Of a DNA stretch of 58,700 nt, positions 1-58,700 are shown one piece after another; the stretch's first letter is position 1, and each line of letters begins with the position of its first letter. The DNA lies in IMG/VR virus record IMGVR_UViG_3300022868_000021, positions 1 through 58,700 of that record, one strand, 5' to 3'. The notes under the pieces were generated by a model that saw nothing but the letters and a program-made list of their open reading frames with translations, did not search any database and had not been told where the DNA came from. Both the position numbers and the translations under genes were made by a program. The DNA comes from a virus.

Positions 1-311
1 ATTTCAAAGCTGGTGATAGTTTCAAAGCTGGTTACAATTTCAAAGCTGGTGACTATTTCACAGCTGGTTACAATTTCACAGCTGGTGACTATTTCACAGC
101 TGGTGACAATTTCACAGCTGGTGACAATTTCACAGCTGGTGATAGTTTCAAAGCTGGTTACAATTTCAAAGCTGGTGACTATTTCACAGCTGGTTACAAT
201 TTCACAGCTGGTGACAATTTCACAGCTGGTGACTATTTCAAAGCTGGTGACAATTTCACAGCTGGTGATAGTTTCAAAGCTGGTTACAATTTCAAAGCTG
301 GTGACGGTTTC
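1..311. repeat. 18-bp tandem repeat with a 126-bp higher-order period
   Basis: About 17 copies of an 18-bp unit (typical copy TTTCACAGCTGGTGACAA) lie head to tail. Variants are not random. In the encoded hexapeptides the last two residues run DS, YN, DY, YN, DY, DN, DN, then DS, YN, DY, YN, DN, DY, DN, then DS, YN, DG, so blocks of seven units (126 bp) were themselves duplicated. The array is inside the reading frame at 3-548 and its unit is a multiple of three, so copy-number change keeps the frame. Confidence 0.9.
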
Positions 312-548
312 AAAATAAAAAATCACATAATAATCCCTAATACATACAAGTATATTGCTCGTTGTTATTATGAAGAAAACAGTAAGCAATGGTATGTCCA
401 ATTAGGATGTTTTTTAAGAACATTATCAGAATGGGAGAATGATTTTTGGAATAATAAAAATGAATTTCCTAATGATAAGAATAAAAACTCAACTAAAAGG
501 CTCCGGGTATATAATCTATTAAAAGTAATTATTCTGGAACTGGATTAA
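3..548 (+). CDS. Hexapeptide-repeat protein, 5'-truncated by window edge
   Basis: The frame is open from base 3 to a TAA at 546-548 and gives at least 181 residues; the start lies left of the window. The first 102 residues are 17 copies of a six-residue unit of the form F-[KT]-A-G-[DY]-[NSYG]. A non-repetitive C-terminal part of about 80 residues follows, rich in aromatic and basic residues (for example KQWYVQLGCFLRTLSEWEND). This frame is preferred over the overlapping frame that reads LVTISQ because it continues past the repeat into ordinary protein sequence and stops just before the next gene. Short-period repeats with regularly spaced Phe and Gly usually build beta-solenoids, and similar Gly-Ala-Gly-Asp style repeats occur in Bacteroidota and phage proteins. 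The function is unknown. Reading frame very likely, role not assignable. Confidence 0.75.
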   Translation, partial: FKAGDSFKAGYNFKAGDYFTAGYNFTAGDYFTAGDNFTAGDNFTAGDSFKAGYNFKAGDYFTAGYNFTAGDNFTAGDYFKAGDNFTAGDSFKAGYNFKAGDGFKIKNHIIIPNTYKYIARCYYEENSKQWYVQLGCFLRTLSEWENDFWNNKNEFPNDKNKNSTKRLRVYNLLKVIILELD

Positions 549-556
549 ATTAATAA

Positions 557-569
557 AGAAAGGAAACAA
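557..569 (+). promoter_or_regulatory. Conserved ribosome-binding leader, copy 1
   Basis: The string AGAAAGGAAACAAATGA, which includes the start codon at 570, recurs exactly at 1050-1066, and a variant (GAAAGGATAAACAATGA) precedes the start at 1642. The AAGGA core sits about 8 bases from each ATG. Most genes elsewhere in the window have only A/T-rich leaders, so this leader is peculiar to the left-hand cluster. Confidence 0.6.
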
Positions 570-1046
570 ATGAAAAAAGAAATAAAAGAAATGGTATTGA
601 AAATAGTAGATGACTGTTTTTATATATTTGCAAGTGGTTATAGGGAAGAAGCAGAAAATAATGCAAGGATTGTATTTGAAGAGTTATATCCTCAGTTATC
701 CCAACCAAATAGAATAAACACAAGAGAAGAAATAATAGAAGCACTCTCATTTGAATTTCAAGAAAAATATAACAGAAGTCCTTTTATCCAAGAGATAGAA
801 GATGATGAGTGTTATTGTGATTCTTACGTTGTGTTCTTACATGATAAATTATCTAACCAACCAGTAAGCGATGAATGGATTCATTTTAAAACACAATTAC
901 CAACTCCAAAAGATCTGCCTTTTATCACCGAAGACTTTGATAAATTTTTCGAAGTATGGAAAGATTCGGATTATTTTGATAAACTAACAGATAACGACAG
1001 GGATTTATTTGTAAAATGGAAACCTATTAACCCACCTATTAATTAA
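570..1046 (+). CDS. Hypothetical acidic protein
   Basis: 158 residues, starting 21 bases after the stop of the repeat protein and directly downstream of the AAGGA leader. The N-terminal half is predicted helical (residues 1-60). Two nearby Cys residues lie in DDECYCDSY around residue 86. The C-terminal third is rich in Asp, Phe and Trp (DFDKFFEVWKDSDYF). No signal peptide or membrane segment is visible. Base composition is clearly A/T-richer than in the genes after 2.2 kb, as it is for its neighbours up to 2241, which suggests a shared origin for this group. I do not recognise the family. Confidence 0.8.
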   Translation: MKKEIKEMVLKIVDDCFYIFASGYREEAENNARIVFEELYPQLSQPNRINTREEIIEALSFEFQEKYNRSPFIQEIEDDECYCDSYVVFLHDKLSNQPVSDEWIHFKTQLPTPKDLPFITEDFDKFFEVWKDSDYFDKLTDNDRDLFVKWKPINPPIN

Positions 1047-1049
1047 GAG

Positions 1050-1062
1050 AGAAAGGAAACAA
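1050..1062 (+). promoter_or_regulatory. Conserved ribosome-binding leader, copy 2
   Basis: Exact copy of the 17-base string seen before the gene at 570, here ending on the start codon at 1063. It supports 1063 as the true start of the methyltransferase gene. Confidence 0.6.
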
Positions 1063-1638
1063 ATGAAAGTAATATGGAAAAAACTAAATTACAAGTCAGA
1101 TAAAGAAACTGTATCAATTTATTGGGATGATAAATCTATCAATTATCATTACAATTTTATTGAAAAAAGTATAGCAGAAAGCATAAGTAAATGCGAAACT
1201 ATGTTAGATATTGGTGCTGGATATGGACATTGGGTAAAATTTTATCAAAACTCCTACAAAGCAAAAGTAGAAGCAATAGAACCAGGATTAAACGAATACA
1301 ATATAAAAAAATATAGGGGTTTTATTCAAGACATTACAACAGGGAAAAAGTATGATGTTATTAATGCAATAGGAGTATTACATCACATCAAAAAAGACAA
1401 AGACCTTGTAAAAGCGTTGAGTAATATTGAATCAATGATGCACTCTGAAAGCATGTTGGTAATTGGTACAAGATTTGATTTTTTGACAGTGCCAAAAGAG
1501 TTAAACAGAAAATATAGGACACATCCACAATGGAAGGAATTACTTAAAAACTTTGATATAATTAAAGTCAAAAGAAGTAACCCACCATTTGAATGCAGAA
1601 AGCATTTAGATGTAATTATTTGTAAGAAGAAAGGATAA
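1063..1638 (+). CDS. Class I SAM-dependent methyltransferase
   Basis: 191 residues. The SAM-binding motif I is MLDIGAGYGHW at residues 47-57 (D49, G51, G53, G55). An acidic residue at the end of strand 2 (VEAIEPGL) and the post-motif region GVLHHIKKDKDL match the Methyltransf_11/23-type Rossmann fold found in many phages and bacteria. The family transfers a methyl group from S-adenosylmethionine; the acceptor cannot be told from the sequence and could be a small molecule, protein or nucleic acid. There is no NPPY or DPPY motif, so a DNA adenine methyltransferase is unlikely, although an NPPF string near the C-terminus (residues 173-176) superficially resembles one. It starts 17 bases after the preceding gene and shares its leader, so the two are probably co-transcribed. 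Confidence 0.8.
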   Translation: MKVIWKKLNYKSDKETVSIYWDDKSINYHYNFIEKSIAESISKCETMLDIGAGYGHWVKFYQNSYKAKVEAIEPGLNEYNIKKYRGFIQDITTGKKYDVINAIGVLHHIKKDKDLVKALSNIESMMHSESMLVIGTRFDFLTVPKELNRKYRTHPQWKELLKNFDIIKVKRSNPPFECRKHLDVIICKKKG

Positions 1639-1641
1639 ACA

Positions 1642-1929
1642 ATGATATACATATACTATCTACCAAAAGAATTTACTAAAGATATCGAGTTACCCTGCCA
1701 TAGAGATAATAATAACTTTGAAGATCAGATGTTAGAGCATCCAAAGACTAAAAGATATTCTCTATATAGCTTTGAAAAACTGTTTAACAAGGATAAGGTT
1801 AATGATGGATGGTTAGTTTTTAAAGATGTACCTGCTGAAGAGTTAGCTAATGAACTAGTAGAAAGGTATAAGATAAACAAAAGACCTGATCCTCAATATA
1901 CATTTTATGAAAAGCCAAAAGATGAATGA
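1642..1929 (+). CDS. Hypothetical protein
   Basis: 95 residues, starting 3 bases after the methyltransferase stop with a variant of the AAGGA leader. The sequence opens with a short hydrophobic strand (MIYIYYLPKEF), then a polar middle and a helical stretch VPAEELANELVERYKIN. No catalytic motif is visible. Its 3' end overlaps the small frame at 1922-2002 by 8 bases. A/T-rich like its upstream neighbours. Family not recognised. Confidence 0.7.
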   Translation: MIYIYYLPKEFTKDIELPCHRDNNNFEDQMLEHPKTKRYSLYSFEKLFNKDKVNDGWLVFKDVPAEELANELVERYKINKRPDPQYTFYEKPKDE

Positions 1930-2002
1930 ATACGAAATCCAATACTATTTAGAATGTAAGAATGATACTTGGAAAGAGTATAGAGATAATCAAAAATTAT
2001 GA
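1922..2002 (+). CDS. Candidate 26-residue small protein
   Basis: An ATG at 1922 opens a frame of 26 codons (MNEYEIQYYLECKNDTWKEY then six more residues) ending in TGA at 2000-2002. It overlaps the previous gene by 8 bases and the next start by 4 bases (ATGA), the same coupling used through this block. It fills what would otherwise be an empty gap. It is short, so it could also serve mainly as a translational coupler. Confidence 0.45.
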   Translation: MNEYEIQYYLECKNDTWKEYRDNQKL

Positions 2003-2241
2003 ATTATAACAAAACAGATAAAGACGGAGTTAATTTTTCTATCTATTCGGAATTAGATGGATTATTCCAAATGGAGATAGAAGATGGGAAAAAGTCGGCT
2101 GTTGTATTTTTGACATACAATGATATGATAGATTTAATGAGATGGTTTAAATATTCTCAGCATACTGAAATGGCAGATATTTATAAATTAATAGATTTAC
2201 CAAAAGATATATGGAATGTAATTAAAAATAAAGACAAATGA
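1999..2241 (+). CDS. Hypothetical protein
   Basis: 80 residues. The pattern is mostly beta-strand at the start (VNFSIYSELDGLFQMEI) followed by helices (YNDMIDLMRWFKYS and DIYKLIDLPKDIWNVIK). No motif is recognised. It begins in an ATGA overlap with the small frame upstream and ends in a 4-base overlap with the nuclease gene, so it belongs to a translationally coupled series. A/T-rich, as are the genes upstream. Confidence 0.7.
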   Translation: MNYNKTDKDGVNFSIYSELDGLFQMEIEDGKKSAVVFLTYNDMIDLMRWFKYSQHTEMADIYKLIDLPKDIWNVIKNKDK

Positions 2242-2759
2242 AGACCTGTAGTGTAATAGGATGTAATAACCCTTCATTTGGGAAAGATAAGAGTACAGGT
2301 GAACCATTCTGTCGGTTTCATCAATATCTTCGTACAGACCTATCTAAACCTAAAAACTATTCTAAGCCTATTCCTAAGAAACGATTCAACGCTAAGTTCG
2401 ATTATGATACGTCATATGGGTATGATAGTGAGACGATCATGTATAAAAAGGTATGGAGTACCCAAAAGGGGTTATCGTTTGTCTCAGGGCTTGAAATCAA
2501 TGCATATGATAAAGAGACCTGTAAGTGTTTTGCTCATGTGTTAGAGAAAGCTATTAACAAGTTCCCTCACTTTAGGTTTAACCTAGAAAACATAGTACTG
2601 TTAACATGGGATGAACATCATCTTTGGGATCAAGGTAGTGAAGACAGTCGTAAAAGGTATGCTGAGAAGATGGCTAAAGAAGGCATCATAGTAGACTGGA
2701 ATAAGCTTAAATTACTTCAAGGAAAATTAATAATAATTTATAAAGAAAAATACAAATGA
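2238..2759 (+). CDS. HNH/NinG-like nuclease with zinc finger
   Basis: 173 residues. The N-terminus has a zinc-finger-like set C4, C9, C25, H28 (TCSVIGC then EPFCRFH). The C-terminal half carries an HNH-type beta-beta-alpha-metal core: FAH at residues 98-100, the Asn-containing NLENIVLLT around 115-123 and DEHHLWD at 125-131. This arrangement is shared by phage NinG/Rap-type Holliday-junction nucleases and related HNH proteins, which cut branched or double-stranded DNA. A recombination or DNA-processing role is therefore likely; the exact substrate is not shown. It starts in an ATGA overlap with the preceding gene. Base composition shifts here toward that of the main phage genes. Confidence 0.7.
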   Translation: MKTCSVIGCNNPSFGKDKSTGEPFCRFHQYLRTDLSKPKNYSKPIPKKRFNAKFDYDTSYGYDSETIMYKKVWSTQKGLSFVSGLEINAYDKETCKCFAHVLEKAINKFPHFRFNLENIVLLTWDEHHLWDQGSEDSRKRYAEKMAKEGIIVDWNKLKLLQGKLIIIYKEKYK

Positions 2760-3106
2760 AAATAAAAGATATTGTTGCCTGGTTAGGAAAAACTGATGAG
2801 TTTAATAAGAAGCTCAGTAATCGAATCGATGAACATGGTAAAAGGATTCATGATCTTGAATTTAGTGAAAATAAGGAAGCTAAAAAAAATGGTTCTGATA
2901 TCTATGATTTAAAAAGTAGACTAAAGTCTCGTATAAACAAAGAAATTCTATTAGAACAACAAGTAGAAAGATTACTAGAAAGTGATCAGATATTGCGTGA
3001 TAAGATTGTAGAACTGGAAAAGTCAAAACATCACTTTGAACTACTACTTGAATATCTAGATCTAGAAATTAAAGATCAACCTTGTAAAAAAATAGCAAAG
3101 AAATGA
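2756..3106 (+). CDS. Coiled-coil protein
   Basis: 116 residues, almost entirely charged helix. A run from about residue 15 to 105 (for example EQQVERLLESDQILRDKIVE) shows the spaced hydrophobic pattern of a coiled coil. No membrane segment or enzyme motif is visible. It overlaps the genes on both sides through ATGA junctions, so it is made together with the nuclease upstream and the GH16 enzyme downstream. It may be an oligomeric adaptor or a structural spacer; no specific function can be assigned. Confidence 0.7.
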   Translation: MKIKDIVAWLGKTDEFNKKLSNRIDEHGKRIHDLEFSENKEAKKNGSDIYDLKSRLKSRINKEILLEQQVERLLESDQILRDKIVELEKSKHHFELLLEYLDLEIKDQPCKKIAKK

Positions 3107-3831
3107 ATAAATCACAATTTCCTTGGCAGGGATATAATTGGAACTGTGGAGACATAGGATGGGATATCATACATCCACAAAAAGCATACTGCTGGCATGA
3201 TAAGTCTTGTGTCCTCTTAAAAGAAGACTGGATATACCTACATGCTAGAGAGAATCTTAAACATTTTGATCTATGGAGTGAAAAGCATGGTGTATACTAC
3301 CGTGGAGATAGCCCTGTAGGGGTTGGATGGATACAGTCTTTTAACACCTTTACCTATGGATACTTTGAAGTAGAATGTATCCTACCTACCGGTGATAATA
3401 TGTGGCCTGCTATCTGGCTTACCGGTGCAGACTCCTGGCCTCCTGAAATAGACATCATGGAAGGCTATAGTAACAAGAGAGGATCATACTGGAACTGGAT
3501 ACCCTTCTGGGATGTAAATACTAATATGCACTTTAAGAATCCGGATCAGGAGAAGACAAGTATAAAAGCTAAGTCCCACTGGATAAGATGTGGTAGACCT
3601 AATGAGAACTTCCATACCTATGCTATTGACTGGCAGAAGGATTATGTAAGGTTTTACTATGATCATAAGCTTAGAAGAGAGATCGTTGATCCTAGTGTAC
3701 TACAGACCTTTGTTAATGCTAGAATGAAGGTTATTATTAACAATCATATTAACTCTGGTACCAATACAGCAGACTTCCAAGAAGTAGATCCTATGATAGT
3801 AACTTATTTTAAATACAGAGAACAGAAATGA
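3103..3831 (+). CDS. Glycoside hydrolase family 16 enzyme
   Basis: 242 residues, about the size of a single GH16 catalytic domain. The family signature is clear: YGYFEVECILPTGDNMWPAI followed by the active-site strand EIDIME at residues 115-120, giving nucleophile E115, D117 and acid/base E120. The spacing E-x-D-x-x-E is the bulged form seen in laminarinases, agarases and carrageenases. GH16 enzymes cut beta-1,3 or beta-1,4 linkages in glucans or galactans; which one is not decidable here. There is no signal peptide and no binding module, so the enzyme would act after lysis or in the cytoplasm. It lies in the early/accessory block, not among the tail genes, which argues against a tail-bound depolymerase. 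Confidence 0.88.
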   Translation: MNKSQFPWQGYNWNCGDIGWDIIHPQKAYCWHDKSCVLLKEDWIYLHARENLKHFDLWSEKHGVYYRGDSPVGVGWIQSFNTFTYGYFEVECILPTGDNMWPAIWLTGADSWPPEIDIMEGYSNKRGSYWNWIPFWDVNTNMHFKNPDQEKTSIKAKSHWIRCGRPNENFHTYAIDWQKDYVRFYYDHKLRREIVDPSVLQTFVNARMKVIINNHINSGTNTADFQEVDPMIVTYFKYREQK

Positions 3832-4091
3832 CATTGATACCTATCCTTATACCAAATAAGATAGTGATCGCTTCGCTAGACGGCTTTGCAGTCAACGGTG
3901 GACATTTTACTATATACTCAGAAGATGAACATACCGGAGATGATATGAAGATGGCTAAGAGAGTATTACGCCAGGAGCATGATATTGCCAGTGTATGCGT
4001 CATCCCAATGAAACCTCACCAGAAAGAAGTATACAGAACAATTCAACAAGACATTAAACGCTTTGAACAAACACATGGAGTAATATTATGA
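3828..4091 (+). CDS. Hypothetical protein
   Basis: 87 residues. The N-terminal half is beta-rich (LIPILIPNKIVIASLDGFAV) and the C-terminal half helical (HQKEVYRTIQQDIKRFEQ). It begins in an ATGA overlap with the GH16 gene and ends in another with the next gene. No family is recognised and no signal or membrane segment is convincing. Confidence 0.7.
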   Translation: MTLIPILIPNKIVIASLDGFAVNGGHFTIYSEDEHTGDDMKMAKRVLRQEHDIASVCVIPMKPHQKEVYRTIQQDIKRFEQTHGVIL

Positions 4092-4291
4092 GTAGGAAAA
4101 CGAGATTTAGGACTAGGATACAAGTAGAATTAAGATCTTTTAAGCTAGTTAACTATGATATTGAAGATACTACAGACTATATCATAAAGATTTTTGATAA
4201 TAATAAATACTATTTTCACTGGCATAGCTTCATGTGGGGAGTTATAATAGGCACAGCATTAATGGCAATAGGAACACAAGTAAATTTATAA
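4088..4291 (+). CDS. Small single-pass membrane protein
   Basis: 67 residues. The N-terminus is basic (MSRKTRFRTRIQ) and the C-terminus contains one hydrophobic segment, about residues 46-64 (FMWGVIIGTALMAIG), which would span the inner membrane with the N-terminus likely in the cytoplasm. It is coupled to the upstream gene by ATGA and ends 2 bases before the KTSC gene. One-pass proteins of this size in phages can be spanins, holin partners or exclusion proteins, but nothing here selects between them. Confidence 0.6.
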   Translation: MSRKTRFRTRIQVELRSFKLVNYDIEDTTDYIIKIFDNNKYYFHWHSFMWGVIIGTALMAIGTQVNL

Positions 4292-4293
4292 CT

Positions 4294-4515
4294 ATGAAAA
4301 CAAAACAAATAACGAACAGTAGCACTATCCAAGAGATAGGCTATGATGAAGAGACTAAGACCTTATACATTATCTTTAAGGGTAGTGGTAAATATCTTTA
4401 CTATGATGTACCTAAAGAGGTATGGGAGGCAATGGTAAAGGCAAAGTCTACAGGAAAGTTCTTTTACAGAGAGATTAAAGGAGGTTATGAATATGATAGG
4501 GAGAAAAAGAAATGA
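4294..4515 (+). CDS. KTSC-domain protein
   Basis: 73 residues with the start at 4294, two bases after the preceding stop; a longer in-frame start at 4234 would overlap the upstream membrane-protein gene heavily and is rejected. The sequence matches the KTSC domain pattern: an N-terminal SSTIQEIGYD strand, a middle YIIFKGSGKYLYYDVPKEVW and a C-terminal Ser/Lys/Phe stretch KAKSTGKFFYREIKGGY. KTSC domains are small beta-alpha units found alone or fused to enzymes in bacteria and phages; their biochemical role is not settled. Coupled to the next gene through ATGA. Confidence 0.75.
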   Translation: MKTKQITNSSTIQEIGYDEETKTLYIIFKGSGKYLYYDVPKEVWEAMVKAKSTGKFFYREIKGGYEYDREKKK

Positions 4516-4739
4516 GTAACCGAAAAGCAAATGAGACAGCAAAATTTACTTTAAAAGAAAATGGTTTTTATACAGGTAATCTATGGAGTATTGAAGATGT
4601 AATGAATAAGTTTACCTGTAGCGATGATGAAGCTCAGAAGATCCTTAATAATGTAATGACTAATGAGACTTTGATGATATCAATTAATGAAATGATCTTA
4701 AAAGAAGGAGAAGAAATAGGATTAATAAAAAAAGAATAA
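4512..4739 (+). CDS. Hypothetical protein
   Basis: 75 residues, acidic and probably helical. A stretch NLWSIEDVMNKFTCSDDEAQ followed by KILNNVMTNETL resembles a small helix-turn-helix-like or helical bundle domain, but no family is recognised. It begins in an ATGA overlap with the KTSC gene. Confidence 0.6.
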   Translation: MSNRKANETAKFTLKENGFYTGNLWSIEDVMNKFTCSDDEAQKILNNVMTNETLMISINEMILKEGEEIGLIKKE

Positions 4740-4741
4740 TA

Positions 4742-4912
4742 GTGTGTAAAACTTATATCTTCAGATGGGGTAATAATCCTAAGAGAAAAACACTAAAAGG
4801 TAGAGAGTGTATTATCCTTGCAGTAGGTAAGAAAGCTAGTGTGCTCGTTAAGTTTACTGATAATAACCAAAAGGAAATAGTAAGTAGAAGAGCCTTACAC
4901 GGAGTTAAATAA
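4742..4912 (+). CDS. Small conserved basic protein, GTG start
   Basis: A frame with a GTG start at 4742, two bases after the previous stop, runs 56 codons to TAA at 4910-4912. The product contains LKGRECIILAVGKKASVLVK and then IVSRRALHGVK. The combination of an early KG-R-C-I segment and a C-terminal S-R-x-A-L-x-x-V is typical of a small beta-rich protein that recurs in many phages and bacterial islands, sometimes with the ending NALRRV. The function of that group is not known to me. It is the last gene before the RNA-containing gap and the only clear non-ATG start noticed here. Confidence 0.65.
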   Translation: MCKTYIFRWGNNPKRKTLKGRECIILAVGKKASVLVKFTDNNQKEIVSRRALHGVK

Positions 4913-4921
4913 TCTTTTAAC

Positions 4922-4953
4922 TTGACTTTTGGAAGGATATTTACTTATCTTTG
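4922..4953 (+). promoter_or_regulatory. Bacteroidota-type promoter
   Basis: TTGAC at 4922-4926 and TATCTTTG at 4946-4953, with 21 bases between TTG and the second box. This matches the -33 TTG and -7 TAnnTTTG elements of the Bacteroidota housekeeping sigma factor. Transcription would begin a few bases after 4957, ahead of the structured RNA. Confidence 0.75.
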
Positions 4954-4958
4954 TGCAT

Positions 4959-5128
4959 GTCTATTACATCAATACAAAAATATTTGTGGGGAAGTTTCCC
5001 TAAAACAAAAAGTTCTTTAATGTGGTGTACTAGGCATATTTCACATAGGGAACTTCCAACACCACAACTTTTCAATTTTCATATTACGCTAATACATTAT
5101 AGTCCTCCATAATAAGAGGGCTATTTTT
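4959..5128 (+). ncRNA. Candidate small RNA with two crossing helices
   Basis: The stretch between the promoter and the terminator has no reading frame but carries two strong complementary pairs in interleaved order. Helix A joins 4990-5002 (GGAAGTTTCCCTA) with 5046-5057 (TAGGGAACTTCC), 12 pairs with one bulged T. Helix B joins 5021-5028 (TGTGGTGT) with 5059-5066 (ACACCACA), 8 pairs, extendable by AAAAGTT at 5008-5014 with AACTTTT at 5066-5072. The order A-B-A-B means either a pseudoknot or two competing folds. The expected transcript is about 170 nt. The class is not recognised. The exact 5' end is inferred from the promoter. Confidence 0.6.
5099..5128 (+). terminator. Rho-independent terminator of the small RNA
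   Basis: Nine-pair stem (ATAGTCCTC at 5099-5107 with GAGGGCTAT at 5116-5124, one G-U pair), an 8-base loop and a run of five T at 5124-5128. Confidence 0.75.
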
Positions 5129-5169
5129 GTTAGTGGTGATAGCAATTCAAATACCATAATGATCACGTT

Positions 5170-5445
5170 AACCATGTACGACCAGATGAAAAGGTCAGTG
5201 GTTTGAGGCTTATGAGCTATGCTAAAATGAAGATGCATAGCCACGTTGATAGAGGAGATATAAGCTTGGGGTACACTGGATGCACTATATCGAGAAGTAT
5301 AGCCTTACATAAAGCATCAAAAGGGGATGACGCTAGTTGCAATCGACAGAAGGGATTCTGAGGATATTATTTTCAACCTCTGCTTTTGTAGGGGTTGGGG
5401 ATTCTACATAGGTTACTTCTCTCTTAAAGGGATGTAGAGGAGTAA
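5170..5445 (+). other. Structured non-coding stretch upstream of the radical-SAM gene
   Basis: This is the rest of the 4913-5474 gene-free gap. It contains a series of local stems: AACCA/TGGTT (5170-5174 with 5199-5203) enclosing GACC/GGTC (5180-5183 with 5193-5196); GCTATGC/GCATAGC (5216-5222 with 5235-5241); GATATA/TATATC (5257-5262 with 5286-5291); a 10-pair stem with a TTTT loop (5374-5383 with 5388-5397); and a 10-pair stem TTACTTCTCT/AGAGGAGTAA (5413-5422 with 5436-5445). No tRNA, tmRNA or intron core was recognised. It could be a second RNA gene or a long 5' leader for the gene at 5475. Confidence 0.45.
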
Positions 5446-5474
5446 GAAATTAATTTAACTTTAAACTAATTATT

Positions 5475-6164
5475 ATGTCACTCAATAAACAAAAAGGTAA
5501 TATGTATGACTTTATAACGCATACATGGAACACAGTAAAGGGTAAATGTCCACATGATTGTAGCTACTGTTATATGAAACGATGGAAAAATCAAAAATCA
5601 GTTAGATTTGATGAAAAAGAACTAAAAACAGATTTAGGTAATGGTAATTTTATATTTGTTGGAAGTAGTTGTGATTTATTTGCAAATGATATACCTAAAA
5701 AATGGATTTTAAAGACATTATACCATTGTTATCAGTATGATAATAAATATCTATTTCAGACGAAAAATCCAGAAAGAATTCTACAATGGAAACATATTCC
5801 AATATTTGAAAAATCAGTTATCTGTACCACATTAGAAAGTGACTCTTATTATCCTGAAATAATGAAAGCCTCACCTGAACCAATGCAACGTAGTATAGCA
5901 ATGCAAGAGATAAGTTTATTTGTTGATACTTATGTTACTATCGAACCTATAATGGAATTTCATTTAGAGCATTTTATTAAGATGATTAAACGTTGTAATC
6001 CAAAACAGGTAAATATTGGAGCAGACAGTGGTGGTAGTAACTTACCAGAACCTTCCAAAGAAAAAATTCTTTCTCTTATTAAAGGATTAGAAGAATTTAC
6101 AATAGTACATCAGAAACCTAACCTTAAACGATTAATACCATTGGTAAAAGATGGATCTATTTAG
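5475..6164 (+). CDS. Radical-SAM-like protein, phage Gp37/Gp68 (DUF5131) family
   Basis: 229 residues. An N-terminal motif C25-P-H-D-C29-S-Y-C32 gives the C-x3-C-x2-C cluster that binds a 4Fe-4S centre and SAM in radical SAM enzymes. The flanking sequence (THTWNTVKGKCPHDCSYCYM) is that of the phage Gp37/Gp68 family. The rest alternates strands and helices as in a partial TIM barrel (NFIFVGSSCDLF, YVTIEPIM, VNIGADSGG). The substrate of the family is unknown to me. The gene is A/T-richer than the ligase region downstream and follows the structured RNA region at 30 bases. Its last 14 bases overlap the next gene. Confidence 0.75.
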   Translation: MSLNKQKGNMYDFITHTWNTVKGKCPHDCSYCYMKRWKNQKSVRFDEKELKTDLGNGNFIFVGSSCDLFANDIPKKWILKTLYHCYQYDNKYLFQTKNPERILQWKHIPIFEKSVICTTLESDSYYPEIMKASPEPMQRSIAMQEISLFVDTYVTIEPIMEFHLEHFIKMIKRCNPKQVNIGADSGGSNLPEPSKEKILSLIKGLEEFTIVHQKPNLKRLIPLVKDGSI

Positions 6165-6384
6165 TAGTGTAGGAATAGACATAGACGCAATACCTAAAAC
6201 AAAAAACTCTAATGATATGATAGATACAGATAGGTATTGTACTATCTTTCACCTTTTGATGAAGTGGGAGACAGATATGAGTCCTTTCCTCTTACGTATC
6301 TACAATAAGTTTACCGAACAATCACAACACTTAATATTAAAAGATAACATAATACAACTATGGATACAGAAACAAAACCAGTAA
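6151..6384 (+). CDS. Hypothetical protein
   Basis: 77 residues, starting inside the end of the radical-SAM gene (14-base overlap) and ending inside the start of the SWIM gene (25-base overlap). Mostly helical, with a hydrophobic, Trp- and Leu-rich middle (FHLLMKWETDMSPFLLRIYN). No motif is recognised. Both long overlaps suggest compact packing in an operon; the exact start could instead lie downstream at the internal Met near residue 23. Confidence 0.55.
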   Translation: MDLFSSVGIDIDAIPKTKNSNDMIDTDRYCTIFHLLMKWETDMSPFLLRIYNKFTEQSQHLILKDNIIQLWIQKQNQ

Positions 6385-6617
6385 TATTTATTGATGACAG
6401 TCTAATGCTTCCTGACAACAGTCAGTGGGAAAAAAGATTTGAAGTAAAATCAGAAACCTCAGACAGAGTTTATATAGTAGCTCAGAACAAACAGAAAAGA
6501 CACTGGGCATGCAGCTGTCCAGGCTGGAAGAGATACCGTAAATGTAAGCATCTTCAAGAGATAGGATTACCTATCAATGAACAACCTCATGAAATAGAAA
6601 TCAAATCAGCATATTAA
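6360..6617 (+). CDS. SWIM zinc-finger protein
   Basis: 85 residues. The C-terminal part has C51-x-C53 followed by C62-x-H64 (WACSCPGWKRYRKCKHLQEI), the SWIM finger pattern C-x-C-x(n)-C-x-H. SWIM fingers bind DNA or protein in bacterial ATPases, plant regulators and WGR/MolR-type systems. The N-terminal half (residues 21-50) has a strand pattern (KRFEVKSETSDRVYIVAQN) that typically precedes the finger. It lies 10 bases upstream of a WGR-domain ligase, so a joint role in DNA-end handling is a reasonable inference. Confidence 0.8.
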   Translation: MDTETKPVIFIDDSLMLPDNSQWEKRFEVKSETSDRVYIVAQNKQKRHWACSCPGWKRYRKCKHLQEIGLPINEQPHEIEIKSAY

Positions 6618-6627
6618 AACCAATACT

Positions 6628-7677
6628 ATGAAAACAAGTTTATATTTTAGTTCTGGTGGATCCGATAAGGAATACCATGTACAGATAGATAATGGAACAG
6701 TTACCGTTCAGTATGGTAGAAGAGGATCTGCTCTAACGCAGCTAACGAAATGTGAAAACCTAGACCCCGTAAAAGCCGAGAAGCTTTATCAGAAAATCAT
6801 AAGAGATAAGAAAGGTAAAGGATATAGTGAAGGAGAGTCAGGTACTATCTATTCATCACCGGTAGATCCTAACCAGACAGGATACCAACCTCAGCTACTT
6901 AATGAGATTGACGAACCTACTATGAGACACCTCCTGGATAATGATGACTGGCTCATACAAGAGAAAGAAGATGGTAGGAATGCAGGACTTATCTATAGAG
7001 ATGGTAAAGTCATAGCTGCCAATAAAAAAGGTCTAGCGATCTCTGTACCGACTGATATAGTAAATCCTATAGTAGATATCTTTAAAGTAGATTTTACTCT
7101 CTGTGGTGAGCTAGTAGGTGATGTGTTCAAAGCCTGGGATATCATCAACCATCCTTATATCTCTCATACTGTTCCTTACATCAGTAGGTATGAATTCCTT
7201 AAAACACATACTGACAAGCTAGGAGGTAGTAATATCATGCTTACCAAGACTGCTATCACGACACTAGAGAAGCATAACCTGTATAATGAACTTAAAGAGA
7301 GAAATGCAGAAGGCATGGTATTCAAACTTAAACATTCTCTATATAGCCCTGGCAGACCTAATAGTGGTGGAGATCAGCTAAAGTTTAAGTTCACAGCTAC
7401 CTGCTCAGTGATAGTAGGTAAGAAGCATGAAGAGAAAAGGTCTGTTATGATGTGGATGTTCGACAAAGGAAATAGGATATTTGTTGGTAATGTTACTATC
7501 TATCCTAATCAGGAAATACCAAAAGAAGGATCAGTCATTGAGGTAAGGTATCTCTATGCTTACCCTAATGGTGGTAGTCTCTTCCAACCTGTATATCTAA
7601 ATCCTAGAAATGATGTAGAACAGATGGAATGTACTATGTCACAGCTAAAGTATAAAGCTGGACTTGTCACTGCTTAG
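6628..7677 (+). CDS. WGR-domain ATP-dependent DNA ligase
   Basis: 349 residues. Residues 1-70 form a WGR-like domain ([12 protein letters not shown], with the Trp of WGR replaced by Tyr). The ligase core follows: motif I K113-E-D-G-R117, where K113 is the AMP-accepting lysine; motif III CGEL at 159-162; motif IV EGMVFK at 228-233; and motif V LKFKF at 251-255. An OB-fold tail ends with [20 protein letters not shown]. The enzyme would seal nicks in DNA using ATP. WGR domains bind DNA ends in PARP proteins, so here it probably recruits the ligase to breaks. All catalytic motifs are intact. It lies between the SWIM and J-domain genes. Confidence 0.88.
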
Positions 7678-7679
7678 CT

Positions 7680-7988
7680 ATGAATGCCTTTACAGATAAT
7701 TATAAACGCTATGATCCGGAAAGAGAAGGATACGGTGGTGCTAGCCAGTGGAGAAGAAATTTCTACAAGAGAGTATCACCAGATGAAGCTACTAGAATCC
7801 TTAACGAGAAAGATCCTTATGAAATCCTCGGTGTACGAAGGAATACTACCAAAGAGGAAGTTAAAAAAGCATACCACAAGCTTGCTATGCAATGGCATCC
7901 TGACAAGAACCCAGGAAACATCAAGCAAGCTGAAGCTATGTTCAAGCAGATTAATGCAGCTTATTCACTATTAATATCTTATTTATAA
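7680..7988 (+). CDS. J-domain (DnaJ-like) protein
   Basis: 102 residues. Residues about 45-98 form a complete J domain: DPYEILGV, helix [12 protein letters not shown], the essential HPD tripeptide at 73-75 and helix [18 protein letters not shown] domains stimulate the ATPase of Hsp70 (DnaK). A charged N-terminal extension of 44 residues is present; there is no G/F-rich region or zinc domain, so this is a class III type co-chaperone that likely directs the host DnaK to a phage target. It starts 2 bases after the ligase stop. Confidence 0.9.
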
Positions 7989-8000
7989 ATAATAATAACT

Positions 8001-8477
8001 ATGAACATTGAAGATTTTAAAATGGATTCAGTTAAGATACTGAACGATGACGTATCAATTGTGTACCATACCAGTACCGATGATGCAAAGAGAACCTACG
8101 ATAAGAAGATCAAAGAGCTAAAGCCTCATCCTGACTTCTATGCTAAACTAAAGGCCTTTAAGCTTGATTACCTGGCTATCTTTGGATTCAAAGAAGAAGA
8201 TATGGAGTCTACTATCAAAGGTATCTCTGCTAACAAAAAGAATCAGATACAGATCAGTGGTATGATTAGTACTATGAATAACATACCTTGTAACCTGAAT
8301 ACTCCCTATGTCTCCAAAGAGTCAGAAGAGATGTCCTCAGAAGAAGAAGTCATCGATAAGAACCTGGAAGGACTCCGGACAGAAGCCTGGAAATATATTT
8401 GGGAGAGAAAGTCTAATCAGACAGAGATGGATTTTGATGGTGAAAAAAAAGAAGAGGAAACTCCTCCGGAAAAGTAA
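8001..8477 (+). CDS. Hypothetical protein with acidic C-terminus
   Basis: 158 residues. The first 100 residues have mixed strands and helices (KILNDDVSIVYHTSTDDAKR, then a Lys/Leu-rich helix). Residues about 105-158 are low-complexity and acidic (SEEMSSEEEV, then GEKKEEETPPEK), likely disordered. Such tails are common in ssDNA-binding proteins, but no OB-fold signature is recognisable, so this is only a thought. It follows the J-domain gene by 12 bases and ends the continuous run before the hairpin element at 8511. Confidence 0.65.
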   Translation: MNIEDFKMDSVKILNDDVSIVYHTSTDDAKRTYDKKIKELKPHPDFYAKLKAFKLDYLAIFGFKEEDMESTIKGISANKKNQIQISGMISTMNNIPCNLNTPYVSKESEEMSSEEEVIDKNLEGLRTEAWKYIWERKSNQTEMDFDGEKKEEETPPEK

Positions 8478-8510
8478 TTTGTTATGTTGTTTAATTAATT
8501 TAGATGTGTA

Positions 8511-8600
8511 GGTTAAAACTGAGGCCTGAGAGACACGATAGTCCTTTTTCAGTAGTTTACTCATAGAATAAACGAAAGTCTCGTCAGGCTTCTATTAACC
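8511..8600 (+). other. Large imperfect hairpin in the intergenic region
   Basis: GGTTAA at 8511-8516 pairs with TTAACC at 8595-8600. Inside it GAGGCCTGAGAGAC at 8521-8534 pairs with GTCTCGTCAGGCTTC at 8578-8592 (one bulge, one mismatch-like position). A small inner stem GTTTA/TAAAC lies in the terminal region. There is no T-run after it, so it is not a standard terminator. It sits between the gene ending at 8477 and the start at 8618 and would be in the 5' leader of the latter. Confidence 0.55.
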
Positions 8601-8617
8601 TTTAAATAAGACCATAT

Positions 8618-8917
8618 ATGCCATACATAGACAGAACAGTTAATAAAATACCTAGTAATGCCATAAAAGCATCCTTAGATGATGTATCAGAACTCTATAA
8701 TGATCACTGTAGAGATAGAAAGCACAAAGAAGTAACAGTATATTGTAAGTCTACCATCACTGACCTCATCCATAAGTATAGGCTAAACGACAACTGGCAG
8801 TGGATAATACCCTTTATAGAGATAGGTAAGTGCTATGTGGTAAAGAAAAAACCCTCCTCAGCAAAGCCAAAGAGGGTAAAACCCAATACTACGATAAAAG
8901 ATAAATTACTATTCTAA
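8618..8917 (+). CDS. Hypothetical protein, last plus-strand gene
   Basis: 99 residues. Helical N-terminal two thirds (NAIKASLDDVSELYNDHC, then TDLIHKYRLNDNWQWIIPFI) and a basic tail (KKKPSSAKPKRVKPN) that could contact nucleic acid. No family is recognised. Its 3' end overlaps the last minus-strand gene by 9 bases in a tail-to-tail arrangement, and the terminator of the opposing operon lies inside its last 70 bases. Confidence 0.65.
   Translation: MPYIDRTVNKIPSNAIKASLDDVSELYNDHCRDRKHKEVTVYCKSTITDLIHKYRLNDNWQWIIPFIEIGKCYVVKKKPSSAKPKRVKPNTTIKDKLLF
8846..8877 (-). terminator. Terminator of the minus-strand appendage operon
   Basis: Read on the minus strand, ACCCTC (8877-8872) pairs with GAGGGT (8856-8851) around a 15-base loop and is followed directly by TTTTT (8850-8846). 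It lies just after the stop at 8909 and inside the coding end of the opposing gene. Confidence 0.65.
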
Positions 8918-9208
8918 GCCACTAAGCTTCTTAAAGAGTTTTATCAGCTCTTCTTTAGACAGCTTATCTAAGTCTACCGCTATAGTAGAAAAATACAATT
9001 CACTGACTGACTTCAAAGAGTTATTACCTGTATTCTTTAATACTATATCTCCTAGGACAGATAACACCTCTTGACCTTTCTTGTTAGTAACGATAAACAT
9101 GTTCTCAGGATCTTTAAAGTCCGGTTTTAATTTAAGAATAGGATTACCTTCTTTCTTTCCTTTTAACTTGTCAAGGATACTTTTGTTCTTTTGTTCTTTT
9201 TCTTCCAT
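8909..9208 (-). CDS. Hypothetical charged protein at the end of the late block
   Basis: 99 residues, rich in Lys and Glu. It has a basic N-terminus (EEKEQKNKSILDKLKGKKEG), a middle with beta character (NMFIVTNKKGQEVLSVLGDI) and a C-terminal helix (LSKEELIKLFKKLSG). No membrane segment or enzyme motif is visible. It starts 18 bases after the fibre-like gene and is the last gene of the unit that begins at the promoter near 12.96 kb. It may be a fibre assembly chaperone by position, but nothing in the sequence proves this. Confidence 0.65.
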   Translation of the reverse strand: MEEKEQKNKSILDKLKGKKEGNPILKLKPDFKDPENMFIVTNKKGQEVLSVLGDIVLKNTGNNSLKSVSELYFSTIAVDLDKLSKEELIKLFKKLSGLE

Positions 9209-9226
9209 TATATTATGTTTTTAAGT

Positions 9227-11323
9227 TTATGGTGCTGATATTTCATTGCTCATATATACAAAGGTAGCCATAATCTGAATGTCATCAGCATCACCAGTAC
9301 CTCCATTCTTATCTACCTTTACCTCTATCAAATCTCCGTATGCTGCAGTGTTTTTTGTAGTTATTATATCTATACCTGTTTCATTAAGAGTTGTAGTAAC
9401 TAACAGTCCCTTATTGGTATTAGAGGTAGAAATATAATCTGTAACAGTAGCACCAATACGTAGGTTGACAATAGGATCTACAGTACCGTCATCAGATTTA
9501 TTGATAACAGAGAAATATACTAGTTTAGCATCTGGCTTTAACCATTGGAATCCTCCTGTACGAATACTGAATGTATCTAATACCGTAGTAATAGTATTTG
9601 CATTATAATTAGCTATAGGACCAAACAAAATAGATTCAGTACATACCCTATCATAACCACCTATCCAAAGTCCTTCTAGCTCGTCAGCAGCTACTACCAG
9701 AGGATCTCCTTTGATGTCTATATAGGTAGCTGTTATATCATCTATTACCGCATAACGATAACTGGTATCACTATCTAGTTTAAACCTTACAGACATACCT
9801 TTTGCATAGTAATTTGTCAAGTCAATAGTAGCTATCCTAGAAGTAGAACTTGGAGTTTCTGTATAGTCTGTTCCCGGGACAAGATAAGCCCAATTAGAAT
9901 CTTTTCCACTATTTACATAAGCCATAGGAATTTTTACAGTCCTATCCGATTGATTAATATCAGTGATAGCCATATAAGATCTAGAATTAATATCATCAGG
10001 ACTAATGCTAGGTGTATCCAAATTTGAAATATCCATTGCTAAAGAGATATAATTCCCTGCATCAGTAAATTCTATCCCTCCTTGTATTGTAGGTCGTAAT
10101 ACTCCTGAACCTCCACTATAAAGGTAACCAGGAGCTGCAACTGCATCTACTGCTACAAGTTCATCACCAGCAGCACCAGAGACAGCAGCCCATACTGGAA
10201 CATCACTAACTCCAAAATCAAATTTAAGAAAATGAGCAGCACCAGCAGCAGCTAGTCTCTTCCATTCTGTACCATCATGATATAAGATATCTCCTTTAAC
10301 ACCTGTACCAAACAACTTAGTCTGAAAGACAGGTACCGTATTACTTTGTATCTGGTTACTAGCATCTAATCCTATCAAAGTAATTATTGCATCAGTAGAA
10401 GGAGTATCTATCTGTAACGTTCCTGTCAACTCAGCATCACCACCTATCTTAGCTGCCATACTTGCTATTGCAGCACATCCTATTCCTATCGTTCCAAAGG
10501 CAGCAGCACCACCCCATCCAAGCATCACATCTCCACCTGCTTCAGTAGCAGTAATATAGATGTCTCCTGCAACGCCTTCTCCGGCACCCTTTCCAGAATA
10601 TAAAAGAAGATTACCACCATCAGAGTTTGCTGCTACATAGCTAGAAGCTCCTGCAGCAATAGTTAAATCTTTACCATCACCATCAGTAGTAATTTCTACA
10701 ACCATACTTCTTGCACTATTGTTATCAAATACAAAGTCTCCTGCATGGATATCACCATAGTCTAAATCTAGATCATCTCCTGCATTTACAGGACTTAATA
10801 TACCTGCTGCTCTTTCCCATAGTACGGCACCTATTAAGAAAGCTGAAATATCAGCAAGTTTAGGAGTATTATCAGTAGCATCATTAATTAGCACTTTATC
10901 AGTAGCAGGAACAAATGTTACTGTAGATAGGTTGCTAGGATCCATCTCTATCTGAAAGTCCATACCTGTACTCCCTGCATTATCTTTAGGAGTCAGCTTT
11001 AACCCACCCTTCTCCACCGCAGTATCTATAGTACCTGCCACTGTACCATCAGCACCTACCATAAAAGGTAGTTGGTGAGGTCTTACTACCGTCTGCATAG
11101 AGGTAGCACTAGCACTGGTCCTTGCTATAGCATTAGCATTGGTAGCTAGCTTTACCAACCCTTGAGCTCCTTCTCCGGCAGTGTCACCTACCTCATCGAA
11201 GAAAGGCATAGAATCTAATAGATTTCTATATAGCATCTCATCGGGTTTGTTATATTGACGTAATCTCTTTCCTGAAGAAGTAGGATTAGATTGGAAAAAA
11301 TAATTTCTTGAACGTTTAGACAT
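9227..11323 (-). CDS. Tail fibre or appendage protein
   Basis: 698 residues, low in charge and rich in Gly, Ala, Thr, Ser and Asp, with a strongly beta-type pattern. A segment around residues 335-375 (GVKGDILYHDGTEWKRL, followed by FLKFDFGVSDVPVWAAVSG) is the shaft module found in many phage tail fibres, where KGD-x-x-Y-x-x-G-x-x-W is repeated. The N-terminal 60 residues are more helical and could anchor the fibre to the tail. The C-terminal 250 residues form a separate beta-rich part that may hold the receptor-binding head. It lies in the promoter-defined unit with two smaller appendage genes. A receptor-binding role is likely; the receptor is unknown. Confidence 0.7.
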   Translation of the reverse strand: MSKRSRNYFFQSNPTSSGKRLRQYNKPDEMLYRNLLDSMPFFDEVGDTAGEGAQGLVKLATNANAIARTSASATSMQTVVRPHQLPFMVGADGTVAGTIDTAVEKGGLKLTPKDNAGSTGMDFQIEMDPSNLSTVTFVPATDKVLINDATDNTPKLADISAFLIGAVLWERAAGILSPVNAGDDLDLDYGDIHAGDFVFDNNSARSMVVEITTDGDGKDLTIAAGASSYVAANSDGGNLLLYSGKGAGEGVAGDIYITATEAGGDVMLGWGGAAAFGTIGIGCAAIASMAAKIGGDAELTGTLQIDTPSTDAIITLIGLDASNQIQSNTVPVFQTKLFGTGVKGDILYHDGTEWKRLAAAGAAHFLKFDFGVSDVPVWAAVSGAAGDELVAVDAVAAPGYLYSGGSGVLRPTIQGGIEFTDAGNYISLAMDISNLDTPSISPDDINSRSYMAITDINQSDRTVKIPMAYVNSGKDSNWAYLVPGTDYTETPSSTSRIATIDLTNYYAKGMSVRFKLDSDTSYRYAVIDDITATYIDIKGDPLVVAADELEGLWIGGYDRVCTESILFGPIANYNANTITTVLDTFSIRTGGFQWLKPDAKLVYFSVINKSDDGTVDPIVNLRIGATVTDYISTSNTNKGLLVTTTLNETGIDIITTKNTAAYGDLIEVKVDKNGGTGDADDIQIMATFVYMSNEISAP

Positions 11324-11340
11324 AATAGTATTGTTTAAAA

Positions 11341-11829
11341 TTAAAATACTCTGTTGATAGGATCTGTAGTACCTGATATCTGCATGTATCCTATTCCATC
11401 TTGATCTTGCTCTACATAGTATAGGTCAAACAGTTCAAATATTTTGAGTATCGTAGCTACACTATACCCCTTGCAGTAGAATTTGTTTTGTATGTCTACA
11501 GTACAATAGGCATCTATATAATATTGTGTTCCTTTATCTAATCCGGTAACACTTATCTCAGCGTCAAACTCCCTCTCTACTTGTATCATCTCAAGAAAGA
11601 GTAGTAAGTGATGTAGGTCCATCAACTGTTGAGCCTTACATTTATCTTTATTACCAAAGACCTCGCTAGTAACTAAGTCGTCAAAGACTGCATTAGCTTC
11701 ATCAAAGATAAGATTCCAGAAAGCTATTCTTTTCTCATCTCTGTCTTTAACCTGTATGTAACCACAGCAATCTATCTTATACATCACAATTGGGTTAGCT
11801 AATTGTGGTGATGGTGGTTTATATCCCAT
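11341..11829 (-). CDS. Appendage-unit protein
   Basis: 162 residues. Notable are an adjacent Cys pair (YKIDCCGYIQVKDRDEKR), a helical stretch (QQLMDLHHLLLFLEMIQVER) and two more Cys in the C-terminal half. It starts 3 bases after the stop of the Cys-rich gene upstream and is followed by the fibre gene after 17 bases, so it is probably an accessory of the same appendage. No known family recognised. Confidence 0.65.
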   Translation of the reverse strand: MGYKPPSPQLANPIVMYKIDCCGYIQVKDRDEKRIAFWNLIFDEANAVFDDLVTSEVFGNKDKCKAQQLMDLHHLLLFLEMIQVEREFDAEISVTGLDKGTQYYIDAYCTVDIQNKFYCKGYSVATILKIFELFDLYYVEQDQDGIGYMQISGTTDPINRVF

Positions 11830-11832
11830 ATC

Positions 11833-12927
11833 CTAGCAGGTTATGTCATTACTCTCTGCTGAATTGCAAAGACCACAACGGTTAGTAATTACTTTTAGCT
11901 TGTCTACCATACGACCTACCTGAGCCACATAGTTCTCTCTTGTTTCATCGATAGAGCCCATACCCATATACTGAAACTTGTCTACAGTGATATATTCTTC
12001 AATCTGCTTATACATCCCCCAGATGAGATTCATATCATATCTTCTCTGAGCTATATTGTAAGTATCCTCACAGTCTTCATCACAAGGATCATTACACTTA
12101 CAGATGACATATTTAAAGAGATTCTTGTAGCAGGTCTCTGCATCACAAAGATCATAGATGAGAAGTTGTGCTTTTAGCTCATCGGAAGTGTCAGTACTCT
12201 CCTGACCCCAGATTTCTACATAATAGACTCCATCATCACCATCAGTATAATCTTCTAGGTCAATATTTATCTCTCCTCCACTGAACACTAGCTCATCGTC
12301 AAGTAATGTTCCATCATATCGATATAGCTTTACCTCTCCTACCGTAATCGTTGCTCCACTGTTATCTGTAATAGTATGTTTATGACATGCTGTCTTAGTT
12401 ATTGAATAGGCAGGACAGTTAGTCTCTACGTTTATCTCTGACCAGGTATAATCTTGATCTTCTGTTACTATAGAGTATACAAAGAGATCATAGATGTCTA
12501 AGCCTGTAGTAAAAGTACCGTCTAAAGGATTTGTCTCTCCTATAGCAATCAACCCCCATCCAGTAGTACCAAAGGCACCAGGCTCCCCAGAAGGGATAGC
12601 AGCACTCTGATAGTAGAAGTATCCATCATGCCACACTATCTTATACTCTGTACTTGAATTATAGGTAGCAGTACCACTCCATATATCTGTAACAAAAGCT
12701 TTGATAGTGATAAGTGTCTTGTTGGTAGAAGGGATTGACCAGTCCGTATTATTGTATATATCATACCCATCTATAGAAGTGTAGAGATCGGAGGTATAGA
12801 ACAATGCCACACCTAGATCTGACCTTTCTAATGTCTCATAGGGATAAATGGTAAGATCCTCTATAAAGATATAAGTACAATCTTGATCAGGATCAGCAAA
12901 TATTCGAAAATTTAAGTCAGTAATCAT
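11833..12927 (-). CDS. Cys-rich beta-type appendage protein
   Basis: 364 residues. The first 240 residues are rich in Tyr, Thr, Asp and Ile with beta character (DCTYIFIEDLTIYPYETL). The C-terminal 120 residues hold a dense set of cysteines (CDAETCYKNL, CKCNDPCDEDC, RCGLCNSAE and a terminal C), suggesting bound metal or, after release, disulfides. It is the first gene after the promoter at 12944-12974 and begins a unit that ends with the fibre and a small charged protein. A structural role at the tail tip is inferred from position and composition. Confidence 0.65.
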   Translation of the reverse strand: MITDLNFRIFADPDQDCTYIFIEDLTIYPYETLERSDLGVALFYTSDLYTSIDGYDIYNNTDWSIPSTNKTLITIKAFVTDIWSGTATYNSSTEYKIVWHDGYFYYQSAAIPSGEPGAFGTTGWGLIAIGETNPLDGTFTTGLDIYDLFVYSIVTEDQDYTWSEINVETNCPAYSITKTACHKHTITDNSGATITVGEVKLYRYDGTLLDDELVFSGGEINIDLEDYTDGDDGVYYVEIWGQESTDTSDELKAQLLIYDLCDAETCYKNLFKYVICKCNDPCDEDCEDTYNIAQRRYDMNLIWGMYKQIEEYITVDKFQYMGMGSIDETRENYVAQVGRMVDKLKVITNRCGLCNSAESNDITC

Positions 12928-12943
12928 AATAGTGTAATTTATA

Positions 12944-12974
12944 CAAATTTAATATATCATTTATTCTTTGTCAA
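12944..12974 (-). promoter_or_regulatory. Bacteroidota-type promoter for the appendage unit
   Basis: On the minus strand TTGAC (12974-12970) is followed, 20 bases after TTG, by TAAATTTG (12951-12944). The promoter starts immediately after the stop codon of the giant gene and fills the gap before the start at 12927. Confidence 0.75.
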
Positions 12975-15900
12975 CTAATAATCTGATTCTTTAACATCTC
13001 TGATTCCTAAACTAGGGAATGGGTCACTAATAGATCCTATAGCTGTTCTGTATTTTAGAATGTCTTTTACCTTCTTAGGACCAAAAGTAGCATCAACAAT
13101 ATCTAGTAAAATAGAAGTTACAGGGAAAGGATTTAAGAACCAGTCATAAGAAATCATCATCATATTAAGATCTTTGTACATCCAGTTTAACTTGATAAGC
13201 TTTTTGTCATTATCTTTTCCTACCACAGCTCCACTAAGAGCAATTAAGAGAGAAAATACAGCAGTCTTAATAACAGTACGTGCTAAATTAAGTCTTCTCA
13301 TAGGAGTCTGATTTTTCCACCAGGAGTCTAAGCCTTCATTCCTCATATTGGCTATTCCCTGTACAGCACCTACGAAGCTCTGCCATGCACCTTCTATCTC
13401 TATCCAATCTCTCTGAGTAACCCACTCACCATTTTCTAACTGTATTGCTTTAAAGCCTGCTCCAAAAGAAGTTTTTCTTGGAGATGCAAAAAGACCTGCA
13501 TTCCATATTTTATCTGCTGAGAATACTCTAAACTGAGAAGCAGCAGCACCTAGATAGTCATTACCTAATAACCACTTAGCAGTATTGTCCATACTACCTA
13601 TAATAAATTTATCTCCATACCATTTTAATTGTTCTGAAGCTAGGGTATGATCATGTCCTCGATCTACTTTGGTAGCATCTTCTTCCATAAGACCCTGATC
13701 CTTTAACCTATTTTTAAGACCGTTTGGACCTTCTACTAGTACCTCTTGCTCTTTAGTCTGGGTACCATCTTCATTATAATATCTTTCGTCTTTTTTGATA
13801 TCATACTGTATGTCTCCTTTTTCATTAAGAGAATAAGCATCCCAACTACCCTCATGAATCATCCATCCTGCCATACCTACTAATCTAGCTTCTGCATCAG
13901 AAGCCCAGTTAGTGATATGAGCCCACTGATCATTAAGAATATTCCCTTTGTTAGCTACATTAAGCCATGGACTATCTATAAGGTCTCTTTCTGTACGATT
14001 TACTAACTGGAACATAGCACCGAGTCTTCTAGCTTTTTTGAAGTTAGTAGCTACTTCATATCTTGCTTTATTAACATCTCCTGTAGTAGGCAGATAGATT
14101 TTTTGTGATTCATCTAATCCTATATTTGCAATAGAGGCAGCTAAAGCATTTATCTGTTCACTCATTTCATTCCATATACCTGACTTAGCACCTATAGTCC
14201 ACTTGTATCCTAGAGAGATCATACTGAATGCACTAAGAGTAGCTCTAGCAAATGTTTTAACATCTACTGTTACCCCACCGGGAAGAGTGATCTTAACAGA
14301 AGTATCTTCATTCTTTTTCATAGCTAACCTATTGCTAAACATTTCAGCAAATCTTCTGTTGTTTACCATGAAGTCTTTAGAGTTCTTAGTAGATTCAAAG
14401 TATCCATAGACAGCATCTACATCATTAAAAGCAGGCATATATCTATTTTCATATTCTTCTGTGCGGATCCCTTCCAATGTGTAATAGTTAATTATCTTCT
14501 CTAGGTTCGTACTTGCTAGCATATTTTTAGATAAGTCTGCTACCGTTAAGCCATTCTTAGTATATAATAGTCCTGCTTGTTCATAAAGCTTATCCTTACT
14601 ATTCATCTGTGAAGCAAAAACATTACTGATAGTATTCATACCGCTAGTGAAAGCCATACGACTTTTATCATTTAAGTTGTCATCGATAAACTCATCATAG
14701 TTAACAAACCTTTGACCCATCCTATCCCAGGCAGCTTTGAAGTTCCCTGATAACAATGTTTCATTTAGTCCTTTAGAGATAATAACCATAGTTCCCTTTT
14801 CTACAGATTCATCAAACTCTTTAGCAACCTCTGCCTTACTGATCTTTGAATTACCGAAAACATCTTTACCTTTTATATCACTTGTTCTACTATGATACCA
14901 GTTATCGATAGTCCTCTGACGGAATGTCTTCCATACTACCTCCATCAGTGCTTTGTCATCTTCATTATGCTTAGGATTATTAAAGTCTAATATAGGAAGC
15001 ATTATAGGTACAGTCTCCCCTTTCTTATAGGTTTTAAGACCTACCTTCTGGTCTTTCTCAAGGGTAAGGGTAGTGTGCTTAAATAAATGCTTATAATAAA
15101 CACTACCTTCATCTTTAATTAGTGTTTCAGCAGCTACCTGTGGATGTAAAGCAATATAATTTTTGGCTACTTTCTGTGCTTTATCATATATCTGATTATG
15201 TATCTTCATGTAACGATCTACGACTATAGAATTAACAAGTCTACCTTTAGATACTAGCATCTGTAAAAGATCATCTCTTACATTGTGGATAGGTACAAGA
15301 TTCTTTTCGAACTTATTCATATCCTTGATAGAGTTTTTAAAGAAAACAGCTCCATAGCTTTCAAGTTCTAAGATACTCATAGAGACAAGAAGATCTTCAT
15401 GATCTTTTTCTTTTTTATCTCTATTCCTGCCCCGTAAATCTTTCTGCAGTGCTCTTAATGCTTTTACCTGATCATGAACAGTAGTATTCCTATCCATAAA
15501 TAGCGTTGAGAGGCTTTCTGCTCTATTGACATATCCATATCCATACTTGCGATATCCTTCATCATCCATAACTTTCTTTAGATACATCTGGAACCTTCTT
15601 ACGAAAGACTGTTCGTATTTTGTACTATCAGAGATTTTCTTGTCTGTGAATATATCTTTAACATCATCATTAACTAGGTTATTTAACCATTCATCTTGCT
15701 GAGACAGTACATTCATATTGCTAAACATATCCTGGATGTCTAACATCATATAAGACTTAACATTGCTAGGTTGTATTTCTAGCACTCCCATGCCTCTGAA
15801 CTTAACCTTACCACCACTAGCCTTCATCATGTTCATTATAGACATAGAGAGGATAGCTCTTCTGATATCGTATGCTGAGTTACTCCAAGTACCACCAGCT

Positions 15901-18900
15901 TCTATAAACTTATTATCTGTCATCATAGTACCTAACAGTCTATTCCTATTTGCCGGTGCAAAAGGAACTTTGTCTTGTAAGGAGAAGGTAGTAACATCAA
16001 GGATAGAGAGATCTACAGTACCATCGTCTTCGATACCGTGAATGGTAATCAGTGGATCAAAGCCTTCAAAGGCGCTATTGTATAATGCCCTGACAGCCTT
16101 AATATCGCTGTTTTTAAGGTCACTATACTTCATTACAGTTTCAATCTTATCACCCAGGCCAAGATAGAAAGCCATATCTGTTACAGCTTTCTCGCTATAT
16201 ACATTACCAAAGGCCTTTTTAGCTGCATCATAGATAGTTTCCTTCTGGTCTATCACTAGGTTAATAAAGTTCTGTACATTGTTCTTATAGGATACCTCGA
16301 AAGAGTTAATATGAGGAACAATATCTTTTTCTATAGCAGCCTCTAGCTGTTCATCAGTCATCGTATTAGGATAGGCAAAAGTCTTATCTAAGCTATGGAA
16401 GACATAGTTACCTGCATCATCGGTATAGCTCTTCATCTTATGAAGTGTCGTTCTTACAAATTCTTCTGTGTTAAGCTCACCCATAGTATGTCCATACTCT
16501 GAATAAGGATTCACTATAGCTGCAAAGTCCTTAGTGGTATTTACTCCTTCTTGTAGGTAGAACTTATTACCTTCTTCTAGGGACCTGTAAGCGTCATCTA
16601 GCTGCCATATGTCATAGTTTACTGGATCAGTACCGTACGTTTGCCTACCAGTCTCGAGGAGGAAGTCTGAGACCTTACCTTCAGTGAATATCTTATCTAG
16701 CTTCTTCCTAAAAGGAAAGAATAGATCATGAAGTGAATTGTTAACAAGTGTGTTGATAGAGGTTGCTATATTCAGTAAAGCATCTAAAGAGGTATTATCA
16801 GTAAAAAAGTCTCTGATACTCTCTTTAAGCATCACCTTCATAGCTGTATTCCTGTTGATTATCTGTGAAAGGATGGCCAGTACCTCATGAGTTACATCAC
16901 CATCGGTAGTAGGTCTATTGTGTTCTTTAAGCTTTCTTACTACATGGTCACGGATAGGTTCTATCAGCTTATCTCCATTGTTAGCAGAGTCTATGATAGT
17001 GTTCTTAATAGTATTCCAGGTAGCAGGATCATTCATTATCATTATCCCATTCCTGAAATGCTGAAACTCATGGACAGGCATAGTAAAAGAGAACTTCTCT
17101 ACATTCATATGTATACCATCACCGTCAAACATTCCAGAGGCTCCTTTTAAAGACTCAGTAGTACCTTCTGTAATAGGTACTCCTGTTACTTTTTCCTTTA
17201 AAGCATCCATCCACCGTTGTGCTGCCTTAGTTGACAGTCTACCTAGACTATGCTTTTTAAAGTCTATCATAGTATAGCGAGTCATAGACCCTTCTTTGCC
17301 TACATACTTGCTTAAAGCACTCATAGACTTGTTGACAAACTTCTGTGCTTCTTCGGATCCTTCTATCTCTCTTACTAGTTCACCTTCTACAGTAGCTATA
17401 AACTCACTGTCTCCTTTCTTAATTTTATACTGTGCTTTTTGATTCTTCTCTTCCTGCTGTTTAGCTATCTTAATCTGATAGTTTTCCTTAGCTTGCTCGA
17501 TCTGTTCTTCTGAGAGATCAGCTTTCACCCAAACAACGTTCGTTGGCTGTATTCTGAGGGCTCTGATCAACGTTCCCTCCTCAGTGGTATATAACCCTTC
17601 CAGACGGTCTACGTTCATATTAGCGTAGCTGTGTCCTCTGACATATGATAATGGTACCTGCTGGTTGTCTAATAGAAGATCTAGCTTCTCAGGACTCATC
17701 TTTACTATCTCCATAGTAGAAGTCATATCCTTGACAGTATCAAAGCCACCTCTCTCACCGATTAGATATTCATAGTCGTACTTCTCAAAAGCATTACCGA
17801 AGAGATCCTGATCATTTTTTATCCTGGCAGTGAAGTTAGCAGTAAACCTCTTAAAGTCTTTACGCTTCATAATAGTCTCAGGGAAGATACCTAGGTCTCT
17901 AGCCTTACGGGTGAGGAAACTGCTCATACCCTCTTTATGCTGTACCCACTTGGTAAACCTCTCTACAAGGTCGGTAAGCCTATTCATATTCTTAGGCATC
18001 CACTCCATCTCTGCCTTAGTCATCTCAAGACTCATAGCTAAGCCATCTTCACCATAGTAGTGTTCTGTACCCATGATTTCATTGATACTTCCTTTACGGT
18101 AGTTAAAGCCTGTATTGATAAGCTGGTTGACCCTGTATAGCTCTTTTAGGTATTTAGGTAACCTGTCGAATTCTATAGCTAGATCTGATAGCTGCTGCTC
18201 GCTGAGGTTAAAGGCATCTGCTAGCCTGATATATTCTTTCCCCTCTTGTCCTTGCAGAACAAGGTTAGCGATAAACTTATTATTCTTGATAGCATCATGA
18301 AACTCATTGGTATAGTCTATCCCTATAGCCTGTATAGCTCTGGAAGCATCACCGAAGTTCATAGTAGACATACTCCTGATAAGGTCATGAAACTGTGGGA
18401 ACTGCCTTACAAAGAGTGTCCTTCCTTCTACATTATCTAGTGCTACCGTCTCGTAGTTAGACTCAGGAGAAAAATAGTTACCATCAATATCCTGAAGAGG
18501 TACTGCGATGTTAAACTTCCTTCCAGTAAATGATCTCTTAAAAAACTTATCCAGGAACAACTGCTGCATACCAGACTTAAAAGTATAAAACTGCTTTGCA
18601 TAGTTAAAGACATTGTTAAGTTGTCCTTTCAAATAGTTAGGAGCAAAATAATCCCAGATCACTTTGTTGTCTTCCAGGAAAGTCTTAGAAGCCACCTCTC
18701 TCTGGTTGTTGATCTCATTATAATAATCTTTAAAGTGTGTGCGTCTTACAAATTCAGAGATGTTAATAGCCTTGGCTATTTCTAGCTCATAGTCCAATAA
18801 TTTCTCTGCTTCATTGTTAGCTTCATCAAATTGTGAAGATATAAGCCTGGAATATTTATTATCCAGTTTCTTAAAGTTCTCTATATGACTCTCTGCATTC

Positions 18901-21900
18901 CACTCAGCACCTTGCATAAACTCCTCGTAAGTCATCCCTAGATACTTAGAAAGCTCGTTCTCTGCCTTATAGAGGTCAAAGTCCATTACTGGTACTCCAT
19001 TGCGTAAAGCTACAAAGCGAGTCATCCTACGTAAAGCTTCTGCTGTGAAGACGTATTTTTTAAGCTCTGTAAGGACCTGATAGTTTTCTCTTCTCTCCTG
19101 CTCACTCTTTATAGCACGTATGTCTCTGGACAGCTCTTCTATAAGATTCATGTCCGGTGGAGTGTTCTCATCTACCTTTTCAGCTTCAGTAAGTTTTGTC
19201 TCTAAAGCTTCTCTCTTAGAAAGTAAAGATTTGTTGCTGTCAGTATTTTTACTTCTCTCGTTAAGGACCATCTCTTCAGCTACCAGTTCATATACCTGTT
19301 CTGCCTCAAAAACTTCTAAGCTGTTCTGGAAACTTCTTTGTGTATAGATCTTCTCTACTACAGGATGTTCGAAGAATGTAGCTATCTCCTGGTTGCTCTT
19401 ACCGTCAGCAGTCATTACAGCTACCACGGGAACAGCTTCAGCAGTGATACCTAGCCTACCTAATACAAGCTCTTTGGCATTATCTAAGGCTACCTGCATC
19501 CAATTACCTAAATTGATAAATGGAGATGTGCTCCACTGCTCTTCGTCAAACAGTGAGAGGTTTCTTAACCCCGGAGCATTATTTCTGATAAAGGTCTTTC
19601 CTAGCTGTGCCAGGTAAGAGACTCCTGAGAGAGACATGGCCAAGATACCTATAGCCTTGTTACCTTCACTAGCAGTTTGACTACTATCAAGGTAAGAGGC
19701 AAAATCATTATCTCTTCCATACTTTCTTTTCTTTTTATCTACAAGTTCCTTTAAGCCTTTTACATCTGACTTAATAAATATCTTACTAGCATTAGCAGGG
19801 TCCTGGTATACATTGTCTATCTCATCAAGGATAGCGTTACGAGCACCACCCTCTCCTTCGATAGCTAACTTACCATCAGCAAACTCTCTCATATATACCG
19901 TTAACTGGTCAATATCCTGGTCAGCATTGTTACGGATGTTCATCTCTACAGGAACATAAGCTGTGTTACCATTGTCATTGATAAAAGCTGTGATCTCTAA
20001 TATAGAAGCACTGCCTAACCTATCTGCAGGTACACGACCTGAATATACTTTTAGAGACTCTTTGAAGTTTCTAAAGTAAGACAGTGGATCTTCTGGACTG
20101 TTTCTAAATATAGGAGAACTCTCTTTGTTGATAACAGAGCCACCTTCAGCTAAAGTCTGTAAGAAGTCTATAAACTCATCATCGTTTAGGTTACGTACAT
20201 TCCAGGATAACACTTCTCCATTAGCTTCTGCTTCTATAGTAAAGACATCGTTAAGAGTTTCATCATTCTTTATACCAAACTCTCTCATGTAAGGATAAGG
20301 CATTACCGTCTGTCCTCTCTGAATACCTTCATTGCCAGCAGTCATATCTTTTAAGTCTGCAGGAGTATATCCGAGATCTATAAGGTCTTCTACTGACTCT
20401 ATAGTGCTATTGGTAAACCGTTCTATCTCTTGTAGAGTATAAGGAATCCCATTCTCATAATAAAGCTGATAACCATAGGAAGAAGACTGGTTTACACGTA
20501 AGCCTTTAAAAGAGGTACGTATAGCATTGTCGTTTACAAAACTCCTATAAGCCTGTTTTAACTTCTGTGCTACTTCAGGAGAATGTATAATGCCAGGGTT
20601 GTTGATAACATTGTTGATAAGGTCAGTGTATCCTGTGATAAGACCCATCTGACGTATAGCCTGTAAGCCTCTCTCTCTGAGGAAAGAAACAAACTTCTCT
20701 ATATCCTGTTCGTTAAAGGCTGCTTCTGGTTTGTTAGCCTCTATACCCATCAAAGTATTTATCCTAGCCTTACTCATAGTATAAAGCTCTTCTTGTAATA
20801 TCCTTATCCTCTTACCTCTGTTTAGGTTACTAGCACCTATGCCCATATAGGATAGATTCTGTGAAGGAGGAGCCTGTCTTTGTACCTTGTTAGTCTCTTG
20901 GTATGGATTTAACACTATACGCAGAGAAGAGTTGTCAAAATCTCTTGCTATGAGATCTTTCTCTTCAGAAGAGTAAGGATCATACATGTTCACATAGTTG
21001 ACAGTCTGCTTCTCTATAGTCTCATCAGCAAATCCTCTTGGAGTACGAGCCTTTATCTCTTCAGAGAAGTTACTCTCTTCTACGATCCAGTCTCTTAGGT
21101 TCCTAAATGCTTTCTGTGCATCCCTGCTACCAGCATGACCTGTAGCTTCATAAAGTTCTTTGAATTTAGCATAGAGGTCTATATCATAGTTCTCAAAGTC
21201 TTTTCTCATAACCTTTGTGACATGATCTAATAGATCTTTTTGCATCTGACGTACAGGAAGTGTCTGTTCGTAGGTCTGAGAGCTGAAAAAATTCATAGAC
21301 TCTTTTTCCTGGTACTGATCACCATACTGAAAATCCATACGATTATCCAGAGTCTTGACTCTTGTCTTGTCAATAGGACCATACTGATAATCTATACCAC
21401 TTTTCTCCATAAAAGATTCCCAGAGCATAAACCCATTCACACCACCGTCATCATTTTCTATCCATTCACCGGTCGTTGCATCTTCTTTGTACATGGTACT
21501 AACCATTATCTCCTTACCCATAGCAGGGAGACCATATTTAGTATTTACTACAAGCTTACTACCACCAGTTGCTTTAGATCCTGATCTCTTAACCTTATCA
21601 GCAGCATCTTTATGGTTCTGTACATTACCAAAGGCAAACTCTCCTACCGCATTGTTAACGATATGGTATGCATAGAAGTGAGCTTTGTAGACAGGATTCC
21701 ATATTATATTCTCTGTAGTAGTTGTGACTGTGATAGGAGTCTCGGAAACACCATAGCGATTTGCTGAAATAGACATCTCTTCCATGTGCTCTTCCATCTT
21801 CTCTGTATAGAAGTAACCCATCTTACCTTCTATAAGGGTTTTTACGTCGTTTTGTTGACGATATCCTATTTGTGATAGCTTACCTGCATATTCCCTATAT

Positions 21901-24900
21901 AGTGGAAAGAACAGCTTATCTCTTTCAGTCTTGTTTAGTAAGGCAAACCTTTCTCCATTGTTAGAGAACTTCTGATAGTTGTCATGGTTATAGATAGCTT
22001 CATATCCAGGTACCTTAAACAGTATAGAATTACCGAGTGTAACAGTATTACCATCTAAGAAGTAATCTTTGTTCTTACGTAGTCCAGAACGCATTAGGTC
22101 TATAGCCTGCTCATCGGTGAGAGTCTTAGAGAAAGATTCTAGGCTTTTAGGATTAAAGTTCTTTAAGTCTTTAACAGACCATAGCTCTCTAGGAAATACT
22201 TTGGTAAGGTTGTTAGCAGGTATCTCTCTGGCAAATTTACCCTGGGACATCTGCATCTCTCTGTTAGCTCTCTCAAATTCTATAGCGATACCATGGCTTA
22301 TCATCTTCTCATCTACATTAGCTGAGGTGATATTACCATTAGAGTCTCTATCTATGTTTATCAGTCTTCTTCCCTTTCCAAAGGAGAAGTCAGTATTAGT
22401 AATATATGTTAGCTCTTTATCAGCTATATTAGTCATAGTAAGAAAGATATCCTGAAGCTTATCAGTAGACTTACGTATACCTTCTATGAAATTAGCAAGG
22501 TTTATAGTAGCTAGATCTTTAGAACCAGGCTTTACAATACCTCTATTACCTACACGCAGTCCATTACCTATAGTGAGGCTTCGTATACGGATACCTTTAG
22601 GATCAGCTATCCAGTTAGTCCATTTGCCTTTAGTATTCTTCCAGATAGAGTTATCTAGTATTTCTTTAGGCATATTATTGATCTTATCAGTAAGCCACGC
22701 AGAACCATCCCCGAACATATCAAAGACCCAGGACTTCATCTTAAATCCCCAGGCTTTAGTACCATCAGGTCTATTGGAGAAGAGATCGGAGTCTATACCC
22801 TTATTATATACTTCCAGTGCTGCTATCACACCAAAGGCATTATAATAGTCTACAGGCTTATAAATCTTAACATCACTCTTAATAGTCTCTACGTTGTTAC
22901 CTGCAAAGACTTTCTCAAAACCATCTATAGTGCTATCGGTGATGTTCATCTTCTTACGAAAGGAACTCATCTCTTGGTTGAAAGGTACAGATAGTTCTTT
23001 TATCTGCTTAGCTTCTTGCTTTTTTGCTTCCTCTTCATTAATAGCTTTATTGTCTAGCTTACGCAATATACCCTTGTTGATAGTCTCTATCTTGTCGAGC
23101 ATGGTAAGGTTAGAAGACGCAGACCAGAACATATTCATAAAGGTCTCTGCCAGGAAGGTATTAGTGTTCTCTAAGTTATACTCAGGAGTACGTTTGTTCA
23201 GCTCTACCCTAGCACCTTCATGGTGCATGTTGTTATACATATTGTAGATAGTCTGGTCAGTGACGTTCTTGAGTCCTATAAAGTTCTTGATGTATGTGAG
23301 TATCTTATCTCTACTGTCGTTGTCATGGAAAGCCTCAGTGAAAGAGATCTTACCGTCAGTATAAGAGATGACTTTTATCTTCTGCTTGTTCTTTACATAG
23401 GAGATACCACTAGAAGTAACTTCAAACTCTGCATTCTTACCACTGCCTAGTCTATCTTTTACATGCTCTCTGAAGCTCCGGGTGTCTTTGTCATATAGTG
23501 TCTGAGAGATGCCATCGATAATCTCTTTCTTCTTGTTATCAAAAGTATTCTCAAAGGAGTTAACAATATTATATACCGTCTCGTCTCCTGACTTCTTAGA
23601 CTCTATAAAAGAAGACTTAGGCCTCATAAAAGAAATATTATAGGATATCAGTGAGTTGATAAAGTCTGAGAGGTCACTCTGGATATCTAGCTTTAGCTGA
23701 GACACATTGCTTCTACCGTCACTCTTGATAAGCTCATCGATACTATTTATCCTATTGCTTAATGAAGGTTTACCTGTGAAAGCTTCAAAGAACCTATGAT
23801 AGAAACTAAGGATGTTACTACCCTTATAGGTGTCAAGTCCTGCCTCAGTAGCTAAGTTATAGAGTTCCTGAGTAAAGGCCTCTACTGGATTCAGTGAAGG
23901 ATCTTTTAGTAGCCTGTTAGCTACACGCATCCCTGCATCTTTCAGAGACTTCTCAAGGTCCTTACTGTTCACAAAGGCATATGCATCTTTAGTATCCCAC
24001 TCGTTGCGTACCAATCTCCCATTGCTAGAATAATAGTACTGATGAAACCTAGTAGCATTTATCTGCATCTTCATAAAGTCACTCTTAGTCTGGTCAGGAT
24101 TTGCATCATCCCCGGCTCTGTTATACTGAGTAGACTGCTTATTCCATTTGTAGAAGCGACCTGTCTCTGGGTTATACCCTGGCATAAGCCTTACTATAAA
24201 AGAAGTGAATATTTCTTGGTTAGCTAACCTAAGCCACCCTAGATTTCTTCTCTCTACTATAGAGAGTTTCTTTGCATCGTCATCAGTGATCTGGCTGTAA
24301 GGGATACCTACAGAGGTAAGCTCATCAGCAAACTCATTACCATACTCTTCATACTCTTTCTGTACATCTTTGATAGCTTCTGTCATAGGTACTACCTTGT
24401 CAACAGATAAATCAGAAGAGAAGAAAGTATATTGTATTACTGCATCAGCTACAGCATTGAGATACTTGTTAATGTCATTACCAAATACCTTATATTGATT
24501 ATTGAAGATCTCTATATAGTCAGTGTTAGGAGTATCATCTTTAGCGAATCCATCTTCTGCCTTATGGTTAAAGTTATCAGCCTGGTATTCGTCAAGCTCA
24601 CTCTCTCCTTCCATTCTTACAATGTCTCTACCACCATCATGTACTGGTTGTACATTTCTATAGTAACCGTGATCCATCTTATAAAATAGCTCATCGAGAG
24701 TATTTACCCTCTTAGTATATCCATTAAAGAGCTTGTTTACAAAGTCTACAAATCTACTCCATAGTCCTTGCTTAGGCTTTACAGAGTCTAAGTTTAGTCC
24801 TGAATAGCCATAGTCTCTTGCCATCCACTCTGTAAGATAGTCTTCAGTAGCATTAGGAAGGCCTAACAGTTCCTTTGTGGCATTATAGAGCCTCTGACGA

Positions 24901-27900
24901 GAGTTCTCATCAATTAGGTAGTCGAATACCAGATGAAAGAATTCGTGCTTAGGAGTAGTGTATTTAATACCTTTTTTATACAAGGCTAGTTTTATCCTAC
25001 CATTATACATTAACCCGTGGATGTCCATACCGTCAAACTGAAGGTTAGGAGTAATATCATTCTTTACCTGTTCCCAAATAGAAGGGTGAGCTATCTTTTC
25101 GAATAGTTCTCTTACCGCAGCTACAGTTACAGTACGTGGCTCTATGTTATCAGTCTTTATTTCAAACCTAGGTCTCTTAGCACCTTTCTTACTTGCAGGT
25201 CCATCTGAACTTTTAGGAGTCTTATTAGTAATTTCTTCGTTAACGTCAACAAGTCCATCAGTAGATATATTTACATATGGAAAGTGTATAGCCTCTGCAC
25301 TGGTAACGATATTCTCCATCTCACTAGGTGATAACTCTCTGGTACTTGTGCTTAGGTCTATAGTATACGGCTGGTATAGTTTGTCTATCTGTAGTCTTAG
25401 GTTCGCTGCCTCACCGGTAACGTCATCTTTATATAGCTCTGTCACCTGGTCCAGGAATGCATCTAGTACGTCAAGCTTTATCTGTGCATCGGTACGTACA
25501 TTGTCTGAATCTAAAAGGAAGATATCTCTGTTTACCCTTACATTGACTCTACCACCTACCTTTTCAAAGTAGGTACCAAAGAAGTCGTTAAGAGCTTTGT
25601 TATTAGTAATGATGCTTAGGTTTTGTGCGAAGACATTCTTCCAGAACATCCTGTTAAGTTCACTACCAAAGAAGCTATCCTGTTCAGAGGCACGGATATC
25701 TTTTAGGCTCTGCTTGTCCTCTTTGATCTTCTCATGCATCCTCTTAGAATTCATCTTCCCAAGGTTGTTAGTCTTAAAGATCACATAGGCCTCGTTAGCA
25801 GTACTGTTTACATCACCTTCAGAGAACTTATACTTTAAGAGTAGTCCTACCCTACCACTACCATAGAATGTCTGTACTATCTTATCAGAGAAAGTAACCA
25901 TTTGTCCGGAAAGTGTATTCTCTATATGAGCCATAAACTCAGCAAAAGTTCTAAGAGGACCTTTGTTATAGATTACATTACCCTCGTTGATATCATTTTC
26001 TAGTATGATCTCTCCAAAGCTGTACTCATCGGTATTAGAGTCATATCCTTTCTTTCTCAGAGAAGCCTTATAGTAGTTAACCTCTTTGTTAGCTGTATGG
26101 TGTTCTGGGCTTAGCTCCATGCCTGTATAGCTACTGTCAAAGCCTTCAGATATCTGTCGCTTTATATTCTCTAAGGGCTGTGAGTAATCTCTTATCTGCT
26201 GCTTAGCGTATCCTGCATCAGTCTCCCCCAGAGAAGCTATATATTGATTTCTTTGTAAGATCTCTCTTTCATTACTTGTAAGAGACTCTTCGTTGATAGC
26301 ACTAACCTTAATAGCTAGCACGTTGTCAAAGTTCTTCCAGGTACCAGTATTTCTATCTTCCATCAATGCTGACTTTAGATATACTAGCTCAGAAGTTACC
26401 TTTCTCTTATAGACCATGTTTAAGATAGACACTCTATCCTTACGTAGCTGATCCATATTTACATCAGCTGACGAAGTGTTAAAGACACTATAGATAGTAC
26501 CCCAAAGCTTGTTACCGTTAAGCCACGCCTTAGCTTGTCCTGTGAAGAACGTCTTACCACTCTCTATGTCATCAAGGTCAGTAGTCTCTTTAGGGCCACT
26601 GCGAAGGGTATACTCTTTCTCAAAAGTGTTAAGATCTATCTGCTTGCCACCGAGGTATATTTCATACTCTACCACACCATCAGTAGTTTTCTCTATAATA
26701 GAATCTATGATATAGAAGTTTCCTGTAGAGACTTCATCAGCTACAGCACCTTTAACGATGCTTGGCTTTCCTGGGTACTCAGTAAGATACTTGTTAGTAG
26801 TATATCCGGGAGTAGGTGCAGGAGTCTTGACTATAGGATCCAATATTCCTAGAGCTACCTGTGACTCTTTACCAAAAGGTTCTGCTAAAGTCTTGGTAAG
26901 CTCATTATAAGCTTTATATTTCTGTCCTGTAGCAAAAGAGTCTGCTGTCAGGTCTTTCTGGTTCGTTACACTCTGGGTAATCTTAAAGAAGGCACCAGAA
27001 TCATCTCCTTTGTTGATAGTATAGATACCGTTCTTACGGAACTTGTGAAGGATAGGAGTAGCTATCTTAGTCTTTACCTCTTTAGGTTTCTCCTGTGGCT
27101 TGATAGCTGACTCTATACCTATGTTCTTTAGATACTCATTCATATCATTATAGATATCAGAAGTATCAAGTACCTCTTGCTGACCATCTATCCACCATGA
27201 AGGCCTCTGTGTAAGATTTAACCCTTCTGAGCCTACCAGACCCATAAAGCGAGAAGCTCTCCCTACAGCTGTATAAGCACTGTTAGAAGCTACAAATTCT
27301 TTTAACTCTTTACCATTGTATTTATATCCCCAGCTATTGAGGTTTACTGCCATGTATACTTCATCTTTACGAAGACCTTGGATGCTTGGAATCTTCCTAG
27401 GCATCACATTGGTTGCAGGATCAGACATCAACACATATACCTGTCCCTGGAATTCTGTCTTTAGGTTACCATGCTTGTCAAAGAGCTTTTCAACTATCTT
27501 CCTAGTTTCCTCTTTGGTGTTAGGATCTTTTAGGAGTGCATCTATCTGTTCTGAGTTTAAGAAGACAAGAGCACTGCTTACACTCTCTGGCCTGGACAGT
27601 GCATCACTGATAACACTATCTACAGTATTATAATATTTTCCTCCCTCTCTTCTAGTTATCCCTACTGCTTCATATTCGTTGACATACACTTCAGGATAAC
27701 CCATAGAGTTATTGTCTAGTCTGTTCCTAAACGCTTCTGCTAGTCTTTCGATAACAGGATTGCGAGTGGTGAACTTAAACATCACCGGGAACGTACGAGC
27801 ACCCGTCTTCTGTGCATAGGAGATATTGTTCTTAGCATCAGGAGGCATCATCTGTGAAGCATCACCGAGCCATATGATCTGAAAGCTAGGATCGGTAGTA

Positions 27901-30900
27901 TCTTCATTATAGTTCTTATTGATAACTTGTAGGTTGTCTTTACTAAGCAGAGAAGCCTCATCGACTATCATACCTTCATACTGATTAGGGTTTTGTACCT
28001 TACCACCTATGAAGTCTGCCATAGAGATATTATCAAATACCTGATCAATACCTTCTAAAGAACTGCTTAGCGTATTTAGTACCTCCTGGGTATGGTGTAC
28101 CAATAAATATTTTCTTTTAGGATCTTTTTTAAGCTGGTCTCTGATAGCTATAGCTTCAGGAATCATATGCTGACTCTTACCACCTCCAAAGTCTCCTCTC
28201 ATAAAGATAGAGTTAGCCATAAAGATATCTTCTTTCTCTGACACCTTCTTTATATGTTCACTGTTGTTAAATTCTACCTCCCTGACGATCTTGAGCACAT
28301 CAGCATTATGTCCTAGCAGTTGGTTTACCACCATATTCACACCCATCATCTGTTCGAAGGTAGAGATATTCTGAGCCGTTACATTGACTTTAGACCTTGC
28401 ACCCTGAAGAGTATTGATGCTCTCTCCATTAAGAGCCATGAGGAAGTTTACCAGGTAGGTATATCCTTCATGAGTCTTATATACATCATTGACACTATTT
28501 ACCTTTAACAGATTATAGTAATAGTTAAGAGTCTCTCCTACCTTAGTATAGTCAGGAGCATTGAAGTAAGCTGAGTTGTATCTGAACTTCTTAGCAGCAA
28601 GTAGCCTGTTTATAAAGTCATAGTTCACTAGCTGGTCACTGGCACCCTGCATCTTTACAAAAATGTCATGTAGCACCTTCTCACTGTTTAACAAGTCTGC
28701 CATCTCCTCTACACCCGGAGGAGTGTTTTTATCCTTTTGTTCCTGGGTAAGGTCTTTAACATCTTCTAACAGTTTCTTAATATCAGGAACGAGCTCTTCC
28801 ATCATGGTAGGATCCATCTCATAGAAGAGAGTCACTACCTGCTTCTGAGCATTGATATGTCCTTGACGTAGCTTGATCTGGAAAAACTTACTAGCTTCTT
28901 TAGCTAGCTGTACACTGTTACCCATAGTATCGAGATCTATCAACATCTCACTTACTTGCTCTCTGCTATTCCTTAGCTCTGACTCACTGACATAATATTT
29001 ATATGCAGGTAGCTCTTTATTCTTTGAAGGTTCTAGCTTAGGATGATCTGATCCTTTAGAGAAGAAGAACATTCCTTTATCAGCAGTCTTCAGAGCATCT
29101 CTAACAGCATTGATAGACTTAATCAAAGAGGCTGCAGTAGACGGGTTAAGGTCAGTACTTGTCTGCTCCCTGAAGTTATCCACCCTAGCCCTCATCTCTT
29201 CGAGAAACATCATAGGTACATTGTCATCATTGCTTAGCTGTCTTATCTTCTCTGTATTCTCATCTACAAAAGCATTCTCTGATAGCTGTGTAATAGCATC
29301 TATAGTTTCCCTGGTAGTATTAAGCTGATCTTTTACATCTTCATTGGTAGGATCAGTAGCATATTCATCGTTAAGTTCTTTCTCAAGTTGTTCTAGCTGC
29401 TTCTGATATTTAGCACTTTCTCTTATTGCCTGGATCTGCTCTTCATTACCCTGTGCAGGGATACCAAAAGTAATTTCTTTAGAGAGAGCTATTATTGCCT
29501 TGCAGACACCCTCAAACCCCTTCATAAGGTCTTTCTTTGACTTTAGCTTAGAAGCTTCACCTACGGTAGTAAATAGGTCTTTGTGGGTAACTACAGTCTC
29601 ATTGTTACTCTTTACAATCTTCTCTTGCTTTTCTATTTCCTGAGTCTGGTATTCTGTGAGCTTCTGTGAGAACTCTGTAGCTTTCTCATAGGTATCTAAA
29701 TGATCCAGGATATTCCTTTTGTATTTAGTCTGGTACTTCTCTGACTTCCGAAACTTATCGGTAAGCTCTGTACCTTCATTCTTAAAATGTTCATCAGAGA
29801 CATTCTTAGCATAGAGTAAAGCACTATACTTCTCTCTGATAGCTTCATTATATTTCTTACTGTATTTTGTGTCTGCACCTTCAGGAACAGTATACTCTTG
29901 TATAGCTTGAGAGACAACACCTAGCTGCTCATCGATCTTAGCTATCTGTGCAGCATCTTCCTCGGTAGCCTCTTCCTTATTCTCTAATGCTAGCTTCTGC
30001 TCAGCAAGACCTTTATAGGATACGATAAGATCAGTAAGTTCTTTCTGCATGAGCTTACTCCTACCTATAGCCTCAAGTACTATTGGGTTGTCAATACCAA
30101 AATCTTTAACGATACCTTCAAACATATCCATAGACTGCATCATACCCTGATATGCAACATCATTCATAGAACCATCAACACTCTCAGGATTTTTTATTTC
30201 TCCTTCAGTAGAGATGTAATTTGGACCTAAAGACTCTTTGTTATATAGATCTTGAGTAGCCTTTCTTAGCTTATCCATCTCACCAGTTACACCATAATAA
30301 CCCATAGTATAATCTGCCATAGGATTCTTGCCGGCACCCATAGTGAGTCCCATTGTAATACCACCCATAAATCCTGCTACAGTAGACTCTAGTACATTAT
30401 CTCCTATCCTATTAGATAAGTTCTCTAAGTAACTCTTATTAGCATCTACAGGACCAAATAATCCTTTTCCTGGTAATAATCCATTCTCTCCATCATATCT
30501 TATCTGATCATGGAATGTCTGCATAGAGTTCTCTATCATCTGCTGAAAGAATTCTTCTGTTCCTTCTTCACCACCTGCTAAGATAGTTCTAGCAAATATA
30601 GTTTTCCCCTCAGAAATAGCTTTGATAAAGCCGTGCAACCATAATCTTTTTTGTGTCTTTGTACCTTCTTTAAGATTCTTTATACCAAATTTTTTCATTA
30701 CCTTTTTAGCTGCAGTTAACCTTGCTGCCTTATCTACAAAATAACCTGATCCTCTAGCAATAACATTTCTGCCTATAAATCCTTCTGTAAATGTCTCAGA
30801 AGCTACCTGTATAGGATACATCCAAGCGATATCAGCTTCCTCTATCCCCATATCTCTAGCAGTCTGTACAAAGTGATGGCCACTCATTAATCCAAAGACT

Positions 30901-32120
30901 CCAAAAGATGTCCAGGTAGAAGCAAAAGATTTAAACCCATTAAAATTTCTTAATCCCTGTGCTAGTCCTTTTTGTATTACTAATTGGGCAATTACACTAC
31001 CCATTACTGAAGAGAATCCTTCCCAACTATTAAACATTCCCTGATTAGCACGTAGAGATTTTCCAAACAGTGCTTTATTCTGAATAGTAGTTTCTCTTTT
31101 AGATCTATCAGCCCATTTATTTAATCCATAATAATCACCACCAAAAAATAGTTCATTTAGATAATTACTACCCATTTCATCAGCAGTCTCAAAAGTAGCA
31201 GCACCACTAGAAAACATATTATATGCTTGAAATATTCCATCTTTTATAGCATTCCTTTGAAAAGGAGCAGGCCCCATAGCACTAACAATAGAACTTCGAG
31301 TGACTCTAGGATCTTCTACTGGTACTTCTAACATAGTAGGTGTACCATCTGGGCCCGGAGCATATATTTTAATAAAATCATTCTTATCTGTAAGAAATAG
31401 AGGAATAGTTTTATCAGAATCATCAGGATCTTCTACATTAACATCTATATCACCATATGTACCTTTCTCTTGAAGAGCATTCATATATGCTACATAACCA
31501 TCCTTTTGTTCCTGGGTCCTCATCTTAGGATCATAAACAACATCATCTTTAGTTCCAACAAAGAAATTATCAAGAGCAGCTAACCCTCTTAATACAGTAT
31601 GTACTCTATCAGATACGGTAGGTTTCTTTTTTATTATCTTTTTGCCAAATCTGTCAATATAATATCCTTTAGCAAATACTTCTTCTTGAGGACTAAGTAG
31701 ATTCTGTCCAAACTGATTAACACCTATAGTTGGAGAGATATAAGTTTGCTCTAAAGAATTTCTATCAATAGACTTAATTCCCATCTCTTGTTTTAAGAAG
31801 GTATCATTACCATAAGCAATCCATGGAGTAACAAAGTGATCAATCCCATCTTGATGATCTAAATAACCCGTAGAAGCCATATCGTAGATCTTATCAAAGT
31901 TCTTTGGATCTATCATAGGAGTATCTACAGTATACTTTTCTCTTGCCTTTTCTCTATCCCAGAGAGTCACTACTGCATCATTCTCCTTTAGTGATTGTCT
32001 TATTTGATCTGCTGACCATTGAAAGGCATACATTGGGAAATAATCAAGTGTTGCTTTTGGTGTTGCTTCTTCTTCTCCACCATCACCTATACTATTAACA
32101 TTTTCAGTATCGTTATTCAT
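12975..32120 (-). CDS. Giant polyvalent protein: SF1 helicase and two metallopeptidase motifs
   Basis: One uninterrupted frame of 6381 residues (19 kb). A helicase core of superfamily 1 is visible: Walker A GDFGGGKSQ with K1315, Walker B VDEAS with D1387-E1388, motif III-like GDASQ at 1419-1423 and motif VI TAVGRAS with R1621. Two HExxH metallopeptidase motifs follow: HEFFH at 2392-2396 with a possible third ligand E2431 (TEWMARDY), and HEFQH at 5017-5021 with E5079 (THEVLA). Hydrophobic Gly-rich segments occur near residues 370-415 and 590-610, and one near 6280-6300. Long charged helices lie around 700-1200. In related phages, proteins of this kind are packed in the capsid and ejected with DNA. 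No RNA-polymerase DxDxD motif is seen. Flanked by virion-interior and appendage genes. Confidence 0.85.
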   Translation of the reverse strand: MNNDTENVNSIGDGGEEEATPKATLDYFPMYAFQWSADQIRQSLKENDAVVTLWDREKAREKYTVDTPMIDPKNFDKIYDMASTGYLDHQDGIDHFVTPWIAYGNDTFLKQEMGIKSIDRNSLEQTYISPTIGVNQFGQNLLSPQEEVFAKGYYIDRFGKKIIKKKPTVSDRVHTVLRGLAALDNFFVGTKDDVVYDPKMRTQEQKDGYVAYMNALQEKGTYGDIDVNVEDPDDSDKTIPLFLTDKNDFIKIYAPGPDGTPTMLEVPVEDPRVTRSSIVSAMGPAPFQRNAIKDGIFQAYNMFSSGAATFETADEMGSNYLNELFFGGDYYGLNKWADRSKRETTIQNKALFGKSLRANQGMFNSWEGFSSVMGSVIAQLVIQKGLAQGLRNFNGFKSFASTWTSFGVFGLMSGHHFVQTARDMGIEEADIAWMYPIQVASETFTEGFIGRNVIARGSGYFVDKAARLTAAKKVMKKFGIKNLKEGTKTQKRLWLHGFIKAISEGKTIFARTILAGGEEGTEEFFQQMIENSMQTFHDQIRYDGENGLLPGKGLFGPVDANKSYLENLSNRIGDNVLESTVAGFMGGITMGLTMGAGKNPMADYTMGYYGVTGEMDKLRKATQDLYNKESLGPNYISTEGEIKNPESVDGSMNDVAYQGMMQSMDMFEGIVKDFGIDNPIVLEAIGRSKLMQKELTDLIVSYKGLAEQKLALENKEEATEEDAAQIAKIDEQLGVVSQAIQEYTVPEGADTKYSKKYNEAIREKYSALLYAKNVSDEHFKNEGTELTDKFRKSEKYQTKYKRNILDHLDTYEKATEFSQKLTEYQTQEIEKQEKIVKSNNETVVTHKDLFTTVGEASKLKSKKDLMKGFEGVCKAIIALSKEITFGIPAQGNEEQIQAIRESAKYQKQLEQLEKELNDEYATDPTNEDVKDQLNTTRETIDAITQLSENAFVDENTEKIRQLSNDDNVPMMFLEEMRARVDNFREQTSTDLNPSTAASLIKSINAVRDALKTADKGMFFFSKGSDHPKLEPSKNKELPAYKYYVSESELRNSREQVSEMLIDLDTMGNSVQLAKEASKFFQIKLRQGHINAQKQVVTLFYEMDPTMMEELVPDIKKLLEDVKDLTQEQKDKNTPPGVEEMADLLNSEKVLHDIFVKMQGASDQLVNYDFINRLLAAKKFRYNSAYFNAPDYTKVGETLNYYYNLLKVNSVNDVYKTHEGYTYLVNFLMALNGESINTLQGARSKVNVTAQNISTFEQMMGVNMVVNQLLGHNADVLKIVREVEFNNSEHIKKVSEKEDIFMANSIFMRGDFGGGKSQHMIPEAIAIRDQLKKDPKRKYLLVHHTQEVLNTLSSSLEGIDQVFDNISMADFIGGKVQNPNQYEGMIVDEASLLSKDNLQVINKNYNEDTTDPSFQIIWLGDASQMMPPDAKNNISYAQKTGARTFPVMFKFTTRNPVIERLAEAFRNRLDNNSMGYPEVYVNEYEAVGITRREGGKYYNTVDSVISDALSRPESVSSALVFLNSEQIDALLKDPNTKEETRKIVEKLFDKHGNLKTEFQGQVYVLMSDPATNVMPRKIPSIQGLRKDEVYMAVNLNSWGYKYNGKELKEFVASNSAYTAVGRASRFMGLVGSEGLNLTQRPSWWIDGQQEVLDTSDIYNDMNEYLKNIGIESAIKPQEKPKEVKTKIATPILHKFRKNGIYTINKGDDSGAFFKITQSVTNQKDLTADSFATGQKYKAYNELTKTLAEPFGKESQVALGILDPIVKTPAPTPGYTTNKYLTEYPGKPSIVKGAVADEVSTGNFYIIDSIIEKTTDGVVEYEIYLGGKQIDLNTFEKEYTLRSGPKETTDLDDIESGKTFFTGQAKAWLNGNKLWGTIYSVFNTSSADVNMDQLRKDRVSILNMVYKRKVTSELVYLKSALMEDRNTGTWKNFDNVLAIKVSAINEESLTSNEREILQRNQYIASLGETDAGYAKQQIRDYSQPLENIKRQISEGFDSSYTGMELSPEHHTANKEVNYYKASLRKKGYDSNTDEYSFGEIILENDINEGNVIYNKGPLRTFAEFMAHIENTLSGQMVTFSDKIVQTFYGSGRVGLLLKYKFSEGDVNSTANEAYVIFKTNNLGKMNSKRMHEKIKEDKQSLKDIRASEQDSFFGSELNRMFWKNVFAQNLSIITNNKALNDFFGTYFEKVGGRVNVRVNRDIFLLDSDNVRTDAQIKLDVLDAFLDQVTELYKDDVTGEAANLRLQIDKLYQPYTIDLSTSTRELSPSEMENIVTSAEAIHFPYVNISTDGLVDVNEEITNKTPKSSDGPASKKGAKRPRFEIKTDNIEPRTVTVAAVRELFEKIAHPSIWEQVKNDITPNLQFDGMDIHGLMYNGRIKLALYKKGIKYTTPKHEFFHLVFDYLIDENSRQRLYNATKELLGLPNATEDYLTEWMARDYGYSGLNLDSVKPKQGLWSRFVDFVNKLFNGYTKRVNTLDELFYKMDHGYYRNVQPVHDGGRDIVRMEGESELDEYQADNFNHKAEDGFAKDDTPNTDYIEIFNNQYKVFGNDINKYLNAVADAVIQYTFFSSDLSVDKVVPMTEAIKDVQKEYEEYGNEFADELTSVGIPYSQITDDDAKKLSIVERRNLGWLRLANQEIFTSFIVRLMPGYNPETGRFYKWNKQSTQYNRAGDDANPDQTKSDFMKMQINATRFHQYYYSSNGRLVRNEWDTKDAYAFVNSKDLEKSLKDAGMRVANRLLKDPSLNPVEAFTQELYNLATEAGLDTYKGSNILSFYHRFFEAFTGKPSLSNRINSIDELIKSDGRSNVSQLKLDIQSDLSDFINSLISYNISFMRPKSSFIESKKSGDETVYNIVNSFENTFDNKKKEIIDGISQTLYDKDTRSFREHVKDRLGSGKNAEFEVTSSGISYVKNKQKIKVISYTDGKISFTEAFHDNDSRDKILTYIKNFIGLKNVTDQTIYNMYNNMHHEGARVELNKRTPEYNLENTNTFLAETFMNMFWSASSNLTMLDKIETINKGILRKLDNKAINEEEAKKQEAKQIKELSVPFNQEMSSFRKKMNITDSTIDGFEKVFAGNNVETIKSDVKIYKPVDYYNAFGVIAALEVYNKGIDSDLFSNRPDGTKAWGFKMKSWVFDMFGDGSAWLTDKINNMPKEILDNSIWKNTKGKWTNWIADPKGIRIRSLTIGNGLRVGNRGIVKPGSKDLATINLANFIEGIRKSTDKLQDIFLTMTNIADKELTYITNTDFSFGKGRRLINIDRDSNGNITSANVDEKMISHGIAIEFERANREMQMSQGKFAREIPANNLTKVFPRELWSVKDLKNFNPKSLESFSKTLTDEQAIDLMRSGLRKNKDYFLDGNTVTLGNSILFKVPGYEAIYNHDNYQKFSNNGERFALLNKTERDKLFFPLYREYAGKLSQIGYRQQNDVKTLIEGKMGYFYTEKMEEHMEEMSISANRYGVSETPITVTTTTENIIWNPVYKAHFYAYHIVNNAVGEFAFGNVQNHKDAADKVKRSGSKATGGSKLVVNTKYGLPAMGKEIMVSTMYKEDATTGEWIENDDGGVNGFMLWESFMEKSGIDYQYGPIDKTRVKTLDNRMDFQYGDQYQEKESMNFFSSQTYEQTLPVRQMQKDLLDHVTKVMRKDFENYDIDLYAKFKELYEATGHAGSRDAQKAFRNLRDWIVEESNFSEEIKARTPRGFADETIEKQTVNYVNMYDPYSSEEKDLIARDFDNSSLRIVLNPYQETNKVQRQAPPSQNLSYMGIGASNLNRGKRIRILQEELYTMSKARINTLMGIEANKPEAAFNEQDIEKFVSFLRERGLQAIRQMGLITGYTDLINNVINNPGIIHSPEVAQKLKQAYRSFVNDNAIRTSFKGLRVNQSSSYGYQLYYENGIPYTLQEIERFTNSTIESVEDLIDLGYTPADLKDMTAGNEGIQRGQTVMPYPYMREFGIKNDETLNDVFTIEAEANGEVLSWNVRNLNDDEFIDFLQTLAEGGSVINKESSPIFRNSPEDPLSYFRNFKESLKVYSGRVPADRLGSASILEITAFINDNGNTAYVPVEMNIRNNADQDIDQLTVYMREFADGKLAIEGEGGARNAILDEIDNVYQDPANASKIFIKSDVKGLKELVDKKKRKYGRDNDFASYLDSSQTASEGNKAIGILAMSLSGVSYLAQLGKTFIRNNAPGLRNLSLFDEEQWSTSPFINLGNWMQVALDNAKELVLGRLGITAEAVPVVAVMTADGKSNQEIATFFEHPVVEKIYTQRSFQNSLEVFEAEQVYELVAEEMVLNERSKNTDSNKSLLSKREALETKLTEAEKVDENTPPDMNLIEELSRDIRAIKSEQERRENYQVLTELKKYVFTAEALRRMTRFVALRNGVPVMDFDLYKAENELSKYLGMTYEEFMQGAEWNAESHIENFKKLDNKYSRLISSQFDEANNEAEKLLDYELEIAKAINISEFVRRTHFKDYYNEINNQREVASKTFLEDNKVIWDYFAPNYLKGQLNNVFNYAKQFYTFKSGMQQLFLDKFFKRSFTGRKFNIAVPLQDIDGNYFSPESNYETVALDNVEGRTLFVRQFPQFHDLIRSMSTMNFGDASRAIQAIGIDYTNEFHDAIKNNKFIANLVLQGQEGKEYIRLADAFNLSEQQLSDLAIEFDRLPKYLKELYRVNQLINTGFNYRKGSINEIMGTEHYYGEDGLAMSLEMTKAEMEWMPKNMNRLTDLVERFTKWVQHKEGMSSFLTRKARDLGIFPETIMKRKDFKRFTANFTARIKNDQDLFGNAFEKYDYEYLIGERGGFDTVKDMTSTMEIVKMSPEKLDLLLDNQQVPLSYVRGHSYANMNVDRLEGLYTTEEGTLIRALRIQPTNVVWVKADLSEEQIEQAKENYQIKIAKQQEEKNQKAQYKIKKGDSEFIATVEGELVREIEGSEEAQKFVNKSMSALSKYVGKEGSMTRYTMIDFKKHSLGRLSTKAAQRWMDALKEKVTGVPITEGTTESLKGASGMFDGDGIHMNVEKFSFTMPVHEFQHFRNGIMIMNDPATWNTIKNTIIDSANNGDKLIEPIRDHVVRKLKEHNRPTTDGDVTHEVLAILSQIINRNTAMKVMLKESIRDFFTDNTSLDALLNIATSINTLVNNSLHDLFFPFRKKLDKIFTEGKVSDFLLETGRQTYGTDPVNYDIWQLDDAYRSLEEGNKFYLQEGVNTTKDFAAIVNPYSEYGHTMGELNTEEFVRTTLHKMKSYTDDAGNYVFHSLDKTFAYPNTMTDEQLEAAIEKDIVPHINSFEVSYKNNVQNFINLVIDQKETIYDAAKKAFGNVYSEKAVTDMAFYLGLGDKIETVMKYSDLKNSDIKAVRALYNSAFEGFDPLITIHGIEDDGTVDLSILDVTTFSLQDKVPFAPANRNRLLGTMMTDNKFIEAGGTWSNSAYDIRRAILSMSIMNMMKASGGKVKFRGMGVLEIQPSNVKSYMMLDIQDMFSNMNVLSQQDEWLNNLVNDDVKDIFTDKKISDSTKYEQSFVRRFQMYLKKVMDDEGYRKYGYGYVNRAESLSTLFMDRNTTVHDQVKALRALQKDLRGRNRDKKEKDHEDLLVSMSILELESYGAVFFKNSIKDMNKFEKNLVPIHNVRDDLLQMLVSKGRLVNSIVVDRYMKIHNQIYDKAQKVAKNYIALHPQVAAETLIKDEGSVYYKHLFKHTTLTLEKDQKVGLKTYKKGETVPIMLPILDFNNPKHNEDDKALMEVVWKTFRQRTIDNWYHSRTSDIKGKDVFGNSKISKAEVAKEFDESVEKGTMVIISKGLNETLLSGNFKAAWDRMGQRFVNYDEFIDDNLNDKSRMAFTSGMNTISNVFASQMNSKDKLYEQAGLLYTKNGLTVADLSKNMLASTNLEKIINYYTLEGIRTEEYENRYMPAFNDVDAVYGYFESTKNSKDFMVNNRRFAEMFSNRLAMKKNEDTSVKITLPGGVTVDVKTFARATLSAFSMISLGYKWTIGAKSGIWNEMSEQINALAASIANIGLDESQKIYLPTTGDVNKARYEVATNFKKARRLGAMFQLVNRTERDLIDSPWLNVANKGNILNDQWAHITNWASDAEARLVGMAGWMIHEGSWDAYSLNEKGDIQYDIKKDERYYNEDGTQTKEQEVLVEGPNGLKNRLKDQGLMEEDATKVDRGHDHTLASEQLKWYGDKFIIGSMDNTAKWLLGNDYLGAAASQFRVFSADKIWNAGLFASPRKTSFGAGFKAIQLENGEWVTQRDWIEIEGAWQSFVGAVQGIANMRNEGLDSWWKNQTPMRRLNLARTVIKTAVFSLLIALSGAVVGKDNDKKLIKLNWMYKDLNMMMISYDWFLNPFPVTSILLDIVDATFGPKKVKDILKYRTAIGSISDPFPSLGIRDVKESDY

Positions 32121-32146
32121 TGCGTTATATTTGGATAATTAACAAT

Positions 32147-34153
32147 CTACTCTGTTGGATTTTCTGAACTTGTTGACTCTACAAGTTCTTTTTGAGCATT
32201 AATCTGATTCATTTGCTTCTGGGCTATATCTTGTGCTAACTGAGATACATCTTGGAAATGGTTTCCAAAGGAACTTATCTCTCCTTCTGTTACAGGGATA
32301 TCAATTATCCATGGTTTCCATTCTTGATCTTTTAACGTTATTGTCTTTGTTGCACCACTCCATTTCCCATAACCTATCTTTCCATCAGCATCAATAAAAT
32401 TCATTCTCTCATCTACCTTCTCCCAGCTTTCTTTAGGAACGTTAAATACAAATCTGTGAGTTTTTACTTTCTCCCCATATCTGTTAGCATGTTTCATATA
32501 GTAATCTTCTAACTTATCCATATCTTCCTGAGTAATTGTATGACCTGTTTCAGTACTTACATTAGCTCTTTTACTATATACTCGTAGTTCATCTGATATC
32601 TGTAGATTAATTGCTCTTATCTTATCTTCTAGTTTGATATCATAATAAGTCTTCTCATGTCCAAAACCCATTTGTACATCAGGAACTCTTTGAGCTATTA
32701 GCATATCCCTCTCTTCAATTCTCCTACCAAGAGCAGGATCCATAAACACATAGTCATCATTAGTAGTTAACTTAACACCTATCTTCTCAGATTCTTTAGG
32801 TAACACTGTAGGAGAAGGATATTCTGTAACAACAGGTATCAAACCTCCTACCTGAATACCTAAGCCTTTAAAGTCATTTAAGTTAAGAGGATCACCATAT
32901 GTCTGATATCCAAAATCACCAAAAGAATCATCTAATTTAATAGCATTAGAAGTACCTGCTACTTTATGAGCCTCTTGGTTAACATATGAATAATATTGAT
33001 TAGTCTTCATAGACCATGTTCTATATCCTGGGATATCTTCTTTAGTATAGACATTGTCTTCTAATCCCTTAGATGAAATTGTTATAGCATCTTTCGAAGG
33101 AGTTACTAATTCCTGATCTATAAGAGTAGGTAAATCCCACTTACCCTTATCAACTGTTTTCTTTTTACCAAGAATCAGCTGATCATAACTCTCAACAAAT
33201 CTATTCTGTAGATACTTTGCTTTTCTAGTATCTGCAAAATCCTTCTGGAAAGCAGCATAGTTAAACTCTTTCCCTTCAGAGATAGATCTGTATTCTTCCA
33301 TAGCTGTCATGTAATCAAAGGCACGTTTTAACTTAGGATCTGCTTCTACTGTACTTATGAAATCATTATAAGCAGCTTGAACAACTTGCTTGTTTCCAGA
33401 GATCTTTGTGATAGAATGCTTATTGCCTACATTATACTGATCATTTTTGTTAGCATTCAAGACCTCGGTAGGTAATTTACCATTTTTATCATAGAATCCA
33501 GATTGAGTAAATTTATCCTCATACTTAATACCTTGAAAAGCATCATCATAAGCTGTAAACAATGCTTCCATATCAGGAGCACTATATCTTCTTAGCTCAG
33601 AACCCATAGGAATATCTCTCATTCTATCAAGATGTTCACTAACCTTCAAAGGTCTCACTATATCATTACCTTCTTTATCTTTAGCAGGTACATACTCAAA
33701 GCTACCATTATTAAAATAAGGATCATTTTCATTAAGCTTGCCATCACTGATCTGTTCTACTGACTTATCATATATTTCCTTGTTCTGTTGTTGCATAGGA
33801 ATAAGAGCTTCTATCTGATCCTTAGTAGAAGTATATTCAAATAAAGCAGTTTTTAAATCCTGAAATAAATTACCTTTTGTCATAACTCCAATAGGATCAT
33901 TAGAGTCCATAGCTTCTAGGGCCACTCTTCTTTGAACATCTTTATACTTCCTCTCTGCTGCTGATAAAGCATTCTTAGTCTCAAGACTCTGACGATATAA
34001 CATCTTGTCTGTCTTAATAGTATCTTCTTTACTCTTACTACCACTTCCACCAGAACTTCTACCAGTAGATCCTATGGCAGCTAAGGGAGAAAGAATAGAA
34101 GAAGAGGGAAGTTTGTTTCCTTGGAATTGTGGGGATATAGAAAATAGTGCCAT
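32147..34153 (-). CDS. Probable virion-interior or tail protein
   Basis: 668 residues. The N-terminus is Ser/Gly-rich (LAAIGSTGRSSGGSGSKSK), then long charged helical stretches (residues 45-130), a mixed middle, and a C-terminal helix (DVSQLAQDIAQKQMNQINAQ). No catalytic motif is visible. It lies directly upstream of the giant gene (26-base gap) and downstream of small late genes, in the place where related Bacteroidota podoviruses carry ejection or cargo proteins. It probably partners the giant protein in the virion. Function inferred from position only. Confidence 0.7.
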   Translation of the reverse strand: MALFSISPQFQGNKLPSSSILSPLAAIGSTGRSSGGSGSKSKEDTIKTDKMLYRQSLETKNALSAAERKYKDVQRRVALEAMDSNDPIGVMTKGNLFQDLKTALFEYTSTKDQIEALIPMQQQNKEIYDKSVEQISDGKLNENDPYFNNGSFEYVPAKDKEGNDIVRPLKVSEHLDRMRDIPMGSELRRYSAPDMEALFTAYDDAFQGIKYEDKFTQSGFYDKNGKLPTEVLNANKNDQYNVGNKHSITKISGNKQVVQAAYNDFISTVEADPKLKRAFDYMTAMEEYRSISEGKEFNYAAFQKDFADTRKAKYLQNRFVESYDQLILGKKKTVDKGKWDLPTLIDQELVTPSKDAITISSKGLEDNVYTKEDIPGYRTWSMKTNQYYSYVNQEAHKVAGTSNAIKLDDSFGDFGYQTYGDPLNLNDFKGLGIQVGGLIPVVTEYPSPTVLPKESEKIGVKLTTNDDYVFMDPALGRRIEERDMLIAQRVPDVQMGFGHEKTYYDIKLEDKIRAINLQISDELRVYSKRANVSTETGHTITQEDMDKLEDYYMKHANRYGEKVKTHRFVFNVPKESWEKVDERMNFIDADGKIGYGKWSGATKTITLKDQEWKPWIIDIPVTEGEISSFGNHFQDVSQLAQDIAQKQMNQINAQKELVESTSSENPTE

Positions 34154-34238
34154 CTTGTACGTTTTAAGAAGCGTGAATCAATAATTATCTATGTTCTGAT
34201 GTCTTACCCTATAGAGGGTATATCGTTGATCTGAGAGC

Positions 34239-34673
34239 CTATTTAACCTTACAGACTAAATTGCGTTGGTGTATGTGATATGCTATAGTTGCATTGTGCA
34301 TAATAACCTCTCCTAGGATACTCTTCATACTTAGATATACCTTATCACCTGGCTCACATATCATAGGATCTTCTTTACCATCTCCCATAAGAAGAGGGAT
34401 ACCTTTAGCTACCACGATAGCCTGTGAAGGGTTCTCCTCTGTATGTAGTCTCCACTCTTTTAGATCACTAGGTCTCTCATCTAGTCCTGGACTCATTACC
34501 AGCGTACTCTTAGTAATCTTTGGCTTAACCCTAAGAACAACATAGGTACCTGGGATAGGCTCTATATCTTTGAATCTGTCTACCAGCTCTTGGATTGTAA
34601 TCTGTACCTCTTGTTCACTTGACTTCCTGCTGAACTTGTCAATGAAAATAACTGTTTCTTTTAAATCTCTCAT
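34239..34673 (-). CDS. Possible GroES-like co-chaperonin
   Basis: 144 residues. The pattern resembles the Cpn10 fold: a first strand YVVLRVKPKITKSTLVMSP (compare DRVIVKR with a mobile loop in GroES), a strand SQAIVVAKGIPLL (compare GEVLAVG), then ICEPGDKVYLSMK (compare VKVGDIVIF), and a last strand NLVCKV after a gap (compare DILAIV). An extra N-terminal region of about 40 residues is present. T4 gp31 shows that phages can carry such co-chaperonins to fold their capsid protein. The resemblance is by strand order and the P-G-D-x-V element only, so this is a suggestion. It begins right after the neighbouring start-stop gap of 1 base. Confidence 0.4.
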   Translation of the reverse strand: MRDLKETVIFIDKFSRKSSEQEVQITIQELVDRFKDIEPIPGTYVVLRVKPKITKSTLVMSPGLDERPSDLKEWRLHTEENPSQAIVVAKGIPLLMGDGKEDPMICEPGDKVYLSMKSILGEVIMHNATIAYHIHQRNLVCKVK

Positions 34674-34674
34674 C

Positions 34675-34989
34675 TTAGTTTGTATTTGTTAATGTTTCAC
34701 CTAATAAAAATTCTCTTGATTTCATATTTAAGGTAGCCTCTATAAGCCTCTTTACCTGAGCAACCTTCATAAAGACATAGTTACATGTAGCATCAGTAGT
34801 ATAAACGATACATCCTTCAAAGACTCCATTATTATAAGGAGACCACTCTGCTATCTTTACAATCTTCGTGATGTCAATATGCACAAAGCTATTGTAGTCA
34901 CCTATATGTGGATCCCTACCCTGAGAGGTAAGCTCTTCTATCTCTTCAAAGGTACTGTTGTTCATCTTTATAGGAAGTCTGATATACAT
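34675..34989 (-). CDS. Hypothetical late protein
   Basis: 104 residues. Beta-type pattern in the middle (SFVHIDITKIVKIAEW, then GCIVYTTDATCNYVFMK) flanked by helices (NSTFEEIEELTSQ and VAQVKRLIEATLN). No motif recognised. The cluster of three small genes at 34.2-35.2 kb separates two large virion genes and is oriented with them. Confidence 0.65.
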   Translation of the reverse strand: MYIRLPIKMNNSTFEEIEELTSQGRDPHIGDYNSFVHIDITKIVKIAEWSPYNNGVFEGCIVYTTDATCNYVFMKVAQVKRLIEATLNMKSREFLLGETLTNTN

Positions 34990-35000
34990 AGTTGTAGGGT

Positions 35001-35186
35001 TTAAATTTCTTGCTTACCTTCTACTGCTAGTAACTTGTGACCTTTGCCTTTACATTTAGGACACTTGCACTTACACATGGCACCATAAAAGTAATAAATA
35101 TTTTTACAATGAGTACACTGTATGCTTTTACGATTACCTGCCCTGATCACTTTCTTTCCCTTTCTATCTGTCTTTAACCTTCTCAT
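35001..35186 (-). CDS. Small zinc-ribbon protein
   Basis: 61 residues. A zinc-ribbon arrangement is visible: CTHC at residues 24-27 and, after a 10-residue spacer with an aromatic pair, CKCKCPKC at 38-45. The ends are strongly basic (RRLKTDRKGKKVIRAGNRK). Ribbons of this type bind nucleic acid or act as small structural modules. It touches the start of the upstream 714-residue gene's stop (1-base overlap), so the two are coupled. Confidence 0.7.
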   Translation of the reverse strand: MRRLKTDRKGKKVIRAGNRKSIQCTHCKNIYYFYGAMCKCKCPKCKGKGHKLLAVEGKQEI

Positions 35187-37330
35187 TAGCTAAATAGATA
35201 AGACATAATTCCTGCCATCCTTTTACTTCTTGCTGCCTCCTTAATAACATCAGCTTGCAGTTGTTTCTGTGTTAGCTCTCCATAGATACTAGATCCTCTG
35301 GAAGATGCTGCATTCATAGCTGCGTCATTACTATAGATAGCCTGTTCCTTCCTAGTCTCGAACTTATCGAGCATATCTCTGTTAGCCCTGAAGATATCAA
35401 GGTTAAACATATTCTCTTTAAGGTCAAGCTCTGAGTTCATCCTGTTGTTCTCTATAGAAGACTTTATGTTTGCTCCTCCCACTCCCTGTTGTACCTTACT
35501 GATAGCATCAGCCCTGTTAGCAAACAGTCCTGGGATAAGATCTGGTTGTCCTAGCCTTCTTAACTGATTAGCACTTGATATAAAGCCTTTATCTATCTCA
35601 TTGATATAAGTGGTAGGATCTTCAAAATAAGGTCTATTACGAGGTAGTTTGATAGGAGATACACCTATAGGAGCATTCTGATTCATATTCCTCTTACGTG
35701 CCATAAAAGCATTAAAGAACTGGACACCTGTATTGACTCCTTCTATTCCTGCAGCTATCTTAGAATTCTTTTTATACCTTGCATAAAGATCATCTTCTGG
35801 ATTAACAGACTCTGGTAGAGTTGGTTTTGAATCCCTACCCTTCTTAATAACAGAACTGGTAGGAGCTTTTGTAGTTCCTGTAAAAGATGGATCAAAAGTA
35901 AATTCTCCTGCTGTCTTAATAGCAGCCTTTTTTCTATCTTCCTTTAATTTTATATCAGGACTAACCGGTTTACCAATCCGTCTTTCGTCAAACATATTAT
36001 CTTCATATGCACCAAAAACTTCTCTTCCTTCTTTTTTATTTGCAAAAGGCTGTCCTGTATGTATATCATCTAATTTATCAAATAACATATAATTTGCGAT
36101 AGAACCCTGAGAGAATTGTTTCTTTCTTTTTTTACCATCAGGAAAGAAAGTACCATCTTCAGCATTACTACTCATTGTAGGCATAGTAGCTATAATATCT
36201 TCTATAGGCATACCTGAGTTAAGCATAGACATCTGATCATCATTAAAGATAGCATCACCTTTGTTTAAGGCTACTTTGTACTCTCCACCTTCTGCTTCTA
36301 TAGGTCTTCCTCCTACTGACATATTAATACCACCACCCTCATGTGAAGGTCCATAGATAGGACTTACGCCTGTGACGTATAATCCATTGTTTGCACGTCT
36401 TCTATTTTTTATCATAATATCGTTGTTTTTTTCAGGGAAGTATCCACCCATTCTTAATTGTGGTTTAGACCATCGTATCCCTTTATATTCAGCATCCTGC
36501 TCTATAGACCGTTGCTTTCTCCATTCTTGTTGATTAGGAGAGCTGTCACCTTCTAGCCTTGGAAGTATCATTGCCCAGCTTGCTGCTGTAGCTGCAGGAC
36601 TGATAGCATTACCTAGAAGACCTCCTAGCCTATGCATCTGTGTACCACCTATAATCATCCTGTTATATATAGACTCATTACCAAACTCTCCTATCTTGTT
36701 ATTGAGCTTCATAAGTTTATCAATAACTCCTTGTCGTATCATCTTTCCTGCTCCTCTTCTTGGATTAGGAACATAGGCACCATCTTTAGCAAACTTAGTA
36801 AACATTCCTCCTCTTGAAGGTAGGATGTATACTCCACTCCTAGCATTCATCCCATCATCCATAGTACCAGTATCAAAATCAAAAGTACCACTCTCATAAG
36901 GTTCTGGAATACTATTGTCAATATCAGCATCATCATAAGGTGTACTTAAATCAATATCACCTACACCTATACCTGCATCAGCACCTTCAGGTCTATATCC
37001 AGCATCCCAACTACTCTTACCTGGTGCTGATTCAGGACCATTACCTGTAGGCTTTATTTTATTCATCAGACTACCTGCAACAGAATTACCACCTGTCCAT
37101 GCAGCAGTCATATCCAACATTCTCTGAGCATATTTGCCCATCCTCTCACCAGACTTATAGGTATTAGATTCTGATCCTGCAGAGGAACCTGAGAAGTTTC
37201 CTGCAGTACCGAAGTCCCCCCAACTATTTTTCTGGTTGTCAAATATCTCAGTCTGTCCTCTACTCATAAAATTTGCTGATACTAAGGAACCAATTCCTTT
37301 TGCTGCACCGCCTATTATTGAACCAACCAT
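35186..37330 (-). CDS. Virion structural protein with SHEGGG motif
   Basis: 714 residues. The N-terminus is Gly/Ala-rich and hydrophobic (GSIIGGAAKGIGSLVSANFM), followed by a low-complexity Gly/Ser/Asp stretch. Around residues 325-365 lies PIYGPSHEGGGINMSVGGRP and then IEAEGGEYKVALNKGDAIF, a motif seen in large structural proteins of Bacteroidota phages. A second Gly/Ala hydrophobic stretch occurs near 235-260. The C-terminal 200 residues are helical and Asn/Arg-rich. It is located between the 1323-residue tail protein and small late genes. A tail or interior virion role is inferred. Confidence 0.65.
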   Translation of the reverse strand: MVGSIIGGAAKGIGSLVSANFMSRGQTEIFDNQKNSWGDFGTAGNFSGSSAGSESNTYKSGERMGKYAQRMLDMTAAWTGGNSVAGSLMNKIKPTGNGPESAPGKSSWDAGYRPEGADAGIGVGDIDLSTPYDDADIDNSIPEPYESGTFDFDTGTMDDGMNARSGVYILPSRGGMFTKFAKDGAYVPNPRRGAGKMIRQGVIDKLMKLNNKIGEFGNESIYNRMIIGGTQMHRLGGLLGNAISPAATAASWAMILPRLEGDSSPNQQEWRKQRSIEQDAEYKGIRWSKPQLRMGGYFPEKNNDIMIKNRRRANNGLYVTGVSPIYGPSHEGGGINMSVGGRPIEAEGGEYKVALNKGDAIFNDDQMSMLNSGMPIEDIIATMPTMSSNAEDGTFFPDGKKRKKQFSQGSIANYMLFDKLDDIHTGQPFANKKEGREVFGAYEDNMFDERRIGKPVSPDIKLKEDRKKAAIKTAGEFTFDPSFTGTTKAPTSSVIKKGRDSKPTLPESVNPEDDLYARYKKNSKIAAGIEGVNTGVQFFNAFMARKRNMNQNAPIGVSPIKLPRNRPYFEDPTTYINEIDKGFISSANQLRRLGQPDLIPGLFANRADAISKVQQGVGGANIKSSIENNRMNSELDLKENMFNLDIFRANRDMLDKFETRKEQAIYSNDAAMNAASSRGSSIYGELTQKQLQADVIKEAARSKRMAGIMSYLFS

Positions 37331-37334
37331 AATG

Positions 37335-40300
37335 TTAAGATTTAGAGATTATAAAATTACTTATTACTTTCTTTATATAGATAGCCTGTGCGTCAGTAGT
37401 TGGATTGTACACTATAGTAACCTTCATCCAATGTCCTCTCATATCACTGCCACAATCATAGTCTTTGTCTTTAGAACGAGTCTCCACCACTACCGGTATC
37501 CTCCACTCGTTTTCTGTATACTCAGAGTGCTTCCAGAAACTAGCAGTGTCATTGTCACTCGTAAGGAAGACATATGATCCAAACTGTGATTCTGTCTCAT
37601 AGGCAATACTATATAGGTCTTCTTTGCTCATCTCTATCTTTAGAGCCTGGAATATCTTTTCAAAGTCATATAGTGATTTATCCCCTTGCCTACCGTTAAC
37701 AATGAACGAAAGCTTCAAAGGGTACTTAGTGTCATAGAACTTGAGAAAGTTGTTAGAATCATGCTTAAACACTTCAGATGGGTTATTCTGCTCTAGTGTA
37801 TAAAGATCATCTCTTATTCCAAGATAAGCATAAGGAGTGAAAGACGCTTCACCTACAAAGGCATTGATAAGCTCATTATAGATAAGAGTGTTGTTATAAC
37901 CTGCTAACTGAGGAGGATTAGGGATACCATCACTATCAGTACTTGGAGTATCCTTTAAGCTATCAAATAAGAAGGTAAAGTATACCTCATCATATTTCTT
38001 ATTATATCCTAAGACAATGCCAGTACCATTAACAGGATCATCAGTTAGCTTACTCTTGATATCATTAAAAGAAGTTATCTGTGTCTTGTAGTCATTAAAC
38101 CATTTAGCTAGAAGCTTGTTCTCTAGCAGGTCATTAGCAGATAGCATCCTTCTACCTGTCTGTGTAGATTTAGCAGCTATGATCCATACCACACTGTTAA
38201 GCCAGTCTACACCATAGATACCTTTAGGAGTCTTTATAATACCACTCATATGTTGAGAGCCAAACTCTGCTAGCTTCTTAAAGTAGGTAGGCAATAGCTC
38301 TACTGAGTCTGCAAGGAGTATCTCTCCTGAAGTAGTATCTGACTGTGTAACTCTTTCTTTGATAGGATGCTGGTTGATAGCATACTCTTGTATAGAAATA
38401 ACATCATCAGAGAACTCTAAGAGCTTAATGATAGCTCCATACTCACTGTTCACATCTATCTTGTTGGAGAGAGCTATGCTTCTAAAAGAGTCAATGATGC
38501 TACCAGGAATATTTTTCGAAGAGTGATATATCCTTCCCGGCCTCTGGTTGTCATCTACCTCTGGAAGGTTAGAGTCATAACCCAGAAAATATTTACTTGG
38601 TAAGACATTATTGTATCCATCATTCACCTGAGTAGCTTCTACCAAAGCTGCAGGGATATCTCTTAACACTATCCAGCTCTGTAAGTTTTCATAAAAGTCT
38701 AAACACTTAGGAAAATAAGTATATGTTATCTCATCATCACTAGGATCATAAGCTTTAACTTCATTACGCATATCTACATTTAAGAAATTCTCTGTAAATA
38801 GTCCTAAGCCCATACCATACTGATACCATATACCATTACCAGCTACAAACTCCCATCCATCACCACCCATGCCACTAATAGGATTTGTATTAGAAGCTGC
38901 ATAGTCATAACCATTAAATCTATGTGATCTTATATATAATTTTGTAGGGAAGCAATCTCCTTTAAATATATTTATCGAAGTGTCATTGGTGATAGGTATA
39001 AAGTTACTTACAGGTTGGTAGATTTCTACAGTTGGATCAAAAGAGCTAACAACATCTAAAAAATAAGTATCATCAGGATTGTTAGCATAAAGGTTAACGA
39101 CAAAGCCTGTAGATGGTAGAATAAGAGTCTGCTTTTCTACATTATCAAAATCTATAGCAGTAGTTATTCCTATATAAGATCCTGTAGCTAAACTTCTATT
39201 ATAATAATAAGATGCCCCTGGTGAGGCTGCATATGTACTCCTCCCAGGAAGAGAAGAGGTAAAACGAGAAGGACCTTGCTCGGTACCTTTTTCTACAAAA
39301 ACAGTATCTACATCCCATATTTCTTTATCAAAATGAATAGGATTAGTACTTAGTCTCTTTGGATCAAGACCCTCACCACAATTAACTTCCACTCCTATAG
39401 TAGCAGGCTGTATTTGTAAATTACCAAGGACATACTCATTAATCCTTGGATTAAATGCTAATTTCAAATATGTATTAGTAGGAATACTCTTTATCTTTCC
39501 CATAGTCACATCTGGACAGAATAGCCCATATTTTTTAGGAGTCTTTATCGTTTTAAAATCACTTATTTTAGAAAGACTCTCTGTTCTTGATGCATAATAT
39601 TTATAATTTGTACCATCAGGTGTAACGGCACAGGGTAGATATCCCTTATATAATGGAATATTAAGATTCTGATCAGCATTATATGTCTTGTTCATACCAA
39701 ATCCAGTAGCAGGATAAACAATGCCTCCAGGACTGTCAGCTTGTAATCCTTGATAGCATGGTAACAACATTCCCTGACAGATAAGATTCTTTATCCTCTC
39801 ACCTCTTACTATCCTAAAGCCTGTAACTCCTTCGAAATCCTTTTCATTAAGATTATAGTATCCATTAGCAGAAGTAACGTCAAAGCGCACTCCTATAGAT
39901 CTATTGATAGTATCTGACAATAACCAGTCTCTTATCTGTACTAGTCCTACATCATTAGCTAAACCATTTACTCTTCCTAATACAGGATATGCTTCTGACT
40001 CGGTACCATCAGCAAATTGGTATATTATAGCATAGGGATATATTTCACCTTTGGCCAGACCTACGAAATCTATTGTATTCTTAGGATTCTTAAAAGCACT
40101 TACCTGTGAATAGCCTTGTTGATGACCCCAGAAGCTATCACCTCCTATATATGGACCAGAATCTACGAAATAATATGTGAGTTCCTGAGCATATTGTGCT
40201 AGCTTTTCTTTATCGTAACCATAGGAAGTCTTCTTCCAGTTACCACCATAATAGGTATTGTTTGCCTCCGTATGAGACTTGTTGATGTTATAAGGTATCC

Positions 40301-41306
40301 TAGGTGTGATAAGCTCAGCATAAGCGAGTACACTCTGTGCTTCTGTACCAAGGATAGTAATGTTTTTAGATTCTCCTGTAATAGGGAAAGACTTGTTGAT
40401 AAGATACACGTCTCTTATAGCTGCAGCATTTTCTGTAGTAGCAGTATAGTGAAGTACTCCTATCTGGAAGTAAGCATAGGACTGATCCAGGTTTCTTACA
40501 GTAAAAGATATCTTCTTGTTAGTCTTGTTGACTACGTTGTTAAGCCAGTCTTTATATTGTGCTCCTGTAATGTCTGGTGCCTCAGTACCGTCAAAGACAC
40601 TTATAACTCCATACTCTGAGACAAAGTGAGTACTGTTATAGTCTGCAGTAAGATACCTATAAAATAGAAAGTAATTACCAGGAGGCATCTCTCCACCATT
40701 GATGACAGAGAGACTATCACAATAGGGAATCTTTTTAGTAGAAGCGATAAGGTTTAAAGCACCGTCAAAGCTCTCTTCCGTATAATACCTTCCTACAGAT
40801 TCACCAGTCTGCTTGAAGTTACTATTTACCACCCTGATAGGATTGTGGAAGTCTGTAATATAGACATTAGCAGTATTGTCATAAGAGATACGTACAAAGA
40901 CATCTGCATAATGCTGAGTAGACATATTAAAAAGAGTAGACCTCAGCGAACCTACCTTCACATCATTACCAAAGTTATGAAAAGCCTTATATTCTCTTAC
41001 AAAAGAAGTATTGGTAGCTAACCATTGTTCAGGAGAAGGATAAGAACCTATCTCCCCATGTCCCGTATCATCATTACAAGAGACGATGTAGATTATACCA
41101 TTATACTCAGAAGCACCGATCACCATAAAGCCATCACTGACCTGGAAGTGCTTCTCATTACCTTTCATACCTGTGACAACTAAGCCCTGTCCTTCCTTGT
41201 TGATAACACGGATATTCAGTGTAGGGAAATCCCATGAATCAGGAGACCTTAGCATATAGTCAAGGTCAGTAGTTATACCTTTAGTAAATACGTTTTTATG
41301 ATCCAT
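37335..41306 (-). CDS. Large tail protein, 'stabilization protein'-like
   Basis: 1323 residues, beta-rich throughout. The start (NVFTKGITTDLDYMLRSPDS), then LNIRVINKEGQG and GMKGNEKHFQ, and the element IIYIVSCNDDTGHGEIG, match the general opening of large tail proteins from crAss-like and other Bacteroidota podoviruses, which are often labelled stabilization or tail tubular proteins and are thought to form beta-propeller parts of the tail hub. Aromatic and Asn/Asp content is high. No enzyme motif is seen. It overlaps the preceding gene by 11 bases. Assignment from memory of the family, not from a search. Confidence 0.6.
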   Translation of the reverse strand: MDHKNVFTKGITTDLDYMLRSPDSWDFPTLNIRVINKEGQGLVVTGMKGNEKHFQVSDGFMVIGASEYNGIIYIVSCNDDTGHGEIGSYPSPEQWLATNTSFVREYKAFHNFGNDVKVGSLRSTLFNMSTQHYADVFVRISYDNTANVYITDFHNPIRVVNSNFKQTGESVGRYYTEESFDGALNLIASTKKIPYCDSLSVINGGEMPPGNYFLFYRYLTADYNSTHFVSEYGVISVFDGTEAPDITGAQYKDWLNNVVNKTNKKISFTVRNLDQSYAYFQIGVLHYTATTENAAAIRDVYLINKSFPITGESKNITILGTEAQSVLAYAELITPRIPYNINKSHTEANNTYYGGNWKKTSYGYDKEKLAQYAQELTYYFVDSGPYIGGDSFWGHQQGYSQVSAFKNPKNTIDFVGLAKGEIYPYAIIYQFADGTESEAYPVLGRVNGLANDVGLVQIRDWLLSDTINRSIGVRFDVTSANGYYNLNEKDFEGVTGFRIVRGERIKNLICQGMLLPCYQGLQADSPGGIVYPATGFGMNKTYNADQNLNIPLYKGYLPCAVTPDGTNYKYYASRTESLSKISDFKTIKTPKKYGLFCPDVTMGKIKSIPTNTYLKLAFNPRINEYVLGNLQIQPATIGVEVNCGEGLDPKRLSTNPIHFDKEIWDVDTVFVEKGTEQGPSRFTSSLPGRSTYAASPGASYYYNRSLATGSYIGITTAIDFDNVEKQTLILPSTGFVVNLYANNPDDTYFLDVVSSFDPTVEIYQPVSNFIPITNDTSINIFKGDCFPTKLYIRSHRFNGYDYAASNTNPISGMGGDGWEFVAGNGIWYQYGMGLGLFTENFLNVDMRNEVKAYDPSDDEITYTYFPKCLDFYENLQSWIVLRDIPAALVEATQVNDGYNNVLPSKYFLGYDSNLPEVDDNQRPGRIYHSSKNIPGSIIDSFRSIALSNKIDVNSEYGAIIKLLEFSDDVISIQEYAINQHPIKERVTQSDTTSGEILLADSVELLPTYFKKLAEFGSQHMSGIIKTPKGIYGVDWLNSVVWIIAAKSTQTGRRMLSANDLLENKLLAKWFNDYKTQITSFNDIKSKLTDDPVNGTGIVLGYNKKYDEVYFTFLFDSLKDTPSTDSDGIPNPPQLAGYNNTLIYNELINAFVGEASFTPYAYLGIRDDLYTLEQNNPSEVFKHDSNNFLKFYDTKYPLKLSFIVNGRQGDKSLYDFEKIFQALKIEMSKEDLYSIAYETESQFGSYVFLTSDNDTASFWKHSEYTENEWRIPVVVETRSKDKDYDCGSDMRGHWMKVTIVYNPTTDAQAIYIKKVISNFIISKS

Positions 41307-41934
41307 CTCTCATCATTTTCTGTTGGATAGGCAAGTTGTGAATCTTCACTATCATATTGTATCTTATAATATTCAAATCATCAACCTCCTTACGAGTCTT
41401 GTGTCTGAAGTTGTTCTTAGCAGCAGAGATCTGTCCAGGTAACATCATAAGCCATCTCTCATACATGCTCTCCTTGAACTTACCCATGCCTACAGCTTCT
41501 TCCAGTATCTTAATCTTACAGTATGTCTCACAAGCTTCTTGGTGCCAGGTGACTATCTGAGGAATACCGTCATTGTCTACATGGATACCTTTGTAGTTAA
41601 GGTATATGATATCTCCATCGTCAGGAGCATTACCATACTTGTCTTGTAAGTTATAAAGGTAAGAGCCATTGTTAGCTGCAGTAAGAGGATTTTCATTAGC
41701 TTCATAGATATCCAGGATACGAAATACATTGCATGGAACTTTCACCAGGCCATTGATCTTCTCTATGCCTATACCCTGAAAGGGCTGCATAAGAGTAATA
41801 TCTTTTATATGGTCTACTTCCAGGGTAGCACATAACCCTATAACAACATCCTCATCAAATTCTATGCTTTTATAGAGTTCACTTAGCGTACTCCATACCA
41901 CAGAAGGACTCATAAATATTGTGTTATTTGCCAT
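41296..41934 (-). CDS. Neck or tail adaptor protein
   Basis: 212 residues using the ATG at 41934 (MANNTIFMSPSVVW); an upstream ATG at 41943 would add three residues and a longer overlap. The first half is beta-type with a clear strand-turn pattern (CNVFRILDIYEANENPL, then DDGDIIYLNYKGIHVD); the second half is helical (ETYCKIKILEEAVGMGKFKE). This layout resembles head-to-tail adaptor or P22 gp4-like accessory proteins, and it sits directly before the large tail protein. The exact role is inferred from position. Confidence 0.55.
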   Translation of the reverse strand: MANNTIFMSPSVVWSTLSELYKSIEFDEDVVIGLCATLEVDHIKDITLMQPFQGIGIEKINGLVKVPCNVFRILDIYEANENPLTAANNGSYLYNLQDKYGNAPDDGDIIYLNYKGIHVDNDGIPQIVTWHQEACETYCKIKILEEAVGMGKFKESMYERWLMMLPGQISAAKNNFRHKTRKEVDDLNIIRYNMIVKIHNLPIQQKMMRDGS

Positions 41935-42499
41935 AGCGTACATTCATTTTAATTTGTATATCATCAATGTTCTCGTAGTAGTGACCACCTTTTATCTCTT
42001 TGTCAAGTCTTTTCTTCCACTTTATGTTAAACATAACTTTTTGCCATTGCTGTAAATAATATATGCTTATCCCTTTATGGTAAAAGTGAAGCGATGTCCT
42101 CTTCTTGAATCCCTTGAGCTTTGTACTCCTAGTCATGCTATCCTCTGCCACTACAATATATCCTATCCCGTTAGGAAGATGAAAGATAGCATTGTTATAA
42201 ACTAAGTCATAGCATATCTTATCAGTCAAGTCATCTATCAAGAGCTTTATGACCATCTTCTCAAACTTTATGTAGGGATACTTTCTCTCTACACCTAATG
42301 TATCAAAGAACTTTCTTATTAACTTTCCTGGCTTATGCTGTAACCTTAAATATTTATACTCAAAAGTCTTATCATATACCAGCTCCATGTAGTCTACATC
42401 TTTAAGAGTCTTTCGCTCTCCATCTCTATTTATTATCCTATGAGCTCTCACATGGGTCTTCTTCTTCGTCTGTCTCGACTTGACCGTATCTTTTTCCAT
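41924..42499 (-). CDS. Hypothetical basic late protein
   Basis: 191 residues, strongly basic at the N-terminus (KSRQTKKKTHVRAHRIINRD). Middle stretches are beta and helical (KFEKMVIKLLIDDLTDKICY, then GIGYIVVAEDSM). The start shown overlaps the upstream gene by 62 bases; a start at 42391 (MELVYDKTF) would remove the overlap but discard 36 residues that look like real protein. It belongs to the neck/tail cluster between the capsid terminator and the large tail protein. Confidence 0.6.
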   Translation of the reverse strand: MEKDTVKSRQTKKKTHVRAHRIINRDGERKTLKDVDYMELVYDKTFEYKYLRLQHKPGKLIRKFFDTLGVERKYPYIKFEKMVIKLLIDDLTDKICYDLVYNNAIFHLPNGIGYIVVAEDSMTRSTKLKGFKKRTSLHFYHKGISIYYLQQWQKVMFNIKWKKRLDKEIKGGHYYENIDDIQIKMNVRYGK

Positions 42500-42947
42500 T
42501 GTTCTTTCCTGCCTGTTCTATCATCTTCTCACCATACTCATAACCGTCATGGGACTCCTCGGTAGTCTTTTCAAGGTCTACACCTATCGTATCCAGGACT
42601 GCCTGACGGTAATCTTTAGGCTGATCTGATTTGAATTCATGAAACTTAAACTTGTCTTGCATCCATTCAGGCTTTATCGTACCCTCTATGGCTATTTTAC
42701 CTTCAGGTATATAAAAGGACTCTGTACCGATTAAAATACGGTAGTAAGTCACATAGGCATACTCTGTGTCCTCTGAGCATCCATCACAGGAGCCCTGACG
42801 AGTAGACTTGTCTTCAAACTGATATTGCCTCTTGATAAGAAAATATTTCTCAGTACCAACATCACCGGTAATCAAAATAGTCTCCATCATTGTAAGAATG
42901 GTTAAAGGATCTACTATATCCCCATTGCAATCAGTAATTTGTTCCAT
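42438..42947 (-). CDS. Hypothetical acidic late protein
   Basis: 169 residues. A Cys cluster GSCDGCSED lies near residue 55, followed by beta strands (YAYVTYYRILIGTESFYI) and an acidic, probably disordered tail (VETDEEEDPCESS). The tail region is the part that overlaps the next gene. No family recognised; a minor virion or assembly role is suggested only by location. Confidence 0.6.
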   Translation of the reverse strand: MEQITDCNGDIVDPLTILTMMETILITGDVGTEKYFLIKRQYQFEDKSTRQGSCDGCSEDTEYAYVTYYRILIGTESFYIPEGKIAIEGTIKPEWMQDKFKFHEFKSDQPKDYRQAVLDTIGVDLEKTTEESHDGYEYGEKMIEQAGKNNGKRYGQVETDEEEDPCESS

Positions 42948-43101
42948 GGCAGCTTATTCTTATTAAGAACCTCTTTCTAAAAATACGTATGTAATAAACA
43001 TTGTATCCATCAGCAGGACACCTCTTTATCTTAGCTATATCATAACATCTATATAATAGGCTAGATATCTTTGCTCTTATCTCTTTAATCTTATTGTTCA
43101 T
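42931..43101 (-). CDS. Small basic protein
   Basis: 56 residues using the ATG at 43101, which gives an 11-base overlap with the upstream stop; an in-frame ATG at 43161 would overlap the upstream gene by 71 bases. The product is basic and helical (NNKIKEIRAKISSLLYRCYD), then beta (GYNVYYIRIFRKRFLIRI). Its function is unknown. Confidence 0.5.
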   Translation of the reverse strand: MNNKIKEIRAKISSLLYRCYDIAKIKRCPADGYNVYYIRIFRKRFLIRISCHGTNY

Positions 43102-43801
43102 CGGTTGTTGTCTGTTGTTTAGATTGTTGTACTGGTGAACCCTGTATCTCTGTATCATCATTATAGGTGTCTTCAGTAATCCCCCAGGTACTCAGCAGGT
43201 CTTTCTTTACCAATATGAGTAACTTGTTTACCGAAGGAGTAGGGTAAGAGTCTGTAGACTTATAGTTACAGGCCTGTATTGGTATCTTGTATAACAATAC
43301 CCCTGTAGCCATTACAAACCCTTCTGTAGGTAAGTCCTTTAATATAGCTTTACTGCCTATAACGGTATAGATAGGACCAGGTTTAACCCATCGCTTGTAC
43401 TTACTAGCATTAAAACCTTTAATAGTCTTTCTGGTAAAGGATAACTCGAAGTTCTCTGTACCTAAGAAGGAGATATCTTTCCATCCTACATTTGGAATCA
43501 AAGCAGGAAGGTCTATAGTATACATCACTGCATCTGAAGTAAAAGATATGTTATCTACAGTACAAGAGTTCTTCTGACACTCTACCTCCAAGCAAGCAGA
43601 CATCTTATAATACTGATCTGAAATCCTACCACCTCTGTTGTTATATTCTTCCCGGATAAGAGTAGCATTCATATCGTGGATCTTATCAGCGACATACTCT
43701 CTCTTACCTATTAAAAAACTATCATCGGTAGTCTGTTTAAGATCTAGCATTAAAGTATCTAAAATAGAATCGAATGATCTCTGTTCCCCTGTTATAGCCA
43801 T
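43091..43801 (-). CDS. Neck/tail structural protein
   Basis: 236 residues with the ATG at 43801 (MAITGEQRSFDSIL). An upstream in-frame ATG at 43834 would start inside the terminator hairpin at 43814-43849, so the shorter start is preferred. The first 50 residues are helical, the middle is beta-rich (VMYTIDLPALIPNVGW, FELSFTRKTIKG) and the last 25 residues are Gln/Thr-rich and probably disordered. It opens the neck/tail cluster after the capsid unit. Related late genes in crAss-like phages encode neck or ring proteins; this is inference by position. Confidence 0.6.
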   Translation of the reverse strand: MAITGEQRSFDSILDTLMLDLKQTTDDSFLIGKREYVADKIHDMNATLIREEYNNRGGRISDQYYKMSACLEVECQKNSCTVDNISFTSDAVMYTIDLPALIPNVGWKDISFLGTENFELSFTRKTIKGFNASKYKRWVKPGPIYTVIGSKAILKDLPTEGFVMATGVLLYKIPIQACNYKSTDSYPTPSVNKLLILVKKDLLSTWGITEDTYNDDTEIQGSPVQQSKQQTTTDEQ

Positions 43802-43813
43802 TTTGTTATAGAT

Positions 43814-43849
43814 TAAAAAAAGGACAGAAGGCAAATCCCCTCTGCCCTT
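43814..43849 (-). terminator. Rho-independent terminator after the capsid unit
   Basis: On the minus strand AAGGGCAGAGG (43849-43839) pairs with CCTTCTGTCCTT (43831-43820) with one wobble pair and one bulge, and a T-run (43821-43815) follows. It lies 29 bases after the stop of the 514-residue protein gene. Confidence 0.7.
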
Positions 43850-43877
43850 ATTAGGTTATATCAATTTAATGAATAGA

Positions 43878-45422
43878 TTACCAGTTTTCAACAGCAGTTC
43901 CTACAAGGATCTCAAGGAGATCCTCGAAGCTACTATCCACTGCCCATACAGCAGGATCATCAGTAGACTCTTGCATATAAGAATACCTGGCACCAGTAGC
44001 AGCAGAGTTAGTCTTATCCCATAGATCATCATCTACCAAAGACTTACGTACAGCAATAACATACTCGGTAGTATATTTAGTGTCGTAGTTAGCTCCATGG
44101 AGACCACTGATATCATTATCACCAACGGCAATAGTGTATACACAATAATCTATACCTTGCAAAGGCTGATCCAGATATATTCCTCTGGCAAGACTACCCT
44201 GATCTTTCTTATTCCAGAACATACGGAATATGTCATCAGAAGTTAAAGAAGGATACCTTCCCCATGGAGAAGTCTCTACTCCAAGAGTACACGTAGATGC
44301 AGCACTTAGAGTCAGGTTAAAGTCCGTGACAAGGTCAGTATTAGTATATACATATACTGTCTCTCCTGCAGCACCTTTAATACCTGCATATCCTACCGCA
44401 CCGGCAGTAAGATCCGCTATCAACTCGATAGACAATGCAGCTACATTAGTAGCAACAGTAGCAGCAGCGCCCATGGCAACACCGTCAACATAAGCTCTGG
44501 CTCCGGAAGTAGTAATAGTAGTTCCTATGATAGGAGTAATCCATACACCTCTTGTAGTACCACCCATATCATCACCATAGATAAGGTCGAACTGTACGTT
44601 AAGGTCTTTTGAAGTAAATAACATCTTACGAACAAAAGTACAAGTAGAGGCACCAGCACCATCAGCAAGAGTATACTTATATCCTGCAGGACCAGTCACT
44701 AACATCACTGTAGAACTTACGGCTATAGCTGCAAGATCATAAGAGTTGTCATCGTTAAAGTCATTTACAGCAGTGATAATAGTAGCACCTCCATCAAGGT
44801 CAATAGTTTCAGTAAGTCCTGCAGGAGTCGTGATAAGTATTTTATCAGTGTTAGCATTAGTAGTAGTCACATAATATCCTCTGAATACATTAACGATAGC
44901 ACCTGACATCTTAGTAAGAGCATCGGTATTCTGATTGTGAAGACCTATGTCATTATGAATCTGATCCATAAGATCGTTCTCCATAGCCAGGATGTAAGCA
45001 GCGTCAATAGTTGTACTAGTAGCCTCAACGACTTTAAGTACTCCTACATATGACTTCTGCTGAAGATTGTTCTTACTATTACCTACACCAGGAAGCTTAA
45101 CCTTTTCCCTGAAGGTAAGACCATATTCCCAGTCACATGACGTACATGGAGCAGGAGGAGCAAATAACACTTCCAGAGAAGCATACTTGCCATCATCGGT
45201 ACAGCTTTTAGATACCTTAATGTTTGAAGCTAGTGTTCCTACACTAGCAGGAATGACAGGACTATCTGCTGTTCCTGTAACCACACCACCTCTGATATCA
45301 ATACCAAGCTTTTTAAAGATTCCCATCTTGTAACCGGATATGTAATCATTATAAATTCCAAAGTCTGTTGCATCTAATGTATTCAGCAAAATCATCTTTG
45401 GAGGTTGTCTTTTAGTTCTCAT
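43878..45422 (-). CDS. Probable abundant virion protein (head or tail surface)
   Basis: 514 residues. The N-terminal 170 residues are mixed and include a Cys pair PCTSCDW. Residues about 180-400 are rich in Thr, Ala, Gly and Val with beta character (KILITTPAGLTETIDLDGG, VMLVTGPAGYKYTLADG), which resembles repeated Ig-like or jelly-roll modules. The C-terminal 110 residues are again mixed. It is the last gene before a strong terminator and shares the promoter at 50117-50147 with the scaffold and capsid genes, so it is likely made in large amounts. A head-decoration, head-fibre or tail-tube role are all possible. Confidence 0.6.
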   Translation of the reverse strand: MRTKRQPPKMILLNTLDATDFGIYNDYISGYKMGIFKKLGIDIRGGVVTGTADSPVIPASVGTLASNIKVSKSCTDDGKYASLEVLFAPPAPCTSCDWEYGLTFREKVKLPGVGNSKNNLQQKSYVGVLKVVEATSTTIDAAYILAMENDLMDQIHNDIGLHNQNTDALTKMSGAIVNVFRGYYVTTTNANTDKILITTPAGLTETIDLDGGATIITAVNDFNDDNSYDLAAIAVSSTVMLVTGPAGYKYTLADGAGASTCTFVRKMLFTSKDLNVQFDLIYGDDMGGTTRGVWITPIIGTTITTSGARAYVDGVAMGAAATVATNVAALSIELIADLTAGAVGYAGIKGAAGETVYVYTNTDLVTDFNLTLSAASTCTLGVETSPWGRYPSLTSDDIFRMFWNKKDQGSLARGIYLDQPLQGIDYCVYTIAVGDNDISGLHGANYDTKYTTEYVIAVRKSLVDDDLWDKTNSAATGARYSYMQESTDDPAVWAVDSSFEDLLEILVGTAVENW

Positions 45423-45443
45423 CTTGTTTAGAATTAAAAATAT

Positions 45444-46199
45444 TTATATTCTGTCTAGCTGTCTTCCTTGTTCCAGACCAATAGCGGTCCTGAATCTTGG
45501 ATCTTGAATCCTATCAAGGTATATCATTACAGCTTTGTCTATAATCTCGGATATTTGATAATCTGGTAGATCAATAGTATATACGAACCCTGACGAATAA
45601 GACATCTCGTTAGGATACTTGTAATAGTCTAGCATAATCCTTGTAGCATCAGAACCTACATCAGGGTCAGTAATCATCAATATCTGATCGTTAAAGATCT
45701 GACGGTATAGTTTACTGTCCCTGGGTTTAAGGTAATAGGAGTCACGTATCACAGATTCAGCATCAGATAGCATCCTGAAGGACTTTAACCATCCGCTGGT
45801 ACCTGTAAGACTACACTCCTGTGCTGAGGAGGTGCTATAATCAATTTCAAACATCATATTTAAAGCTCGTTGGTATTTAGGGAGAATATCATCATAGGTA
45901 AGGAGTGTCTCGTTAATATCAGTCACCATCCTTCCTTTTATAGAAACCCCATCGGGAATATAGAATAGATTATCTCCTACATTCTTCATTACCACTTTAC
46001 GTCTCAAACGCTGCATATCATCCATCTGCTTAGTAGTAAGCTGTACACCCTCTTTCATAGACTCATTAGACAGTATCCAGTCTCTCATGGCATACATGTT
46101 CCATAGTCTACAAAACACTTCAGGGATAACAGTACTCGTAGATGTCTTCTTTATACCATCTAAGAACCCTTTAAATATATCGTCAGCCGTAGTATACAT
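45444..46199 (-). CDS. Head-tail connector or ring protein candidate
   Basis: 251 residues, mostly helical. Features include PEVFCRLWNMYAMRDWILSN near the start, KQMDDMQRLRRKVVMKNV, and a C-terminal helix EIIDKAVMIYLDRIQDPRF. Helical proteins of this size that follow the capsid gene in P22-like and crAss-like podoviruses form rings below the portal. It begins at the last base of the preceding gene's stop, so both are made together. Role by position and fold type only. Confidence 0.5.
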   Translation of the reverse strand: MYTTADDIFKGFLDGIKKTSTSTVIPEVFCRLWNMYAMRDWILSNESMKEGVQLTTKQMDDMQRLRRKVVMKNVGDNLFYIPDGVSIKGRMVTDINETLLTYDDILPKYQRALNMMFEIDYSTSSAQECSLTGTSGWLKSFRMLSDAESVIRDSYYLKPRDSKLYRQIFNDQILMITDPDVGSDATRIMLDYYKYPNEMSYSSGFVYTIDLPDYQISEIIDKAVMIYLDRIQDPRFRTAIGLEQGRQLDRI

Positions 46200-47419
46200 T
46201 AGCTAAATTTTTTCTCTACCATATAATTAATCAATTTTTCAGTATCATCCCAAAAGTCCTTACAGTCTTCTTCGACATAAGGAGTAAGGTGGTGCTTGAC
46301 CTTCCGTTGAAGTTTACCAAGTCCATCTTCTGCCTTTGAGATTCTTGTTAGCTCTTCTTTAAGCTTTTTAGATTCATTACCGGTCTTCATATTCTCATAG
46401 AGACTGGTAGCATTCTCAAGTGTAAACTCAGGAGTATGACCCATCTTCAATAGCTCTGCATGGATAGCCTTAATAGAGTCGAATGCATTATCAGCATCTT
46501 TCTCTTTACCATCCAGGACAGATACCCTAAGCATATTAATAGCGTTAGTGTAGCTAGCTAGTGTAGAAGGGATCGTCTTGCCTATCTTGAAATCTAATTC
46601 TTCCTTCTGTCCATCGGTAATCTTACCTTTTTTATTCTGTAAGAGGTTATATAGCCTGGTCTTTAAATGTTCGTTATCCTTCTTGTTGAGGAAACGTATT
46701 GCACTTTTAGTGTCATTACCAAGGAATGTACCATCATACATAATATCATTGTTACGATTACGATTGAGGATGTTGTAGAATATCAATTCCAATATTACAA
46801 TGTGAGCTTCCAGACTCTTATCTTTATCAGGAGAGCAGTTAAGGACAATCTCAGGATACTTGTGGCATGCTTTTAACAAACCATTGCGTTGTACTGACAT
46901 CCCTACCCCTTTCTCAGGAATATAAAACTCTGAATTTTGAATTCTGTTGTTAAGCAAAAGAACCAATTCAATATACCTTTCCGGAGGCCATGTACGAATG
47001 AAACTCTCTGCATCAAAAACATTATCATAGAAGCTATTCTCACTCTGAGCCTCAAGGGTTGCATTGTGAAGATAACCATAGAAAGAACCTGGATCTCTTT
47101 TATAGTCCAGCTCTGTCCTTGCTATCCTTTTAGAAATAAGGATAAGATCTACCATAGTTTTATCAGCAAAGAGAGACATATCATATGTGTGAAAATCCCT
47201 GACCTTGGGAAAGGTTGTCGGATTTATGACAAAAGGAAACTTCTCTAACTCTTCAGCAGTCAACGGAGTGGCTCCTGTCTTCTTATCTACCGTCAGGTCT
47301 TGGCCTGTCATGTAGTTGTTACCTACCTTAGTGATAGGTATAGTCCATGGATGCTTCTTATAGATAGGCTCCATGAAGATTACTTTTACTTTGTCTTTAT
47401 TCTCTGTCGTTGTTGTCAT
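46199..47419 (-). CDS. Hypothetical head-module protein
   Basis: 406 residues. A beta-type start (DKVKVIFMEPIYKKHPW, then VGNNYMTGQDLTV) is followed by a long helical body (residues 85-390). It contains alternating hydrophobic helices (KSLEAHIVILELIFYNILNR) and charged helices toward the end (SKKLKEELTRISKAEDGLGK). No enzyme motif visible. It is located 10 bases after the capsid gene inside the promoter-terminator unit of the head. A head assembly or internal role is inferred. Confidence 0.65.
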   Translation of the reverse strand: MTTTTENKDKVKVIFMEPIYKKHPWTIPITKVGNNYMTGQDLTVDKKTGATPLTAEELEKFPFVINPTTFPKVRDFHTYDMSLFADKTMVDLILISKRIARTELDYKRDPGSFYGYLHNATLEAQSENSFYDNVFDAESFIRTWPPERYIELVLLLNNRIQNSEFYIPEKGVGMSVQRNGLLKACHKYPEIVLNCSPDKDKSLEAHIVILELIFYNILNRNRNNDIMYDGTFLGNDTKSAIRFLNKKDNEHLKTRLYNLLQNKKGKITDGQKEELDFKIGKTIPSTLASYTNAINMLRVSVLDGKEKDADNAFDSIKAIHAELLKMGHTPEFTLENATSLYENMKTGNESKKLKEELTRISKAEDGLGKLQRKVKHHLTPYVEEDCKDFWDDTEKLINYMVEKKFS

Positions 47420-47429
47420 AGTCTTTTTA

Positions 47430-48908
47430 TTACATTAAGTTGTTCAAGTAAGGTCTGTACAATTTAATAGGTTGAATCTGTGAGATAACACCATTCTGGA
47501 TGAGTGCATGTTCTGAGGAACCGTCAACTTCAGATGAAATATTCCCACCTTTGTCGATACCGGCTACAGTACCTTTACTCATAGGTCTCAACTGGATAAG
47601 CTGAATACCTCTGTCACCACTGGCAGTCAATCCTAGAGGTAGCATGATACCAACCCATTCATTAGACTTAGTACCGTCTTTAAGGACTTTACCAGGCCTA
47701 CGTGATAGAGAGGTAGAACGGGTCAGGAGAAGCGTAATACCACCCAAAGAATACCCTTTATAAGTGTTGTTGATGATCTTGTTATCACCGTCACCTATGA
47801 TATTCTGATTCTGAGTAACATTCATACTGGCAAGCAATGTCTGCAAGTCGAAATATGATGTAGGATGTAAGAAAAGAGCAACCTCTCTCTTACCATTTTC
47901 GTCAGGTCTAATATACGTATCAATATCCCTAAGTAAAGCAGTAAGCACTGGTTCTGTCCATCCATTATTCAGTGGGAACTCAATAGGGCCATCTCCTGAA
48001 TACAATACACCATTACCTGAGAGGATGTCCTGGTTAGCACCGTCAGTAAGAACTACCTCTTTGGTATCCTTGCTAACAGTTCCTTTTCCTTCGAGTAATT
48101 GGAAGTCAAGGTACCTGGCAATGTTCTTCATCATAATTTCTTCTGCTGCTGTGATAAAAGCTTTGTCTTCGTATCCTGGGATACCTACATAGCGACCTCT
48201 CACCTGTTTGTTTTTATCCATGGCTGCTGCAGTACCAGAGTAAGAATATTTAAACCTCTGTAGGGTAAGGTAAGCATCACCGAATCCACCGAAATCATAC
48301 TTTTCATTACCTCCAACTGAGAAGTCCTGGGTATACTTAGATGTTACGACCTGTACTTCGTCACCATCTTGCATAAGGTTTGTATCTACGTACTCTGACT
48401 TATTGTTACCATCAACTTTTACACGGTATCTCCATACTCCACCGGAGACAGGTTCGCCTGCATCTTTGTCGATAATATATAGCTGTGTCTCACCATCAGC
48501 TAGGAGGATGACTTCGTTACCACCTGCATAGTTAGAATCCAGGTAGATATAGAAAGGAAGCTTACTCAAACCTGGTTGGCTAGCATTCGCTTCGTCTTCA
48601 TAACAGACACCGTTAGGTCCTGGTCTGAATCTCTCTACACGATAATCATCATTGGCAATACGATACTGTACATGGTTAGATGAAACAGTGTTGAATCTTC
48701 CTCCATCGAGCAACCAGTTTGTACCATAGTTAATGCCTTCTGTCTTGTAATTTTTAGCGTCAAGCAACGCTGTTAATGGAGCCATCTCTGGATACATGCT
48801 AAATATTGTAGTCATCATATCAGGATCTATAACTCCCATGTTTACTAACAAGCGACTTGTGATCGATTGTTGAGCAACAGTTACTTCGTTTCCGGGTACT
48901 AATCTCAT
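47430..48908 (-). CDS. Major capsid protein
   Basis: 492 residues, the size usual for HK97-fold capsid proteins of crAss-like and other Bacteroidota podoviruses. There is no signal or membrane segment. A helical spine-like region (DKAFITAAEEIMMKNIARYL) is followed by beta strands typical of the A and P domains (REVALFLHPTSYFDLQTLL, GGITLLLTRSTSLSRRP, WVGIMLPLGLTASGDRGI). It lies directly after a scaffold-like gene and the portal, the canonical order. The N-terminal 100 residues (SITSRLLVNMGVIDPDMM and TGINYGTNWLL-like region) may form the N-arm. Called from order, size and strand pattern, not from a search. Confidence 0.75.
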   Translation of the reverse strand: MRLVPGNEVTVAQQSITSRLLVNMGVIDPDMMTTIFSMYPEMAPLTALLDAKNYKTEGINYGTNWLLDGGRFNTVSSNHVQYRIANDDYRVERFRPGPNGVCYEDEANASQPGLSKLPFYIYLDSNYAGGNEVILLADGETQLYIIDKDAGEPVSGGVWRYRVKVDGNNKSEYVDTNLMQDGDEVQVVTSKYTQDFSVGGNEKYDFGGFGDAYLTLQRFKYSYSGTAAAMDKNKQVRGRYVGIPGYEDKAFITAAEEIMMKNIARYLDFQLLEGKGTVSKDTKEVVLTDGANQDILSGNGVLYSGDGPIEFPLNNGWTEPVLTALLRDIDTYIRPDENGKREVALFLHPTSYFDLQTLLASMNVTQNQNIIGDGDNKIINNTYKGYSLGGITLLLTRSTSLSRRPGKVLKDGTKSNEWVGIMLPLGLTASGDRGIQLIQLRPMSKGTVAGIDKGGNISSEVDGSSEHALIQNGVISQIQPIKLYRPYLNNLM

Positions 48909-48947
48909 TTTCTTTATTATTTAAAATGATTAGTGAGTGGGTGAGTA

Positions 48948-50096
48948 CTACTTTTTCTTAGCAGCAGCCATAAAGGCATTCATATCAAAGCCTGGCTTGT
49001 CATGTTGACCAGCTCCAGGTTGTATGTTGTCTTTTCTGTCCCCTTTTAACTTTCTTTCTAGATCTTCTTTCTTAGCCTCAAGTGCGTCAGCATTGAAACC
49101 ATCAATCTTACCCTTATGTACTAAGTACAGGTAAGAGAGAATGTTTAATGATTGTTTAGGATTCTGGAAGATTTCATTTAAGACCACATCAGCTTTGCTG
49201 GCAATATAAGGTCTTCCATCTACTTCCAATACTTCCTTCTTGGTAAACTCTGGTAAAAACTCGATGTATTCTTGTCTATCGGATTCTCCGAACTCAAATC
49301 CACCTATATTAGTTTTCTCTTTGTTTTCGTCAATATATGTATTTAACAGTACTTCTGTTTCAGCCTGAGCAGTCTCAAGGTCTGCATTCATCCTAACCTT
49401 GTTTTGCTCATTGATATTATATTCTCTATTGCTCTGGACATTCTGCATATTAGATTTGAACTTGTTAGCTTCAAACTCTGCATCAATGTCATCCATCTTG
49501 TCAAGTTTTGACTGTACCATGTCATCACTCCACTCTAGCTTGTTCGCTTGAGCATGACTCTTATAGACCTCTTTAAGGAAGTCTTTAGCAGGAAGGTTCA
49601 TCACGTTAGACTCTTTCTGCTTTGTCTGAAGAAACTTAGATCTATCAAAATCTTTTTTCTGGGACTCTTCTAGGTACTCTACAATAAAAGGATCTCTTAT
49701 CACAGGAGGATTGTTTGCTATGATATGGTCCTGTAGCATCTTATATCTCTCTGCCTCGGTAAGGTCTTCTCCACTTTCTTTCTTTCCTGTAAGGATTTCT
49801 TTTGGCAGTTCATACTTACCATCTTCTCCTTTATAGGTTTCTGCCAATCCTTTCCAATAAGGATCTAAATCTACCTGAGTACCACTACCTGCAGCAGCAG
49901 CATCAGCAGCCAACTTCTCAGCAGCTAGTGTAGCCTCATCTTTAATTCCATCACCAGCACCGGCACCGGCACCTGAGTCGCCAGTACCATCAGGATTACC
50001 ACCAGGATTACCTCTTGCTGCATCCATAAATTTCTGCTGATCAAAATCACCATCTTTGATTTCAATACCGTCTGTGTTCTTGTTCTCGTCTTCCAT
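48948..50096 (-). CDS. Capsid scaffold-like protein
   Basis: 382 residues. The N-terminal 75 residues are acidic and low-complexity (Gly/Ala/Asp/Asn, GTGDSGAGAGAGDGIKDE). The middle and C-terminal parts are charged helices (residues 125-250) and the end is basic with a short motif FDMNAFMAAAKKK that echoes QQKFMDAA near the N-terminus. Acidic helical proteins between portal and major capsid protein are scaffolds in most tailed phages. It is the first gene after the promoter at 50117-50147. A protease role is not supported, since no catalytic triad stands out. Confidence 0.65.
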   Translation of the reverse strand: MEDENKNTDGIEIKDGDFDQQKFMDAARGNPGGNPDGTGDSGAGAGAGDGIKDEATLAAEKLAADAAAAGSGTQVDLDPYWKGLAETYKGEDGKYELPKEILTGKKESGEDLTEAERYKMLQDHIIANNPPVIRDPFIVEYLEESQKKDFDRSKFLQTKQKESNVMNLPAKDFLKEVYKSHAQANKLEWSDDMVQSKLDKMDDIDAEFEANKFKSNMQNVQSNREYNINEQNKVRMNADLETAQAETEVLLNTYIDENKEKTNIGGFEFGESDRQEYIEFLPEFTKKEVLEVDGRPYIASKADVVLNEIFQNPKQSLNILSYLYLVHKGKIDGFNADALEAKKEDLERKLKGDRKDNIQPGAGQHDKPGFDMNAFMAAAKKK

Positions 50097-50116
50097 TGTT
50101 TGTATTATTTATGTAA

Positions 50117-50147
50117 CAAATATAAAAAATTAGTTATTTAAAGTCAA
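50117..50147 (-). promoter_or_regulatory. Bacteroidota-type promoter for the capsid unit
   Basis: On the minus strand TTGAC (50147-50143) is followed, 20 bases after TTG, by TATATTTG (50124-50117). It begins directly after the portal stop codon and drives the scaffold gene starting at 50096. Confidence 0.8.
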
Positions 50148-52802
50148 CTACTTATCGCTGACATGTTCTTTTACCATCTTTTTAGCCTTCTCCTTTTCTA
50201 CCTTTACCTTCTCTTTACCTATCTCATGATTACTAGATAGGTTAGCCATTCCCATGATATTGTTCATCTGTAGTTCCAACACACTGATCTTTTCACTGAT
50301 AGTAGAATGTTTATCGTTATTGGAGAGGACTGCATTTTCACTCTGTTGTTCGTTGAGTAGTTCGAAATACTTCAGCTTAGCATCGATATCTATCTTCTTC
50401 TCTGCAAGCTGACGGTCTAAGTTTTCTGACTGAGCTTTTACGTTCTCTTTCTCCATAGCTATCTGCCCTTGGAGCTGTTGTATCTGCATCTGTGAGTCTG
50501 CGGAGAACTTAGCCATCTCTTTTTGCAGTTGTATCCTCTGTCCTTCTACCTTCTCCCTACTTGCCCTTTCAGCTTGAGCATTTTCTTGCTGCATGTCTTC
50601 TGCCTGATCTACAAAGTACTTTACCTTGTTCTTCATAGCTACCAGCGTTTCACTATCATAGGTCTCTATAATAGCAGAGAAAGGTAATGTTCCGGACTTA
50701 AAAGCCATCATGGAAAGGTTCCTTAGTTCATCTACCTTACGTTGCTCTTCAGAGTTATCCATTACCATTACTTCAAATTGGATACCCTTAAACAGATTCT
50801 TAGGTAGCTTAACAAAGTCTCTACCAAAGTCATTGTCCTGTATCTCAAGGACTGACTCTTTATGCATACAATACTTTCCTGCAAGGTTTAAGACCTGTGT
50901 AAGTGCTTTAGCCTCTATCTGGTCATGATCGTGATAAAGTATCTCTGTGATTAGCTGAGCCCTCTGTATGGACTCTTTAAAGGTACCTACCTGGTCCGTG
51001 TTCACCACTTGTCCCTGTCGCTGTCTTGGGATACCTATAATGTTACCTATAGCATCTTCTAACTGTGCTAGCATATTCTCAAGATACTGTACACTCTGAC
51101 TCAACGATAGATCTATCATCTGCCATTGGTTGAAAGAGGCGTTTTTAGGCCTCCCTGTGACACTATCTACAGTTTCTATAGGTATAGTACCCTTCTTCTT
51201 CTGATACTCGTATTCCGCGTCTTCTAGTGTGGAGTTCTTCTGTGACTGGTCGAAGATAATAGTCTTGGTTCCTGATACTGCTAACATGAGCTCTCTCATA
51301 GTATAGACAATATCATAAAGCTCTTGTAAGTCCTTGGTAGTCCAGATAAGACTATAAGGTTGCTTGGAGATGTCACTGAAGGTAGGTCCTACAATAGGAA
51401 GCTTCACATCACCATAGCTGTCTACACTTCTAGGAGCCTCCTCTTTCTTTCTACACTGTATGATAATATCATTCTCTATAACTATTCCCTGGTAGACATC
51501 GTTGATAGGATATTCCTTCATGTACTCACCCCTGGACTCGCGATAGCATTCTACCTCTTTCCTGTTATGCTTTTCTTTCTTATCTTTCTTATTGGTATAT
51601 ACACCTTCACGGTAGTGATAGTTGTCTTCATTGATAACCTTCTTACCATCATCAGAGAAGTGACGGAAGAACTTATTAGGATCATACTTGTTAGGAGAAT
51701 ATTTTACCCTTATCTTCCTTGGTATCTTTACAAAGACTCTCTTGACCTTTATACCCTGTGAATTTTCAAAGCTACCCTGATAAGGACCATTGTAGTCTAC
51801 ACCACCGTAAGGAGTACTTACAAAGCGTGTAGAGGTAGAAGTCTTAAAGCTTGCTGTCTCTGATAACTCTTTTAGCTTGTTGTTACCATACTTGGTTACT
51901 ATGTCTGTACCAAACTCACGATACAACTGTTGGTAGCTCATCACCTCTTCTAGTATTACCCATGGACCATCTTGTACCCATGGGATGTTAGGAATCTTAG
52001 GATAGCGTATCTTGGTAGAGCTTACATTATCCATCCTGGGCCACTTCTCTCCCTGGATGTAGTCTACATAGTAATATTGCTTTCCTGTGACGATATGAGA
52101 GATGAAGTTGTTACCGGACTTTCCTTTTATGTTTAGATCTCTTCTAAGCTTTATCATAAGCTTCTGAGCTCTCTCTTCTTCGATATCTTTATGGGAATAC
52201 CTATAGTATCTCTGTAGTTGCTCTATCTGCTTCTCGTCAATAGAGTCTTCTGCCTTTATAACTTCTATAAGGTGGTTTATCTCTATCTCCATATAAGGTA
52301 GCTGCATCTCCATCATACGCATGGACTCAAACTCTTTCTCATTCTGAGGTTCCCTCTGTAGTGCTTGCTTTAGCTGCTCTATCTGAGACTGTAGCTTATA
52401 GATATTAGTGATGTTTCCATAGTGCTTCTGACGTATCAGCATAGTGATGTCATTCATAGCTGCCATGATCCTCTGTTGTGACTTCTTCTTTACCGATCCT
52501 TCGTCTACTGAGGATATACTGAAAACAAAAGGCCTGCGTACCTGCTGAGAGGAGAGAGAGTCTAAGAGGTGTTTCTGCAAAGGAATATGTCTTGGCTTAG
52601 CAGGAAGGCTATACTTCCCTACCTCTAAGAGATAGTTAAACCTGTCCTCATTGAGTTCGTTATGATAGTACTGCCAGCATATCTCATCCCTGGTAATATC
52701 AGCACTATTACCACTGTCTGCCTGAACATAATGCTTAACAAGCTTTTCTATCCATTCAGGAGTCTTCTTATTGTCCGATACATATAACTCGTTAAATTCC
52801 AT
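50148..52802 (-). CDS. Portal protein
   Basis: 884 residues. It lies between TerL (5-base gap) and the scaffold, which is the standard portal position. The N-terminal 110 residues contain a helical part with KPRHIPLQKHLLDSLSSQQV. A coiled coil lies near 130-215 (KLQSQIEQLKQALQREPQNE). A beta-rich middle holds GEKWPRM and GPWVILEEVMSYQQLYREFG. The region near 575-640 (GNIIGIPRQRQGQVVNTDQV) fits the stem and tunnel-loop zone of podovirus portals, and a long Gln/Glu/Lys-rich coiled coil near 740-830 matches the barrel of P22-like portals. The large size is also typical of crAss-like portals. Confidence 0.75.
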   Translation of the reverse strand: MEFNELYVSDNKKTPEWIEKLVKHYVQADSGNSADITRDEICWQYYHNELNEDRFNYLLEVGKYSLPAKPRHIPLQKHLLDSLSSQQVRRPFVFSISSVDEGSVKKKSQQRIMAAMNDITMLIRQKHYGNITNIYKLQSQIEQLKQALQREPQNEKEFESMRMMEMQLPYMEIEINHLIEVIKAEDSIDEKQIEQLQRYYRYSHKDIEEERAQKLMIKLRRDLNIKGKSGNNFISHIVTGKQYYYVDYIQGEKWPRMDNVSSTKIRYPKIPNIPWVQDGPWVILEEVMSYQQLYREFGTDIVTKYGNNKLKELSETASFKTSTSTRFVSTPYGGVDYNGPYQGSFENSQGIKVKRVFVKIPRKIRVKYSPNKYDPNKFFRHFSDDGKKVINEDNYHYREGVYTNKKDKKEKHNRKEVECYRESRGEYMKEYPINDVYQGIVIENDIIIQCRKKEEAPRSVDSYGDVKLPIVGPTFSDISKQPYSLIWTTKDLQELYDIVYTMRELMLAVSGTKTIIFDQSQKNSTLEDAEYEYQKKKGTIPIETVDSVTGRPKNASFNQWQMIDLSLSQSVQYLENMLAQLEDAIGNIIGIPRQRQGQVVNTDQVGTFKESIQRAQLITEILYHDHDQIEAKALTQVLNLAGKYCMHKESVLEIQDNDFGRDFVKLPKNLFKGIQFEVMVMDNSEEQRKVDELRNLSMMAFKSGTLPFSAIIETYDSETLVAMKNKVKYFVDQAEDMQQENAQAERASREKVEGQRIQLQKEMAKFSADSQMQIQQLQGQIAMEKENVKAQSENLDRQLAEKKIDIDAKLKYFELLNEQQSENAVLSNNDKHSTISEKISVLELQMNNIMGMANLSSNHEIGKEKVKVEKEKAKKMVKEHVSDK

Positions 52803-52807
52803 AATAT

Positions 52808-55800
52808 TTATACAAATTTAGATGATATTCCGTTAGCACTCCTCTTATAAACCAAAAAACCTTTCTTATCAGTCTCTTTATGAGCATCTACCTTTGTCAC
52901 AGGAATGAGCTCATCTTCTTTCATACCAACCTCTGTCTCACAGAAGGCAATAGTAATATCACAATTATATTTTTTCCCTGAAGGATCATAACGATACTGA
53001 GCCAAGGCAACTACCATCTCTATAAAATACATGTTGTTGATAGAGTCTTCTGTCAGTGATGAGGATCCTATAGCTAGTATCTGAGGCTTGAGAGCCCTGT
53101 CAGTACCATAACGGTTACTCACCTGAGACTTTCCTATCATCCCTGCAAAGGCTAAGCGTGGTCTCTCCTTGAGTAAGAAGTCATAGCCATGATCACTAAA
53201 CCATTGGAAGATACGTAAGTTAGAATATTCTATATTTATATTGCCAAAGCATCCAAACCATATACCGGCCATAGCACAGTGAAGATAAAAAGCTTCTGCT
53301 CCTCCATGTTCTACTGAAGGTCTTTCTAGTATCTGAGCTACATATAGATTAGCAACAGACTCTTTCTTGTAAGGATTGAATCCCTTCTTGATATACATAG
53401 CACCTTTAGACTTGGAAGTGTGGGCTTCATCCTGGTCGTAGCTGTCACAATTATGATATCCTATATGATGTCCAATATAAGTATGGGTATCACATTCAAA
53501 GTTGTAAACTGTTCCGGTATATTTTTCTTTTTCAATATTCTTTATCTTAAAATATATAAACCTATTATCAGCACTTAAAAAACAACTATCTTTTGGCCTT
53601 CTTCTTACTTTTGGTAAGTTTTTAAAATCTATTCTTTGTATTTTAAGATCATTCTTACAATCTAACTGCTCTACCAAGTTTAAAGTATCATGATGTGTAA
53701 AACGTAACTGATAACACTCTCTTGTTTTACTCTTTTTAGGATTACCTGGAAATATATGTACAGATGCGTCTCTAAGTTTACATAAACTAGATACTATACC
53801 TAATGAGAATCCTATATCCTGAATAGATTCTAATAATTCTAAGTTAACACTTATATATTGTATATTATAATATCCTCTTAGGTGTTTTGAAATACATCCA
53901 TCAGAATCTAGATATCCAAGCATTAAGCTTCTCTTTAAATCTTTTTTAATATATTTAGCCCATTCAGGTATCCTCTTTCCATAAGAATATTTTCCAAAAT
54001 GCTTTGTTAAAAATAAGTTTAACTGAGAAATAGAAAACGTACACTCTGTAGACCCATTTCTTTTTCTACAGCTTACTTTTCTATTAAATAATCTAAGTAC
54101 TATTTCCTCTAATTTTTTTAGATAAAAAGACTCCTTACTATTTATAGATATAGAAATTTTCTTATAGTGATTATCACAGTATCCATCACCAAGCCATAAT
54201 CCAACAAACCACCAAAAATCTTTATCAAATAATGGATTATCAATCCTCCTATCAATCCTGCAATTTTCATCATCCCATAAACTACACATAATAAGATCTT
54301 TTGATTCTTTATTATATAAATTAGGAACCCTTGTCCAATCTCCCACATTTATATCTTTAGCTTGCTCATAAGAAAAATCAAAAGCATCTTCATTAACTGT
54401 CTTATCTGAATGAAACTTTGGTTTAGTTATTAATACAGGGTGTTCTTCTGTTACTGTATTAGTTCTAAATGTATTCCCTGACTTAATAGTATACACATCA
54501 GAGTCTATTTTCATTCTCTTAAAAAAGTTTTGTATTTCTACATAATCTCCATATTCATTAACAAGTTTATCATTTTCAAAAACATTTTCTGCATTTTTTA
54601 ATCCATCATTAGTTATCACTTTTTCTCCTGGCAGCAAACATCCTCCACGATACAATCCTCTATAATGATGATCTTTCTCATCGAGTTCTGGCTCCTCTAT
54701 AATTTTTAACCATCCATTAGTTTCGTCAGGTTCAAACTTAAAGCCTTTCTTCCAGTTAGTACCTTCTATAAACTCTAGTCTTCCTGTCCGTACTACCTGA
54801 AGTTCTTTCTTAGTCCTAAGCTGTGTCTTCCTTGCGTTTAACAGTTGTATCTTATATTCTCCAAAGAAGCCTGCTACAGTCGTTAAGAAAGCCTCTGAAG
54901 CATAGATAGGTCTCTGGGTGATAAACTTATATCTGTCCTCTGGTTTTTTAAGAGACCTTCTTCGTAAGATATCCATCCTACTCTCTCTTCGTAGTGGGTT
55001 ACCATCTTCATCGACTTTAAGATACCAGTCTTTACCTGTAAAGTGTCCTACCTTAACAGATTGATCAGGATTTTCTTTCTCAAAGACATTATCAAAGGAT
55101 AATATATTATATTCTTCAGGGTTATAATGACGTAGTTCTAAGTCATATATGCCTTCATCCATCTCCCCTGCGGTTCCGATAAAAAACTGCCAACCCGTTT
55201 TTTCTCCTTCAGTTTCTATAGAGGGATCAATATATTTAGCTACCTCTAAAGACCATCCCTTCACTCCTTTACCAATCTCTTCATACCATACAACAAATGG
55301 ACTGAACCTTGATGCAGTCTGGAAGTCGTTCTTAGCTGTAAGTGAATAGATCTCAGCACCATAGTTCTTAGCCTTTACATATTTCTTACTGTCTCCACCC
55401 CTCTTACGTTCTTTGTAGAACTGAGTGTTAGCCAGATTATCTAATCCCTCAATGGTACGCTGCATAGTATGATCTGCATCTGCCTGTACACCACCAATGA
55501 TTAAGTTCTGTGAGTCAGGATAGAAAGTATAATTATATCCTATTACCATACCAGCACCTTTTTCGCTTATCCCTATCTGCCTACATTTTAATTCCTGTCC
55601 ATCTTTGTTCTGGTCAAACATCATCTCTACACGCATGGCAAAGAAGAAGTCCATACCTAAGAATCTAGGATTGGTAAGTCCCTTGCTTTTAGATCCTTTT
55701 TTAGTACCATAGATAGGCCAGAAGTTAAGATAAAAATAATGTCTTCCAGATATCCATACAGTCCTATCTTTTATCAGTAGATCATATAAAGGGATATAGC

Positions 55801-56059
55801 AGTCTCCATTAGGATACCAGATAGCATCGATACCGTCAATCATCATATCACCACCAGGAGCAATAGCATCTTTTACAGTATATCCGTTCATACATCTGTC
55901 TATCTGCTTACTCCACCATGCAACATCTATAAAGTAGTTTCCTTTCTTGAGAAATTCCTTATCGATAGTCTCAGGAGTCTTGTGAAAATAATCCTGTGGA
56001 TCAGGAAGATCTTCTTCAAAAACAACTGGACTGAATCTTTTACTATTAACGAATTTCAT
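52808..56059 (-). CDS. terL: Terminase large subunit with intein
   Basis: 1083 residues before splicing. The ATPase half has a terminase-type Walker A, KCRQIGISEKG around residues 158-168, a Walker B FVVWYEE at about 255-261, and a coupling motif FIGTAGEMDEG near 293-303. The nuclease half begins with the metal-binding strand GCDSYDQDEA, but this is split by an intein occupying residues 474-870. After removal the protein is 686 residues, normal for TerL. The enzyme drives ATP-powered DNA packaging through the portal and cuts the concatemer. Downstream order of portal, scaffold and capsid genes confirms the call. The intein separates the active-site Cys-Asp strand from the ATPase half, so splicing is needed for nuclease function. 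Confidence 0.9.
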   Translation of the reverse strand: MKFVNSKRFSPVVFEEDLPDPQDYFHKTPETIDKEFLKKGNYFIDVAWWSKQIDRCMNGYTVKDAIAPGGDMMIDGIDAIWYPNGDCYIPLYDLLIKDRTVWISGRHYFYLNFWPIYGTKKGSKSKGLTNPRFLGMDFFFAMRVEMMFDQNKDGQELKCRQIGISEKGAGMVIGYNYTFYPDSQNLIIGGVQADADHTMQRTIEGLDNLANTQFYKERKRGGDSKKYVKAKNYGAEIYSLTAKNDFQTASRFSPFVVWYEEIGKGVKGWSLEVAKYIDPSIETEGEKTGWQFFIGTAGEMDEGIYDLELRHYNPEEYNILSFDNVFEKENPDQSVKVGHFTGKDWYLKVDEDGNPLRRESRMDILRRRSLKKPEDRYKFITQRPIYASEAFLTTVAGFFGEYKIQLLNARKTQLRTKKELQVVRTGRLEFIEGTNWKKGFKFEPDETNGWLKIIEEPELDEKDHHYRGLYRGGCLLPGEKVITNDGLKNAENVFENDKLVNEYGDYVEIQNFFKRMKIDSDVYTIKSGNTFRTNTVTEEHPVLITKPKFHSDKTVNEDAFDFSYEQAKDINVGDWTRVPNLYNKESKDLIMCSLWDDENCRIDRRIDNPLFDKDFWWFVGLWLGDGYCDNHYKKISISINSKESFYLKKLEEIVLRLFNRKVSCRKRNGSTECTFSISQLNLFLTKHFGKYSYGKRIPEWAKYIKKDLKRSLMLGYLDSDGCISKHLRGYYNIQYISVNLELLESIQDIGFSLGIVSSLCKLRDASVHIFPGNPKKSKTRECYQLRFTHHDTLNLVEQLDCKNDLKIQRIDFKNLPKVRRRPKDSCFLSADNRFIYFKIKNIEKEKYTGTVYNFECDTHTYIGHHIGYHNCDSYDQDEAHTSKSKGAMYIKKGFNPYKKESVANLYVAQILERPSVEHGGAEAFYLHCAMAGIWFGCFGNINIEYSNLRIFQWFSDHGYDFLLKERPRLAFAGMIGKSQVSNRYGTDRALKPQILAIGSSSLTEDSINNMYFIEMVVALAQYRYDPSGKKYNCDITIAFCETEVGMKEDELIPVTKVDAHKETDKKGFLVYKRSANGISSKFV
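53450..54640 (-). other. LAGLIDADG intein inside terL
   Basis: 397 residues (474-870 of the precursor). Splice block A is CLLPGEKV, with Cys1 as nucleophile; block B is TVTEEHPV; the endonuclease blocks are LWLGDGYC and LGYLDSDGC; the C-terminal blocks are GTVYNFECDTHTYIG and GYHN, with the terminal Asn followed by Cys +1 of the extein. All residues needed for splicing are present. Both LAGLIDADG helices keep the key acidic residue, so homing activity is plausible. Base composition is visibly A/T-richer than the flanking terL sequence, in line with acquisition as a mobile element. Confidence 0.92.
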
Positions 56060-56065
56060 ACTTTA

Positions 56066-56698
56066 TTATTTACGAAAGTCTCTACTATCAAATAATCTTA
56101 ACCCTGATCCCTTTTTTACTTCTATCTCCTCTTGAGATATTTTTTCTCTGATCTGCTGCTCCAGGGTGATAATGTCACTGGCTCTTTTTAATGCTTCTAT
56201 CTTGGCCTTGCTGTTATCGATATCTATCACAATATCTACATAGGCCTTCTCTCTTCTGTCATTGCCTTCTGCATCTTTAAAATCTACTGTGATCTCTTGT
56301 GTTACCTTTTCCTTCTTAGTGAAGGGTATCTTCTGGATATGCTCTTTAAGCTCTTCTAGATCTCCTTTGATGGAAAGATAGAATCTCTCTGTAGAGGTGT
56401 GGTTGTCTCTTATAAACTGATCTATAAAGGCCTGGACCTTCTTGTTCTTCTCTGCCTTCTCCCAATCGAATTCCTGGAAGTATTCCCTGGCCACCCTATC
56501 CTTACGTTCCTTTAATAGGAGATAGTGTAAGGGGTGATCTTTTATATAGGTATGGTATGTGTACTTGGTGATGTCATGGAAGAATCCTTTGTCAGCAGAC
56601 TTATCAAAAGAATATAAGCTTTTAACAACAGAGAAAGACATTGCTTCAGGAGTTACTTCTACCTGACCTGTTTCCTTATCTAGTGTTATAAAACTCAT
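56066..56698 (-). CDS. Protein upstream of TerL, small-terminase candidate
   Basis: 210 residues, mostly charged helices (DWEKAEKNKKVQAFIDQFIR, TEDLEELKEHIQ-type stretch, and KIEALKRASDIITLEQQIRE) with a short beta part (VTQEITVDFKDAEG, then KAYVDIVIDID). It ends 6 bases before the terL start and overlaps the gene upstream by 4 bases. The position suits a small terminase subunit, but no DNA-binding helix-turn-helix is evident, so it may instead be a different assembly factor. Confidence 0.5.
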   Translation of the reverse strand: MSFITLDKETGQVEVTPEAMSFSVVKSLYSFDKSADKGFFHDITKYTYHTYIKDHPLHYLLLKERKDRVAREYFQEFDWEKAEKNKKVQAFIDQFIRDNHTSTERFYLSIKGDLEELKEHIQKIPFTKKEKVTQEITVDFKDAEGNDRREKAYVDIVIDIDNSKAKIEALKRASDIITLEQQIREKISQEEIEVKKGSGLRLFDSRDFRK

Positions 56699-56940
56699 AT
56701 CCTTTTAAATATTTGTCTGTTTAGGTAATCGTCTAGCTGTTCTTGAGTCATGTTAGCCTTAATGCCATCGTTTCCTAAGCGTAGTAAGACGATCTTATAA
56801 CTCTTGAAGGTTTTCCTCTTACCCTTACTTTTAGTGAATAAAGGGGCTATTTCAATGATCTTGAATTCCTCTGATCCCCTGACGTAAATAAACTTGTCTC
56901 CTATAGCATATTTACATTCTTTTTCTATGGTGCTTGCCAT
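56695..56940 (-). CDS. Small basic beta-barrel-like protein
   Basis: 81 residues. The strand pattern (CKYAIGDKFIYVRGSEEFKI, IIEIAPLF, TFKSYKIVLLRLG) suggests a small SH3- or KOW-like barrel, followed by a helix (MTQEQLDDYLNRQIFKRI). Basic overall. It overlaps the next gene by 4 bases. About 100 bases upstream contain a weak hairpin (CTCTGAA/TTCAGAG) and no clear promoter. Its function is unknown. Confidence 0.6.
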   Translation of the reverse strand: MASTIEKECKYAIGDKFIYVRGSEEFKIIEIAPLFTKSKGKRKTFKSYKIVLLRLGNDGIKANMTQEQLDDYLNRQIFKRI

Positions 56941-57038
56941 CTGTAATCTTCTTTCTTTTACTCTCTGACTCTGAATAGAAAAATATACTGTTCAGAGATA
57001 TCTTGATCTTGAATCTTTTGAAAAACCTTCTTATCCCT

Positions 57039-57404
57039 TTAGGCAGTCTCATCTTCCTTGGCATTTTCTACCAGTTGCTTAACAACAGCACCAATAGCCA
57101 TCAATAGACCATCGATAAATGCTTTCTGATTCTCTTTGCTAAACCAGTTGATATTAACAATCTCCTGGATGACACCGGCAAGAGCTAAGACTGCTCCCTG
57201 ATAATCCTCATCTAACAATAGTAAAAGGATATCGTTGATAGGTTTGTGGTAAGTTACCGGGATGTATTTTTCGAATACTAACTTGTCAAGCAGGGGAAGA
57301 CCCTTGTTAATAAGCTGATCTGATACAAATTCTTTCCATCCTTTTTCGTCAATGAGTTCATCGAAGAAATCTTGACTTCTTGTCATTACTTGTTCTGTTA
57401 TCAT
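57039..57404 (-). CDS. Hypothetical protein next to the membrane protein
   Basis: 121 residues. Helical, with moderately hydrophobic stretches (HKPINDILLLLLDEDYQGAV and QKAFIDGLLMAIGAVVKQLV) that could be amphipathic or membrane-associated, and an acidic end. It starts 10 bases after the stop of the two-helix membrane protein, so the two are probably expressed together. It might be a partner in lysis, but there is no catalytic motif for a lysin. Confidence 0.6.
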   Translation of the reverse strand: MITEQVMTRSQDFFDELIDEKGWKEFVSDQLINKGLPLLDKLVFEKYIPVTYHKPINDILLLLLDEDYQGAVLALAGVIQEIVNINWFSKENQKAFIDGLLMAIGAVVKQLVENAKEDETA

Positions 57405-57414
57405 AATATTGAAT

Positions 57415-57741
57415 TTATACTGCCTTGTTCTTAGACAGCGAATTAATAATCTTGTTAATATTCCTCTCTAACCAACTTGGCTTAGCCTCCTTCTCACTGA
57501 TCTTCTCATTAGTAGTTGTAACAGAGCTTAGAGCTATCGTAGAGACACATAAAGCATCTAAGGCACCTATAGTGATACCTACCCACAAAGGAGCTGATAA
57601 TGGTACAGCTATGGATCCTAAAATAGATACTAAGACCGTACCTACCTGTGCATAGAACCGTATCCTCTTCCAGAAGTCCGGAGTCTCAGAAGTTAGCCTT
57701 TCATAGACTATATTTTTTGTTAGTACTTCTTTAGCAGTCAT
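57415..57741 (-). CDS. Small two-helix membrane protein, possible holin
   Basis: 108 residues. Two hydrophobic segments are visible, about residues 30-50 (VGTVLVSILGSIAVPLSAPL) and 52-72 (VGITIGALDALCVSTIAL), joined by a very short turn, with charged ends on both sides (WKRIRF before, KISEKEAKPSWLERNINK after). Two-segment small proteins with charged C-termini are typical of class II holins. A holin role fits the late expression and the small neighbour gene, but a non-lytic membrane protein is equally consistent with the sequence. Confidence 0.5.
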   Translation of the reverse strand: MTAKEVLTKNIVYERLTSETPDFWKRIRFYAQVGTVLVSILGSIAVPLSAPLWVGITIGALDALCVSTIALSSVTTTNEKISEKEAKPSWLERNINKIINSLSKNKAV

Positions 57742-57752
57742 AACTTATATTT

Positions 57753-58700
57753 TTATGGTAATCCTGTTTGTGATACAGCTGTTATTTTTACTGTTGCCAT
57801 CCAGTTAACATAAATGCCACTATTTCCTGAATCTGTCACTTCCACTACAAGTGCCTCATTCGTATCATCAGCAGCAACCCTTATATTAAAATTTCCGTCT
57901 GTTTCATAATTTATAACAGGAGTACCAGATCTTAATGTAGTATTTCCTGCATCATCTCTTGTTATACATCCATCAAGAATATAATATGAAAAACTTGTTC
58001 CAGTTACACTCCCTGTACCAGATACCTGAACAGAAAATGTCCATGTTGTTGATGCTGGAATAATCATTTGCTTTGTTAATCCATCAAGAAATAAATCATG
58101 CCAAGCAGATGTTGCTGTATGATGAACTGTATCATGGACATTATATATAATATCTTGTGTTGAACCGTAAGTATAAGAATAGTTTTCTGGTCTTTGTCTT
58201 GAATAACCCTCTTCTACAAGCCAGTTACCTTTAAGGATAACACCACCACTCTCAGCAACCAATTCCGTACTATCCCCTGCATCTGAAACAAAATTTATAA
58301 CTCCCTTGTTACTGCCTGCCACACCTATTGTTATGGTATCGATAACCCTTGCTGTCTGTACCTGTAAATCGTTATCAAAGACAAAGCGATCCTCGTCTTC
58401 CATATACGTCAATGTACCATCATTTGTCTCTCCTCTCCAAGTCATAACATAGTCTGTCCCTGCCAGATCATTAAACCATTTTATCTCCTGATCGTAGAAA
58501 TCTGCAACAGTAGTAGCTGTTCCTGCATCGCTAGGAACCTTTAACTGAAAGTAAGGATCAGCAGCATATATTGTCTGTACTGATGCTGTCTGTACTGTAG
58601 TTGCATTGTCAGCTTGCCATTGTGTTACAAATGAATTAGCATTAGTACCAGGATCATTAAATAATAAATATCCATCAAGAGTTGTATTTTTAGCAGCAAG
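57753..58700 (-). CDS. Beta-rich virion or fibre-like protein, 5'-truncated by window edge
   Basis: The frame is open from the stop at 57753 to the right edge, giving at least 315 residues; the internal Met at 58445 is not the start, because 85 in-frame codons continue upstream without a stop. The sequence is Thr-, Ser-, Gly- and Asp-rich with strong beta character (IDTITIGVAGSNKGVINFVS, then TTWTFSVQVSGTGSVTGTS). It resembles carbohydrate-binding or fibre-type modules and is similar in composition to the fibre gene at 9.2 kb. It lies upstream of the membrane protein gene on the same strand. Confidence 0.65.
   Translation of the reverse strand, partial: LAAKNTTLDGYLLFNDPGTNANSFVTQWQADNATTVQTASVQTIYAADPYFQLKVPSDAGTATTVADFYDQEIKWFNDLAGTDYVMTWRGETNDGTLTYMEDEDRFVFDNDLQVQTARVIDTITIGVAGSNKGVINFVSDAGDSTELVAESGGVILKGNWLVEEGYSRQRPENYSYTYGSTQDIIYNVHDTVHHTATSAWHDLFLDGLTKQMIIPASTTWTFSVQVSGTGSVTGTSFSYYILDGCITRDDAGNTTLRSGTPVINYETDGNFNIRVAADDTNEALVVEVTDSGNSGIYVNWMATVKITAVSQTGLP

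Follow-up and report, generated by a model that had tools for sequence, protein, structure and literature searches.

A putative boxA leader with its own promoter and terminator upstream of a DUF5131 operon in a relative of crAss-like phages

The transcription unit and the genes around it

In the window, that is, the whole 58,700-nt stretch of viral DNA analysed, a promoter, a structured non-coding region and a terminator follow one another on the plus strand between positions 4922 and 5128. The promoter (4922–4953) has TTGAC as its -33 element (at 4922), separated by 19 nt from the -7 element TATCTTTG (4946–4953), and transcription is expected to start near 4957. These elements agree with the Bacteroidetes consensus of -33 TTTG and -7 TAnnTTTG (PMC7366714). 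Searching the window for TTGAC-N15-21-TAnnTTTG gave 3 occurrences, all 3 intergenic, with 0.5 expected; three were reached by only 3 of 200 shuffles. The promoter of host type claimed in an earlier note on this DNA was thus confirmed, by its fit to the consensus and by its intergenic recurrence, and is of the Bacteroidota type. The other two such promoters, at 12974–12944 (-) and 50147–50117 (-), are located immediately ahead of minus-strand genes.

The terminator with a T-run, also claimed previously, is present at 5099–5128 and is of the ordinary intrinsic type, with a 9-bp stem and an 8-nt loop (hairpin 5099–5124) followed by the T-run. Based on the positions of promoter and terminator, the terminated transcript (4957–5128) is predicted to be about 168–172 nt long. 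The same note had seen no reading frame here. A frame of 51 codons is in fact open from the ATG at 4957 to a stop ending at 5112; in codon usage it scores -0.25, the same as the non-gene ORF median (-0.25), compared to -0.02 to +0.25 for neighbouring small genes, and no protein family matched it. The frame was therefore rejected as a gene, and the region is non-coding in effect. A search for tRNA and tmRNA found none. Judged from the sequence, a unit with its own promoter, a predicted non-coding transcript of about 170 nt and an intrinsic terminator is real.

Behind the terminator lies a further untranslated structured leader of 346 nt (5129–5474, +; fold z -2.05), in which an ORF at 5203–5361 shows no coding signal. 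Such an untranslated stretch is uncommon in this otherwise densely packed genome. A second pair of crossing helices within it was not above shuffles. The first gene past the leader (5475–6164, +) encodes a DUF5131/radical-SAM-like protein, with matches to Pfam PF07505 (2e-06, slightly below the cut-off) and PHROG 2045 (6e-11), and opens an operon extending over 5475–8917. Within this region, 6628–7677 encodes an RNA/DNA ligase fused to a WGR domain. The 346-nt stretch itself lacks a TAnnTTTG promoter, and apart from the one at 4922 no good promoter of the Bacteroidota type was found for the operon at 5475. Because of these two properties, together with a boxA-like site within the 518-nt untranslated leader before the operon (see below), the unit may be the leader of the operon. 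The previous claim of an independent regulatory RNA gene holds as to a self-contained unit giving a structured non-coding RNA, and the operon leader is the other live reading.

The main rival to a boxA leader is a free-standing phage sRNA gene, which we regard as possible although on balance unlikely. Here the RNA of about 170 nt, ending at the terminator, would itself be the product and would act in trans, either through base pairing to mRNAs of the host or phage or through binding of a protein; the boxA-like site would be coincidental, and the 346-nt stretch would be expressed by transcription from upstream. Its own promoter and terminator do flank a structured non-coding RNA, and most northern-confirmed sRNA candidates of B. 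thetaiotaomicron likewise had a mapped start plus a terminator (PMC7366714). However, the 346-nt untranslated stretch and the missing second Bacteroidota-type promoter for the DUF5131 operon would be left unexplained, and no conserved family or homologue of such a gene was found.

The virus record is 58.7 kb in length. Matches to PHROG families 6681, 6547 and 11589 were obtained for the terminase, portal and head proteins. Comparison of the terminase and portal with Crassvirales proteins revealed a distant kinship, at about 22–28% identity; on this protein similarity the virus is a crAss-like relative, related to the gut crAss phages, and it probably infects a host from the Bacteroidota. The large terminase gene (52808–56059, -) carries an apparent intein with a homing-endonuclease-like part: the terminase-family match ends near residue 470 and the next part is matched by other families. 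One reading frame of 6381 aa (12975–32120, -) occupies a third of the window and contains, as judged by eye, helicase-like and metalloprotease-like stretches.

Several records carry the capsid or terminase at 100% identity, but the locus was present in just one of them, IMGVR_UViG_3300022890_000019 (74.2 kb). That copy, the sole other one found, is 100% identical, which leaves zero sequence variation. An 18-bp minisatellite at 13–318, open as a repetitive frame, apparently differs in copy number between the two records. Homologues were also sought through the terminase, the major capsid protein, the RNA-ligase neighbour and, in viral contigs and genomes, the neighbouring DUF5131 gene. None of these searches gave a diverged locus; what they returned was either this virus again, in other records, or DUF5131 genes lacking a leader like 4957–5474. 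Searches with the DNA against phage records and 395 Bacteroidota genomes gave short, chance-like matches only. Eight of these alignments were viewed in context, of which seven were in long open frames and one was upstream of an apparent RNase P RNA. The pattern GGAACTTCCNACACCACA gave chance matches in viral contigs, with the remaining arms absent. These searches thus yielded no diverged homologues that would show conservation of the fold or of the boxA-like site.

Predicted folding of the transcript

The 172-nt transcript was predicted to fold at -36.1 kcal/mol, compared to a mean of -24.6 kcal/mol for shuffled sequences (z -3.35), and none of 200 shuffles folded as well. Two helices reported earlier, A (4990–5002/5046–5057, 12 bp with one bulged U) and B (5021–5028/5059–5066, 8 bp), both exist. 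The minimum free energy (MFE) structure is nevertheless a single long imperfect hairpin spanning 4984–5067, in which a lower stem (4984–4989/5062–5067) lengthens helix A and helix B is unused. Its 5′ arm (4984–5002) comprises the lower stem and arm A; its 3′ arm (5046–5067) comprises the second arm of A (5046–5057) and a segment, 5059–5067, which pairs with 4984–4989 in the MFE structure or else with B. The 5′ arm of B, TGTGGTGT (5021–5028), is the alternative partner of 5059–5066, and formation of helix B requires displacement of the lower stem.

Without the terminator, the nested MFE structure has -24.3 kcal/mol. In shorter transcripts (89–101 nt), a different helix was predicted, in which a 5′-end arm (4957–4971) pairs with 5023–5037 over 14 bp with one U-C mismatch; this early fold competes with A and B, at -22.1 kcal/mol versus -24.3 kcal/mol for the later fold. 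A third competing helix, C, joins 5010–5025 to 5041–5055. The lower-stem extension of A, the 14-bp helix at the 5′ end and the third helix had all been overlooked before. From the interleaving of A and B, either a pseudoknot or a switch between two folds had been proposed. The pseudoknot is not needed, since the lower stem takes the place of helix B in the nested MFE structure, but a rival fold within about 2 kcal/mol does exist. Refolding of the RNA between competing structures is plausible according to these models, and on prediction alone a switch is indistinguishable from an ordinary ensemble.

Such competition might serve a Nus-independent attenuator, in which the 5′-end helix versus helix A versus helix C would control the DUF5131 operon through termination or through the binding of a protein. 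In its favour are two folds that exclude each other and lie within about 2 kcal/mol, and the crossing helices, which outrank nearly all windows of the genome (about second of 3254 by a crossing-helix statistic picked after the site was seen). On the other hand, no good antiterminator was found for the terminator arms, the best being a weak pairing overlapping three bases, and no relatives were found for covariation. We consider this attenuator improbable.

Both A arms are near-palindromic (GGAAGTTTCC and GGAACTTCC), and the motif GGAAGTT(N)CCC has no further occurrence in the window. These features raise the alternative that the pairings have no RNA function and represent two near-palindromic DNA sites, operators for example, or chance in AT-rich intergenic DNA. 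The fold z of -3.35, which none of 200 shuffles equalled, and a promoter and terminator in register with the fold argue against this, and we give it only a slim chance. Mimicry of a CRISPR repeat or tracrRNA, an idea taken from the terminal GTTGTGG/CCACAAC ends, was considered and set aside, there being no positive evidence for it.

The boxA-like site and boxA strings in other phages

The 18-nt stretch left unpaired between arms A and B (5003–5020) contains a match to the boxA of rRNA leaders, AAGTTCTTTAA, at 5010–5020 (+). In bacteria, boxA serves as a tag through which RNA polymerase is kept transcribing across the rRNA genes. The letters of the site are AAGUUCUUUAA, including GUUCUUUAA. It was through chance-like RNA matches of AAAGTTCTTTAA to Bacteroidota genomes that the string was noticed, and boxA was recognised after the fact. 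In the regions upstream of Bacteroidota 16S rRNA (30 loci), boxA reads AAGTTC[AT]TT[GA]A, and the majority of the leaders examined contain it with no more than 2 mismatches. When a weight matrix built on 22 of the leader sites was applied, position 5010 ranked 4th of 117,380 window positions, with about 0.005 such sites expected per 142 nt; the other three top-scoring positions are all inside genes. The site also agrees at 10 of 11 positions with GYTCTTTAANA, a gamma-proteobacterial consensus (PMC5725501).

The site begins about 53 nt past the expected start, close behind the promoter, and is predicted to be single-stranded: its mean probability of being unpaired is 0.77, it ranks 7th of 161 in accessibility, and it is unpaired both in the MFE structure and in the 5′-end fold. 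Rfam searches at gathering and relaxed thresholds gave no credible family and no score above the gathering threshold. The earlier statement that the RNA matches no nameable class is thus true for Rfam, but the boxA match points toward the nut/rrn-leader kind. We regard 5010–5020 as a boxA-like, candidate NusB/NusE site, which is a supported lead and not a demonstration.

The canonical boxA string AAGTTCTTTGAAATNTTG had matches in 77 viral contigs. Among distinct phage matches, 27 of 50 were outside ORFs (of 80 aa or more), whereas the string in reverse gave 3 of 15 (Fisher p 0.037). In several contigs (L175, L184, L224 and L237) boxA comes after a TAnnTTTG promoter, and in several others (L182, L189, L201 and L203) it was seen by eye between or after tRNA-like sequences; many non-genic strings precede untranslated stretches of 200–900 nt. 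The type of promoter and of boxA suggests that these contigs belong to Bacteroidota phages. Two DUF5131-carrying contigs, L151 and L160, have boxA-like sites in untranslated leaders. Further non-genic examples within the series L175–L251 are L184:2096, L224, L231:777, L233:6781 and L238. Leaders are similar to one another within two groups, L184/L228/L247 and L176/L214/L230/L233/L241/L244, which may be undescribed RNA families. Four boxA leaders compared with named phages gave no match, and no description of boxA in Bacteroidota phages was found in the non-subscription literature covered.

The extended variant carried by the window, AAGTTCTTTAATGTKG, was non-coding in only 4 of 68 distinct matches, one of them being the present locus; by this count the exact extended form is no recurrent leader element. 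An intrinsic terminator after boxA was seen in 0 of 19 other boxA leaders checked, and no recurrent anti-boxA was found in other leaders. That this variant is not enriched in non-coding DNA, and that no other boxA leader checked has a comparable terminator, both favour the free-standing sRNA gene.

A short terminated RNA that exposes a boxA-like site and is transcribed from a promoter of host type could also act as a decoy, titrating NusB/S10 and so weakening antitermination on host rRNA during infection. No precedent for a decoy was found in the literature searched, and the boxA of other phages is located in tRNA operons and long leaders, a setting that speaks for a role in cis; we think a decoy hardly likely.

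Possible read-through into the DUF5131 operon and comparison with known systems

The best-supported single mechanism, to which we assign a probability of roughly 40%, is a boxA leader in which termination is the default and Nus-modified polymerase reads on into the DUF5131 operon. This reading is preferred because it explains the promoter, the accessibility of the boxA-like site and the length of untranslated sequence up to 5474. The host-type promoter would start the leader transcript, and the RNA would fold into the long imperfect hairpin, or the rival 5′-end fold, with the site at 5010–5020 mostly unpaired. Unaided polymerase would halt at 5099–5128, freeing the RNA of about 170 nt. Host Nus factors might instead load on boxA, NusB with S10/NusE and then NusA and NusG, and the polymerase so modified would clear the terminator and the next 346 nt of structured leader and transcribe the operon (5475–8917). 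From what is seen in the sequence, namely the promoter, predicted fold, terminator, lack of coding signal, boxA match with its predicted accessibility, and recurrence of boxA in non-coding phage DNA, we infer NusB/NusE binding at the site, read-through, and regulation of that read-through.

The terminator right behind boxA is the weakest point of this mechanism. When no phage protein such as N takes part, boxA and the Nus factors have an established action on Rho and not on intrinsic terminators (PMC5725501). A scan of a subset of the window proteins plus ten proteins mostly from the upstream region recognised nothing N- or NusG-like, N proteins being short and fast-diverging. The boxA leader is a supported lead rather than a demonstration because of this action on Rho, the 4 of 68 non-coding matches of AAGTTCTTTAATGTKG and the 0 of 19 terminators. 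A wider proposal is that Bacteroidota phages commonly place a host boxA ahead of long untranslated leaders or tRNA arrays, and that this crAss-like relative has made of it a terminator switch, choosing by Nus loading between the RNA of about 170 nt and the DUF5131 operon; taken as a whole, it is doubtful. Little is known of how crAss-like and other Bacteroidota phages control their transcription. If these phages do use boxA leaders, their expression would be tied to the ribosome-making machinery of the host via a short, recognisable sequence.

Among known systems, the boxA of Bacteroidota rRNA leaders, the NusB/NusE site of rrn antitermination, has in common with the phage unit the core AAGTTCTTTAA, an untranslated leader behind a promoter, and structured RNA after it. 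The phage unit differs in not being rRNA, in having an intrinsic terminator after boxA, and in its post-core bases (TGTGG), which fall two short of the usual GAAATATTG spacing. Lambda-type nut sites, which combine boxA with boxB and work with the N protein, likewise have boxA and an adjacent hairpin in a phage leader before a terminator; unlike them, the phage unit has no defined boxB, and no N-like protein was recognised among the proteins searched. The order here is rrn-like, hairpin then boxA, with the MFE structure placing boxA within the hairpin loop. In boxA-regulated mRNA leaders such as suhB (PMC5725501), boxA also lies outside rRNA in a 5′ untranslated region, but there it represses expression, and the organism, fold and terminator arrangement are unlike those of the phage unit. 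Bacteroides intergenic sRNAs such as GibS (PMC7366714) share with it the TAnnTTTG promoter, short length and intrinsic terminator. The present unit is different from these in that it belongs to no sequence family, is phage-borne, bears a boxA-like site and stands at the start of an untranslated leader.
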